The notes under the pieces: generated by a model
Told to the model about the DNA's origin: nothing
The model's database searches: none
The model's input: the letters and a program-made list of their open reading frames with translations, nothing else
Source: a virus
Length of the DNA: 40,479 nucleotides
Virus record (IMG/VR): IMGVR_UViG_3300035698_012242
Location: 1-40,479 of that record
Direction: 5' to 3' (one strand)
Program-made: the position numbers and the translations under genes
Shown here: one piece after another, positions 1 through 40,479 of the stretch
Layout: each line of letters begins with the position of its first letter
Numbering within the stretch: the stretch's first letter is position 1

Positions 1-7
1 ATCCGTA

Positions 8-295
8 ATGCTAACAAAAATGAAATGTGAAAATTGTAAAAAAGAACTTAAGAAACAAAATAATAAATATACTGTAAAATCTGGTGAAATAAAGAATTGT
101 TTTTCTCTTGGAAAGTATAATATTAATAATATGGTGGTTTGTGGAGCTTGTTATGCAAGATATAAAGCAAATGGTACTTTTATAAAAATATTTAGAAATA
201 CTTTTAATTCACTTGAAGAAAAATTAAAATTTTATGAATATAAAAGAAAACAAAAAGCAATCCTTAAAAAATATAGAGAAACAATACAAAAATGA
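8..295 (+). CDS. Small zinc-ribbon-like protein, unknown function
   Basis: A 95-residue protein with two CxxC knuckles (CENC at 7-10 and CGAC at 45-48), the usual four-Cys zinc-ribbon spacing, followed by a Lys-rich helical tail. The start at 8 follows the last ten bases of a repeat seen again before 3512 and 4754; an ATG at 20 is an alternative. It overlaps the next gene by ATGA, so the two are translationally coupled. Family not recognised; DNA or RNA binding is only suggested by the zinc ribbon and basic tail. Confidence 0.7.
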   Translation: MLTKMKCENCKKELKKQNNKYTVKSGEIKNCFSLGKYNINNMVVCGACYARYKANGTFIKIFRNTFNSLEEKLKFYEYKRKQKAILKKYRETIQK

Positions 296-480
296 ATGAG
301 ATTAATCGAGAAGATTTATTTGTTGATTGGAGATATAATTATGAAGAAAGATTGATCAGGGAATTTGCTAAGGATAAAGATACAGAATTTTATGATTGGT
401 GTGTTAATAAGTTTAAAGATGAACACCCACCAGAAAAGGATTCAGATGAATTAACAACAATTGTTGAAGATAATTTATAA
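292..480 (+). CDS. Small acidic hypothetical protein
   Basis: A 62-residue acidic protein whose ATG overlaps the upstream stop as ATGA. It has several Trp, Tyr and Asp/Glu residues and no Cys or membrane segment. Position directly before the exonuclease gene suggests the early replication/repair operon. No family recognised. Confidence 0.7.
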   Translation: MNEINREDLFVDWRYNYEERLIREFAKDKDTEFYDWCVNKFKDEHPPEKDSDELTTIVEDNL

Positions 481-493
481 AGGGATTAAAAGA

Positions 494-994
494 ATGAAAC
501 AAACAAAATATTTAGTACTTGATATTGAGACAACAGGACTTAACGCATGGTTCGGTAACAGGATAACTTGTATATGTGCTAAGACAAACACTGGGAAAGA
601 ATTCAAATTAGTACATAAAGATGAAATTGAACTATTATCACAATTTGATGATTGGTGTGAAATAATTAATAAAGATCACATCATTGTAACAAAGAATGGA
701 AAGATGTTTGATATTCCTTTCTTGATGGCTAGGAGTAAGATTAATCATTATGAACCATTAGATATGTTAAATTTATTATATTATAAACATTATGATTTAC
801 AGGAAATTACTAAGAAGAGAGTAAGTCTTGATGATATGGCTACAATCTTAGGATATAATAATAAATTAGGTAGTGGTCTTGATGCCATTATGTGGTGGAA
901 GAAGAAATGTTATCGTAAGCTTAGAGATTATTGTTGGATGGATGTGTTATTAACTGAAAAGATTTACTTACATCTAATGGAGAAGAAAAAATGA
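494..994 (+). CDS. DEDD-family 3'-5' exonuclease (DnaQ/RNase H fold)
   Basis: A 166-residue protein with the three exonuclease motifs in order: ExoI DIE at residues 10-12, ExoII NGKMFD with Asp73, and ExoIII YCWMD with Tyr146 and Asp150 (the YxxxD spacing of DEDDy enzymes). Such proteins remove nucleotides from DNA or RNA 3' ends and often serve as stand-alone proofreading or processing nucleases. I chose the ATG at 494, which follows AAGGGATTAAAAG, over an upstream in-frame ATG at 461 that overlaps the previous gene. No polymerase domain is attached and no polymerase is seen in the window. The stop overlaps the next start (ATGA). Confidence 0.85.
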   Translation: MKQTKYLVLDIETTGLNAWFGNRITCICAKTNTGKEFKLVHKDEIELLSQFDDWCEIINKDHIIVTKNGKMFDIPFLMARSKINHYEPLDMLNLLYYKHYDLQEITKKRVSLDDMATILGYNNKLGSGLDAIMWWKKKCYRKLRDYCWMDVLLTEKIYLHLMEKKK

Positions 995-1145
995 AAATAG
1001 AATCAGATAATATGTCAATTGAAAGTTTAAGAGAAATACTTAAACAAAAAGAATTAAATAAGATAAATGGAGAAGAAAAAATGAAAATAGAATTAGATAA
1101 TATATCAATTGAAAGTTTAAGAGAAATACTTAAACAAAAAGAATT
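976..1145 (+). repeat. Tandem direct duplication, 90-bp period
   Basis: Bases 976-1055 and 1066-1145 match over about 80 bp with two substitutions near the start (C/T and G/A) and one or two at the end. The unit includes AATGGAGAAGAAAAA, the ATG and the first codons of the 991 gene. The high identity implies a recent duplication. Confidence 0.9.
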
Positions 1146-1395
1146 AGATGATAAATCAAAGACTTTTGCAGATGAAATTAAATATTTTCCAGAAAGATTT
1201 GAAAGGTTAACTATTAGAGGTTGGGAAACTATTAATTCATATGAAGGAGTGTCTAATGAGGGTAATTCACTAATATTAAATTCACATTGGAATCATTCAC
1301 AATTAAATGATAAATTATATTATGTAGAGTTTGAAGGAGATGGAAATAAATATAAAGAATTGATTCAAAGAAAGGTAAAGAAAAATGAAAGATAA
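991..1395 (+). CDS. Hypothetical protein with internally duplicated N-terminus
   Basis: A 134-residue protein whose first 30 residues (around MKIESDNMSIESLREILKQK) are repeated almost exactly at residues 31-57. The DNA shows a 90-bp tandem duplication that also copied the ribosome-binding region and the ATG, so translation could begin at 991 or at 1081 (a 104-residue product). The rest is hydrophilic with no recognised domain. It overlaps the exonuclease gene by ATGA and the OB-fold gene by 11 nt. Confidence 0.75.
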   Translation: MKIESDNMSIESLREILKQKELNKINGEEKMKIELDNISIESLREILKQKELDDKSKTFADEIKYFPERFERLTIRGWETINSYEGVSNEGNSLILNSHWNHSQLNDKLYYVEFEGDGNKYKELIQRKVKKNER

Positions 1396-1978
1396 TAATA
1401 AAGGTAAATTTATAAATGGAATGTTCAATGGTAAGATATTAAAGAATCAAGGAACAGGAGCAAGAGGAGAATGGAAACTCTTTCAACTTAAGATTGGAGT
1501 TGAAGATGGTGGAGAAAGATCATTTAATTGTTTCAGTAGTTTAACACCAAAAAGTCCTAAACAAATCAAAGATTTAGAAGAAGGTACATGTTATAACTTT
1601 GGATATAATGAAGAAGAAAAGATGCATGAACAAACACAAGAGACTTATATTGCTAAGACCATATTTTGGATTGCTGAATCTAAAGAAAAGATTGAGAAAG
1701 GTGGTGATGTAACTAATTATGCTAAACCTGAACTTAAAGAGAAACCAAAAGTAGAAGATATCGTACCACCAAAACCTAATCTTGTACATAATCCAATTCC
1801 TGGACCAGTGGTTGGTATGGCTATTAATAATGCTAGAGCAATCTTATTGAATAAACAATTACCAGAGATTACAAAAGAATTAGTATTAGAACAAGCAAGA
1901 AAAGATTATTCTATTAATACTTGGGTAGCTGATGAATTACAAAAGGAAGCAAGAGAATCTAAAAAGAAGGTGGAATAA
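1385..1978 (+). CDS. Probable OB-fold single-stranded DNA-binding protein
   Basis: A 197-residue protein. Residues about 10-105 look like an OB fold: alternating strands, a GNG/GTGARGEW stretch, FQLKIGVEDGGERSFNCF, then a segment about what the complex can do in solution, as in RPA/SSB-type proteins. A Pro-rich linker (about 120-145) leads to a helical C-terminal region (about 146-197). It lies between an exonuclease and small early genes, which fits replication or recombination. The assignment rests on strand pattern and context, not a diagnostic motif, so it is tentative. Confidence 0.5.
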   Translation: MKDNNKGKFINGMFNGKILKNQGTGARGEWKLFQLKIGVEDGGERSFNCFSSLTPKSPKQIKDLEEGTCYNFGYNEEEKMHEQTQETYIAKTIFWIAESKEKIEKGGDVTNYAKPELKEKPKVEDIVPPKPNLVHNPIPGPVVGMAINNARAILLNKQLPEITKELVLEQARKDYSINTWVADELQKEARESKKKVE

Positions 1979-2047
1979 ATGAATAAAAAACAATATAAAT
2001 TATTATGGTTTACTGTACAATCTTGTTTATACCCACTTATAAAATGA
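1979..2047 (+). CDS. Possible 22-residue leader peptide
   Basis: ATG lies directly after the upstream TAA and reads 22 codons (MNKKQYKLLWFTVQ...) to a TGA overlapping the ATG at 2044. It may simply deliver ribosomes to the next gene. Too short to judge alone. Confidence 0.35.
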   Translation: MNKKQYKLLWFTVQSCLYPLIK

Positions 2048-2190
2048 CCAGAACAATACAATTGAATTATTTGGGGAAAGGGATATATCAGATCAAAGTA
2101 GTAACTAAAGGAATTGGTGGAAAACATTCCTCCTCCTATACTTTAAACTTAACAACAGAAGAATTAGAAGTATTAAAAGAACTAATTTAA
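2044..2190 (+). CDS. Small hypothetical protein (48 aa)
   Basis: A 48-residue basic then acidic protein (MTRTIQLNYLGKGIYQIKVV...). I prefer the ATG at 2044 because it forms the ATGA overlap common here; an in-frame ATG at 2005 would add 13 residues but overlaps the short upstream frame. The predicted pattern is a small beta-sheet followed by one helix (TTEELEVLKELI). Function unknown. Confidence 0.55.
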   Translation: MTRTIQLNYLGKGIYQIKVVTKGIGGKHSSSYTLNLTTEELEVLKELI

Positions 2191-2191
2191 A

Positions 2192-2518
2192 ATGGAAGAA
2201 CAACCAACACCTTCAGTAGTATTAGCAGAGAAAACCTATCATAAAGGAGCATTATTTGGTTCATTATCTAATGGTAATCCTTGTTTAGTAGTAGCTAACG
2301 GAATTGCATTAAAGATTATTGCATTGAATGATAAGTTTGTTACAATACAAGTATTACATTATGGTTGTGGTGTTGCTCCAAAAAATCAATCTTGGGTTAA
2401 ATCTAAGAAAGTAATAGTAAAGAAAGAAGTTCAAGTTGTACTTAAACCTAAGAAAGAAGTTACAAAGATTGAAACCAAACCAATAAGAGAACAGAAAGAT
2501 CTATTCGAGGATTTATAA
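2192..2518 (+). CDS. Hypothetical protein with C-terminal QKDLF peptide
   Basis: A 108-residue protein with a beta-rich N-terminal part (about 15-65), a Lys/Val-rich linker and an acidic tail ending QKDLFEDL. QxDLF resembles sliding-clamp-binding peptides (the bacterial consensus is QL[SD]LF); the archaeal PIP box (QxxLxxFF) fits less well. If real, it would recruit the protein to replication forks. The stop shares an A with the next ATG. Family not recognised. Confidence 0.65.
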   Translation: MEEQPTPSVVLAEKTYHKGALFGSLSNGNPCLVVANGIALKIIALNDKFVTIQVLHYGCGVAPKNQSWVKSKKVIVKKEVQVVLKPKKEVTKIETKPIREQKDLFEDL

Positions 2519-2628
2519 TGAAAGTATGCATAAATAAAGAATGTACAGAATATTGGATTCCACAAATTTTTGATGTTTGTTTTAAATGTAAAAATAAAAC
2601 AAGATATATTAAAATGATGAAGGAATAA
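2518..2628 (+). CDS. Tiny zinc-knuckle protein (36 aa)
   Basis: The ATG overlaps the upstream TAA (TAATG). The 36 residues hold CINKEC and CFKC pairs, a compact zinc-binding arrangement, and end KMMKE. One of many such mini zinc proteins in the early region. Confidence 0.55.
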   Translation: MKVCINKECTEYWIPQIFDVCFKCKNKTRYIKMMKE

Positions 2629-2641
2629 GAAGGTGAGATAA

Positions 2642-2908
2642 ATGCAATTAAATAATTATTATTGTTTTAAAGATGATCCATCTGATATTGAAATTGATAT
2701 GGCTATTAATCAAGATAGTTTAGATGACATTGTTAGGTTGAAAGATAGAGATGCAGTTGAAGAATATGAAAATGTTAAACTTGGTACTATGTATAAGTAT
2801 GGTTGGAATCAAATGGATTATTCAATAAATTTAACACATTATCAATCTAAATATAATAAGTTAATAAAAGCAAAATACTCTAATCATTTATATGATACAA
2901 AACAATGA
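2642..2908 (+). CDS. Hypothetical acidic protein (88 aa)
   Basis: Starts 6 nt after AAGGTGAG, a good GGTGA-type ribosome-binding site. The 88-residue product is rich in Asp, Asn and Tyr, has no Cys cluster or membrane segment, and matches no family I know. A spacer carrying a hairpin leader separates it from the methyltransferase gene. Confidence 0.65.
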   Translation: MQLNNYYCFKDDPSDIEIDMAINQDSLDDIVRLKDRDAVEEYENVKLGTMYKYGWNQMDYSINLTHYQSKYNKLIKAKYSNHLYDTKQ

Positions 2909-2939
2909 TTTAAGGGAATAGGTGTATATAAAAAATATA

Positions 2940-2998
2940 TTATACGAACTTTTCCAAAAGGAAAAGCAAGAATACATTTAACAGGATAAATGGAGAAG
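2940..2998 (+). repeat. Hairpin leader repeat, copy 1 (upstream of methyltransferase)
   Basis: TTATACGAA, then a perfect 7-bp hairpin CTTTTCC-AAAA-GGAAAAG (2949-2966), then CAAGAATACATTTAACAGG and ATAAATGGAGAAG, which supplies the GGAG ribosome-binding site for the ATG at 3002. A near-identical block precedes the gene at 3625. Confidence 0.8.
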
Positions 2999-3001
2999 AG
3001 A

Positions 3002-3478
3002 ATGAAAGCAAATAATGGAAAAGGAAACACCATTTTAAGAGATATGTGGGAAACTCCACAAGAATTATTTGATACACTAAATAAACAATATACCTTTCAA
3101 TTAGATTGTTGTGCAACAAAAGAAAATACTAAATGTTTAAAGTGGTTTGAAGATTTTTTGAATAATAAACCTAACTATAAAGCCTATATCTATATGTGTT
3201 GGATGAATCCCCCTTTTAGTATTGCTTGGAAAATGTTTGATCATTTTTTTAAAACAATTAGAAAAGGAGTTGCTATTTATCGTTGTGATAATTTAGAAAC
3301 TGGATTATGGCAAAAAATAATAATGCCTAATGCATCTTGGATATTTATACCAAACAAAAGGATTCCATATGAAGGATTAGATGGGGACGGTGCTAGATTT
3401 GCATCTGCATTAATTGGTTTTAATGTTAATATACCTAAAAATATTAATGGAACAATTTTATATTTAAAAAAGAATTAA
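3002..3478 (+). CDS. DNA N6-adenine methyltransferase (phage Dam-like)
   Basis: A 158-residue protein with the layout of the phage DNA N-6-adenine-methyltransferase family: an opening WETPQELFDTL (16-26), FQLDCCAT (32-39), the catalytic NPPF (69-72), then a WIFIPNKRIPYEG segment. It should transfer methyl groups from S-adenosylmethionine to adenine in DNA, typically to protect viral DNA from restriction or to mark it. I chose ATG 3002 because GGAGAAG lies just before it; an in-frame ATG at 2990 precedes that site. It is preceded by the hairpin leader repeat and followed by the TTCGTATAA repeat. Confidence 0.85.
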   Translation: MKANNGKGNTILRDMWETPQELFDTLNKQYTFQLDCCATKENTKCLKWFEDFLNNKPNYKAYIYMCWMNPPFSIAWKMFDHFFKTIRKGVAIYRCDNLETGLWQKIIMPNASWIFIPNKRIPYEGLDGDGARFASALIGFNVNIPKNINGTILYLKKN

Positions 3479-3514
3479 GACAGTAAAAAGATTATTCGTA
3501 TAATATCCGTTATG
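3476..3514 (+). repeat. TATTCGTATAA repeat, copy 1
   Basis: Starts at the methyltransferase stop (TAAGACAGT...) and ends at an ATG (...TATCCGTTATG). It closely matches 4718-4756 after the RNA ligase stop. Each holds two tandem 11-bp half units, TATTCGTATAA then TATYCGTWATG. Confidence 0.75.
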
Positions 3515-3556
3515 TCGAACAAACACCCCATAAAAGTTTATTCGCATAACTCTTAA

Positions 3557-3614
3557 TTATACGAACTTTTCCAAAAGGAAAAACAAGAATACATTTAACG
3601 AGATAAATGGAGAA
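3557..3614 (+). repeat. Hairpin leader repeat, copy 2
   Basis: TTATACGAA plus hairpin CTTTTCC-AAAA-GGAAAAA (3566-3583), then CAAGAATACATTTAACGAG and ATAAATGGAGAA. It differs from copy 1 at only a few bases over about 57 bp and again supplies the ribosome-binding site of the next gene. Confidence 0.8.
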
Positions 3615-3624
3615 AAAAAATAGA

Positions 3625-3816
3625 ATGATAACTGTAACAATAAACATTAATGGAAGTCCAATATATACAAGAAGTGCAGTAAATAAAAGTACTTTAACTG
3701 ACAATGAACCAAATATCTATGAAGTAGATGAGGGTTCAACATTATGTCATATCCCAAAGAAAGGAGCAGTTGAACTTGCTAAAAAGATGTTAGATACAAT
3801 TAAAGAAATTAAATAA
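3625..3816 (+). CDS. Small hypothetical protein (63 aa)
   Basis: I chose the ATG at 3625, 10 nt after GGAGAA, giving MITVTININGSPIYTRSAVN; an in-frame ATG at 3607 overlaps that site. The product is beta-rich at the N-terminus and ends in an amphipathic helix (AVELAKKMLDTIKEIK). It shares its hairpin leader with the methyltransferase gene, so the two are probably co-regulated. Function unknown. Confidence 0.6.
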   Translation: MITVTININGSPIYTRSAVNKSTLTDNEPNIYEVDEGSTLCHIPKKGAVELAKKMLDTIKEIK

Positions 3817-3827
3817 TGGAGAAAAGA

Positions 3828-3977
3828 ATGGTTCAAGATGTATATTGCCCAATGTGTAAAAAAATTTTTGATATAGGGGATACTGTAGCAATAGACCAAA
3901 ATGGAAATGAAGGGTGTAATATTTGTAGTTATAAAAATAAAAAAGAATCATCATTTGTTCCGTTATTACCAATATGA
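3828..3977 (+). CDS. Small zinc-ribbon protein (49 aa)
   Basis: MVQDVYCPMCKKIFDIGD... with CPMC near the start and CNIC about 20 residues later, a canonical four-Cys zinc ribbon. GGAGA precedes ATG 3828 by 5 nt; an in-frame ATG at 3816 would add MEKR. Function unknown. Confidence 0.6.
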   Translation: MVQDVYCPMCKKIFDIGDTVAIDQNGNEGCNICSYKNKKESSFVPLLPI

Positions 3978-4002
3978 AATAATTAAAAAATAATAAGAGA
4001 AG

Positions 4003-4026
4003 ACATTTCAAGGGATAAATTGAGGA
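4003..4026 (+). repeat. Degenerate partial leader repeat before RNA ligase
   Basis: ACATTTCAAGGGATAAATTGAGGA resembles the 3' half of the hairpin leaders (ACATTTAACAGGATAAATGGAGAA) but lacks the hairpin. It lies just before the start at 4034. Confidence 0.45.
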
Positions 4027-4033
4027 ATTAACA

Positions 4034-4720
4034 ATGGAAGAAAAAGAAATAAATGATTTTACAAAATATGGAAAATTTAATAGTCCGTTCAAAAAAGATG
4101 ATAATTTTATTAATACTGTGATATTATCACAAAAATTACCTGTTGGTAGATGGATTAAGACTGAAAAGATAGATGGAACAAATATAAGGATAATTCTTAC
4201 AAAACCTAATGGTGAATCTAATAGAGAAATTCTTATTGGATCAAGAAAATTAATACTAAATACTAAAGATAAAAGTTCTAAACAATATTTAGATTGTTTA
4301 AAAGAAATTAATCTTCATAAAATAAAAGAATATTTTAAAGATATTAATTCTACGGTAATTATTTATGGGGAGGGATATGGTGCAGGAGTTCAGAAAGGTG
4401 GAATATATTCTAAGAATAAGAATTTTAGAGTATTTGATATAAGAATTGGTGAAGCTTACCAAGATTGGGAATATATTGAAAAGATATGTGTAGATAACCA
4501 ATTAAATATAGTTCCCGTTATTGGAGAAATAAGTTCAATAAGTTATGGTGAATGTTATACTTCATTATTATCATTTAAAGAAACAATGATTCAAAATGAA
4601 GAAGGAACTAAAGGAAAACCAGAAGGATTAGTCTATAAATTTGACCCAGTTTTATTAAATAAATATAAAGAAAGACTAATATTTAAAATTAAAATTAAAG
4701 ATTTTAAAGAGGTTCAATAA
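4034..4720 (+). CDS. RNA ligase, T4 Rnl2-like
   Basis: A 228-residue covalent nucleotidyltransferase. Motif I is EKIDGTN with Lys45 as the likely AMP acceptor; YGEGYGAGVQKGG and FRVFDIRIG match motif III of Rnl2-type ligases; EGLVYKF is motif IV and IFKIKIKDF motif V. These enzymes seal nicks or breaks in RNA using ATP; in phages they often repair tRNAs cut by host anticodon nucleases. There is no obvious C-terminal OB or helical extension of the larger DNA ligases. It stands between repeat-bearing leaders, suggesting its own control. Confidence 0.8.
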   Translation: MEEKEINDFTKYGKFNSPFKKDDNFINTVILSQKLPVGRWIKTEKIDGTNIRIILTKPNGESNREILIGSRKLILNTKDKSSKQYLDCLKEINLHKIKEYFKDINSTVIIYGEGYGAGVQKGGIYSKNKNFRVFDIRIGEAYQDWEYIEKICVDNQLNIVPVIGEISSISYGECYTSLLSFKETMIQNEEGTKGKPEGLVYKFDPVLLNKYKERLIFKIKIKDFKEVQ

Positions 4721-4756
4721 GACAATTAAAAGGCTATTCGTATAATATTCGTAATG
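4718..4756 (+). repeat. TATTCGTATAA repeat, copy 2
   Basis: TAAGACAATTAAAAGGCTA then TTCGTATAA (4737-4745) and TATTCGTAATG, whose ATG opens the next gene. It is about 85% identical by eye to 3476-3514. Bases 1-10 (ATCCGTAATG) look like the end of a third copy cut by the window edge. Confidence 0.7.
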
Positions 4757-4897
4757 GAAAATATAATGCAATTTAATCATAAATGTGGTAAATGTAATAA
4801 CACAATGCAATGTATAGTTTGTAGTTGTGGATATAAGAATGTACTTGGTGAAGTATTAGTTAAGAATAAAAAGGTGATGATAATTGAAGAGAACTAA
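4754..4897 (+). CDS. Small Cys-rich zinc protein (47 aa)
   Basis: The ATG is the last codon of the TATTCGTA repeat. The product has CGKC, then CIVC and CSCG, a five-Cys zinc-binding region, followed by a short beta-rich tail. No ribosome-binding site is visible, so the repeat may act as a promoter or leader with a very short 5' end. Function unknown. Confidence 0.55.
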   Translation: MENIMQFNHKCGKCNNTMQCIVCSCGYKNVLGEVLVKNKKVMIIEEN

Positions 4898-5000
4898 AGA
4901 ACAATGGATTAGATTATTAAAAGGTCAAATTGATAGTGTAGAAAGAGGATTCTTAACAGTAAAACAATCTGAAGCATCAGTTAAGGTACTTGTCGAATGA
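4884..5000 (+). CDS. Small hypothetical protein, TTG start (38 aa)
   Basis: AAGGTGATGATAA precedes TTG 4884, a good GGTGA-type site. The frame encodes 38 residues (KRTKEQWIRLLKGQIDSV...) and its TGA overlaps the helicase ATG as ATGA, so it likely couples translation into the helicase. It looks like one helical hairpin. Confidence 0.5.
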   Translation: MKRTKEQWIRLLKGQIDSVERGFLTVKQSEASVKVLVE

Positions 5001-7126
5001 ATAAGCAAAGGTTTCATTTTAATGTGTGGTCAGCATTTAATGATAAAGCATATGGTAAAACTCTTAATCAGAAACATCTATTTGATGATGGAAGAATACA
5101 TTATCAAAATGAATTACATGAAATAACTAAATATGGTAGAGGGTATTTTGAATTTCCAACAAATGAAGATAGATATTACATCAAGTTAGTTTCAGGTAAC
5201 AAATATTACATATTACCCAGAAAGTATATTAAACAATTACCAATCAAACCTTTAACTACACATGATGTTCACATGAAAGCTGGAGATACACAGATTTGGA
5301 AGTATATTTCAGATTGTGAACCTCTTAACCTAACACCACAACAAACAATGTCATTAAGAGAATTGGTTATCATAATTAATCCAATCACACATTCAAACGA
5401 AATGGGGTGGGAGATTCTTAAAATGATAGCATTATCTGTTGGTATTAAACTAGGTGTATGTGGAATGATTGGTTGTGTTGATAAAAATACTGAATACTTT
5501 AATGGTACAAAGTGGGTTAAGATAAGTGAATATAAAAAAGGTGATAATGTTTTACAATATAATCTTGAGGGTATAGCAGAATTAGTTAAACCATTAAAAT
5601 ATATTAAAGAACCTTGTGATAAGATGTATAAGTTTAAAACTAAATATGGTTTAGATCAATGTTTATCCCCAGAACATAGAGTTTTATATTTATCTAAAAG
5701 AGATAATCCAATGGAAATATCTTGTGAAGAAATGGTTAAAAGGCACAATGAATCTAAGATTGGATTTTCTGGCAAGGTGATTACTTCATTTAAGATGAAA
5801 CATAAAACATTTTTAAATATGTCTTTAGTAGAAATAAGATTAATGGTTGCAGTAATAGCAGATGGAACATTTCCAGATCAAAGTAATAATACTATTGTTA
5901 GACTAAAAAAAGAATGTAAAAAAGAAAGGTTAGTTAAATTACTTGATGAAGCAAACATAAAATATAAGAAATGTGATTATAAAGATGGTTATTCACACAT
6001 TAAATTTAGATCACCATTAAGATTAAAACATTTTGATGAATTATTTTATAATTGTTGTGAATGGCAATTAGAAGAGATTGGTAAAGAAGTATTATTATGG
6101 GATGGAGATGGTAAAAAAAGATATTTTACTACAAATAAAGAATCAGCAGATTTTGTTCAATATTGTTTTACTTGTTTAGGTTACAGGGCTAGTCTAACAA
6201 CTTGTGACAGAAGAGGACAAAAAAGAGGTAAATATGTAAGGAAATCTATTGATTATACTGTTCATATAACTGATAGAAATAAAGTATCAATGGCTGTTAA
6301 TGGAAATAAGAATATTATTGAAGAAGTAAAACCTGATGATGGATATAAATATTGTTTTAGTGTTCCTTCAAGTTATCTAGTATTAAGAAGAAATAATAAA
6401 ATATTTGTAACAGGTAATAGTGGAAAGAACTCTACATCTACAATATTAAGGCAAATATTAGAGAACATAGCACCAAAAGTTAAACATCCAACAATGGCTA
6501 AGTTTTACACAACACTATTGTTTAATGATTACATTAACATTGATGAATTAACTTCATGGAAGAATGCTGAAGTACAAATAATTGAAGATTTAACTGCTGA
6601 GTTTGGTGATGAAGCTCCTGACATGGATAAGTTTAGTAAGGATAAGAACAGGAGTTATGAAAAGATTAGTAACATTGCATCCAAATCTTTAACTTTTACA
6701 TTCAATCCACCAACACAAGATCATCCTTATGTATTCAAAGAGAAATTTAAAAATGCTGATAAGATACTTGATAGGTTTCCTTTATTATATATTGAAGGGC
6801 AAATAACTGAATCAATTAAAAGACCTAACAGTGCTGAAGCTAAAGTATTAATGACAGATAACTTTGTTGATATGGTGAAAATAGCAAGAGCAGTAAGTTA
6901 TTATAGACAACCTGATAATCTACAGAAACATTTACATCATTGGAACAGAGATCAGTGTGGGTTTGTAAGGAGACATTTGAGTAACATTAGTGGACTGTTG
7001 GATGTGATTGATGTGTTTTGTAATAGCCAATCTGAGTATGATAGTTATTTGATATACTTGAATAAAGCATCTGAGGATTATAGGAATTTAAATCAAGACA
7101 TGGATAAGTTTCAGGTTAAAGAATAA
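4997..7126 (+). CDS. Intein-containing P-loop ATPase, putative replicative helicase
   Basis: A 709-residue precursor. Residues 1-159 and 475-709 form the extein (394 residues after splicing). Joining them restores a Walker A GMIG-SGKNS; Walker B is INIDEL shortly after, SLTFTFNP fits sensor 1, and DRFPLL fits an arginine-finger region, so the fold is probably AAA+ or SF3-like. It sits directly upstream of the primase, so I infer a helicase-primase pair. The N-terminal about 130 residues match nothing I know. The ATG overlaps the upstream stop. Exact helicase class is uncertain; a packaging or regulatory ATPase is less likely given the context. Confidence 0.75.
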   Translation: MNKQRFHFNVWSAFNDKAYGKTLNQKHLFDDGRIHYQNELHEITKYGRGYFEFPTNEDRYYIKLVSGNKYYILPRKYIKQLPIKPLTTHDVHMKAGDTQIWKYISDCEPLNLTPQQTMSLRELVIIINPITHSNEMGWEILKMIALSVGIKLGVCGMIGCVDKNTEYFNGTKWVKISEYKKGDNVLQYNLEGIAELVKPLKYIKEPCDKMYKFKTKYGLDQCLSPEHRVLYLSKRDNPMEISCEEMVKRHNESKIGFSGKVITSFKMKHKTFLNMSLVEIRLMVAVIADGTFPDQSNNTIVRLKKECKKERLVKLLDEANIKYKKCDYKDGYSHIKFRSPLRLKHFDELFYNCCEWQLEEIGKEVLLWDGDGKKRYFTTNKESADFVQYCFTCLGYRASLTTCDRRGQKRGKYVRKSIDYTVHITDRNKVSMAVNGNKNIIEEVKPDDGYKYCFSVPSSYLVLRRNNKIFVTGNSGKNSTSTILRQILENIAPKVKHPTMAKFYTTLLFNDYINIDELTSWKNAEVQIIEDLTAEFGDEAPDMDKFSKDKNRSYEKISNIASKSLTFTFNPPTQDHPYVFKEKFKNADKILDRFPLLYIEGQITESIKRPNSAEAKVLMTDNFVDMVKIARAVSYYRQPDNLQKHLHHWNRDQCGFVRRHLSNISGLLDVIDVFCNSQSEYDSYLIYLNKASEDYRNLNQDMDKFQVKE
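5474..6418 (+). mobile_element. Intein with degenerate LAGLIDADG homing endonuclease
   Basis: Residues 160-474 of the ATPase. It starts with Cys160 (CVDKNTEYFNGTKWVKISEY, block A) and has a block B SPEHRVL with His227. Endonuclease-like motifs are IRLMVAVIADG (280-290) and EVLLWDGDG (364-372). It ends SYLVLRRNNKIFVTGN before Ser475. The penultimate residue is Gly rather than the usual His. The insertion lies inside the Walker A loop, a favoured intein site because only exact removal restores the ATPase. Confidence 0.85.
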
Positions 7127-7137
7127 GAGGTAATAGA

Positions 7138-7764
7138 ATGAGCGAATCAGATGATTCATTGTTTTACATTTACAATCAATTAGGTTACAGAGATTTAGAA
7201 TTAGCTACACAATATAAAGATAAAGAAGGTTGTTGGCAGTGGGGAAAGAGGGCTAAGTATGAAGAGGTTATGAGTTATTCACCTTCCTCAGCAGTACCTT
7301 CGATTTATCCTCTCCGTAGAACTGCTATACAATTCATGACAGATGTTAAACATAGATCAATAGCAGATGTAGAATTAATGATAGATATAGATGACCTATT
7401 AGTAAAGACTGGTGAGAAAGATTATCAATTTACATATCATGAATTTGATACAGTTGATGATAAGTTAGATTGGATCTTAACTAAATTAATAAGGAAAGGT
7501 TTAAAGCATCCAAACTTACATCCTAGTTATTGGTTATCTCACGTTAAACCTAGATCTGTATATTGGTCAGGTAATAAAGGTTATCATATATCTATAATTG
7601 TACCCTTCCTTAGATTATTAAACAAGAGGGATAGGTGTATGTTAAAACATTATTGGTTAGATGAACTTGGTGGAGATAACCAGAAAGATTATGATGGTGC
7701 ATTGATCTCTTTGGAAGGTAAGCCACATAGGAAAACAGGTAAATTAAAACGGAGGATAAAATGA
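7138..7764 (+). CDS. Archaeo-eukaryotic primase (PriS-like), small form
   Basis: A 208-residue protein with the AEP signature: catalytic MIDIDD (Asp83, Asp85), YWSGNKGYHISI at 142-153 (the sGxxGxH motif, His150), and a third-motif region DYDGALISLEGKPHRKTGKL (184-203). AEPs make RNA or DNA primers. It is at the short end for the family, with no zinc stem or C-terminal helical domain visible. AGAGGTAAT precedes the ATG. It follows the helicase-like gene by 11 nt and its stop overlaps the next ATG, so helicase, primase and the next gene are one translation unit. Confidence 0.8.
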   Translation: MSESDDSLFYIYNQLGYRDLELATQYKDKEGCWQWGKRAKYEEVMSYSPSSAVPSIYPLRRTAIQFMTDVKHRSIADVELMIDIDDLLVKTGEKDYQFTYHEFDTVDDKLDWILTKLIRKGLKHPNLHPSYWLSHVKPRSVYWSGNKGYHISIIVPFLRLLNKRDRCMLKHYWLDELGGDNQKDYDGALISLEGKPHRKTGKLKRRIK

Positions 7765-7958
7765 TAAGTATAACAAAACCAAAGAATTGGATAAGTAAAA
7801 AATTAATGAAATATTTAAAATATGAAATAATTGTAAAACCAGAACCAATCCAAATAAAACAATTAATGAAAGCTATTAATATTATGACATCTGACAGTGA
7901 TATGTTAAATAGAATCCAAAGAGCATCTGATGAAATTCATAATGAAGAAAAATGGTGA
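7761..7958 (+). CDS. Chimeric small protein carrying a copied neck-protein helix
   Basis: A 65-residue protein coupled to the primase by ATGA. Residues 1-40 are basic and unique. Residues 42-60 (MTSDSDMLNRIQRASDEI plus His) are identical to residues 107-124 of the neck/connector protein encoded at 22676-23767. The DNA is identical over 58 bp (7882-7939) in the same reading frame. The copy looks recent. Function unknown; it could be a dominant partner or competitor of the neck protein, or a recombination by-product. Confidence 0.65.
   Translation: MISITKPKNWISKKLMKYLKYEIIVKPEPIQIKQLMKAINIMTSDSDMLNRIQRASDEIHNEEKW
7882..7939 (+). repeat. 58-bp exact repeat, early-gene copy
   Basis: Identical to the reverse complement of 23394-23451 inside the neck protein gene. 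It runs from TTATGACATCTG to GATGAAATTCA with no mismatch, and sequence similarity ends abruptly on both sides. Confidence 0.95.
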
Positions 7959-8073
7959 AAAACCAGATTATTTATTATTCAAAAACAATCTAGTTTATGT
8001 TATAAATACAAATAATTATAAAGTTAAAATACCAAAAACAGATTATGGTAATTGGATAGGTTCAATTTGTTAA
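7942..8073 (+). CDS. Small hypothetical protein (43 aa)
   Basis: Begins just after the 58-bp repeat and overlaps the previous gene by 17 nt. It encodes MKKNGEKPDYLLFKNNLVYV..., mostly beta-prone, ending GNWIGSIC. No family recognised. Confidence 0.5.
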   Translation: MKKNGEKPDYLLFKNNLVYVINTNNYKVKIPKTDYGNWIGSIC

Positions 8074-8074
8074 T

Positions 8075-8194
8075 ATGAAAGAGACATATTGTAGAGATTG
8101 TGGTGAGTTAGTAGAGAAGGAGTTACATGAACTATTATTCTGTCCAGAATGTAATTGTTTTATGTATCTTGTTAATAAGAAAGAAATTAGTTGA
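8075..8194 (+). CDS. Small zinc-ribbon protein (39 aa)
   Basis: MKETYCRDCGELVEKELHEL... has CRDC and CPEC about 17 residues apart plus one further Cys, a rubredoxin-knuckle zinc ribbon. It starts 1 nt after the upstream stop. Its 3' half overlaps the frame at 8127. Confidence 0.55.
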   Translation: MKETYCRDCGELVEKELHELLFCPECNCFMYLVNKKEIS

Positions 8195-8354
8195 TTTAAG
8201 GGATGAATCTATCAAATGGATTAAAGAACTATTAAATGGTTCTAATATTAGTTGGACTGAAGAACACCCTTTTTATACTTATAGACATGATGTTTATCCA
8301 ATTGCTGATTTCTTAAAAGAAGTATTTAGTATAACTGAAGAGGAATTAGAATAA
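8127..8354 (+). CDS. Hypothetical protein (75 aa), start uncertain
   Basis: AAGGAG at 8117-8122 lies 4 nt before ATG 8127, but that start overlaps the zinc-ribbon gene by 68 nt in another frame. A TTG at 8169 would avoid part of this. The region from about residue 20 (KLVDLRDESIKWIKELLNGS...) is a clear hydrophilic coding stretch ending in an acidic helix. Function unknown. Confidence 0.5.
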   Translation: MNYYSVQNVIVLCILLIRKKLVDLRDESIKWIKELLNGSNISWTEEHPFYTYRHDVYPIADFLKEVFSITEEELE

Positions 8355-8415
8355 AATGTGGGATGAAAGAGGAATCTTTATAATAATATTAGCACATCAA
8401 GACAGGTGATAAAAT

Positions 8416-8703
8416 ATGCATAAAGCTAAACCAGAACCAGATGTATTAGATCATATATTATACTTGGTTAGATATTATCAAGATACCAATAACATAGGAG
8501 TTGTTGAATCAATACTTAATAACACTTGTTTACCTTACATTGGTAATGCGAATAGTATTGAATACAAATGTATAGATTATGAAATGAAGTTACCAGATAG
8601 ATGTAATATGACACAATATAAGACATTACTACAACAATCATTTGAAGATGCATATAAGTTAGGAATGTTTAGTCCAGATTTAGAAAGAGTTGGTAAAAGA
8701 TGA
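8416..8703 (+). CDS. Hypothetical protein (95 aa)
   Basis: Starts after AGGTGATAAAAT, a GGTGA-type site. The 95 residues appear mostly helical, with a DHILYLVRYYQD helix near the N-terminus. The stop overlaps the next ATG. No recognised domain. Confidence 0.65.
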   Translation: MHKAKPEPDVLDHILYLVRYYQDTNNIGVVESILNNTCLPYIGNANSIEYKCIDYEMKLPDRCNMTQYKTLLQQSFEDAYKLGMFSPDLERVGKR

Positions 8704-8840
8704 ATGAAAGATTAAAGGGAAAAGTTGAAGAATATACTGATAAAAAACTTGCAGAAGAAATAAGATATATATCTAATGGACCATATATTGAACTGTTAAG
8801 GAATGAAGCTATTGCAAGAATATTAATGAAGGAGATTTAA
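8700..8840 (+). CDS. Small helical hypothetical protein (46 aa)
   Basis: ATGA-coupled to the upstream gene. The 46-residue product (MNERLKGKVEEYTDKKLAEE...) is almost wholly helical and charged. Function unknown. Confidence 0.55.
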   Translation: MNERLKGKVEEYTDKKLAEEIRYISNGPYIELLRNEAIARILMKEI

Positions 8841-8841
8841 A

Positions 8842-8913
8842 ATGTGTATGTATAAAGATTCAATACCTTGTGATCAATGTCCAGACAGAGGTGATTGTGA
8901 TGAATATGATTGA
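8842..8913 (+). CDS. Very short Cys-rich peptide (23 aa)
   Basis: MCMYKDSIPCDQCPDRGDCD encodes a CDQC pair plus a third Cys close by. It overlaps the next gene by 14 nt. It could be a mini metal-binding peptide or a leader; it is small enough to be chance. Confidence 0.35.
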   Translation: MCMYKDSIPCDQCPDRGDCDEYD

Positions 8914-9025
8914 AGATCCATTCGTATGTAAAGGTTGTGGGAAAAGGAGAGATTGTGATGAGTTTCCAATATGTAATTCTTGTGGATATGATGATAAGGT
9001 AAATGATGAACGTAACAATATATAA
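8900..9025 (+). CDS. Small zinc-ribbon protein (41 aa)
   Basis: GAGGTGAT lies 4 nt before ATG 8900. The product has CKGC and CNSC spaced as a zinc ribbon, plus one Cys between them. It overlaps the next gene. Function unknown. Confidence 0.55.
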   Translation: MNMIEDPFVCKGCGKRRDCDEFPICNSCGYDDKVNDERNNI

Positions 9026-9284
9026 AAGACAAGAGTTTCAATTTAATGGTATGATACATTCAGCTAAGTGTAGAACTAAAGGTTGGTGTGATAATGATGC
9101 TTGTGGTAGGAAACAAGTAATATTTGAAAAGTTTAGAATGAAAAAGATTAAAGGTCGAATATATCCTAAGAGAATATCATTATTTAAATGTATGATCTGT
9201 AAACGTAGACATAAGAAGATTGGACCTAATAAGTTTAAATTAACAAATAAAAGAAAAAGGTTAACCAAAGTAGAAATACAATAA
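9003..9284 (+). CDS. Basic zinc-finger protein (93 aa)
   Basis: Two adjacent ATGs (9003 and 9006) follow AAGGTAA. The protein has Cys pairs at CRTKGWC, the following DACG, and CMIC, and a Lys/Arg-rich C-terminal half (KRRHKKIGPNKFKL...), so nucleic-acid binding is likely. It is the last gene of the left plus-strand block, facing the late block. Confidence 0.6.
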   Translation: MMNVTIYKRQEFQFNGMIHSAKCRTKGWCDNDACGRKQVIFEKFRMKKIKGRIYPKRISLFKCMICKRRHKKIGPNKFKLTNKRKRLTKVEIQ

Positions 9285-9332
9285 TCAATTTTCAACATAG
9301 GTGATGTGTATGAATAATACAATCTCTGGTTA

Positions 9333-9358
9333 ACCCATAAATATAAAATAAAATAATC
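9333..9358 (-). terminator. U-tract terminator of the late transcript
   Basis: Read on the minus strand, directly after the stop of the last late gene, the sequence is AAGATTATTTTATTTTATAT, a run of short U tracts without a hairpin as in archaeal termination. It separates the converging units. Confidence 0.5.
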
Positions 9359-9604
9359 TTAAAGTTTAGATTTTAAAAAACTAAAACCTGTTAAGACTAA
9401 CCTAGCCTCTGTAAGCACAGCATCAACATCATCATATATCAAAGCTTTTTCTTTTTGAGTTAATTTATTATCTTCTTTACTTTTCTGATAATCACTACTT
9501 AATTTATACACCTTCTGTAATAATAAATAATATCTACCAAATTTAATACTAAAGTTTGCTAATACTAACCCACCAAGTACAATTCCAATTTCTATTAATT
9601 CCAT
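9359..9604 (-). CDS. Small membrane protein, possible lysis (holin-like) factor
   Basis: An 81-residue protein with one N-terminal hydrophobic segment (MELIEIGIVLGGLVLANFSI) and a charged helical cytoplasmic-type tail. It is the last gene of the late unit, after the tail hub, where lysis or egress genes often lie. The single-pass topology fits some small holins, but no family match is claimed. Confidence 0.6.
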   Translation of the reverse strand: MELIEIGIVLGGLVLANFSIKFGRYYLLLQKVYKLSSDYQKSKEDNKLTQKEKALIYDDVDAVLTEARLVLTGFSFLKSKL

Positions 9605-9612
9605 TTTAATCT

Positions 9613-9819
9613 TTACCTCATAAATCGATAATTTATTTTAAAATCTTGTTCTTTATTAATTTTTCGATAATCTTCATACATTTTTAATATCACATCATTA
9701 AGGTGAAATCTATTAAAATAACTTTCTCTTATCTCATAATTTCTACCCATATAATTGATAGCATAAGCAGCACTTAAAGATAATACAATCAAACATAACT
9801 TATCAAGTTTATCTCCCAT
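9613..9819 (-). CDS. Small membrane-associated protein (68 aa)
   Basis: N-terminal hydrophobic segment CLIVLSLSAAYAINYMG (residues about 9-25), then a charged, aromatic-rich tail. It overlaps the upstream gene by 11 nt. Possible partner of the other two membrane proteins at the end of the late unit. Confidence 0.6.
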   Translation of the reverse strand: MGDKLDKLCLIVLSLSAAYAINYMGRNYEIRESYFNRFHLNDVILKMYEDYRKINKEQDFKINYRFMR

Positions 9820-10018
9820 TATATAAAAAACGATTATCTTTATATTTAAATAATTTCATGAAACCATATTCAGGATATTCAGTTTCAACTTCTAATAAAG
9901 TAATACCTTTCCTGTTAGTTAATTTGTTAACTAAATAATCAATACAATCAGCATGTTTGTCATAGGAATGTTTAGAAATAGCTTGTTTCTTTTTTAATTT
10001 ATTCTTTTTCTTTCCCAT
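9809..10018 (-). CDS. Small very basic protein (69 aa)
   Basis: Begins MGKKKNKLKKKQAISKHSYD, a strongly basic tail, followed by a compact mixed region with no membrane segment. Located in the terminal late cluster. Function unknown. Confidence 0.6.
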   Translation of the reverse strand: MGKKKNKLKKKQAISKHSYDKHADCIDYLVNKLTNRKGITLLEVETEYPEYGFMKLFKYKDNRFLYNGR

Positions 10019-10030
10019 TTAAAGGTCGAT

Positions 10031-10357
10031 TTATTTTTCAAAAAACTTGAATATAAAACCTATAACTGATGAAATACCTGCAACAACAATTGATATTATT
10101 GCAAGATTTTTAAGTGTATTTTCTTTATGATCTTTGATATGATCATCAACTAATTTATAATTACGAGCTATCTTACCTTCACCTTTAGTTAAAGCATTAA
10201 GGACAAGATCTAATTTGTCAGATTGTTTACCAACTTGGATTTCAATGCGTGAATGAGCTTTCTCATTATATTCTTTGAAATCAGTTAATTGTTGTTTAAT
10301 TGCAGCTATTTCTCCATTAATCACTGTATCTGATTCCTCGCTATCATTACTCTTCAT
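10031..10357 (-). CDS. Coiled-coil protein with C-terminal membrane anchor
   Basis: A 108-residue protein: acidic N-terminus, amphipathic coiled-coil about 15-80, and one hydrophobic segment about 84-104 (LAIISIVVAGISSVIGFIFK) ending KFFEK. This layout resembles XhlA-type phage membrane proteins linked to lysis. A TATA-like motif lies just upstream (10365-10372), but so close that a normal start site would fall inside this gene. Confidence 0.6.
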   Translation of the reverse strand: MKSNDSEESDTVINGEIAAIKQQLTDFKEYNEKAHSRIEIQVGKQSDKLDLVLNALTKGEGKIARNYKLVDDHIKDHKENTLKNLAIISIVVAGISSVIGFIFKFFEK

Positions 10358-10360
10358 TTT

Positions 10361-10416
10361 GATATATATAAATGTTTTTATTTGTATAAACTTTATTGTT
10401 AAATGTTTTTATTTTT
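10361..10416 (-). promoter_or_regulatory. Two AAATAAAAACATTTA motifs between hub and terminal genes
   Basis: On the minus strand the gap reads AAATAAAAACATTTAAC and then CAAATAAAAACATTTATATA. The second contains TTTATATA (10365-10372). The same sequence family occurs upstream of the capsid gene (27252-27270) and at 30347-30371. Confidence 0.5.
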
Positions 10417-12385
10417 ATTTGTATTGGATACTAACACTTGTAATTTCAGTTTCAACATCATCAAAAGCAATCTTCATTCTAAGATTTTTACCTTCAGTTG
10501 TAAATGTTAATCTAGTCTTATTATCAATTTCTGTATAATTTAAACCATCATCATTAGATACACTAACTGTTGCACCAGTTCTCTTACTACCATTTAATAT
10601 TAAATAAGCTTGGGTAATATTATCACTTGCAACTCTTCTTTCACTAATCCAATTACCTGATGCTTGACCAGGTATTAATCTTAATAAACTTTGAGTTATT
10701 TGAGTATTAGTTAAAGTACCAGTTTCTTCATCAAATGTATCATTAAATGCAAATCTCATTTCAAATGGATTACTACTAGTTTGATTTCTGTCTGAACCTC
10801 TACTTATAATCTGTGATACAATGTCAGGTATTCTAATAGGTTTATTCTCAACAGATACAGAAGTCATTAAACCATTGTTAGATAATGAATGTTTATAATT
10901 TCTAATTGGATATGTTCTTTCATTCAATCCGTTAGGTGGACTTCCAATATTAATCTGTTCACCAGGTTGTATTCCAGCAATCATAATGCTAGTAACATCA
11001 CCAACATTCTTTGGATCTTTATTATTACTTAATATGAAATCACCATAAACTTTAGCTTCATCATACGTTTTAATATTATCATTATTAATTATTGATTCCT
11101 TAACACCATAACTTGTTTGAGTTGGTACATCTTCAGAAGTGTATATTATCTGAACACCATCAATATCTGCACCATATACAATAATTCTATTCTTTACTGT
11201 AGTTAAATCAGGTCCAAACTCTCCAACACTTACAAGGTTATAATTCTCCATTATACCATCAGTTGAATTAATTACTGAACCTCTAAGAAAGAAATGCCAA
11301 TCTAAACTTGAATCAATGTAAGCTTCAAATCCAGCTTTATCTGTTAATTCTTTTACACATTCAAAGAAAGGTTTTTGATTCCAATTACCTGTGAATAATA
11401 CCCCAGAATTGTTAATGTTAGTTGTAGTAAATCTATCTTCACCATACGCAGTGTTTAATGATTTTAATACTTCTGAACATTCAACATCTTCAAAAGATTG
11501 AGTTACAGTTTTATCAATTAAGAATAAACCTTCAGTTCTACCTCTAACATCAATTTGATTATTAGTTGCAATAGGTTTTTCAATTCTACCTCTAAATCTT
11601 AAAGTAGTAGCAATAGTATCATAATCTGAATATAATCTTACAATTTCATTACCTGTCCAAAGGTTAGTGTATTCTTCATTAGGATTCCAAATTCTATACT
11701 TAAACTTACCAATAAATTCTGAAACTCCATCTTCAAATTCAAAAGTATCAATGAAATCTGTATAATCAATCTCATTAGGTATTTCTTCAGAAGAACTACT
11801 TGAATCAATACCACCAGAAACACCAAGTAAAAGATTACTACCATCATCATAAGTTGTTGCACCATTGTAAACTTTACTATAAATGATATCACCTGTAACA
11901 AACATATCAGTTGAATCATTTGTTGTTATACTAATTCTAAAATAATCTAAATTTGAATCTACTGGAAAATTAAATTTAGTTAATGCATCAATACTTGAAG
12001 GTGAAGTAAATGTATTATCACCAACAACAATATCATCTCTATCAATTTCCATCTGATAAAAATTTCCTGCATCTGAACCAAATCTAAAATTAACAGATCT
12101 GAATAATCCATCTGCCTGAATTTTATCTAAAGTAGCTTGATCTTTTATGAATATATCAATTGAAACTGGATTTGTTGAAACAAAATTAGTAGTTGTTGGT
12201 TCAATAGACCATCTTTTTAATTTAGATGATGTGCTAGTTAATAGACTTTGTACAGTTTGAGTTGTTGTATCATCTTGTTTTTGTACAGTAATACGATAAT
12301 TAGCTGAATATTTAGGTGGAATCCAAATTCTAATTGGTGTAATCTTTCTAGTTCTTCTACCTTTACTTCTATTTAAAGTTACCAT
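10415..12385 (-). CDS. Tail hub / baseplate-like protein
   Basis: A 656-residue protein. The middle (about 215-520) resembles phage tail hub proteins of the late-control D type: IDYTDFIDTFEFEDGVSEFI, RLYSDYDTIATTLRFRGRIE, DVRGRTEGLFLIDKTVTQSF, then a repeated-fold domain with INIGSPPNGLNERTYPIRN. The N-terminal about 200 residues and C-terminal about 100 residues are beta-rich and may bind other tail proteins or the host. It follows the large exported protein with only 1 nt between them. Hub identity is inferred from pattern and position after tape measure. Confidence 0.6.
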   Translation of the reverse strand: MVTLNRSKGRRTRKITPIRIWIPPKYSANYRITVQKQDDTTTQTVQSLLTSTSSKLKRWSIEPTTTNFVSTNPVSIDIFIKDQATLDKIQADGLFRSVNFRFGSDAGNFYQMEIDRDDIVVGDNTFTSPSSIDALTKFNFPVDSNLDYFRISITTNDSTDMFVTGDIIYSKVYNGATTYDDGSNLLLGVSGGIDSSSSSEEIPNEIDYTDFIDTFEFEDGVSEFIGKFKYRIWNPNEEYTNLWTGNEIVRLYSDYDTIATTLRFRGRIEKPIATNNQIDVRGRTEGLFLIDKTVTQSFEDVECSEVLKSLNTAYGEDRFTTTNINNSGVLFTGNWNQKPFFECVKELTDKAGFEAYIDSSLDWHFFLRGSVINSTDGIMENYNLVSVGEFGPDLTTVKNRIIVYGADIDGVQIIYTSEDVPTQTSYGVKESIINNDNIKTYDEAKVYGDFILSNNKDPKNVGDVTSIMIAGIQPGEQINIGSPPNGLNERTYPIRNYKHSLSNNGLMTSVSVENKPIRIPDIVSQIISRGSDRNQTSSNPFEMRFAFNDTFDEETGTLTNTQITQSLLRLIPGQASGNWISERRVASDNITQAYLILNGSKRTGATVSVSNDDGLNYTEIDNKTRLTFTTEGKNLRMKIAFDDVETEITSVSIQYK

Positions 12386-15300
12386 TTAATTAACCTCAAC
12401 ACAATCAGCACACCAAGAATCTACAATGTAATTATAATCTAAGAACTTGAATGCATTAGTTGTACAATCAGTAAGATTCCAGAAGTTAAATATGTTGACA
12501 CTTTCTCCTGGTAATAAACCATTTGTAATGTTAATAACACTTGTACAATTATATGTACTTGCAATATCTGCACCATTACTTTGATTATGAAAATTTGTCC
12601 ATGTAATATTTAAACAAGGATCTAAAGTTTCATTTAAACACACAAACAAATCAATTGCATCAGTCTTAGCTCTATTAGTATAATTTAAGATTGGTACAGT
12701 AACAGTTTGACCATAAGGTTCAACTTCTTTCGCATCATAACTTGAAGGGAATACATCATAATATTCAACATCATCTGGCATTTGTTCATCAAAAGGACTA
12801 TATCTCCATATTACACTTGAAGTTATTGTATTAAGTAAAGTGAAAGATAAATCATAAACATAACCTACTAAATCAATTGTACCATCTCCGATGTAAGTGT
12901 TAACTAAATTATTAATTGTAACACTTGTATCACTCATACTATAAAAAGATACAGTTAAGTTACATTCACCTGTACAATTAGTTTTTAAATAATTATTAAT
13001 TGTATCATTACTTAATACTATCTCAGTAACATTTTGAATGTATGTTATGTTTTCATACTGTAATGAACCTGCTTTCTCTGTCCTAAATACAACAGGTACA
13101 GTACAAGTTAATTCTGTACATGAACTACTACCTAAATAATCTTTTATACCATCAGATAATATTGTAACGTTCTGTGGACTGTTAGATTCATTAATAACAC
13201 CTTCAAATGTAAAATCTGATGTTCCATCTGCCCCTAAATCAATACTTAAATTTTCTATAGTTCCAGGAGTTACAGTTAATGAATATCTATCAATGATAAA
13301 ATTACTTTGATTATTTGAAATGTTTAATGTAATGTTAACTTTTAATTCATTACCTGTACTAACAAATGGTATGATACTACCACTGATTGCTTGTACCCAA
13401 GTTGAACCATTATCATTTGAAAGGTATAAAGTTTCAGTACCACCATCAGTATTAGATTTAGTTGTAGTTAAAACTGCTCTTGAAATATTAGTTACAGTTG
13501 TTATTGGTTCAGATACTAGATTAACTAATCCTTTATTAAATGTTAAGTTTTGATAATATCCACTTGTATAACCTGATATATTAATCTCTTTAAATCTTAC
13601 TATTCCTTGACCACTAGTTGATATACCTTTACTAGAACCAGCAGTAATACCATAAAAATAATATTGTTTATCTGTTGTATAACTTAACAAGAAAGTATTA
13701 TCAACATAAACATTACCATCTTCTCTAAATTCAATTTCAATTTTATCTGATTTAGTATCTGAATCACTACTACTTGAAAAAGTACAACTTGCAGAAGAAC
13801 TAATACCTTCAATTTGTTTAGTTATTCCATCTGAATCTTTAATTCCAAATCTAGCATTAGCATTACCATTAGTATCTTTTCCACAACTAGGACTATTACA
13901 CCTTGCAGAAGTAAATATTGAATAATCTAACCAAATCTTTCTGTGTTGTTTTAAATCATTATCGGTAGTTTCAATAATATTAGAACTTGTTGATGTTGTC
14001 CATTTATTTGGTTTAATAAGTGAATTTTCACAACTACCAGCTCCACCATTTTCATTAGTTATACCTTGAATGTAACTTCCAGATACAATAGTAATGTCAC
14101 CTGACCATCTATCATTAAAGTTCCCAGCACTTGCATCCTCATAAACATAATTAGATGCTGAACCATTATTTGTTAATATAAAAGTATCATTAACAAAATC
14201 TTCATTAAAGTTAACAGTTTCAGTGTCAATTGTAAAACCACTTAAACTTAATGTTAAATTACCATCATTGAATAGATTAATGTTAGATGATGATAGATTT
14301 AAATATCTTGTAGATGCACCACTTGTTGTAAATGAAATGTTTTCTGATCTTAGATTATTACTAAAACCTTTTGATATTACTTTAGAATCAGTTAAATTAC
14401 CAGGTAATGTAATGTCATCAGTACCATCATCTAAGATGTCAATTGAAATGTTAGCTAGATTATCACTTAATCCATTTAATTTAATCTTATGTAAAATGTT
14501 ATCTGTGATTGATGATTCATTTAATGTAACTTTATATTGTCTATCTTGACTGAAAGTATAAGATTCAGAAGTTGTAGCTGACCAATCATATAATAAAACT
14601 ACTGGTAATGTATTAAGTCCAGTAATATTTTCCATAATTGTAGTACCATAATCATTACCAAGATAGTTATTATTTAAACCTAAATCTAAATCTGCTCTTC
14701 TAACCCATTCATTATCAATGAAAAGATATAAAAAATAAGGATCTATTCCTAATGCTGTTGATATTAAAGTAAATCTTTCATTACCAAACATATTATAACC
14801 AATTGAAGAACCAACCAAATCTGTTCTATCATCTAATCCATTTATAACTTTACCATTATTAATCCATAATGAACCATCATAAGTATAACCTGTCCAAGTT
14901 TCATCATCATGATTAACTATTAAACTAAATTTATCATCACCTAATAAATCTTTAACTATTGATATTCCAACATCAGTACCTAAACTTGAAGGTAAACCCC
15001 TAGTAACTTCAGATGTAGTAAACCATTGAGTACCTGTCCATCTAAATCCAAAAGTACGACCATCTGATATTGAGATTATCATATTATATTCAGAAGATCC
15101 AGTAAGATTAAATATCATAGCAACATGAGGGAAACCAGTTGTACTTAATCCAGTTACTAAAGTAGAATTCTCTTCCCAAACTGAACCAGTCCATTGATTA
15201 GCTATATAAGTTCCATTGTTTAAAGCTTCAATTGTAATCCATCTATTTTCAAAGAATATTGAATTTATTTGTGGTACACTATTAATTATTAAATCATAAG

Positions 15301-16657
15301 TTGTATTTCTATCATATTGAGATTGTACATTAGTTAAAGTTCTACTAGTTGAATCATCATCAAAAGTATTAAATGAAATGTTAGATTGTGAATAGTTTAA
15401 CATTAAAGGTACAGAAGTTGAACATGAATAATTATCACCAAAGTTAGGATCATCAATGTCAACACAAATTATATAATTTGAAGAAAGGTTAGTATTAATT
15501 GTTAAATTAACTGTAGTTTCAAGTTCATATTTCCTTGTTTCATTAACTCCATTTTCTAATATTTGAATACTAGCTTCTCCTGAGGGTAAGATTACTCTTG
15601 TTATGTTAAGTTTAACTGTACAAACATTAGTTAAAGATTCAGCACCTAGAGTTGATTTACCTGAACAACAAAAGAAATGATTACCATTACTAATACTATC
15701 AAATGATGTAGTTAAAGAATGTATTGTTGTATTAGTTGTAGATAAATGATAAGAATCATTAAATTGACCAAAGTTTTGATTAACATCTAATCCACAAGCT
15801 ACGTCTGAAGTTATATCTGATAAGAAAGTAAAACTTGCAGCATCAGTTGTAATATTTAATTCATTATTAATTGATTCATCCCAAGTTTGTCTATTTTCAC
15901 CAGATTTAATATTATCATCAGTATAATTATAAGTTGAGAATGTTGGTGCTGAAGGTGGTGCTGGTGTTGCATAAGGATATTGTTTCTTTGTAGTGAAATT
16001 CCCCCATAATCTTTCAATATCATCTACTGAACAAGCTTCAACATAAACATTTAATTCATCAATTTCAGTTTCCCAATTATCTGCTGGTGCTTGACTTATC
16101 TGAAAATCCCTTGCTTGTGATGCAGATGTATAAGCTCCTGAAAAACATTCAGTATTATTAACATATTGTTTTAATGTTGTACCATCCCAACTCACAATAT
16201 ATTGTGACCAAGCATCATTCCCAATATTAATTGAACATGTTTTATCAGATAACCAACCACCATTATGATGTGCAACTTTCATAGTTGAACCAGTACTTTG
16301 AACTTTTGCATATCCACCTTGTGCCAGAAATAAAATATCATTTAATCCTCGACTTATACCTTTAATACCAACAGCAAAACAATAAGCTCCATTATTCCAA
16401 GTACCTGTTGATAATCCTCTACCTGTATCTAAATCACAAGATTCATTAATCCACCCTGTTCCTCCACAAACAAAACCACTTGCAACCATAGTTAAATCAT
16501 GAACACCATTATAATCTATCATTTGTAAAGATATACCTGATCCAGTTATAAAATCATCATCCATATTATATGTAAAATTAGAATCAGTAATATCTACAGC
16601 ATTAGTTATACTACTAAGAAATACTATTAAAAAAAGTATTATTATTAGTTTTTTCAT
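12386..16657 (-). CDS. Giant secreted LamG/beta-propeller-like surface protein
   Basis: A 1423-residue protein starting with a clear Sec signal peptide (MKKLIIILFLIVFLSSITNA, cleavage after Ala20). Residues about 45-220 look like a LamG/concanavalin-like lectin domain. Residues about 470-690 hold several copies of a W-x-G-x-x-W ... GL repeat, as in FG-GAP/beta-propeller domains. The rest is Thr/Ser/Asn-rich beta-sandwich-like, with many N-x-S/T sequons and Cys residues and a final CADC. No C-terminal membrane anchor is evident. Its place between tape measure and hub suggests a tail fibre or receptor-binding protein, but the signal peptide argues for export. It resembles surface proteins of uncultured archaea. 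Confidence 0.7.
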   Translation of the reverse strand: MKKLIIILFLIVFLSSITNAVDITDSNFTYNMDDDFITGSGISLQMIDYNGVHDLTMVASGFVCGGTGWINESCDLDTGRGLSTGTWNNGAYCFAVGIKGISRGLNDILFLAQGGYAKVQSTGSTMKVAHHNGGWLSDKTCSINIGNDAWSQYIVSWDGTTLKQYVNNTECFSGAYTSASQARDFQISQAPADNWETEIDELNVYVEACSVDDIERLWGNFTTKKQYPYATPAPPSAPTFSTYNYTDDNIKSGENRQTWDESINNELNITTDAASFTFLSDITSDVACGLDVNQNFGQFNDSYHLSTTNTTIHSLTTSFDSISNGNHFFCCSGKSTLGAESLTNVCTVKLNITRVILPSGEASIQILENGVNETRKYELETTVNLTINTNLSSNYIICVDIDDPNFGDNYSCSTSVPLMLNYSQSNISFNTFDDDSTSRTLTNVQSQYDRNTTYDLIINSVPQINSIFFENRWITIEALNNGTYIANQWTGSVWEENSTLVTGLSTTGFPHVAMIFNLTGSSEYNMIISISDGRTFGFRWTGTQWFTTSEVTRGLPSSLGTDVGISIVKDLLGDDKFSLIVNHDDETWTGYTYDGSLWINNGKVINGLDDRTDLVGSSIGYNMFGNERFTLISTALGIDPYFLYLFIDNEWVRRADLDLGLNNNYLGNDYGTTIMENITGLNTLPVVLLYDWSATTSESYTFSQDRQYKVTLNESSITDNILHKIKLNGLSDNLANISIDILDDGTDDITLPGNLTDSKVISKGFSNNLRSENISFTTSGASTRYLNLSSSNINLFNDGNLTLSLSGFTIDTETVNFNEDFVNDTFILTNNGSASNYVYEDASAGNFNDRWSGDITIVSGSYIQGITNENGGAGSCENSLIKPNKWTTSTSSNIIETTDNDLKQHRKIWLDYSIFTSARCNSPSCGKDTNGNANARFGIKDSDGITKQIEGISSSASCTFSSSSDSDTKSDKIEIEFREDGNVYVDNTFLLSYTTDKQYYFYGITAGSSKGISTSGQGIVRFKEINISGYTSGYYQNLTFNKGLVNLVSEPITTVTNISRAVLTTTKSNTDGGTETLYLSNDNGSTWVQAISGSIIPFVSTGNELKVNITLNISNNQSNFIIDRYSLTVTPGTIENLSIDLGADGTSDFTFEGVINESNSPQNVTILSDGIKDYLGSSSCTELTCTVPVVFRTEKAGSLQYENITYIQNVTEIVLSNDTINNYLKTNCTGECNLTVSFYSMSDTSVTINNLVNTYIGDGTIDLVGYVYDLSFTLLNTITSSVIWRYSPFDEQMPDDVEYYDVFPSSYDAKEVEPYGQTVTVPILNYTNRAKTDAIDLFVCLNETLDPCLNITWTNFHNQSNGADIASTYNCTSVINITNGLLPGESVNIFNFWNLTDCTTNAFKFLDYNYIVDSWCADCVEVN

Positions 16658-17496
16658 TTTAATATTTCCTCTTCATAATCTGATAATTTTATTATTATAC
16701 AAACTTTATTCTTTAATTCTAATTCTGTACAACAAGGATAATTTATAAAATCTCTGTCACCTATTGGTACACTCCAAATACATAATTCTTCATTATTTAT
16801 GTTAGCTGGATATATTGAATTGTTTAATAATTTAACTCCAATAACTCTATCATTAATTACTTTATTTTCATATCCAATTATTTCTTTAATTGTATAATTA
16901 TAACCTTTAAAGAAAGTATCATTCATTTCTATATAAATATCTGGTACAATTATATCAGTATAATTAAATACATTAAAACTTTCATTATGTGTTTTATAAA
17001 GTAATTCGTAACCTTCCCATACACCACTTGGATTTATGTTCCAATTAATAGTAGAATTCCAATCTTTAGTTATTTCAATTCTTAGATCATAACATTTACC
17101 TTTACGACCTACCCAAGCATATTTGTTCTCTGTAGTACCTCTTTTTCCACCACAACGTGTAGATTTACAAGTTTCGTTAAGTTTAATCTCACTCCAATAT
17201 GAACCCCATTTACGATATAATTTAAATGAATTAATAGTATCACTAGGTTTAGCATTAATTATTTCTGAACCGTTCATTGGATAGATAAATACATCTTGTT
17301 TAAAACAAGTATTATATAATTCTACATAACATACTGTATCTCCACCACACCAATCATTAGCCTTATAATCTTCAACTGTAATTAATCCTTGCATCATAAG
17401 ATAGGTAAATAAGAAAGCTCCCAAAACAAAGGTTGTACTTCCTCCTGCTGCAAGTAATGTTTTCTTAGTAATTCTTCTTGATCCTTTAAGTGACAT
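16654..17496 (-). CDS. Membrane-anchored Cys-rich extracellular protein
   Basis: A 280-residue protein: basic N-terminus (MSLKGSRRITKKT), one membrane segment about 13-38, then a long extracytoplasmic-type domain with about 14 Cys (including CGGDTVC, CKSTRCGG, CCTE) and many N-x-S/T sites. It overlaps the giant secreted protein gene by ATGA. The pair may form an exported complex at the cell surface. No family recognised. Confidence 0.65.
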   Translation of the reverse strand: MSLKGSRRITKKTLLAAGGSTTFVLGAFLFTYLMMQGLITVEDYKANDWCGGDTVCYVELYNTCFKQDVFIYPMNGSEIINAKPSDTINSFKLYRKWGSYWSEIKLNETCKSTRCGGKRGTTENKYAWVGRKGKCYDLRIEITKDWNSTINWNINPSGVWEGYELLYKTHNESFNVFNYTDIIVPDIYIEMNDTFFKGYNYTIKEIIGYENKVINDRVIGVKLLNNSIYPANINNEELCIWSVPIGDRDFINYPCCTELELKNKVCIIIKLSDYEEEILK

Positions 17497-17897
17497 TAGA
17501 AATCCTCTCCTACTACTACACTGAATTTGATTTCATAAGTATCTGGTTGAGTATTAGCTGTATCATCTTCAGGTCTTTGTCTAATATCAAACTTTTCAAA
17601 ATTAACTATAAATTGTTCACTATTATAATCCAATGTAAAAGTTCCACCTTTAGTCATAAGATTTCTAAACTTAGCTCTATCTGAAGATTCAATTCTACCA
17701 TCAACATTAAATCTTTGTATTACTCTTAATAGATCTAATAGTTTAGGTGTTTTAGGACCATTTGAATAGTTAGCTGTAGTTACTGGTGTTTGTATTGGAG
17801 TAATAGTTTTATTTTGAATCTCTTGAACAGAAGTAGTATAAACTGTAAGTTCATTATCACCATCTAAATCTAATACTATATTTACTGCTGCTGTCAT
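17496..17897 (-). CDS. Tail protein near tape measure (133 aa)
   Basis: Begins MTAAVNIVLDLDGDNELTVY and contains FTLDYNSEQFIVNFEKFDIR and a terminal beta strand EIKFSVVVGEDF. Size, beta-rich character and position directly downstream of tape measure fit a distal tail or tail-tip component. Role inferred from position. Confidence 0.5.
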   Translation of the reverse strand: MTAAVNIVLDLDGDNELTVYTTSVQEIQNKTITPIQTPVTTANYSNGPKTPKLLDLLRVIQRFNVDGRIESSDRAKFRNLMTKGGTFTLDYNSEQFIVNFEKFDIRQRPEDDTANTQPDTYEIKFSVVVGEDF

Positions 17898-17904
17898 TTT
17901 TACC

Positions 17905-19182
17905 TCATCCTGATTTTACTTTCAGTGCATCTACAATGCCTGCTAATTTATCATCTAATATTCTATCTATATCTGGTATATTTGCAGAAATATTATTATT
18001 TTGAACTATTGAAATTGGTGCTAAAGGTCTTTCCCCAGTAAAACTATTAGTTTGAGTATTACCATTACCTAAAATACCACCAAAACCAGCACCTAATGCA
18101 CTTGATCCTGGACTACCTATTACACTATTTATTATTTTTAAACCATTAGCAATTGTAGTAATAAAACCAGCAATAGTTTCTAAACTTGGAGCTAAGTCTG
18201 ATAATGCTTTAGTTAAACCACCTATATTACCTATAAATTCAGTTATACCTAAATCATCTAATCCTTTCTTAAAATCATCAGTAAAACTTTTAGTAAATTC
18301 TTTAGCTTCTTCAATTAATTTATCAAATTTAAGGAATTCAGTATCAAAATTAAGATTTTCTTTTATTTTAGATATTACTTTAGATACTACTTGTTTTAAA
18401 ACATCCCATGCAGATTCATTCTCCCCAATCTTAATGCCTAACTTACCTAAAAATTCTCTAACAAAGTCTATTTCAAATAATTTATCTAATAGAGATGAAA
18501 ATGTTTTCTTTAATAATTCTGCACCATTCTTAACTAAAGTCATACCTAATCCTGCTTCAACAAAACTACTCATTTTAACTCCCATAACACTTACATCTGG
18601 AATTAATTTATCTATGATATTAAATACACTACCAAATGCTACTATAATCGCACCAATACCTAAAGCTAAAGTACCAATTATAAATAATAAAACACCTAAT
18701 GCAGCTCCAAGTAATACCATCTTACCAATTAATAATTTCGTTTCTGGACTTAGATTAATTATAAATTCAAAGAAAGGTAACAGGAATTCTAATAATGACA
18801 TGGCTAATGGTAAGAATAATACTTGTAATGTAGTACTCCATAATTCAAATAATCCAACAAGTTCTGCTGAAGGTCTAATTAAACTAGTAAATAGATTCTT
18901 CATAGCTAAACCAAAGAACATTACTCCAAGCATTTCCATCCTAAAACCTTTAAGTCCTGCTGTTGCCAAACGCATTTTACTAGCAAATCTAGCACCTGCA
19001 TTACTTAATCTTCCCATTCTTGGTTGTATATCATTGATAACTCTTTGCATTCTTTTGAATCTTTTATTAGATGCACCTAAAACTGCATTAAAACCACGAA
19101 CATTTCTAACAAATCTTTGCATAGCTGAAGTAAATCCACTATCTTTAACTTTAACATCAATTACTACTTTTCGTTCAACCAT
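17905..19182 (-). CDS. Tail tape measure protein
   Basis: A 425-residue protein with a basic helical N-terminus (about 1-80), long hydrophobic segments (about 84-96, 118-143 and 152-187), and a helical, Gly/Asn-rich C-terminal part. This is the tape measure composition, and the gene follows two chaperone-like frames as expected. Tape measure length sets tail length; at about 1.5 angstrom per residue it would give a tail near 60-65 nm, which is short. It overlaps the chaperone frame by 19 nt. Confidence 0.75.
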   Translation of the reverse strand: MVERKVVIDVKVKDSGFTSAMQRFVRNVRGFNAVLGASNKRFKRMQRVINDIQPRMGRLSNAGARFASKMRLATAGLKGFRMEMLGVMFFGLAMKNLFTSLIRPSAELVGLFELWSTTLQVLFLPLAMSLLEFLLPFFEFIINLSPETKLLIGKMVLLGAALGVLLFIIGTLALGIGAIIVAFGSVFNIIDKLIPDVSVMGVKMSSFVEAGLGMTLVKNGAELLKKTFSSLLDKLFEIDFVREFLGKLGIKIGENESAWDVLKQVVSKVISKIKENLNFDTEFLKFDKLIEEAKEFTKSFTDDFKKGLDDLGITEFIGNIGGLTKALSDLAPSLETIAGFITTIANGLKIINSVIGSPGSSALGAGFGGILGNGNTQTNSFTGERPLAPISIVQNNNISANIPDIDRILDDKLAGIVDALKVKSG

Positions 19183-19421
19183 TTTATTTGATTTTCCTTA
19201 GCTCCTAATAATTTTAATACTGCACTCATAAATGTTCTGTTAACTTGTTTCTCTTTTAATATTTCATTATGAAGATTTAATAAAGTTGGAATCGGAATCT
19301 CTTTAAACTCTTCTATCTTAATCCAACCATACCTTGCCATGAACTCATCATGTAATGATATTAAATCCTTTTCTTTAAACTCTTTAATTTCTGATTGAAT
19401 CCTATTAAGGACATCAATCAT
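19164..19421 (-). CDS. Second tail assembly chaperone frame (gpT-like)
   Basis: An 85-residue frame whose ATG overlaps the stop of the 19418-19798 gene in AAAAAATGA. It lies in the -1 frame relative to that gene and ends inside the tape measure start. This order and overlap match the lambda G/T arrangement, where the second product is made by ribosomal slippage as a fusion; here re-initiation at the ATG is equally possible. Confidence 0.6.
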   Translation of the reverse strand: MIDVLNRIQSEIKEFKEKDLISLHDEFMARYGWIKIEEFKEIPIPTLLNLHNEILKEKQVNRTFMSAVLKLLGAKENQIKWLNEK

Positions 19422-19798
19422 TTTTTATTAAGATGATCTAATATTTTATCTTTCTTTTTTGATTCATGATCACTTTGATCTGCACTATTAATTTCCATAA
19501 TTGCAGTTAATAAGTTCATCATATATTTTAATCCAAATTGTTTAAGTTCTTCTTCAGGTTCAGAAGGATAACTAATCTTTAATGTTTCATCAATTAATTT
19601 AGTTACTGAATTTAATCCATCTTCATTAAGATTCTTGAACATATCTTCAACATCACCATCTTCTTTAGCACCACTAAACATTTTCATAATCTTCATAATG
19701 TCTGGTATGCATTTTGTAGTTAATGGTTTTAATGTAAATATCTCTCCATCAATCTTAACTTCTTGTCCTTTACCTAAATGTTTTTCAAATATTCCCAT
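19418..19798 (-). CDS. Tail assembly chaperone (gpG-like)
   Basis: A 126-residue protein: short beta start (GQEVKIDGEIFTLKPLTTKC) followed by helices, acidic, ending SKKKDKILDHLNKK. Size, beta-then-helix layout and position between tail tube and tape measure fit a tail chaperone, which coats the tape measure during assembly. An A6 run at 19421-19426 precedes its stop. Confidence 0.6.
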   Translation of the reverse strand: MGIFEKHLGKGQEVKIDGEIFTLKPLTTKCIPDIMKIMKMFSGAKEDGDVEDMFKNLNEDGLNSVTKLIDETLKISYPSEPEEELKQFGLKYMMNLLTAIMEINSADQSDHESKKKDKILDHLNKK

Positions 19799-19799
19799 T

Positions 19800-20651
19800 T
19801 TATTTTATTCTCCGTCCATCCAATGTCTTACGCACTGGTTTCTCTTCTTTAACTTGTTCTTTATCTTGTTCAAGTTTTTCTATTCTTTCTTTTAAAATAA
19901 TTAATTCCTGTTCAATATGTTCGTTTCCTAAAGGAATTAAACCCATATAAAAATCAATTAAAAATTTAAGAGTTAGACCCATTTCTCCTGAAAAGTCTTT
20001 ATTACTAAATTCTATAAATCTATTTAAAGTTTTTTCAGGAACATGTTTAATTATAAATCCTTTATTTTCAATTAATAATTTTGAATATCCTTTTTCATGT
20101 ATCAAATGACAAGATTTACAAAAAGTAATTAAATTATCTAATGAATTATTTTTACTAATTCTATAAGGGATTATGTGATGAACTTGATCCCCTTCTTTTT
20201 CACATCTTTGACAAATATTATTATCTCGTTTTAATGCTTTTAATCTTTGTTCTTTCCAATCACTACCAAGATATTTGTTAGTTCCACCTATCCAATTTAA
20301 ATTTAATTCTCCTTTTTTAAATTCTGTTGATTTAGACAAATGTTTTCCTTTATTTATAACTTGCCAATATCTTTTCCATTGTGGATTACTAGAGTTTTTA
20401 TTTCCTTCACTAATCCTTTTTTTATGTTCATTACATTTATACATACATGTTTTACTACAATAATTATATTCATTAACTTTAGATTTACTTTTAATAAATG
20501 AAATATCACAATAATCACATTTAACTTCTATAGATTTATCTTTATAATAACAAACTTTTGAACAATATAATGAATCTTCAAGATATTTCCAAACTTGATA
20601 ATTATTACCACAATATTTACATTCTTTAGTTATTTTTGCTTTTATTGTCAT
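19800..20651 (-). CDS. HNH homing endonuclease with zinc knuckles and a C-terminal target-like domain
   Basis: A 283-residue protein. Residues 10-73 hold several Cys pairs (CKYC, CSKVC, CDYC, CSKTC), probably zinc fingers for DNA binding. The HNH core is at about 131-190: CQRC, then VHHI with His158/His159, Asn173, CKSC and His182. Residues 199-240 (HVPEKTLNRFIEFSNKDF...) resemble residues 12-50 of the gene just upstream, followed by a coiled coil (about 245-275). It sits between tail tube and chaperone genes, where it is not needed for the virion, so I read it as a free-standing mobile nuclease. Confidence 0.75.
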   Translation of the reverse strand: MTIKAKITKECKYCGNNYQVWKYLEDSLYCSKVCYYKDKSIEVKCDYCDISFIKSKSKVNEYNYCSKTCMYKCNEHKKRISEGNKNSSNPQWKRYWQVINKGKHLSKSTEFKKGELNLNWIGGTNKYLGSDWKEQRLKALKRDNNICQRCEKEGDQVHHIIPYRISKNNSLDNLITFCKSCHLIHEKGYSKLLIENKGFIIKHVPEKTLNRFIEFSNKDFSGEMGLTLKFLIDFYMGLIPLGNEHIEQELIILKERIEKLEQDKEQVKEEKPVRKTLDGRRIK

Positions 20652-20862
20652 TTTTTAAAATAGATAAAGAAATATTGCTATTAAACAATAAATCTTTTAT
20701 TTTCTTTAATTCTTCACTATCTTCAAGTAATTTTTTTAAGAGAAGGCCATAATCAGAACAGAAATCTTTCCTAGAAAACTCAACAAACTTATCATAAGTC
20801 GGTTTAGGGATTCTACTGATATGAATAACTGGTGAACAGATCTTTCTCTTAATATCTTCCAT
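20626..20862 (-). CDS. Small protein sharing a domain with the neighbouring HNH nuclease
   Basis: A 78-residue protein; residues 12-50 (HISRIPKPTYDKFVEFSRKDF...) align with the C-terminal domain of the HNH protein (IPxxTxxxFxEFSxKDF...GLxLKxL). It then has a short helical tail rich in Lys and Asn. It overlaps the HNH gene by 26 nt. It may be the original resident gene, with the HNH element having carried off or duplicated its domain, or a DNA-binding partner. Confidence 0.6.
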   Translation of the reverse strand: MEDIKRKICSPVIHISRIPKPTYDKFVEFSRKDFCSDYGLLLKKLLEDSEELKKIKDLLFNSNISLSILKNDNKSKNN

Positions 20863-20863
20863 C

Positions 20864-21451
20864 TTATAATACAGTTACACTTGATCCTGCAGCAGCTAAA
20901 TCAGCAGTACCATCACATGATTCTTCAACCTTATTAGCAGTTCCAGCTTTATTAAAAGGTGTCCATTTAAATGTTACTTCAGATTGAAATGTCTTATCAT
21001 CAAAGCTAGGTTTATAACTTGTAATGTAAGCATTAACAATTTGTATTCTTCTACTTGTTACAGTTCCAGTTGCTATTACTCCACCTGCTGTAGTTGGTAA
21101 TGTACTAGCCCATAAAATGATAATTCTATGTTTATTTCTTAATCTTGTATTAAGAACATATAAAGGTTGTGTTGCATCAGGTGTTGCTTGTGGATGGAAG
21201 TATTGTACTTCTCCTTCAGTTCCTACTGCTGCATCAACTGCAAATAGTTTTAATGTAATACTTTCATCTGCTTGTGGTGTCCATTTAGCTACTCTTCCAC
21301 CATTTATCAAAGGCATACCTTCAATATCTTTGTCACCCCAATCCATTGCAGTAATATCTTCTGTCATACCACCCCATTGAATCTCAGTTCCTCCTTCAGG
21401 TACTATACCAATTCTACATACTTCTTTCCACGCTTCAGGGAAATCTGCCAT
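20864..21451 (-). CDS. Major tail tube protein
   Basis: A 195-residue protein (MADFPEAWKEVCRIGIVPEG...) with beta-rich composition, a NGGRVAKWTPQADESITLKL stretch and a late YKPSFDDKTFQSEVTFKWTP, typical of long-tail tube subunits that bear a two-layer beta sandwich. Position between completion proteins and chaperones agrees. It should polymerise into the tail tube. Only one such gene is seen and there is no sheath gene, so the tail is probably non-contractile (siphovirus-like). Confidence 0.7.
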   Translation of the reverse strand: MADFPEAWKEVCRIGIVPEGGTEIQWGGMTEDITAMDWGDKDIEGMPLINGGRVAKWTPQADESITLKLFAVDAAVGTEGEVQYFHPQATPDATQPLYVLNTRLRNKHRIIILWASTLPTTAGGVIATGTVTSRRIQIVNAYITSYKPSFDDKTFQSEVTFKWTPFNKAGTANKVEESCDGTADLAAAGSSVTVL

Positions 21452-21453
21452 AA

Positions 21454-21636
21454 TTAATCACTCTCCATTTTCTTTTTTATTTTTATTTGTTTTAGTTCTA
21501 CTATTCCCTGTGCCTGTTCAATAGCACTAACTTTTCTATTTAATGTAAATTCTTGTTTAGGTCCAACATCTTGTCTTGTACCATCACTATCGGTTACACT
21601 AATGTAATCATTATTTTTATTCATATACTTTTTCAT
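21454..21636 (-). CDS. Small tail-region protein (60 aa)
   Basis: A charged 60-residue protein (MKKYMNKNNDYISVTDSDGT...) with a Lys-rich C-terminal helix. It overlaps the completion gene by ATGA-type coupling and precedes the tail tube gene. Role unknown. Confidence 0.6.
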   Translation of the reverse strand: MKKYMNKNNDYISVTDSDGTRQDVGPKQEFTLNRKVSAIEQAQGIVELKQIKIKKKMESD

Positions 21637-22097
21637 TGTAAAGCCCTCGCTAATCTTTTCTTTAATATTCTAGGATAATTAGTTAATGATGTTTTAATAC
21701 TTGAATCAATGAAAGGATGTTGTTTAACTCTAATACTACCTTCTCTTGCAGCAATCATTTTAACTGCTTTACTACCTTTTACCATAGCCCATCTATGAAT
21801 CTCTCTATTCTTAGATAATTTAACCCAATGTGGTCTTGCACTATCTAACCAAATTCCTTCTTGTGACATAGTTAACTTTGATTCTCTTTTACCTTTAGAT
21901 TTAACTTTAATACTATTCCAAAGACGATAATTCCAATTACGTTTCTGTCTTGTTAAAGTTAATCTCATGTTTCTTTTAACTAATTTCAAAAAGTCTTTAC
22001 CACCTAAAGATATTTCTCTTGGTACACTTTCTTTAATCTTAGTAATACGATTAGTTAATTGTGATAAATTAGTATTTAATGTTATTACAATTGACAT
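21633..22097 (-). CDS. Tail completion protein, HK97 gp10-like
   Basis: A 154-residue basic protein. SVPREISLGGKDFLKLVKRN, then a region with WLDSARPHWVKLSKN and HPFIDSSIKTS near the C-terminus, is the pattern of HK97 gp10-type completion proteins (long helix, beta core, a HPF... ending). Located between the tail terminator and tail tube genes as in siphoviruses. Confidence 0.65.
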   Translation of the reverse strand: MSIVITLNTNLSQLTNRITKIKESVPREISLGGKDFLKLVKRNMRLTLTRQKRNWNYRLWNSIKVKSKGKRESKLTMSQEGIWLDSARPHWVKLSKNREIHRWAMVKGSKAVKMIAAREGSIRVKQHPFIDSSIKTSLTNYPRILKKRLARALQ

Positions 22098-22618
22098 TAA
22101 TCTGACACCTTTAATCTTGTTTCATAATTTAATTCATAAGTATCTTCATATAAAGTTGAACTGTCAATAGTAACATTATCACTATTAGTCTTTTCTAATT
22201 TCATGTCATACATACTTAATAATCTTAATGCTTGTTTATTAGTTTCAGTATTAAATAAACTAAACAAATCATCACCAATATTTAACACATCAGTTTTACC
22301 CCTACCTTTACCATCATTAACAGAACCATCTCTAACAGCTCTTACAGTAATAGTTTGTGTCCAAGTGATACGTTTAATCTTACCATTAGTAGATACATTA
22401 GATTGAATAATGTCAGGGAATTCTAGGATGATATAAGGATAATCTTTGAAGTTAAGACCTTTAGATAAAGGATCAGTATCATAAACAAATTGTCTATTAT
22501 TAGTTGTAGAATTTGGACTTCTTGGATCTGCTACCTTAGACCGATCATCTATAAAAGAAAGAACATTATTATAAGCATTAGTTATAAGTTTATCTTTAGT
22601 TACAATTGTTGTTGCCAT
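22097..22618 (-). CDS. Tail terminator / head-tail joining protein
   Basis: A 173-residue protein; IILEFPDI, then WTQTITVRAV and a late YELNYETRLKVSD beta strand match the alpha/beta pattern of tail terminator proteins that cap the tail tube. A strong AAGGAGG lies 4 nt before the ATG. Role inferred mainly from position between neck and completion genes. Confidence 0.55.
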   Translation of the reverse strand: MATTIVTKDKLITNAYNNVLSFIDDRSKVADPRSPNSTTNNRQFVYDTDPLSKGLNFKDYPYIILEFPDIIQSNVSTNGKIKRITWTQTITVRAVRDGSVNDGKGRGKTDVLNIGDDLFSLFNTETNKQALRLLSMYDMKLEKTNSDNVTIDSSTLYEDTYELNYETRLKVSD

Positions 22619-22648
22619 CTTTCCTCCTTAACCTCAGTTGTGAAGTAC

Positions 22649-22666
22649 TTGTTCCCTCAAGAACAA
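22649..22666 (-). other. Small hairpin between neck and tail terminator genes
   Basis: TTGTTC-CCTCAA-GAACAA is a 6-bp inverted repeat in the 58-nt spacer before the AAGGAGG site. It could protect or process the mRNA. There is no following U run. Confidence 0.4.
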
Positions 22667-22675
22667 ATAAGTAAT

Positions 22676-23767
22676 TTATAATCCATCAATGTTACGATGC
22701 ATGTTACCTTTGATTATCTTTTCTATTTCATCTAAGATACTCTTTTGTGCAGTAGGATTAAAACCATCCCTACCATCTGGTAATGCTTTAGCAATTCCTG
22801 ATAATGTTAAATCATAAGCTGCTTTTAATATACATAATCTTTGTATCTCTGAAGGTACAGCATTAGTACCATATTTATATGTAATTCTGATTCTATTGAA
22901 TATTGTATTATTTGGAAAGTTACCAATAGCTAATTCATCTAGGATATTATTATCTGTATGCATTAACTGAACTTCACCAGTCTTTGAATCTACATCATAA
23001 TCTGATCTAAATGTTAATTGTTTATATGTTGGTACACTACCTTGTGCTGAACTACTTGTTTCAACTACCATGTTAATCATCCAATCATTGTCTGAATGTA
23101 CAATAGCAGTTGTATCTAATGCTCCCCTTGTAACTGTTAAAGTTGTTGTATTATCAACAGATACTATGGTAATACTTTCACCACCAATTGAAATAATATC
23201 ATCAGCATATAATCCTGTTGTACTATCTAATTCTATACTAGTAGCTACAACTGTTAAATCTGATGTTAATTGTGTTTTAATTACTTGAATGTCATTATAT
23301 CTTGGTTGGTAAACTTTATCAAAACTACCTCTACCAGATTGTTCTTCTCTTTGAACTAAAGTTAAAGTTCCATATTGTTTACCAGTATCATCTTGAATTT
23401 CATCAGATGCTCTTTGGATTCTATTTAACATATCACTGTCAGATGTCATAAGACTACTTTTATATTCTGCATAAACATTATCTGTTCCAACAGCAGTAGA
23501 TGCCATTACAATCTTACCATTATCTAAATTGATAGTGTAATCTGTAGTTTCAGTTAATGATGTTAAATCAATGTTATTTGCTCCTTTTGATAATGTTAAA
23601 GTATTATCTATGATAAATCTATTATCTAAGAATATAGCTGAACCTACACCTAAACTACCAGTTGCATCAACTTCTTCTGGAGTTGTAGTATCTGGATAAT
23701 TTGGTATTTCATTTACACATCTTAAGTAATTGAATACATCTAAAGTATTAACATATTGAGCAGTCAT
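22676..23767 (-). CDS. Neck / head-tail connector protein
   Basis: A 363-residue protein. The N-terminal and C-terminal thirds are helical in the manner of gp6/gp15-type connectors: MTSDSDMLNRIQRASDEIQD near 107-126 and LCILKAAYDLTLSGIAKALP near the end. Between them is an inserted beta-rich region (about 165-250), for example SITIVSVDNTTTLTVTRGAL. The gene follows head genes and precedes the tail terminator. The 18-residue helix at 107-124 is duplicated in the early gene at 7761-7958. Confidence 0.6.
   Translation of the reverse strand: MTAQYVNTLDVFNYLRCVNEIPNYPDTTTPEEVDATGSLGVGSAIFLDNRFIIDNTLTLSKGANNIDLTSLTETTDYTINLDNGKIVMASTAVGTDNVYAEYKSSLMTSDSDMLNRIQRASDEIQDDTGKQYGTLTLVQREEQSGRGSFDKVYQPRYNDIQVIKTQLTSDLTVVATSIELDSTTGLYADDIISIGGESITIVSVDNTTTLTVTRGALDTTAIVHSDNDWMINMVVETSSSAQGSVPTYKQLTFRSDYDVDSKTGEVQLMHTDNNILDELAIGNFPNNTIFNRIRITYKYGTNAVPSEIQRLCILKAAYDLTLSGIAKALPDGRDGFNPTAQKSILDEIEKIIKGNMHRNIDGL
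23394..23451 (-). repeat. 58-bp exact repeat, neck-gene copy
   Basis: Read on the minus strand it equals 7882-7939 on the plus strand, so the two copies are inverted relative to each other and 15.5 kb apart. Both encode the same residues in frame. This copy lies within a longer conserved-looking helix, so it is the likely donor. Confidence 0.95.
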
Positions 23768-23769
23768 TT

Positions 23770-23916
23770 TTATACTTCGTATTTAACGAATACTACTTTG
23801 TTTCCTAAACTATATTTATAATTTATTGTAGTAGTTGCAGGTGCTAAGGTTTCAATAGCAGCTTTAACAGCAGCATAATCACTTGCATCAACAGCTACAA
23901 CAGTTGCAGTTCCCAT
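23770..23916 (-). CDS. Small structural-region protein (48 aa)
   Basis: Encodes MGTATVVAVDASDYAAVKAA... ending VVFVKYEV, in the 150-nt space between the neck gene and the zinc-ribbon gene. Ala/Val/Thr-rich and beta-prone like the neighbouring head proteins. Function unknown. Confidence 0.6.
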   Translation of the reverse strand: MGTATVVAVDASDYAAVKAAIETLAPATTTINYKYSLGNKVVFVKYEV

Positions 23917-23918
23917 TC

Positions 23919-24161
23919 TTATTTCCTCTTTTTACTAACTTTTTTAATTTTAGGTTTTCTATTTGAATAATTACGTTTACCATCATCTAAAACATCAGCA
24001 GTAAAATCTTTAATTCTTTCAGTTAACTTTTTAGGAATATTATCTTTGATTTCTTTAACTTCTTTTTCATCTGAGATTGTGTTATCACCACAAATAGGGC
24101 AATGATTTAATGGTTTTTTTAAGTCATCCACTGACCAAGTACAATTTATACATTTATACAT
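23919..24161 (-). CDS. Zinc-ribbon protein in the head gene cluster (80 aa)
   Basis: CINC near the start and CPIC about 15 residues later make a zinc ribbon; the rest is a Lys-rich, basic tail (RKPKIKKVSKKRK). A GGAGG site precedes the ATG. It lies just downstream of a U-tract terminator, so it is likely made at a lower level than the capsid genes. Confidence 0.65.
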   Translation of the reverse strand: MYKCINCTWSVDDLKKPLNHCPICGDNTISDEKEVKEIKDNIPKKLTERIKDFTADVLDDGKRNYSNRKPKIKKVSKKRK

Positions 24162-24183
24162 TTGTTTTTCCTCCTAACTTAAT

Positions 24184-24210
24184 TTAAAAAATAAAAAAAA
24201 TAAAAAATAT
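24184..24210 (-). terminator. U-tract terminator after capsid/decoration genes
   Basis: On the minus strand, right after the stop at 24211, the sequence is AAATATTTTTTATTTTTTTT followed by ATTTTTT: three long U runs, as in archaeal intrinsic terminators. Confidence 0.65.
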
Positions 24211-24456
24211 TTATAATCTTCCATAAATTGATACAGCTATTTTGATACCAGCTCCACCAGATTCTTGAAAGGTAAAAGTACTTCCAGATAATGTATAATT
24301 TACATCAGCATCAATATCTTCTCTAATTGTAATCTGAGCAAATAATGGTTTACTTAACTTTGAAACGAATGTTCCAGCATTTCCAGTGTCAAGTAAAACG
24401 TGCTCTACAGCTAGAGGTAAACTATCATATCTTTGATCTACAGTTGCAGCAGCCAT
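24211..24456 (-). CDS. Head-associated beta-rich protein (81 aa)
   Basis: An 81-residue protein with VNYTLSGSTFTFQESGGAGI and a terminal strand IKIAVSIYGRL, typical of small capsid-surface or head-completion proteins. GGAGG precedes the ATG. It sits between decoration paralogues and a strong terminator, so it is probably made in large amounts. Role inferred from position. Confidence 0.6.
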   Translation of the reverse strand: MAAATVDQRYDSLPLAVEHVLLDTGNAGTFVSKLSKPLFAQITIREDIDADVNYTLSGSTFTFQESGGAGIKIAVSIYGRL

Positions 24457-24471
24457 ATTCTATTCCTCCAT

Positions 24472-24759
24472 TTAACTGAATGTACCAGTAACGCATACTT
24501 CAGCTACTCCTACATCAATAATTGTTATTGTTGTAGTTGACCATGTTGGACTAGTTCCAACTACTCCATCTTCTGTTACAGAATTAATTCCTTCTATATC
24601 AGCAAGACCAGAAACGTAAGTTGCTAAATCAATAGTATTACTTCCACCACCGTCAACAGTTCCTCTTATAAATATTCTAGCCCTTCTCTTTCCAGTTCCG
24701 TATGTTACAGTTCCAGGTATATCTTCTACAGTTATTTCTGTAGGTGTGATTGCAGTCAT
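24472..24759 (-). CDS. Probable capsid decoration protein, paralogue B
   Basis: A 95-residue beta-rich protein starting MTAITPTEITVEDIPGTVTY and ending VCVTGTFS. It is about 60% identical by eye to the gene at 24784-25074. GGAGGAAAG precedes the ATG. Position just downstream of the capsid gene suggests a decoration or cement protein on the capsid surface. Confidence 0.65.
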   Translation of the reverse strand: MTAITPTEITVEDIPGTVTYGTGKRRARIFIRGTVDGGGSNTIDLATYVSGLADIEGINSVTEDGVVGTSPTWSTTTITIIDVGVAEVCVTGTFS

Positions 24760-24783
24760 TTTAAACTTTCCTCCTTATTTTAT

Positions 24784-25074
24784 TTAATTAAATGTTCCAA
24801 TAACACATACTTCACATAATGTGGATGTGTCAAATACTGTGATTGTTGTTGTTGACCAAGTAGGTGTACTTGATGCAGCAGCTCCGTCATCTGTAACGTA
24901 TTCTACTCCTTCAATGTCAGCTAATCCTGGTACATAAGTTGCTAATGCAAAAGATCCACCATTAGCAATAACAGTTCCACTCATGTAAATTCTAGCTCTT
25001 CTTTTACCTGTTCCACTTGTTACGTTTCCAGGTATGTCCTCAACAGTTATTTCTGTTGGTGTAATTGCAGTCAT
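24784..25074 (-). CDS. Probable capsid decoration protein, paralogue A
   Basis: A 96-residue protein (MTAITPTEITVEDIPGNVTS... ending CEVCVIGTFN). I chose ATG 25074 because GGAGGAAATTAAA lies just before it; an in-frame ATG at 25089 overlaps that site. Conserved stretches shared with paralogue B are TAITPTEITVEDIPG, GKRRARI, GLADIEG and TPTWSTTTIT. The two are a recent tandem duplication that has begun to diverge. Confidence 0.65.
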   Translation of the reverse strand: MTAITPTEITVEDIPGNVTSGTGKRRARIYMSGTVIANGGSFALATYVPGLADIEGVEYVTDDGAAASSTPTWSTTTITVFDTSTLCEVCVIGTFN

Positions 25075-25105
25075 TTTAATTTCCTCCATTATTATTTAAT
25101 TGTTT

Positions 25106-25142
25106 TAATAAAAATAAAAATAAAAAAACAAAAAAATAATGT
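25106..25142 (-). terminator. U-tract terminator directly after the capsid gene
   Basis: The minus strand reads ATTATTTTTTTGTTTTTTTA then TTTTTATTTTTATT immediately after the capsid stop. This strong U tract may be partial, letting some transcripts pass into the decoration genes. Confidence 0.65.
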
Positions 25143-27197
25143 TTAACTTGTTTCGTTACCGTAAATCTGTACCATTCTTCTAGGTGCTAAGTTATAGGTA
25201 GCGAAATAGGTTTTAATGAATCCTTTTTGACTATCTCCATCTTTACCTAACATTTCTAAAGTTGGTGGTACCCAAATTGCAATCTTGTGAGTTTCTAAGT
25301 CTACTAAAAACCAATCATCACTATTACAATCTTTATCTTCAAAGATAGGTATTCCGTCAAAAGATGGTCTACCTTCAAATCCTACTCTTGTACTTGTTGG
25401 TACTAATCTTTGAGCTGAATCATAAATCCCTCTGAACTTATCTCCTTGAACAAAACTTGTAATGAATACACAATTTTCAAGATTAGCTCCTTCAGTTCCT
25501 ACAGCTTTTCTTTTTGCAGCTCTAAGATTTGATAAAGTAATATCTGCACTTGAACCATTGATATAATTATCAGCAGTTGTAGTTGATGCTAATCCATTAG
25601 CTTGTGTTCTTAAAACATTATATAATGTATTATTACCAGCTTGATCAGAAATATATTCAAATCCAATGATTCCAGCAGCAGTTTCAAGTCCAACTTCAGC
25701 AAATAAAGCAAGATTCATAACAGACATTAAATCGTCAGTTGAATCTCTAACTTCTAAACTAAATACATCACCTACACTTGAACCTCTGTTAGCAGCAATC
25801 ATATCTCCATCTACTTCAACACCAGCTTGATATTTCTTAAACTTTGTCATATACTTGATTCTTGTAACATCTCCAGTAGTAACTGCATTACCTAAGTAAG
25901 CACTAGCAGAAGTGTTAGCTGCAATCTTTAATCTAAATTGTACTTGATTGTTACCTTTATTACTGAAATCTTCTTTCATTAATAAATTCCATGATGTAGT
26001 CTTTTGATTTAAAATGTTAAAGATTACAGGTTGAAATATATCATCTAATTCAGCACCAGCTAGTAAATAGTCTGTGTCTGTATTTTGATTTGATGTGATT
26101 CCTAATTTAGATTCCATAATACATTTTGAACCAATTTGTTTAATCTCAAAATCATAAGATTTATTAAATACATCTTTAGTTTTAAGTTCTCCTGCAAATA
26201 ATTCTTTAGATTCACCAAGTTTTGTAGCAATCTTTAATTGATTACCAATTGATAATTCTTTTGAATCTTCTACCATTGATTTAAAATCTTTAAGTTCTTT
26301 ACTTTCTTGTACTTTTCCTGCATCAGTGTTAAGTTGTGTTTTTGTTTCAACTTTTACTTCTTTCAGTTCTTTCTTAAGATCTGCAAGAATTGAATCTTTT
26401 AGTTCCTTTAATTCATTTTCCTTAATCATTTTTTCTTTATTCTCCTTAGCTTCCTTTCCTAATGAAATTAATTCTTTTTCTTCTTCAGTCTTTTCAACTG
26501 GTTTTTCTTCTACTTTAATTTCTTCTTTAGAAATATCTTCCTTTTTAATTTCTTCTTCTGTTTTTGTTTCCATTTCAGAAACCTCCTTAATTTTAATATC
26601 TTTAGCTTTAATCTCTTTTATCATTACTGCATGTTCGTTCATTGGTTGACTAGCTAATGTCCAACCATCTAATTGTGATCCTGGTAATAATGTTCTGTAA
26701 ATACAATTTCCTTTCTCTTCTTCTGTTACTGCACCATCCAAATATTCCATAGTTTCTGGATCTCTAGTTGTAAATTCTATTGAATATGCATCAATTAAAC
26801 CAGATTCAACTCTATACTTAACATTATCAAATGTTTCTTTAGTTTTATCTAATAATGTATCAACATAAAGTCCATATTCACCATCTTCTAATTGGTCAAC
26901 TTTAGCTGTACCTTTTATTCCTACACCTGTTACATGTGGTTCTCTTTCATGATTAACTGAGACTTTGTTAGCTCTTGGATCGCCTTTATTTATTAAATCT
27001 GCCCAAGTATCTAATGTTTCTTTACAAACTTTATCTTTAACATACATATCTCTTGTTTCGTCATAAAATCCTTGATCTAAATGTGTAGTAGAAATATATC
27101 CACCTCTTATAAATTCACCAGAATCAGATTCTTTAATCTCATAACCGAATACTTTAGAAAATAGTTTTTCTTTTTTATTCTTTGATTTATCCTTCAT
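25143..27197 (-). CDS. Prohead protease - scaffold - major capsid protein fusion (HK97 fold)
   Basis: A 684-residue polyprotein from ATG 27197 (an in-frame ATG at 27212 adds MWNYK). Residues 1-200 are an HK97-type maturation protease: SVNHE with His83 and AYSIEF with Ser139 in the expected order. Residues about 205-330 are a Glu/Lys coiled coil, like a scaffolding delta domain. From about 340, the major capsid protein: TDYLLAGAELDDIFQPVIFN, KKYQAGVEVDGDMIAANRGS, and a late capsid domain ending RRMVQIYGNETS. Such fusions occur in some tailed viruses; the protease must free the capsid part during maturation. Confidence 0.8.
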   Translation of the reverse strand: MKDKSKNKKEKLFSKVFGYEIKESDSGEFIRGGYISTTHLDQGFYDETRDMYVKDKVCKETLDTWADLINKGDPRANKVSVNHEREPHVTGVGIKGTAKVDQLEDGEYGLYVDTLLDKTKETFDNVKYRVESGLIDAYSIEFTTRDPETMEYLDGAVTEEEKGNCIYRTLLPGSQLDGWTLASQPMNEHAVMIKEIKAKDIKIKEVSEMETKTEEEIKKEDISKEEIKVEEKPVEKTEEEKELISLGKEAKENKEKMIKENELKELKDSILADLKKELKEVKVETKTQLNTDAGKVQESKELKDFKSMVEDSKELSIGNQLKIATKLGESKELFAGELKTKDVFNKSYDFEIKQIGSKCIMESKLGITSNQNTDTDYLLAGAELDDIFQPVIFNILNQKTTSWNLLMKEDFSNKGNNQVQFRLKIAANTSASAYLGNAVTTGDVTRIKYMTKFKKYQAGVEVDGDMIAANRGSSVGDVFSLEVRDSTDDLMSVMNLALFAEVGLETAAGIIGFEYISDQAGNNTLYNVLRTQANGLASTTTADNYINGSSADITLSNLRAAKRKAVGTEGANLENCVFITSFVQGDKFRGIYDSAQRLVPTSTRVGFEGRPSFDGIPIFEDKDCNSDDWFLVDLETHKIAIWVPPTLEMLGKDGDSQKGFIKTYFATYNLAPRRMVQIYGNETS

Positions 27198-27251
27198 TTT
27201 ATAGTTCCACATGCAATTTAAGGTATATACCTAAGCTTCTAGTGGAACTAC

Positions 27252-27272
27252 TATTTAAATGTTTTTATTTAA
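27252..27272 (-). promoter_or_regulatory. TATA-like promoter candidate for capsid gene
   Basis: The minus strand reads TTTAAATAAAAACATTTAAATA. TTTAAATA (27252-27259) matches the archaeal TATA box. A start site about 25 nt downstream (near 27230) leaves a leader of about 30 nt before the capsid ATG. This gap of 69 nt is one of the few in the late unit. Confidence 0.55.
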
Positions 27273-27281
27273 AGAAAAAGA

Positions 27282-28280
27282 TTAATTTTTATCTGTATGT
27301 TCATAAAATTCACTATTATATGAGATGATATTTCCATTAACTCCACTTGTAAATCTGAATACATAATTAGTATTTGGTCTTAAAATAAATTCATTACTTC
27401 TAGTTGCTCCACCAGGAATCCCCTTATTTGGATTATCTGCATCACCACCCCTTTGACCACCTATTCTCATACCTAGATCATTAATTGTACAATCCATTCC
27501 AAGTACAGAAAGACTTCTATTAATCTCATAAGTATCAGTAATATCCCAATCATTGTCTGTACCCATAACTAAAGCTGCTACAGTAACTGTTGTTGCATCA
27601 TTATCTATTATTATCCCATAACTTCCATCAGTAACATTATAAATTTTCCAACCAATCAAAGCATCAATAGTGAATGATGCTGTTGAATCTGTCATAATTG
27701 TAGTACTTGTTGCAGCAGTGTGAGAACCTATAAATGTCTTAGCACGATTATTCGCTCTTTGAACAACTAAGGTTCCATCTGCAACTATATCTGCCCCTTC
27801 ATAAAAGTCTAAAGTAGTTAATCCTGTACCCTCAAAATTAAACACTAAATGAACCCATTTCCCTGAATTATCTGTAGTTAAACAAAAATCTAATGTTGCA
27901 GTAGAATCTAAAGTACTAAAATCTTCAATAAAATAATGGCTATTACTATGGATCTCATGATGTTCATATTCAATAGTTTCTAATGCTTCTGTACTTGCAT
28001 CAACACCAGATTTTCCAGATTCATAATCTATTCCAACTACTTGTGTTTTTTGAGTACTATCAGTTTGATTAGTTTCAATATCTGTTAATTTAGAAATAGT
28101 ATCGTCTTGTTTAGCTTCAGTTGATGCTCCAATAGGTAATGCTGATGAGATTACATCTACTGGTAAGGGATTATCTTTATCAATAATGTTCCCCCAATAA
28201 TCTATTATAGAAGTCCATACTTTTTGAAAAGGTCCAAGAACTTTTCCATCTCTTCCAGGAATGATTTCAGCAGCAGTCAT
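27282..28280 (-). CDS. Head accessory / fibre-like structural protein
   Basis: A 332-residue protein (MTAAEIIPGRDGKVLGPFQK...). A short helical, Gln/Thr-rich region about 50-110 leads to beta-rich domains (TLDFYEGADIVADGTLVVQR; ILRPNTNYVFRFTSGVNGNI), as in head-fibre or spike proteins. It lies between portal and capsid. Not recognised as a named family. Confidence 0.55.
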   Translation of the reverse strand: MTAAEIIPGRDGKVLGPFQKVWTSIIDYWGNIIDKDNPLPVDVISSALPIGASTEAKQDDTISKLTDIETNQTDSTQKTQVVGIDYESGKSGVDASTEALETIEYEHHEIHSNSHYFIEDFSTLDSTATLDFCLTTDNSGKWVHLVFNFEGTGLTTLDFYEGADIVADGTLVVQRANNRAKTFIGSHTAATSTTIMTDSTASFTIDALIGWKIYNVTDGSYGIIIDNDATTVTVAALVMGTDNDWDITDTYEINRSLSVLGMDCTINDLGMRIGGQRGGDADNPNKGIPGGATRSNEFILRPNTNYVFRFTSGVNGNIISYNSEFYEHTDKN

Positions 28281-28283
28281 TGA

Positions 28284-30071
28284 TTACACCATATAGATAT
28301 TTCTATCAGTTTGTAAATTCATTAAAGCTATTCTTACTTCATCAGAATCTAAAGTATCACGTCTGATAACTGTCTTGTAAACAAAATCTGTACTTTTAAA
28401 TTTGTAAGAAATAAACTCAGGATTTTCTCTTAAGAATAATCTTGGTGGCATACCATCTTGGTAAGCTTTATCTTGATTGTAAATTTGTACAAAGTTTTGA
28501 AGGTCAATTAATTCTGAATCTGAACCTCTCATTTCTTTTAATTCTGAGATAGCATCAGTATCTAATTCTTTTGAAACACCATCTGATTTACCAATTGATC
28601 TGTTACTTTGTTCTTCATTTTCTTTCTTACGTTTTCTCTTGTTAGCTTGACCATCAGAATCGTTGATTTCGTTATTTGATAATTGTTTAGGTGAATTAGG
28701 ATCTGAGCCATCTTCAATCATAACAGGTTCAGGCATCTTTTCAATGTCCATGTAAGTTAATCCTAAATCCTTTATCATTCTCTTTTTGTTAAGTTGTAAT
28801 CCATGAGCATTAAGTAAAGTTTCAGTTGTGGTCATGTTAGTTAATTGTAATCCTAAAGCTGTTTGTTTTTGAATGTCTTTTTGTATGAACTTCCTATCAT
28901 ATACAAGTTTAACACCAAAATGTGGAATCCATAATTGACTATTTTCAGTTTCAGCATCCATCTCTTGTGCAAATTCAATGTTATCCCAATAACCACGTTC
29001 AGAATTTCCACCAGTGTCATCTTTTGTATTAGTACCACCTACAATGTAAGGTATACTACTTCTTGGTATTTCCCATTGTAATGCAATAACTCCAGTAATG
29101 TATAAACCCATATCCATGAATTGCATACGATCAACTTGTGCTAAATCTTTAACATCAACGTCACCAGTAAATAACATTGTACCATGTCTATTCTGGACAA
29201 GTTTATATTTCTCAATTTGATTTTTCATTCGAGTGTAAGCTGGATCATTAGGTCTGATGTCTTTTAAAATAAACATCTGACTTGGACCACCACCATTTCT
29301 CTCATGAGCTAACATGTTTTGCCACATGAAACGTAATAATTCTAATTGTACTACTATACTTTCAACTGGAGTAAAACCTGAGATCTTACCATCAACTTCA
29401 CCGAATGTTGAACGGATAACTTCTTTAGTATCAAAATCCTTTTGTTTACCACCAACTGTTTGACGATAACCTAACACATCAAATGCATCGTGTACAATCT
29501 CTACTGTACTACTTGCCATGTGACGATATTTTCTTGGAGTTAAAATGTCCTCATCAAATCCTGTTGCAGAAAAACCATCTACAGCTTTGATCTCTTTGAA
29601 CATTGAATCATTTAATTGTGATTTAAGTTTAGATTCAAGAAATATTCTTTTATCTATTACTTTCTTTAATGATGATTTTAATTGTTTATCATTGATCTTA
29701 CCTAACCAGGCAAAAGATTCACCAGTTACAAGTCTATCAATGATTTGTGAATATTTAGATTTCTTATATCCAGTTTCAGCACAGAATTTGTTAGCTTTTA
29801 ATATCTTATTTCTACCAACATCATCAGGATTAATGGGTTCAAAATGAAAGTCACCACAAATGTCACGAGCTACCTTGTTAAGTAATCCACTTAATTCAGG
29901 GATAGTATAAAACCATTCCATCAAATATTTCTTCTTTCTACGTTGATTTTGTGTAAAGAAAAAGTTAGAAAGAGAACCACTTACAACATTTAACATAGGA
30001 TATGGTACTTTTGGAAATGCGTTTGTTGGATTGTTACCAATTGTTCTGAATACTTTAGATAGTGTGCTCAT
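28284..30071 (-). CDS. Portal protein
   Basis: A 595-residue protein located between terminase and capsid. The N-terminal and central parts show portal traits: an early KYLMEWFYTIPELSGLLNKV, a wing/stem stretch with GFTPVESIVVQLELLRFMWQ, KIEKYKLVQ-type helices, RMQFMDMGLYITGVIALQWE and GGTNTKDDTGGNSERGYWDN. A Lys/Asp-rich linker (about 455-505) precedes a C-terminal domain. It forms the dodecameric ring at one capsid vertex for DNA entry and tail attachment. Confidence 0.75.
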   Translation of the reverse strand: MSTLSKVFRTIGNNPTNAFPKVPYPMLNVVSGSLSNFFFTQNQRRKKKYLMEWFYTIPELSGLLNKVARDICGDFHFEPINPDDVGRNKILKANKFCAETGYKKSKYSQIIDRLVTGESFAWLGKINDKQLKSSLKKVIDKRIFLESKLKSQLNDSMFKEIKAVDGFSATGFDEDILTPRKYRHMASSTVEIVHDAFDVLGYRQTVGGKQKDFDTKEVIRSTFGEVDGKISGFTPVESIVVQLELLRFMWQNMLAHERNGGGPSQMFILKDIRPNDPAYTRMKNQIEKYKLVQNRHGTMLFTGDVDVKDLAQVDRMQFMDMGLYITGVIALQWEIPRSSIPYIVGGTNTKDDTGGNSERGYWDNIEFAQEMDAETENSQLWIPHFGVKLVYDRKFIQKDIQKQTALGLQLTNMTTTETLLNAHGLQLNKKRMIKDLGLTYMDIEKMPEPVMIEDGSDPNSPKQLSNNEINDSDGQANKRKRKKENEEQSNRSIGKSDGVSKELDTDAISELKEMRGSDSELIDLQNFVQIYNQDKAYQDGMPPRLFLRENPEFISYKFKSTDFVYKTVIRRDTLDSDEVRIALMNLQTDRNIYMV

Positions 30072-30433
30072 TTTATAGTTTGTTTATATTTTTTTATTAA
30101 ATCAAACAATAACCAACGGAATAAACCAAATACTATTATTCCAAAACAAAATCTGATGAAAGACATTCCAACAAAAAATGTTATGATAATTGTTATAATA
30201 AATCCATATTGAAAAATGTCTACTAACCAATCTTGAAGTACTGTATAGATATTTCTTGTTTCTTCCTGTGAGATTTGGTTTTCATCAGTAGATTTTAATC
30301 TTTCATTGATAAATTTTAGTCTACCTATTGCCTTCTGGCATAACTGATATATAAATGTTTTTGTTTTAATCAGATTTAGGTATTTTCTCTTCAGGTAATT
30401 TATCAAATAGTTTTCCTTTTTCCATAATTTCAT
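30068..30433 (-). CDS. Two-pass membrane protein before portal, start uncertain
   Basis: From ATG 30433, a 121-residue protein: basic helical N-terminus, then two hydrophobic segments (about 76-90 and 93-110), ending in a Lys-rich tail. That start overlaps the upstream gene by 68 nt, and a TATA-like motif lies inside its first third, so the true start may be a later non-ATG codon. No other ATG suits. Possible holin-like or host-membrane factor. Confidence 0.5.
   Translation of the reverse strand: MKLWKKENYLINYLKRKYLNLIKTKTFIYQLCQKAIGRLKFINERLKSTDENQISQEETRNIYTVLQDWLVDIFQYGFIITIIITFFVGMSFIRFCFGIIVFGLFRWLLFDLIKKYKQTIK
30347..30371 (-). promoter_or_regulatory. AAAACAAAAACATTTATATA motif inside 30068-30433
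   Basis: The minus strand reads ATTAAAACAAAAACATTTATATATC; TTTATATA is at 30349-30356. It starts at the stop of the 30366-30830 gene. It could drive portal and downstream genes with a 5' leader of about 255 nt. Confidence 0.4.
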
Positions 30434-30830
30434 TTAATTGTTCCTCAGTTAAATTGTATGTTTTTAATTGTATCTTTTGTGTTTCAAAATTAGCTAAAAG
30501 GTAACGATAATCGTCTACCATCATGTCATGTTTGATTTGTAATAACTTTCTTGGATATGGCATACCCATCCATTTTAAACTAATTTCTGTTCCATTATCT
30601 CCAGAATTTGACATTAATTGTTTTCTTACTTCATCAAGTTCTGTCTTTGAATATATTAATTGTAAACAAGTTGATCTGAATTCCTTTTGTTTATGTACAT
30701 ATTCTACACGTTTACCAGTTATGATTTCTTGCTTTTCTTTTTCATCATAATGTGCAGCTTGTGCTTTCTTTACCTTATCAAGTATCTTATCTTTTCTTGT
30801 ATATTTTCTAACTTCTCTTCCTTTTCCCAT
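30366..30830 (-). CDS. Hypothetical helical protein (154 aa)
   Basis: A 154-residue charged, mostly helical protein (MGKGREVRKYTRKDKILDKV...), with no Cys cluster or membrane segment. It lies between membrane proteins and portal; a role in packaging or capsid assembly is possible from position only. Confidence 0.6.
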   Translation of the reverse strand: MGKGREVRKYTRKDKILDKVKKAQAAHYDEKEKQEIITGKRVEYVHKQKEFRSTCLQLIYSKTELDEVRKQLMSNSGDNGTEISLKWMGMPYPRKLLQIKHDMMVDDYRYLLANFETQKIQLKTYNLTEEQLNEIMEKGKLFDKLPEEKIPKSD

Positions 30831-30839
30831 TCTAATACC

Positions 30840-31151
30840 TCATTTGTTTTTTTCAAATATTTTCATTAACTCTGGATTAATCTGATTATTTACACTCTGT
30901 TCAAGATGTGCAAATTTGTTTTTAATGTCAAAATGTCCAAAGATTGTTGCACTTATTATTAAAATTATAAATACTGAAATAACCCAAGACATACTTAATT
31001 CTGGAAAATATAACTTTAAATAAATACTAGCTAAGCCATAATCTTTTATTAATTCTATTGGTATTCCAATGTATGAATGTGTACGATTATAACAAAGTTT
31101 TAAATAGAAAAACCTTTTTAATAATCCACCAATATTGTATCTTATTTGCAT
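30840..31151 (-). CDS. Single-pass membrane protein (103 aa)
   Basis: One clear hydrophobic segment about 55-72 (SWVISVFIILIISATIFG), preceded by an aromatic basic region and followed by an acidic amphipathic helix. It overlaps the upstream gene. Function unknown; part of the cassette between terminase and portal. Confidence 0.6.
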   Translation of the reverse strand: MQIRYNIGGLLKRFFYLKLCYNRTHSYIGIPIELIKDYGLASIYLKLYFPELSMSWVISVFIILIISATIFGHFDIKNKFAHLEQSVNNQINPELMKIFEKNK

Positions 31152-31441
31152 ATGACATCAACGAATAATCCCATGACATAATCTGAGTATGGTCTAGTGT
31201 TTATATAACTTTTACGCAATTGTTCAATTGTAACATTACCTTGTCGTAGTTCAGTCCCATAGTAAGGTAACTCTTCTGGATGTTCAGCAAAGTAATTAAT
31301 CTTAGATACAGCTTTACTTGAATCATATTCAGCAAAACCTGTCATGTGAGTTATTGTAGTACCTGATATTAATCCAATTATTAAAACCATACTTAATATT
31401 AATAATAATTCTTTTAATGTTAAAGTTATTTCTTTTTGCAT
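31142..31441 (-). CDS. Membrane-anchored / exported small protein (99 aa)
   Basis: N-terminal hydrophobic segment about 10-32 (LKELLLILSMVLIIGLISGT), signal-anchor-like, then a soluble part with YYGTELRQGNVTIEQLRKSY and a final Cys. Overlaps neighbours on both sides. Function unknown. Confidence 0.6.
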   Translation of the reverse strand: MQKEITLTLKELLLILSMVLIIGLISGTTITHMTGFAEYDSSKAVSKINYFAEHPEELPYYGTELRQGNVTIEQLRKSYINTRPYSDYVMGLFVDVICK

Positions 31442-32118
31442 ATTGAATTCTCTCCAACTAATTCTATTCTAGCTTCACCTGATGATATTACATTTAATAT
31501 TTGCATCTTAGTTTCAATTGGTAAATCACCAGTTGTTACAAAATATTTAACATCATTAATGTTACGTTCAGTGTAAAATATATGATCTACTTGTTCACCA
31601 TAATTCTTGTTAAAGATTAAAGTAATATTAAAAAGAAAACAATTCACAAATTCAAAATAGGCAGTGTCATTATGTACTATTGTAATCATTAATTCTTTTA
31701 TAGATCTTAACATATTACTAGCTTTACTTACCATTAATTTATCTAATTTACTTGTAACTTTACTACCATCAGCTCTTGCACCAATGTTTAATCTGAAACA
31801 TTTATTCCAATCATATAAAGAATTTTCAAAAGCTTCAGAAAATAATCTAATGTTTTTATATTCTGGATTATCTGATACTTTCTTAATTAAATATTTACCT
31901 AACACTTTACATAAAAGACCAACTACGGGATATATAATCAAATATTTAAACCAGATATGTATTCGTTTCTGTTTCTTAACATATTCATCAACTGTAATGT
32001 TTTCACCATAAATGTTACGTTTAATCTTAGCTTCTCTACCTTTAGTTTCAAATATCTTATCATAACATTTACAACCAGTTATTCTTTTGAAATATGTTTT
32101 AATTTCTTCTATTACCAT
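31426..32118 (-). CDS. Hypothetical protein with one hydrophobic segment (230 aa)
   Basis: A 230-residue basic protein; a hydrophobic stretch about 55-75 (WFKYLIIYPVVGLLCKVLGK) could be membrane-associated. The C-terminal half is helical and mixed. It overlaps both neighbours, so it is co-translated. No family recognised. Confidence 0.6.
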   Translation of the reverse strand: MVIEEIKTYFKRITGCKCYDKIFETKGREAKIKRNIYGENITVDEYVKKQKRIHIWFKYLIIYPVVGLLCKVLGKYLIKKVSDNPEYKNIRLFSEAFENSLYDWNKCFRLNIGARADGSKVTSKLDKLMVSKASNMLRSIKELMITIVHNDTAYFEFVNCFLFNITLIFNKNYGEQVDHIFYTERNINDVKYFVTTGDLPIETKMQILNVISSGEARIELVGENSICKKK

Positions 32119-32360
32119 CTTAATTCTTGACCTTCTTTATTATATGGACATCCTGTGAAATTAAATTTAGTTGTTTCACGTTGACCACAATAATATTTAA
32201 TTCCATCAACTTCACCCATTAAACGACCTAATCTATTATTATTATAAACTCTACACAAGGTTTTACTACCAATCTTGATTAAAAATTTACATTTCTTAAC
32301 AAACTTACCATTCTTATCATATAATGAACAACAAATACCACATCTTGTACAAGATGGCAT
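32112..32360 (-). CDS. YkgJ-like cysteine-cluster protein
   Basis: An 82-residue protein with CTRCGICC near the start, then CKFL, TLCRVYNNNR, YYCGQ and CPYN. The CxxCGxCC followed by C-x-(Y/F)-x-x-R and a late CPxN match the YkgJ family of iron or zinc-chelating Cys-cluster proteins, whose role is unclear. It directly follows terminase with no gap. Finding one in a viral late unit is unusual. Confidence 0.65.
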   Translation of the reverse strand: MPSCTRCGICCSLYDKNGKFVKKCKFLIKIGSKTLCRVYNNNRLGRLMGEVDGIKYYCGQRETTKFNFTGCPYNKEGQELRW

Positions 32361-33764
32361 TTAAATAATCTCCATTGATACTTCACCATAATCATCACGT
32401 TTTAAACCATAAGCCATAAGTGTTAATGCATCTGCATAATCGTCATGACCTCCATCTGGATGATGTAATTTAAGATTGTTACTTGTAGTGTATTCATATT
32501 CAAATAAAAGTAATTCTTCAATTAATCGTTTGTTCTGAGGGATGATGATTTGATTCTTTTCAAATAAGATCTTTAGGTTAGAGTACATGTTAGCTTTAGA
32601 TTGTATACTGAACTTGATACCTTCTACTGGTAATCCTAAATCTTCCATGAAATCTCCTGGTCCTTCTCCAACACCAGTTGCATCATAATAAACTCGTTGA
32701 ATGTTATATTTCTTTGATAATTGTTGAATCTCTGCTACAATGTTAGCATAATTAGTTCCTAATGGTTTTTCTATGATATCTGATACTTTTACAATCTGAT
32801 CATCAAAGTCACTTAATTCATTTTCAATGTAACCTATCATAATGACAGTGTTATCATTACGTTTACCGAAATCTACTCCAAGTATAACTTTACGTCTAGT
32901 GAATTCCCCAAGTGGATAATCTCTTGTACATCTCTTAACTTCAGATTCAGTGAAGTATGCAGCTTGATTAGCTACGAAAGATGCTTCATATTCTTGACGG
33001 AATGCAAAAGATCCAATCTGTACCTTTTTAAGTTCCATCTTAGCTTCATCATTAATTGGACATACATGCCAATCAAATTGATACCTTGACCAAATGTCTT
33101 TACAAAAACTATCATAAAATATCCCAATCTTACCTTTGGGTGTAGAAAGCATCATTATTGTACCATCTGTGTGAGATACAGTTGGTAAGATAGCTTCGTT
33201 GAAAGCTTCAGTACTATTATCCCAAAATGCAATCTCATCTGCAATTACCAAGTCAGCACTGTAACCTCTAGCTGCATCTGTCGCTGGTACTGAGATAATT
33301 CTTGAACTTGTATCTTTACCGTAATTCTTTAAGTAAAATTCTGATCTGTTATCAACTCCACCAGTGATCTCTTTGAAATCTTTACGAATTGGTGAACTTT
33401 GAATTAAACCTTTAAGTTTAGCAATTAATTCTTTACTTTGATTTAAAGTTTTACTAATCATTAAAACTGTACAGTTATCATTATAAAATATGTAATGTAA
33501 AGCTTTGACAACTGCACTGATAGATTTTCCACATTGTCTACTTACAGTTACTAAAATAAGTTTAGCTGTATCATTTAATATGAAATCTTGAAAGGGATAT
33601 AATCTTAAACGTGAATCATTAGGATTTCTGAACAAAGCATAAGCAAACATAGTAGGATCGTCTTTCATTAAAACTATTCTTTGCTCTTCTGTAGATTTAT
33701 CAAAGGTTTTAAACTTTAATTCATATTTAAACAGATCTTCTCTAGTTATTTGTCTCTTTATCAT
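32361..33764 (-). CDS. Terminase large subunit
   Basis: A 467-residue packaging motor. ATPase: Walker A SRQCGKS (75-81), Walker B LVIADE (about 172-177), and LSTPKG coupling motif about 207-211. RNase H-like nuclease: GVDFG with Asp298, YYDATGVG with Asp361, and HDDYADAL with Asp441/442/445. The ATPase powers DNA into the prohead and the nuclease cuts the concatemer. Full length for the family. It overlaps the small-subunit candidate by 23 nt. Confidence 0.95.
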   Translation of the reverse strand: MIKRQITREDLFKYELKFKTFDKSTEEQRIVLMKDDPTMFAYALFRNPNDSRLRLYPFQDFILNDTAKLILVTVSRQCGKSISAVVKALHYIFYNDNCTVLMISKTLNQSKELIAKLKGLIQSSPIRKDFKEITGGVDNRSEFYLKNYGKDTSSRIISVPATDAARGYSADLVIADEIAFWDNSTEAFNEAILPTVSHTDGTIMMLSTPKGKIGIFYDSFCKDIWSRYQFDWHVCPINDEAKMELKKVQIGSFAFRQEYEASFVANQAAYFTESEVKRCTRDYPLGEFTRRKVILGVDFGKRNDNTVIMIGYIENELSDFDDQIVKVSDIIEKPLGTNYANIVAEIQQLSKKYNIQRVYYDATGVGEGPGDFMEDLGLPVEGIKFSIQSKANMYSNLKILFEKNQIIIPQNKRLIEELLLFEYEYTTSNNLKLHHPDGGHDDYADALTLMAYGLKRDDYGEVSMEII

Positions 33765-34293
33765 CTTTTATCACTTTTGCATCAATTATCACTTCTCGTA
33801 ACCTATCCATTGGATTCTGGTGAGTAATGTTAATCTCTTTTGGTGTTTCACGATTTAATTGCTGTTCATCTAATTTACATAACTCTTTCCAAGTTAAATT
33901 CCAATCATTATGGAACTTTCTTAACTGATCTTCCTTTAATCGTAAAGTAGAAGCATTCTCGTCTGGATCTTGTTTTAATTTAGCTATTTCTTTATCTAAT
34001 ATCTGAATGTAATGTAAAATCTGTCTCTGTCTCCTGTCACCAAGAGATTTGTTAATGTCTAACCTTAATTGTGACATAGTAGGTTTCTTACCGAGAGGAT
34101 AGGGTGGGATTAAGTTAAGTAACCAATCCTTACGTTTTTGACAAATCATGTCTGGATGAAAAGTAAATATAACTTTCTCTGAATCAAACCTTTCACAATA
34201 GGTATATTTCCATTCACAATCTAAACAACCAAATTGACCTATCAAATATTTCTTAGGTAAATCTTCCTCTTTAATTATTATTTCTTTATCCAT
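33742..34293 (-). CDS. Probable terminase small subunit or terminase-linked protein
   Basis: From ATG 34293, which overlaps the GIY-YIG stop (TAATG), a 183-residue protein. Residues 20-60 hold FGCLDCEWKYTYCERF and a later MICQKRKDW, possibly a metal site; the rest is a long helical, charged region (LRLDINKSLGDRRQRQILHY; LRLKEDQLRKFHNDWN), as in DNA-binding small terminases. Position directly before the large subunit supports this. There is no clear helix-turn-helix. Confidence 0.5.
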   Translation of the reverse strand: MDKEIIIKEEDLPKKYLIGQFGCLDCEWKYTYCERFDSEKVIFTFHPDMICQKRKDWLLNLIPPYPLGKKPTMSQLRLDINKSLGDRRQRQILHYIQILDKEIAKLKQDPDENASTLRLKEDQLRKFHNDWNLTWKELCKLDEQQLNRETPKEINITHQNPMDRLREVIIDAKVIKDDKETNN

Positions 34294-34853
34294 TATAAAC
34301 CTTTCCCAGTACAAGTAACCTTGATACATTCATTATAACATTTATCTTTATTCTGAGGTTCTATACAACCAAGAGCAAATTGAAACTTACCCTCATAATA
34401 ACTCATCTGAGTTTTGTTAAGGCAAAGTTTAAGGATCTTTCTTTCAAAGTTATGTTTTCCAGATTTCTCAACATCTACTGTTAAAGATTCTGATGAACCA
34501 TAATAATCTCGCCAGTTACTTTCACTACGAATCTTTCTCTTATTACCTTTCTTTGAATCAATACGTTTTTTAATTTTTAACTTGAAATCTTTAATTCTTC
34601 CAAGTATCCATTTCTCACCACTAGATACTCGATTCTTGATGATCCGATTTTCTTTAACATATTGTAAATGATTAGCATATTTCTCTAACCTTTTAATCTC
34701 ATCTTTAGTTCGACATTTTAAAGGGGGTTTACGATTAGTATTCCAAAAGATCTTTTTACCTATATAAAACTTTCCATTCAATCGGTTAGTGATGATATAT
34801 ACGAAACCAGTATACAAATTAATGTTGAAAGGTTCATATATCCAATCTTTCAT
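34293..34853 (-). CDS. GIY-YIG homing endonuclease (Seg-like)
   Basis: A 186-residue protein with the GIY-YIG core: GFVYIITNRLNGKFYIGKKI (16-35). Further on it has SNWRDYYGSSESL (about 116-128) and an IL..C..k..l..yE segment near 140-155, the pattern of phage Seg-like nucleases. These cut DNA lacking the element and spread their own region. It sits directly before terminase genes, a common site for such elements. Very basic in the middle. Confidence 0.7.
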   Translation of the reverse strand: MKDWIYEPFNINLYTGFVYIITNRLNGKFYIGKKIFWNTNRKPPLKCRTKDEIKRLEKYANHLQYVKENRIIKNRVSSGEKWILGRIKDFKLKIKKRIDSKKGNKRKIRSESNWRDYYGSSESLTVDVEKSGKHNFERKILKLCLNKTQMSYYEGKFQFALGCIEPQNKDKCYNECIKVTCTGKGL

Positions 34854-35132
34854 TTAAATACCTAATTCTTTTTTTAATAATTTAAATAAATTCTTTTTCC
34901 AGTTTTCTTGGATAGTTCCAGTAATACCACAATATACTGCCTTATCTAATTTTGTAACATTAAAATTAGGATCTAAAAAAACATCAAATAATTTATTTTT
35001 AATTATCTTTTTGTCTAAACAATGTTTTTGAATTTGTGAATTATGTATGTGTAAATCATTCCAAAGAGTATCACCACAATTACATTGTTCACATTTTAAA
35101 CTTGGAAATAATTCTTCAAACTCTTTTATCAT
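34854..35132 (-). CDS. Cys/His-rich small protein (92 aa)
   Basis: Contains CEQCNCGDTLWNDLHIHNSQ then HC, suggesting a metal site, and a helical C-terminal half. It starts 1 nt before the stop of an interrupted zinc-ribbon gene. Function unknown. Confidence 0.6.
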   Translation of the reverse strand: MIKEFEELFPSLKCEQCNCGDTLWNDLHIHNSQIQKHCLDKKIIKNKLFDVFLDPNFNVTKLDKAVYCGITGTIQENWKKNLFKLLKKELGI

Positions 35133-35133
35133 T

Positions 35134-35256
35134 TTATTTCCTCTTTGCTTTTCTTATACATTTATTGCAAATGACAATCTCAGCATTGTTTCTTAAAGTA
35201 AACACTGGTTAATTATAACCTACTTCTTCTCCACAAACATCACAATTGAAAGGCAT
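35134..35256 (-). pseudogene. Zinc-ribbon gene interrupted by an in-frame TAA
   Basis: From ATG 35256 the frame reads MPFNCDVCGEEVGYN, then TAA at 35209-35211, then PVFTLRNNAEIVICNKCIRK AKRK in the same frame to a stop at 35134. Together the halves form a CDVC...CNKC zinc ribbon of 40 codons. One nonsense change has split it, unless the stop is read through. It is the second gene of the late unit. Confidence 0.6.
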
Positions 35257-35257
35257 T

Positions 35258-35428
35258 TTAATCTAACCTACCATCACTGACGATAACTTCATTATCTTGT
35301 TTACATAATATTAACTCTGCACAGTGTAAGTGAAAAGCATACCAACTCAAACCTAACTTATCCTTAGCATCACGAACCTTCTTATAATCCAAATCATCCA
35401 TAGGACAACCAGGTACATTTTTTACCAT
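35258..35428 (-). CDS. First late gene, small Cys-containing protein (56 aa)
   Basis: I chose ATG 35428, which follows GGAGGGATATATA, over an in-frame ATG at 35443 that overlaps the site. The product has VPGCPMDDLDYKKVRDAKDK and HLHCAELILC. It looks mostly helical. As the first late gene it could be regulatory, but no DNA-binding motif is visible. Confidence 0.65.
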   Translation of the reverse strand: MVKNVPGCPMDDLDYKKVRDAKDKLGLSWYAFHLHCAELILCKQDNEVIVSDGRLD

Positions 35429-35461
35429 TATATATCCCTCCATTCATTTAAGTATATCTTA

Positions 35462-35469
35462 ATTATAAA
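35462..35469 (-). promoter_or_regulatory. Proximal late TATA box
   Basis: The minus strand reads TTGGGTTTATAATTAAG. TTTATAAT lies about 37 nt before the first late ATG (35428), so a start about 25 nt downstream would leave a short leader containing GGAGGG. Confidence 0.5.
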
Positions 35470-35497
35470 CCCAATAATAATAGGGTTAACTAACTAA

Positions 35498-35505
35498 TAT
35501 ATAAA
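35498..35505 (-). promoter_or_regulatory. Distal late TATA box
   Basis: The minus strand reads GAAGGGTTTATATATTAG. TTTATATA matches the archaeal consensus, preceded by purines like a BRE. It shares GGGTTTATA with the proximal box, suggesting tandem late promoters. Confidence 0.5.
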
Positions 35506-35934
35506 CCCTTCGGTTATGTCAAAAATATGAAAAAATAATATTAAAATTAAACAAAAATAATAAGTAAAAATAATATACAAGTTAACAGAAAAATGATTAA
35601 TTTTTGTAACAGAAATATAACAATAAATTAACCGAAAATAAAAAAATAAATATATACAAAAATAACATTTACCTTGTAATCCCATTGAAAACACCAAAAC
35701 ATACATACTAACTAACTAAGTTAGAGGATATTAGGAAAATTATAGGAAAATTATAACTCTACTAGTTATATAAATTCCATATCCTTTTTAGCACCCCTAC
35801 CCCCATTGCATGTGGAGATTAGGTTTATGTGATTATATAGATTATTATATTTTATTTATTATATTTATTATTATATATTATCTTATATCTTATCTTATCT
35901 ATTATTTTATATGTTATTTGTTTGGGGGTGTAGG

Positions 35935-36115
35935 TAATATAATATAGTATAATATAGTATAATATAACTTAATATAATCTAATATCATCTCACTTAATAT
36001 AATCTCAATTAGTATATTATAATTTAATATCATATCATCTAATCTAATCTAATTTAACTTAGTATGATCTATCCTAATCTGATTTAGTATAGTCTAGTAT
36101 CATAATATAATCTTA
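35935..36115. repeat. Degenerate AT iteron array (5/10-bp periodicity)
   Basis: Starts with TAATATAGTA units and continues as variants of AATATAATCT, AATATCATCT and CTAATCTAAT. About 180 bp with roughly 5-bp or 10-bp phasing, which would place A/T steps on one face of the helix. Confidence 0.65.
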
Positions 36116-36221
36116 GTCTTATATTCTCTTATTCTTCTTTGTGTGTGTTATCTTATAGAAGTATGCTTATTGTTGTAATGTATGCTTATTCTAATTTTAT
36201 ATGCTTTGTTTATACGATAGG

Positions 36222-36229
36222 TTTATATA
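36222..36229 (+). promoter_or_regulatory. Early TATA box, probably leaderless
   Basis: GATAGGTTTATATAGTAC holds TTTATATA whose centre lies about 26 nt before the ATG at 36252. This is the spacing from TATA to transcription start in archaea, so the mRNA probably starts at or next to the ATG. There is no good ribosome-binding site before that ATG, as expected for a leaderless gene. Confidence 0.6.
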
Positions 36230-36251
36230 GTACTTAGTTTATACTTATGTT

Positions 36252-36359
36252 ATGAACAAACAAAACAATTTAATAAGAAGATTAGGAAAGGTTATTATTT
36301 GTAGTGACCTCTTTATTTTTTATATTTTCAATAAAAACAATAGATGGTGCAACAAATGA
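36252..36359 (+). CDS. Small hydrophobic protein, first gene of right early unit (35 aa)
   Basis: MNKQNNLIRRLGKVIICSDL... encodes 35 residues with a hydrophobic, aromatic middle (VIICSDLFIFYIF), perhaps a membrane segment. Stop overlaps the next ATG. Probably leaderless from the TATA box at 36222. Confidence 0.5.
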   Translation: MNKQNNLIRRLGKVIICSDLFIFYIFNKNNRWCNK

Positions 36360-36451
36360 ATAAAGAACAATATAAAACTTTAAAGGAATGTATCACTAAA
36401 ATAAAGCAGAATCATACGATCATAGAATATAAATCCAGGTGGTTTAAATGA
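36356..36451 (+). CDS. Small basic peptide (31 aa)
   Basis: ATGA-coupled on both sides. MNKEQYKTLKECITKIKQNH... is a short charged helix. Supported by the run of four chained ATGA overlaps rather than by similarity. Confidence 0.45.
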   Translation: MNKEQYKTLKECITKIKQNHTIIEYKSRWFK

Positions 36452-36552
36452 TAACTAATAAAATAATTAACTTATTTTATCGTTATGATCTGTATCAGAT
36501 CATTAAAGGTATGATCCTAATTAAGGGTAGATTAACAAGGATATTATATTAA
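36448..36552 (+). CDS. Small basic peptide (34 aa)
   Basis: Coupled to the upstream frame by ATGA; MITNKIINLFYRYDLYQIIK... is aromatic and basic. Function unknown; the next gene starts 18 nt later behind AAAGGTGAAAC. Confidence 0.45.
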   Translation: MITNKIINLFYRYDLYQIIKGMILIKGRLTRILY

Positions 36553-36570
36553 AAACTAAAAGGTGAAACA

Positions 36571-37137
36571 ATGAAACAAGAATTAAATAAATTAACTACA
36601 TTAAAACAACCAACATTTAACCAGGTACAAGCTGAGAAGAATTTAAAAAAAGGATTAGATAAACTCTCCCTTGACTTAATTAAAATAAATGATCTTGCAA
36701 CAACTAAAAACATATATATTAAAATTGATGAACGTAGAGAACGAGAAAAGGTTATAACTTCTTTATATCCCTTCTTACATAATACAAGTAGAACCTTTGA
36801 TAAATCTGATATTAAAGAGATCGTTAAAGATGTTAACTTTGAATATAATCAAAGGATAAGGACTGCATTACATTGTATAGGTTTTCAATCAATCAATGAG
36901 AAAACTAAGATCATTAAATGTAAGAAAAAGTGTTCTTTTGATTCAGGAGTTTATTTATACTATTTAAATCGTATTGCAGAGTTTCAAACTAATTTAAATG
37001 ATACTGGTCAAGATTCAGAATGTATTGAGATTTTAAAAGAATATCAAAACTTAAACGTAGAGTTTAAATTTAAGAATGATTTAGATTATAAAATATTTAG
37101 AGAATTGGTTTTTTATTGTAATGCTGAAACTAAATAA
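36571..37137 (+). CDS. Hypothetical protein near origin (188 aa)
   Basis: AAAGGTGAAACA precedes the ATG, a good site. The protein is charged and mostly helical, with a middle cluster CKKKC about residues 116-120. Being the first sizeable gene beside the control region, it may be a replication initiator or early regulator, but no helix-turn-helix or nuclease motif is seen. Confidence 0.65.
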   Translation: MKQELNKLTTLKQPTFNQVQAEKNLKKGLDKLSLDLIKINDLATTKNIYIKIDERREREKVITSLYPFLHNTSRTFDKSDIKEIVKDVNFEYNQRIRTALHCIGFQSINEKTKIIKCKKKCSFDSGVYLYYLNRIAEFQTNLNDTGQDSECIEILKEYQNLNVEFKFKNDLDYKIFRELVFYCNAETK

Positions 37138-37141
37138 TAAA

Positions 37142-37345
37142 ATGAAAGAAACACAAACTAAACCATTAAATCCTTTTTTATTAAGTTATGAAAACTTATT
37201 TAGAAAGGCTTTTTTTACTTGGTATTCAGAAAAATGTAAAATTCCACATGAGGAAGCTGCAACATTAACAGAACAATTAATTAGTGATTTATTTGATGAA
37301 TTTGAAAAATATAGTTTTAATTGTGAGTTAGCAAATGAAAGATAA
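37142..37345 (+). CDS. Hypothetical acidic protein (67 aa)
   Basis: I chose ATG 37142, 4 nt after the upstream stop; an in-frame ATG at 37121 overlaps that gene. It appears all-helical with LSYENLFRKAFFTWYSEKCK and a long acidic helix. Overlaps the next gene by 11 nt. Confidence 0.6.
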   Translation: MKETQTKPLNPFLLSYENLFRKAFFTWYSEKCKIPHEEAATLTEQLISDLFDEFEKYSFNCELANER

Positions 37346-37520
37346 ATTAATACTTTACGTTGAAGGTATGAAAGAGACTTTATTTTTAAGGAAAGAAAAC
37401 AAGTCACATATTGAGCATTGTAAAACTAAAGGTGAAAGGATCATGTGGGAATGTGGTTATGATACTGCAATTCTTAAAGTTAAGAAGATATTTAAAAAAA
37501 TGTATAAGAGGGATAAATAA
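37335..37520 (+). CDS. Hypothetical basic protein (61 aa)
   Basis: MKDKLILYVEGMKETLFLRK..., ending VKKIFKKMYKRDK. Helical and basic, with two Cys. No family recognised. Confidence 0.55.
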   Translation: MKDKLILYVEGMKETLFLRKENKSHIEHCKTKGERIMWECGYDTAILKVKKIFKKMYKRDK

Positions 37521-37522
37521 AA

Positions 37523-37693
37523 ATGGAAAATGAAGAACAAACATTAAAAAGTGATTTACAAAATAGTATCACCCTAAAGAAAGGTGCTAAGGGTTATCAA
37601 TGGGAGATCAAAGTATATTTTGATAATGAGACTAAGGCATTGGATAGGATTAAGGATATTAACACTACTTTAAAGGATCGTTACGAGATTTGA
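37523..37693 (+). CDS. Small hypothetical protein (56 aa)
   Basis: MENEEQTLKSDLQNSITLKK... with a predicted beta hairpin (YQWEIKVYFD) and a C-terminal helix (LDRIKDINTTLKDRYEI). Its TGA overlaps a TTG that opens the next frame (TTGA). Function unknown. Confidence 0.55.
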   Translation: MENEEQTLKSDLQNSITLKKGAKGYQWEIKVYFDNETKALDRIKDINTTLKDRYEI

Positions 37694-37902
37694 TTAAGAT
37701 GAGACATAATGTAGATTTAGGGGTATTTGGAATGTGTTCAATACGTTGCAATAACTGTGGTAAATATTTAGATTTAAGTGAGGTTGACATTGATTGTGAT
37801 GTTAAAACTCATAATCCAATGTGTTTTGAGTTATCCCTTCAATGTTATGAATGTGAAGAAGACAACGAATTTAAGTTTAATATTGTTGAGGTCAAAGAAT
37901 GA
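37690..37902 (+). CDS. Zinc-ribbon protein (70 aa)
   Basis: Starts at TTG 37690 (TTGA overlap) or ATG 37699. Has CNNC and CYEC about 30 residues apart plus three other Cys, and beta-prone segments, as in a zinc ribbon. Stop overlaps the next ATG. Confidence 0.6.
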   Translation: MIKMRHNVDLGVFGMCSIRCNNCGKYLDLSEVDIDCDVKTHNPMCFELSLQCYECEEDNEFKFNIVEVKE

Positions 37903-38030
37903 TTAATAAATATTTTGATGAAGAAGATTTTTTAATATCTTTTGTTGATGAATTGTATGAGGTTAGTGTAATTGGTAAAATTGAGAAGGATATGATCAAG
38001 AATTATATTAAAACAGGAGATATTTTATAA
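37899..38030 (+). CDS. Small acidic protein (43 aa)
   Basis: ATGA-coupled; MINKYFDEEDFLISFVDELY... is an acidic helical peptide. Function unknown. Confidence 0.5.
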   Translation: MINKYFDEEDFLISFVDELYEVSVIGKIEKDMIKNYIKTGDIL

Positions 38031-38042
38031 AGAGGTTAAAGA

Positions 38043-38192
38043 ATGAGATGTAAGGTTAGTAATAAACTCATTGGCTTTTCAGATTTGAGTATTAAGGGCA
38101 TTGATGAATACTATCGTATGTTGAATAAGAGGATTGTACTAGACAACAATAAACTTAAAGGTTTCATTAAATGGGGTTATTATGTATGGTAA
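38043..38192 (+). CDS. Small basic protein (49 aa)
   Basis: AGAGGTTAAAGA precedes the ATG. MRCKVSNKLIGFSDLSIKGI... ending FIKWGYYVW. Function unknown; it overlaps the next frame by 7 nt. Confidence 0.5.
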   Translation: MRCKVSNKLIGFSDLSIKGIDEYYRMLNKRIVLDNNKLKGFIKWGYYVW

Positions 38193-38317
38193 TTTGGGAT
38201 ATGACAGAAGAAGAACTTAAAGAATTGAATAATGAGATTAAGTTAGAGAGGAACAGAGAACATTTACAAGATTACGAATCAGAATTAAGGGATCGTAAGA
38301 AGTCTATGGAATGGTGA
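38186..38317 (+). CDS. Small charged helical protein (43 aa)
   Basis: MVIWDMTEEELKELNNEIKL..., strongly predicted to be one or two charged helices. ATG 38201 (MTEEELKEL...) is an alternative start. Confidence 0.45.
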   Translation: MVIWDMTEEELKELNNEIKLERNREHLQDYESELRDRKKSMEW

Positions 38318-38353
38318 TAATGATGGATAAAGGAATGGAGATATTTTGAATAT

Positions 38354-38455
38354 GTGATCTATTGTTTATTTTGTGTAGGTACATTTGGTATGTTAGCAAT
38401 ATTTAGATTATGTATTAGTGTTGCAATAAGGAAAGCTAGGGAAGAGAAAGAATGA
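38354..38455 (+). CDS. Small membrane protein, GTG start (33 aa)
   Basis: The frame from GTG 38354 encodes IYCLFCVGTFGMLAIFRLCI then a basic tail ending REEKE: one membrane segment with a positive end. Upstream stops rule out an earlier ATG. GGAG lies about 18 nt upstream, which is far. Its TGA overlaps the next ATG, which supports translation through it. Confidence 0.4.
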   Translation: MIYCLFCVGTFGMLAIFRLCISVAIRKAREEKE

Positions 38456-38664
38456 AAAGATACACAGAGAAACAGATTAAAGAATTAAGTTTAAAGCAAT
38501 TGAGAGAGTATAAAGATAATCTTAGAGATTATATTAAAGAGAAAGGTTGGGATGAAATACAAAATGAATTAAGGGCACATTGGGATTATGTTGATACTAA
38601 ACTTCAAATCACTGAGATTAATAGTGGTAATATGAGTTATAATTACTTGGAGGATTTAAAATAA
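38452..38664 (+). CDS. Small charged protein (70 aa)
   Basis: ATGA-coupled. MKRYTEKQIKELSLKQLREY... is a basic helical N-terminus followed by LRAHWDYVDTKLQITEINSG. A small coiled-coil-like protein; no family recognised. Confidence 0.6.
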   Translation: MKRYTEKQIKELSLKQLREYKDNLRDYIKEKGWDEIQNELRAHWDYVDTKLQITEINSGNMSYNYLEDLK

Positions 38665-38665
38665 A

Positions 38666-38812
38666 ATGACTATAATATCTCTCAAATTAAGAAAAGAAAT
38701 TATGATTCATATTTGTGATTGTGATAGGTTTAATGATGTACATTTGAAAGGATGTAGATGGTTAAAAGTTGAAAGGCATATGATGAAAGAGGGTATTCAG
38801 TTTTATTTTTGA
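38666..38812 (+). CDS. Small Cys-containing protein (48 aa)
   Basis: Starts 1 nt after the upstream stop: MTIISLKLRKEIMIHICDCD... with CDC and a further Cys, basic. Last gene before the structured 300-nt gap. Confidence 0.5.
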   Translation: MTIISLKLRKEIMIHICDCDRFNDVHLKGCRWLKVERHMMKEGIQFYF

Positions 38813-39111
38813 TCAAGGGGGTAGTATAGTGGTTGATTAATATCCAAATATTAACATTTAGGTGAATAATCTTTAATAAGCGATTGGGTTAATCAGAATT
38901 AATATTTGGTTAACCTAAATTGGTATCAAAAATAATAAATAACCTTAAAAACACATACTTTGTATTACTTATAAATAATTAATTATTATTTTAGTTTATA
39001 TTAAGTATGAAGTATTGTATAAAAGGAACATTTAAATACAAGTTATGTAACCCATAGTTATAATTGAATAAGAAGTAATGGTTATTAAAAAGAAACAAGG
39101 AGAGATCAAAA
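38813..39111 (+). other. Structured intergenic region with alternative stems and a promoter
   Basis: About 300 nt with no gene. 38817-38845 resembles the 5' part of an archaeal tRNA (GGGGGTAGTATAGTGGTT), but no matching 3' acceptor half follows. There are mutually exclusive stems: local TTAATAT-CCAA-ATATTAA (38837-38854) or long-range CCAAATATTAA (38844-38854) with TTAATATTTGG (38899-38909). ATTTAGGT (38856-38863) can also pair with ACCTAAAT (38913-38920), forming a pseudoknot-like arrangement. A TATA box follows at 39031. Confidence 0.55.
39031..39038 (+). promoter_or_regulatory. TATA box upstream of 39112 gene
   Basis: AAGGAACATTTAAATACAAG contains TTTAAATA preceded by a purine-rich BRE-like stretch. 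A start about 25 nt downstream (near 39060) leaves a leader of about 50 nt with AAGGAGAG just before the ATG. Confidence 0.5.
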
Positions 39112-39504
39112 ATGCAAGAATCAGAAATACATAACAAAACCTGGACAATAATTCCAGATTTAAAGAGAATAACTAATAGGGTGACAGGGTTACAACCAGA
39201 AGAACAAGAATGTACAATTAATGTATTAAAAGCTGGATTGACAGATATTGAAAAACCAGAGATTCAAGTTGATTGTTCATATAGTGAATACATAACAGAA
39301 TTAGCTAAAAGTGAATATTTTACATTAACTGAAATATTAGTTTCAGATAACCCATTAAGAAAAGGAAGTGTTTTAGCTATTAAGGGGATTTTAAAGTTAA
39401 AAGGTTTAACTATTAGAAAGAAAATACCTGTATTCAGTGAAGAAGATAAGAAAAGGAGAAGTGATCAAGCTAAGATTAACTTAAACAGTAAAAAGAATAA
39501 ATAG
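39112..39504 (+). CDS. Hypothetical protein (130 aa)
   Basis: AAGGAGAGATCAAAA precedes the ATG, the best ribosome-binding site of this block. Beta-helix mixture with TFTLTEILVSDNP-like and VLAIKGILKLKGLTIRKKIP stretches and a Lys/Asn-rich tail (QAKINLNSKKNK). No domain recognised. Confidence 0.65.
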   Translation: MQESEIHNKTWTIIPDLKRITNRVTGLQPEEQECTINVLKAGLTDIEKPEIQVDCSYSEYITELAKSEYFTLTEILVSDNPLRKGSVLAIKGILKLKGLTIRKKIPVFSEEDKKRRSDQAKINLNSKKNK

Positions 39505-39512
39505 GTGTTAAA

Positions 39513-39902
39513 TTGAATACATTCGATTTAAGGGCATTACCAACACCAACTATACATTGGAAAGAATTTAAACCTAACAAAATTGAAATTCATAAATGTT
39601 TAATATATGACATATTCAATCCTAAAATATTCAAAGTAAACACAGATTATGAATATTACATTTGGAAGATTAAACCAATATCAGGATTTAAAGAAGTAAT
39701 ATATGATTTTAATCTTAAACATATAATGCATTTACCATCAAAAGGTTTTCAATTAGCATGGGAGAAAGCACCAAATTATAAAGAGATCACCCATAGAAGA
39801 AAAGTTGATGTTGAATTAAGTTTCAAGAGAGAAAGTAAAAAGATATTAAATATAATTGAAAGGAATTGGTTAGATCCTTATGAGGATTTATTAAATAAGT
39901 AG
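39513..39902 (+). CDS. Hypothetical protein, TTG start (129 aa)
   Basis: AATAGGTGTTAAA precedes TTG 39513. The protein (NTFDLRALPTPTIHWKEFKP...) is aromatic and basic, with predicted strands and a helical C-terminus (KKILNIIERNWLDPYEDLLN). No recognised family. Confidence 0.6.
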   Translation: MNTFDLRALPTPTIHWKEFKPNKIEIHKCLIYDIFNPKIFKVNTDYEYYIWKIKPISGFKEVIYDFNLKHIMHLPSKGFQLAWEKAPNYKEITHRRKVDVELSFKRESKKILNIIERNWLDPYEDLLNK

Positions 39903-39916
39903 ACATAATGTGTATT

Positions 39917-39945
39917 TTATACGAACTTTTCTGAAAAGGAAAAGT
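39917..39945 (+). repeat. Hairpin leader repeat, copy 3
   Basis: TTATACGAACTTTTCTGAAAAGGAAAAGT: the same TTATACGAA box followed by a hairpin ACTTTTC-TGAAAAG-GAAAAGT. The stem differs from copies 1-2 but keeps pairing. The following AACAGGTGAAAAA is the ribosome-binding region of the next gene. Confidence 0.7.
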
Positions 39946-39959
39946 AAACAGGTGAAAAA

Positions 39960-40202
39960 ATGAATATTAAAAGATTAAAAGAGAATAATTTTGGTTGGAG
40001 AATAAAATTAGTTCATAGAAAAGGAATGGATCTTTCGATAATTCATGAAAATAATCATTTAAAATATTGGAAAGAATCTAAAAGGCAGGGGCATAATGTT
40101 TTTATTGATATTAAATATTTAAAAGAATTAAGAGATTTTATTGAAGATATAATATTTTTAGAAAAAATAAAGAATGAATTAAAACCATCCCAGAGGTATT
40201 AA
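39960..40202 (+). CDS. Hypothetical basic protein (80 aa)
   Basis: ACAGGTGAAAAA precedes the ATG, after hairpin leader copy 3. MNIKRLKENNFGWRIKLVHR..., then a helical C-terminal half. Function unknown. Confidence 0.6.
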   Translation: MNIKRLKENNFGWRIKLVHRKGMDLSIIHENNHLKYWKESKRQGHNVFIDIKYLKELRDFIEDIIFLEKIKNELKPSQRY

Positions 40203-40204
40203 AA

Positions 40205-40479
40205 ATGAAAACAAGTTTATTATTGAAAGCAAGAAATGCAAAAAAGATTCCTATTTATTGTGAAGATGAAGAAGCTAGAATTTTTACAAAACAAATATTA
40301 GGAACAAATATTACCAAATATTTACTTTTTAATAAACTTAATTTAGGATGCCCATCTTATGTAAATCTTGTTAAACAAAAAATTCCTGAGTTTGAGTATC
40401 CTAAATGTATTATAGTGCTTGATGGTGATTTTAAAAATATACCTGAGAAATATAATCATATTTTGACACTCCCTGGAAA
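40205..40479 (+). CDS. TOPRIM-like domain protein, cut by window end
   Basis: Open from ATG 40205 to the window edge (91 codons). PIYCEDEEARIFTKQIL near residues 16-32 and CIIVLDGDFKN about 68-78 resemble the Glu and DxD motifs of TOPRIM domains as found in OLD-type nucleases; NHILTLPG follows, as in those proteins. The missing C-terminus prevents a firm call. Confidence 0.5.
   Translation, partial: MKTSLLLKARNAKKIPIYCEDEEARIFTKQILGTNITKYLLFNKLNLGCPSYVNLVKQKIPEFEYPKCIIVLDGDFKNIPEKYNHILTLPG

Follow-up and report, generated by a model that had tools for sequence, protein, structure and literature searches.

A 58-bp inverted copy of a late structural gene within an early gene of a probable archaeal tailed virus: likely scar of a templated insertion

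The genome of the tailed virus recorded as IMGVR_UViG_3300035698_012242 carries one short segment twice, in inverted orientation and without a single mismatch, once in a late structural gene and once near the end of a small early gene 15.5 kb away. The early copy is, with a probability of roughly 0.8 judged from the sequence, the scar of a templated insertion that recently carried sequence from the structural gene (23767–22676) into the early gene. The window analyzed is the whole record of 40,479 bases; the features of the two loci are collected in Table 1.

Table 1. Features of the early and late loci that share the 58-bp segment.
Feature	Position	Strand	Remarks
Upstream early gene, 208 aa	7138..7764	+	primase by motif only; overlaps 65-aa ORF by ATGA
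65-aa early ORF	7761..7958	+	41 native codons, copied segment, HNEEKW and stop
58-bp exact inverted copy of 23394–23451	7882..7939	+	probable templated insertion within early gene
47-aa ORF	7930..8073	+	no convincing ribosome site; probable cut-off C-terminal part of an original 84-aa gene
TAATGA, target-side microhomology	7940..7945	+	comparison with donor segment ends
Late structural gene, 363 aa, donor	22676..23767	-	head–tail adaptor ("neck")-like by position; gene order, weak alignment
Donor copy of 58-bp segment	23394..23451	-	residues 107–124 of 363-aa structural protein

The 58-bp inverted repeat

By direct sequence comparison, the early copy equals the reverse complement of the late copy at 58 of 58 positions, precisely where the initial annotation had placed the match. 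A repeat search recovers the same pair at 94% identity over 69 nt, with the mismatches confined to the outer 11 nt. No other inverted exact repeat of the record comes near it in length, the next one measuring 20 nt. In order-3 Markov simulations of the window (n = 30), the longest inverted exact repeat averages 17 nt and reaches at most 20 nt, as opposed to 58 nt observed, which excludes chance. In addition, 1.51 Mb of other fetched viral and host loci contain no inverted exact repeat of at least 30 nt with arms more than 1 kb apart.

The annotated common reading frame holds as well, both copies being read in frame as MTSDSDMLNRIQRASDEI. This peptide could be encoded by about 4.3e8 different DNA sequences, yet the two copies are identical in DNA; hence, they share recent DNA descent rather than reflecting protein convergence. 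The absence of differences (0/58) bounds their divergence only to below about 5%. As an RNA element, the segment gives no Rfam match and no stable fold (z of 1.7). An antisense role was rejected too, since the segment has the same sense in both mRNAs and pairing between them is therefore impossible.

The virus and its genome

The genome has a GC content of 28%. Its early genes are located on the plus strand (1–9284 and 36571–40202) and its late genes on the minus strand (35132–9359). The terminase is nearest to that of Halogranum tailed virus 1 (HGTV-1), with 31% identity, and its best matches in a prokaryote genome collection are loci of Bathyarchaeota and Lokiarchaeota. The virus is, thus, probably an archaeal tailed virus. 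All of these relatives are only about 30% identical. The only other related gene of the HGTV-1, Bathyarchaeota, and Lokiarchaeota loci is a tail gene.

Searches of viral contigs, genome contigs, and annotated phage proteins, collections from which near records are possibly absent, returned no relative with either repeat locus. The 65-aa ORF, the putative 84-aa ORF, and the structural, upstream, helicase, portal, and capsid genes have no relatives in the collections searched for each. For the structural gene, a search at E values up to 10 gave weak matches only, all outside the copied segment, and 398 genomes from the phylum of one Bathyarchaeota locus gave no match.

Several other features of the genome can be described. 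In a helicase-type protein (4997–7126, plus strand), an intein-like insert splits the P-loop (GMIG / CVDKN...VTGN / SGKNST). A PHROG match of this product, "PhoH-like," spans residues 121 to 483 and, given this coverage, is probably due to the intein rather than to the host protein. The element TTATACGAA occurs in five copies and both orientations, in early regions only (2940, 3557, and 39917 on the plus strand; 3495 and 4737 on the minus strand). Three of the five copies are followed by a AACTTTTC-type palindrome with AAAAGG, and the repeats are possibly an operator or early promoter element. Free-standing endonuclease genes are found on the minus strand, one of the HNH type inside the tail module (19800–20651) and one of the GIY-YIG type (SegE-like, 34293–34853). 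Two adjoining paralogous small late genes (24472–25089, minus strand) are about 83% identical over 110 nt. Finally, a 689-aa ORF (25143–27212, minus strand) is a probable fusion of prohead protease and major capsid protein; herein, a weak SU10-type capsid match covers the C-terminal part only, and the protease part is assigned from its position.

The late structural gene

The late copy lies in a gene located between the capsid gene and genes of the tail-completion type, which is the usual place of head–tail adaptors. A tail-type domain match covers residues 147 to 228 of its product. A multiple alignment, albeit a weak one, pairs the copied segment with the first helix of several proteins: the annotated adaptor of Thermus phage Riverbug and the products of position-matched genes in HGTV-1 and a Bathyarchaeota locus. 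Gene order and alignment thus speak for the "neck gene" of the initial annotation, which family searches do not confirm: the protein has no Pfam match. The label as a head–tail adaptor is kept tentative, because the profile comparison with adaptors is not significant and the single-sequence structure model is worthless (pLDDT of 32).

The early locus

The 65-aa ORF is preceded by a GGAGG Shine–Dalgarno site 5 nt before its ATG (7761). Its described coupling to a primase is borne out as far as the ATGA overlap with the upstream gene is concerned, but the primase label is not, that gene having no family match in searches including Pfam. The copy was also said to end the 65-residue protein; it lies near the C terminus, but is followed by HNEEKW and the stop codon. 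It enters the ORF in frame, which has a 1-in-3 chance, and exits out of frame, so that a stop follows after six codons.

Downstream, the apparent start of the 47-aa ORF (7930) falls within the copied segment. Neither of its two candidate starts has a convincing Shine–Dalgarno site, the best match being the four bases TGAT at the second. Upstream of the copy, the early sequence is coding in one frame (19 bits, as opposed to −25 and −125 for the other two), and downstream of it in a different one (12 bits, as opposed to −45 and −48). When exactly these 58 bp (3n+1) are left out, the beginning of the 65-aa ORF runs on into the 47-aa ORF in a single frame of 84 codons without a stop, a restoration that has a 1-in-3 chance anyway. 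This arrangement would be explained most simply by a single 84-codon early gene that the insertion interrupted: as 58 is not a multiple of three, the original gene would have been divided into the 65-aa ORF and a 47-aa remnant. The empty site is inferred rather than observed, since no relative carrying either locus was found.

Direction of copying

The direction of copying was assessed with a codon model that contrasts late with early genes and whose training set contained neither of the two genes. Here, the segment scores +0.20 bit per codon toward late genes and has a GC content of 31%. It is embedded in early-like sequence, which scores −0.15 bit per codon before and −0.07 after the copy, with GC contents of 19% and 21%. 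The donor gene is late-like on both sides of the segment (+0.25 and +0.17 bit per codon). Over 18 codons the difference in codon usage is small, amounting to 3.7 bits, and is reached by 1.4% of early windows when the training set includes the donor gene. Late-like codon usage and GC content between early-like flanks indicate that copying likely ran from the structural gene to the early gene. Each of the four flanks has the codon signature of the gene block in which it now lies; hence, the present orientation is the native one.

Junctions and proposed mechanism

The junctions carry short matches. The TAATGA following the early copy agrees at five of six positions with the first six bases of the donor segment (TTATGA) and at four of six with the six bases just beyond the end of the donor segment (AGATGA). 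Jointly, such matches arise with a chance of 0.0009 (0.09%) in phase-matched random early/late pairs, although they are imperfect and were tested post hoc.

A templated insertion would proceed as follows. While DNA is being replicated or a break repaired, a growing end at the early gene probably switches to the structural gene 15.5 kb off, guided by a short ATGA-containing match. There, 58 bases would be copied, after which the end would return to its original site at the second ATGA-containing match. The outcome would be an inverted duplicate of the structural-gene segment within the early region, with the donor left intact. The original 84-codon gene would thereby become the 65-aa ORF with a borrowed C-terminal helix, in addition to the untranslated or poorly translated 47-aa remnant. 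The chemistry of the switch and a lack of function of the product are presumptive parts of this scheme.

The same early region contains other recent short duplications, namely an 81-bp tandem match of 97.5% near 976–1146 and a 59-bp match of 95% at 2939/3556. The former belongs to a recent in-frame tandem duplication of 90 bp within a small early gene (950–1146, plus strand).

Template switching of the FoSTeS/MMBIR type is known to generate templated insertions in primate genomes (PMC5120786, PMC7954356), with a median length of 12 nt and a maximum of 128 nt (PMC7954356). The viral copy resembles these insertions in being a short, exact, inverted copy of a distant stretch that lies between microhomologies while the donor stays intact. 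It differs in that it occurs in a tailed virus, and the donor is 15.5 kb away as opposed to the short-range switches of PMC7954356. Quasipalindrome-associated template-switch mutation (PMC7202029) and protein innovation by template switching (PMC8604942) likewise alter coding sequence by copying between inverted sequences. However, those systems act between nearby imperfect inverted repeats, whereas here no prior repeat beyond a few bases is seen.

Alternative explanations

The initial annotation offered four options, of which recent ectopic conversion comes nearest to the reading preferred here; the data fit a templated insertion and not the conversion of pre-existing homology. That an older homologous early segment was converted, or that the early gene was copied into the structural gene, is highly improbable. 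The flank matches (94% over 69 nt) could be worn remains of a longer homology, but mismatches are found in the outer 11 nt only. The segment fits the composition of the structural gene, and its exact removal restores a continuous early ORF, for which reason templated insertion is favored over conversion. Reverse copying would, moreover, leave a hole in the structural gene at the position that aligns, albeit weakly, with adaptor helices. An assembly or amplification artefact has to be considered for any metagenome-derived virus contig such as this one, and is unlikely. A chimera would join unlike flanks; here, early flanks meet early and late meet late, gene order and codon usage are undisturbed at each of the four sides, and both arms lie within otherwise intact gene blocks. 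A spurious 58-base insert between natural flanks would require two independent switches, and the repeat is shorter than one typical read.

A programmed inversion, in which the arms recombine, 15.5 kb are flipped, and chimeric genes arise, fits the geometry: the arms are inverted and exact, and both products would be open in frame (298 and 130 aa), as had been claimed. The flip would nevertheless shorten the donor protein from 363 to 130 aa, attach the other 239 residues to the early gene, and place the tail module at a distance from the head module. The codon signatures place all four flanks where they are now found, the segment has neither a structured site nor an unusual fold (z above 0), and no invertase, integrase, or other site-specific recombinase occurs among the ORFs scanned, a set comprising some but not all of the small ORFs. 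Phage invertible segments are exemplified by the G-segment of Mu with Gin and the C-segment of P1 with Cin. Like these, the viral repeat has exact arms in inverted orientation that lie within coding sequence and could exchange gene ends. Unlike these segments, it comes with no recombinase found and no crossover-site anatomy, and its flip breaks the structural gene rather than exchanging alternative ends. The inversion option is, thus, unsupported and very improbable.

Rather than being a scar, the early copy could be a captured functional helix, with the early protein binding the partner of the neck, for instance to time assembly or to exclude another virus. This, too, is improbable. The copy enters in frame, and a single-sequence model of low to moderate confidence predicts a helix at residues 46 to 64, i.e. 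the copied part; however, one entry in three would be in frame by chance, and the out-of-frame exit appears to destroy the original C terminus. The zero differences indicate recency, not selection (0/58 bounds divergence below about 5%); conservation is seen in no relatives, and there is no sign of selection for the helix. Slightly less probable still is the specific proposal that the early protein has just gained the neck helix of its own virus by one copying event and uses it to bind the neck partner. If true, self-copying would here have given birth to a new gene, observed while divergence is still no more than a few percent.

Implications

The finding by itself opens no long-standing question. 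The early copy is probably a mutational scar of recent date rather than a genetic switch, which calls for caution: an exact repeat common to two reading frames does not imply a switch. The genome, that of a tailed virus with mostly archaeal nearest terminase relatives, offers a clean case of a self-copy that is short, exact, and inverted. In addition, this case illustrates how a small early gene can be broken, and a foreign C terminus attached to it, in one event.
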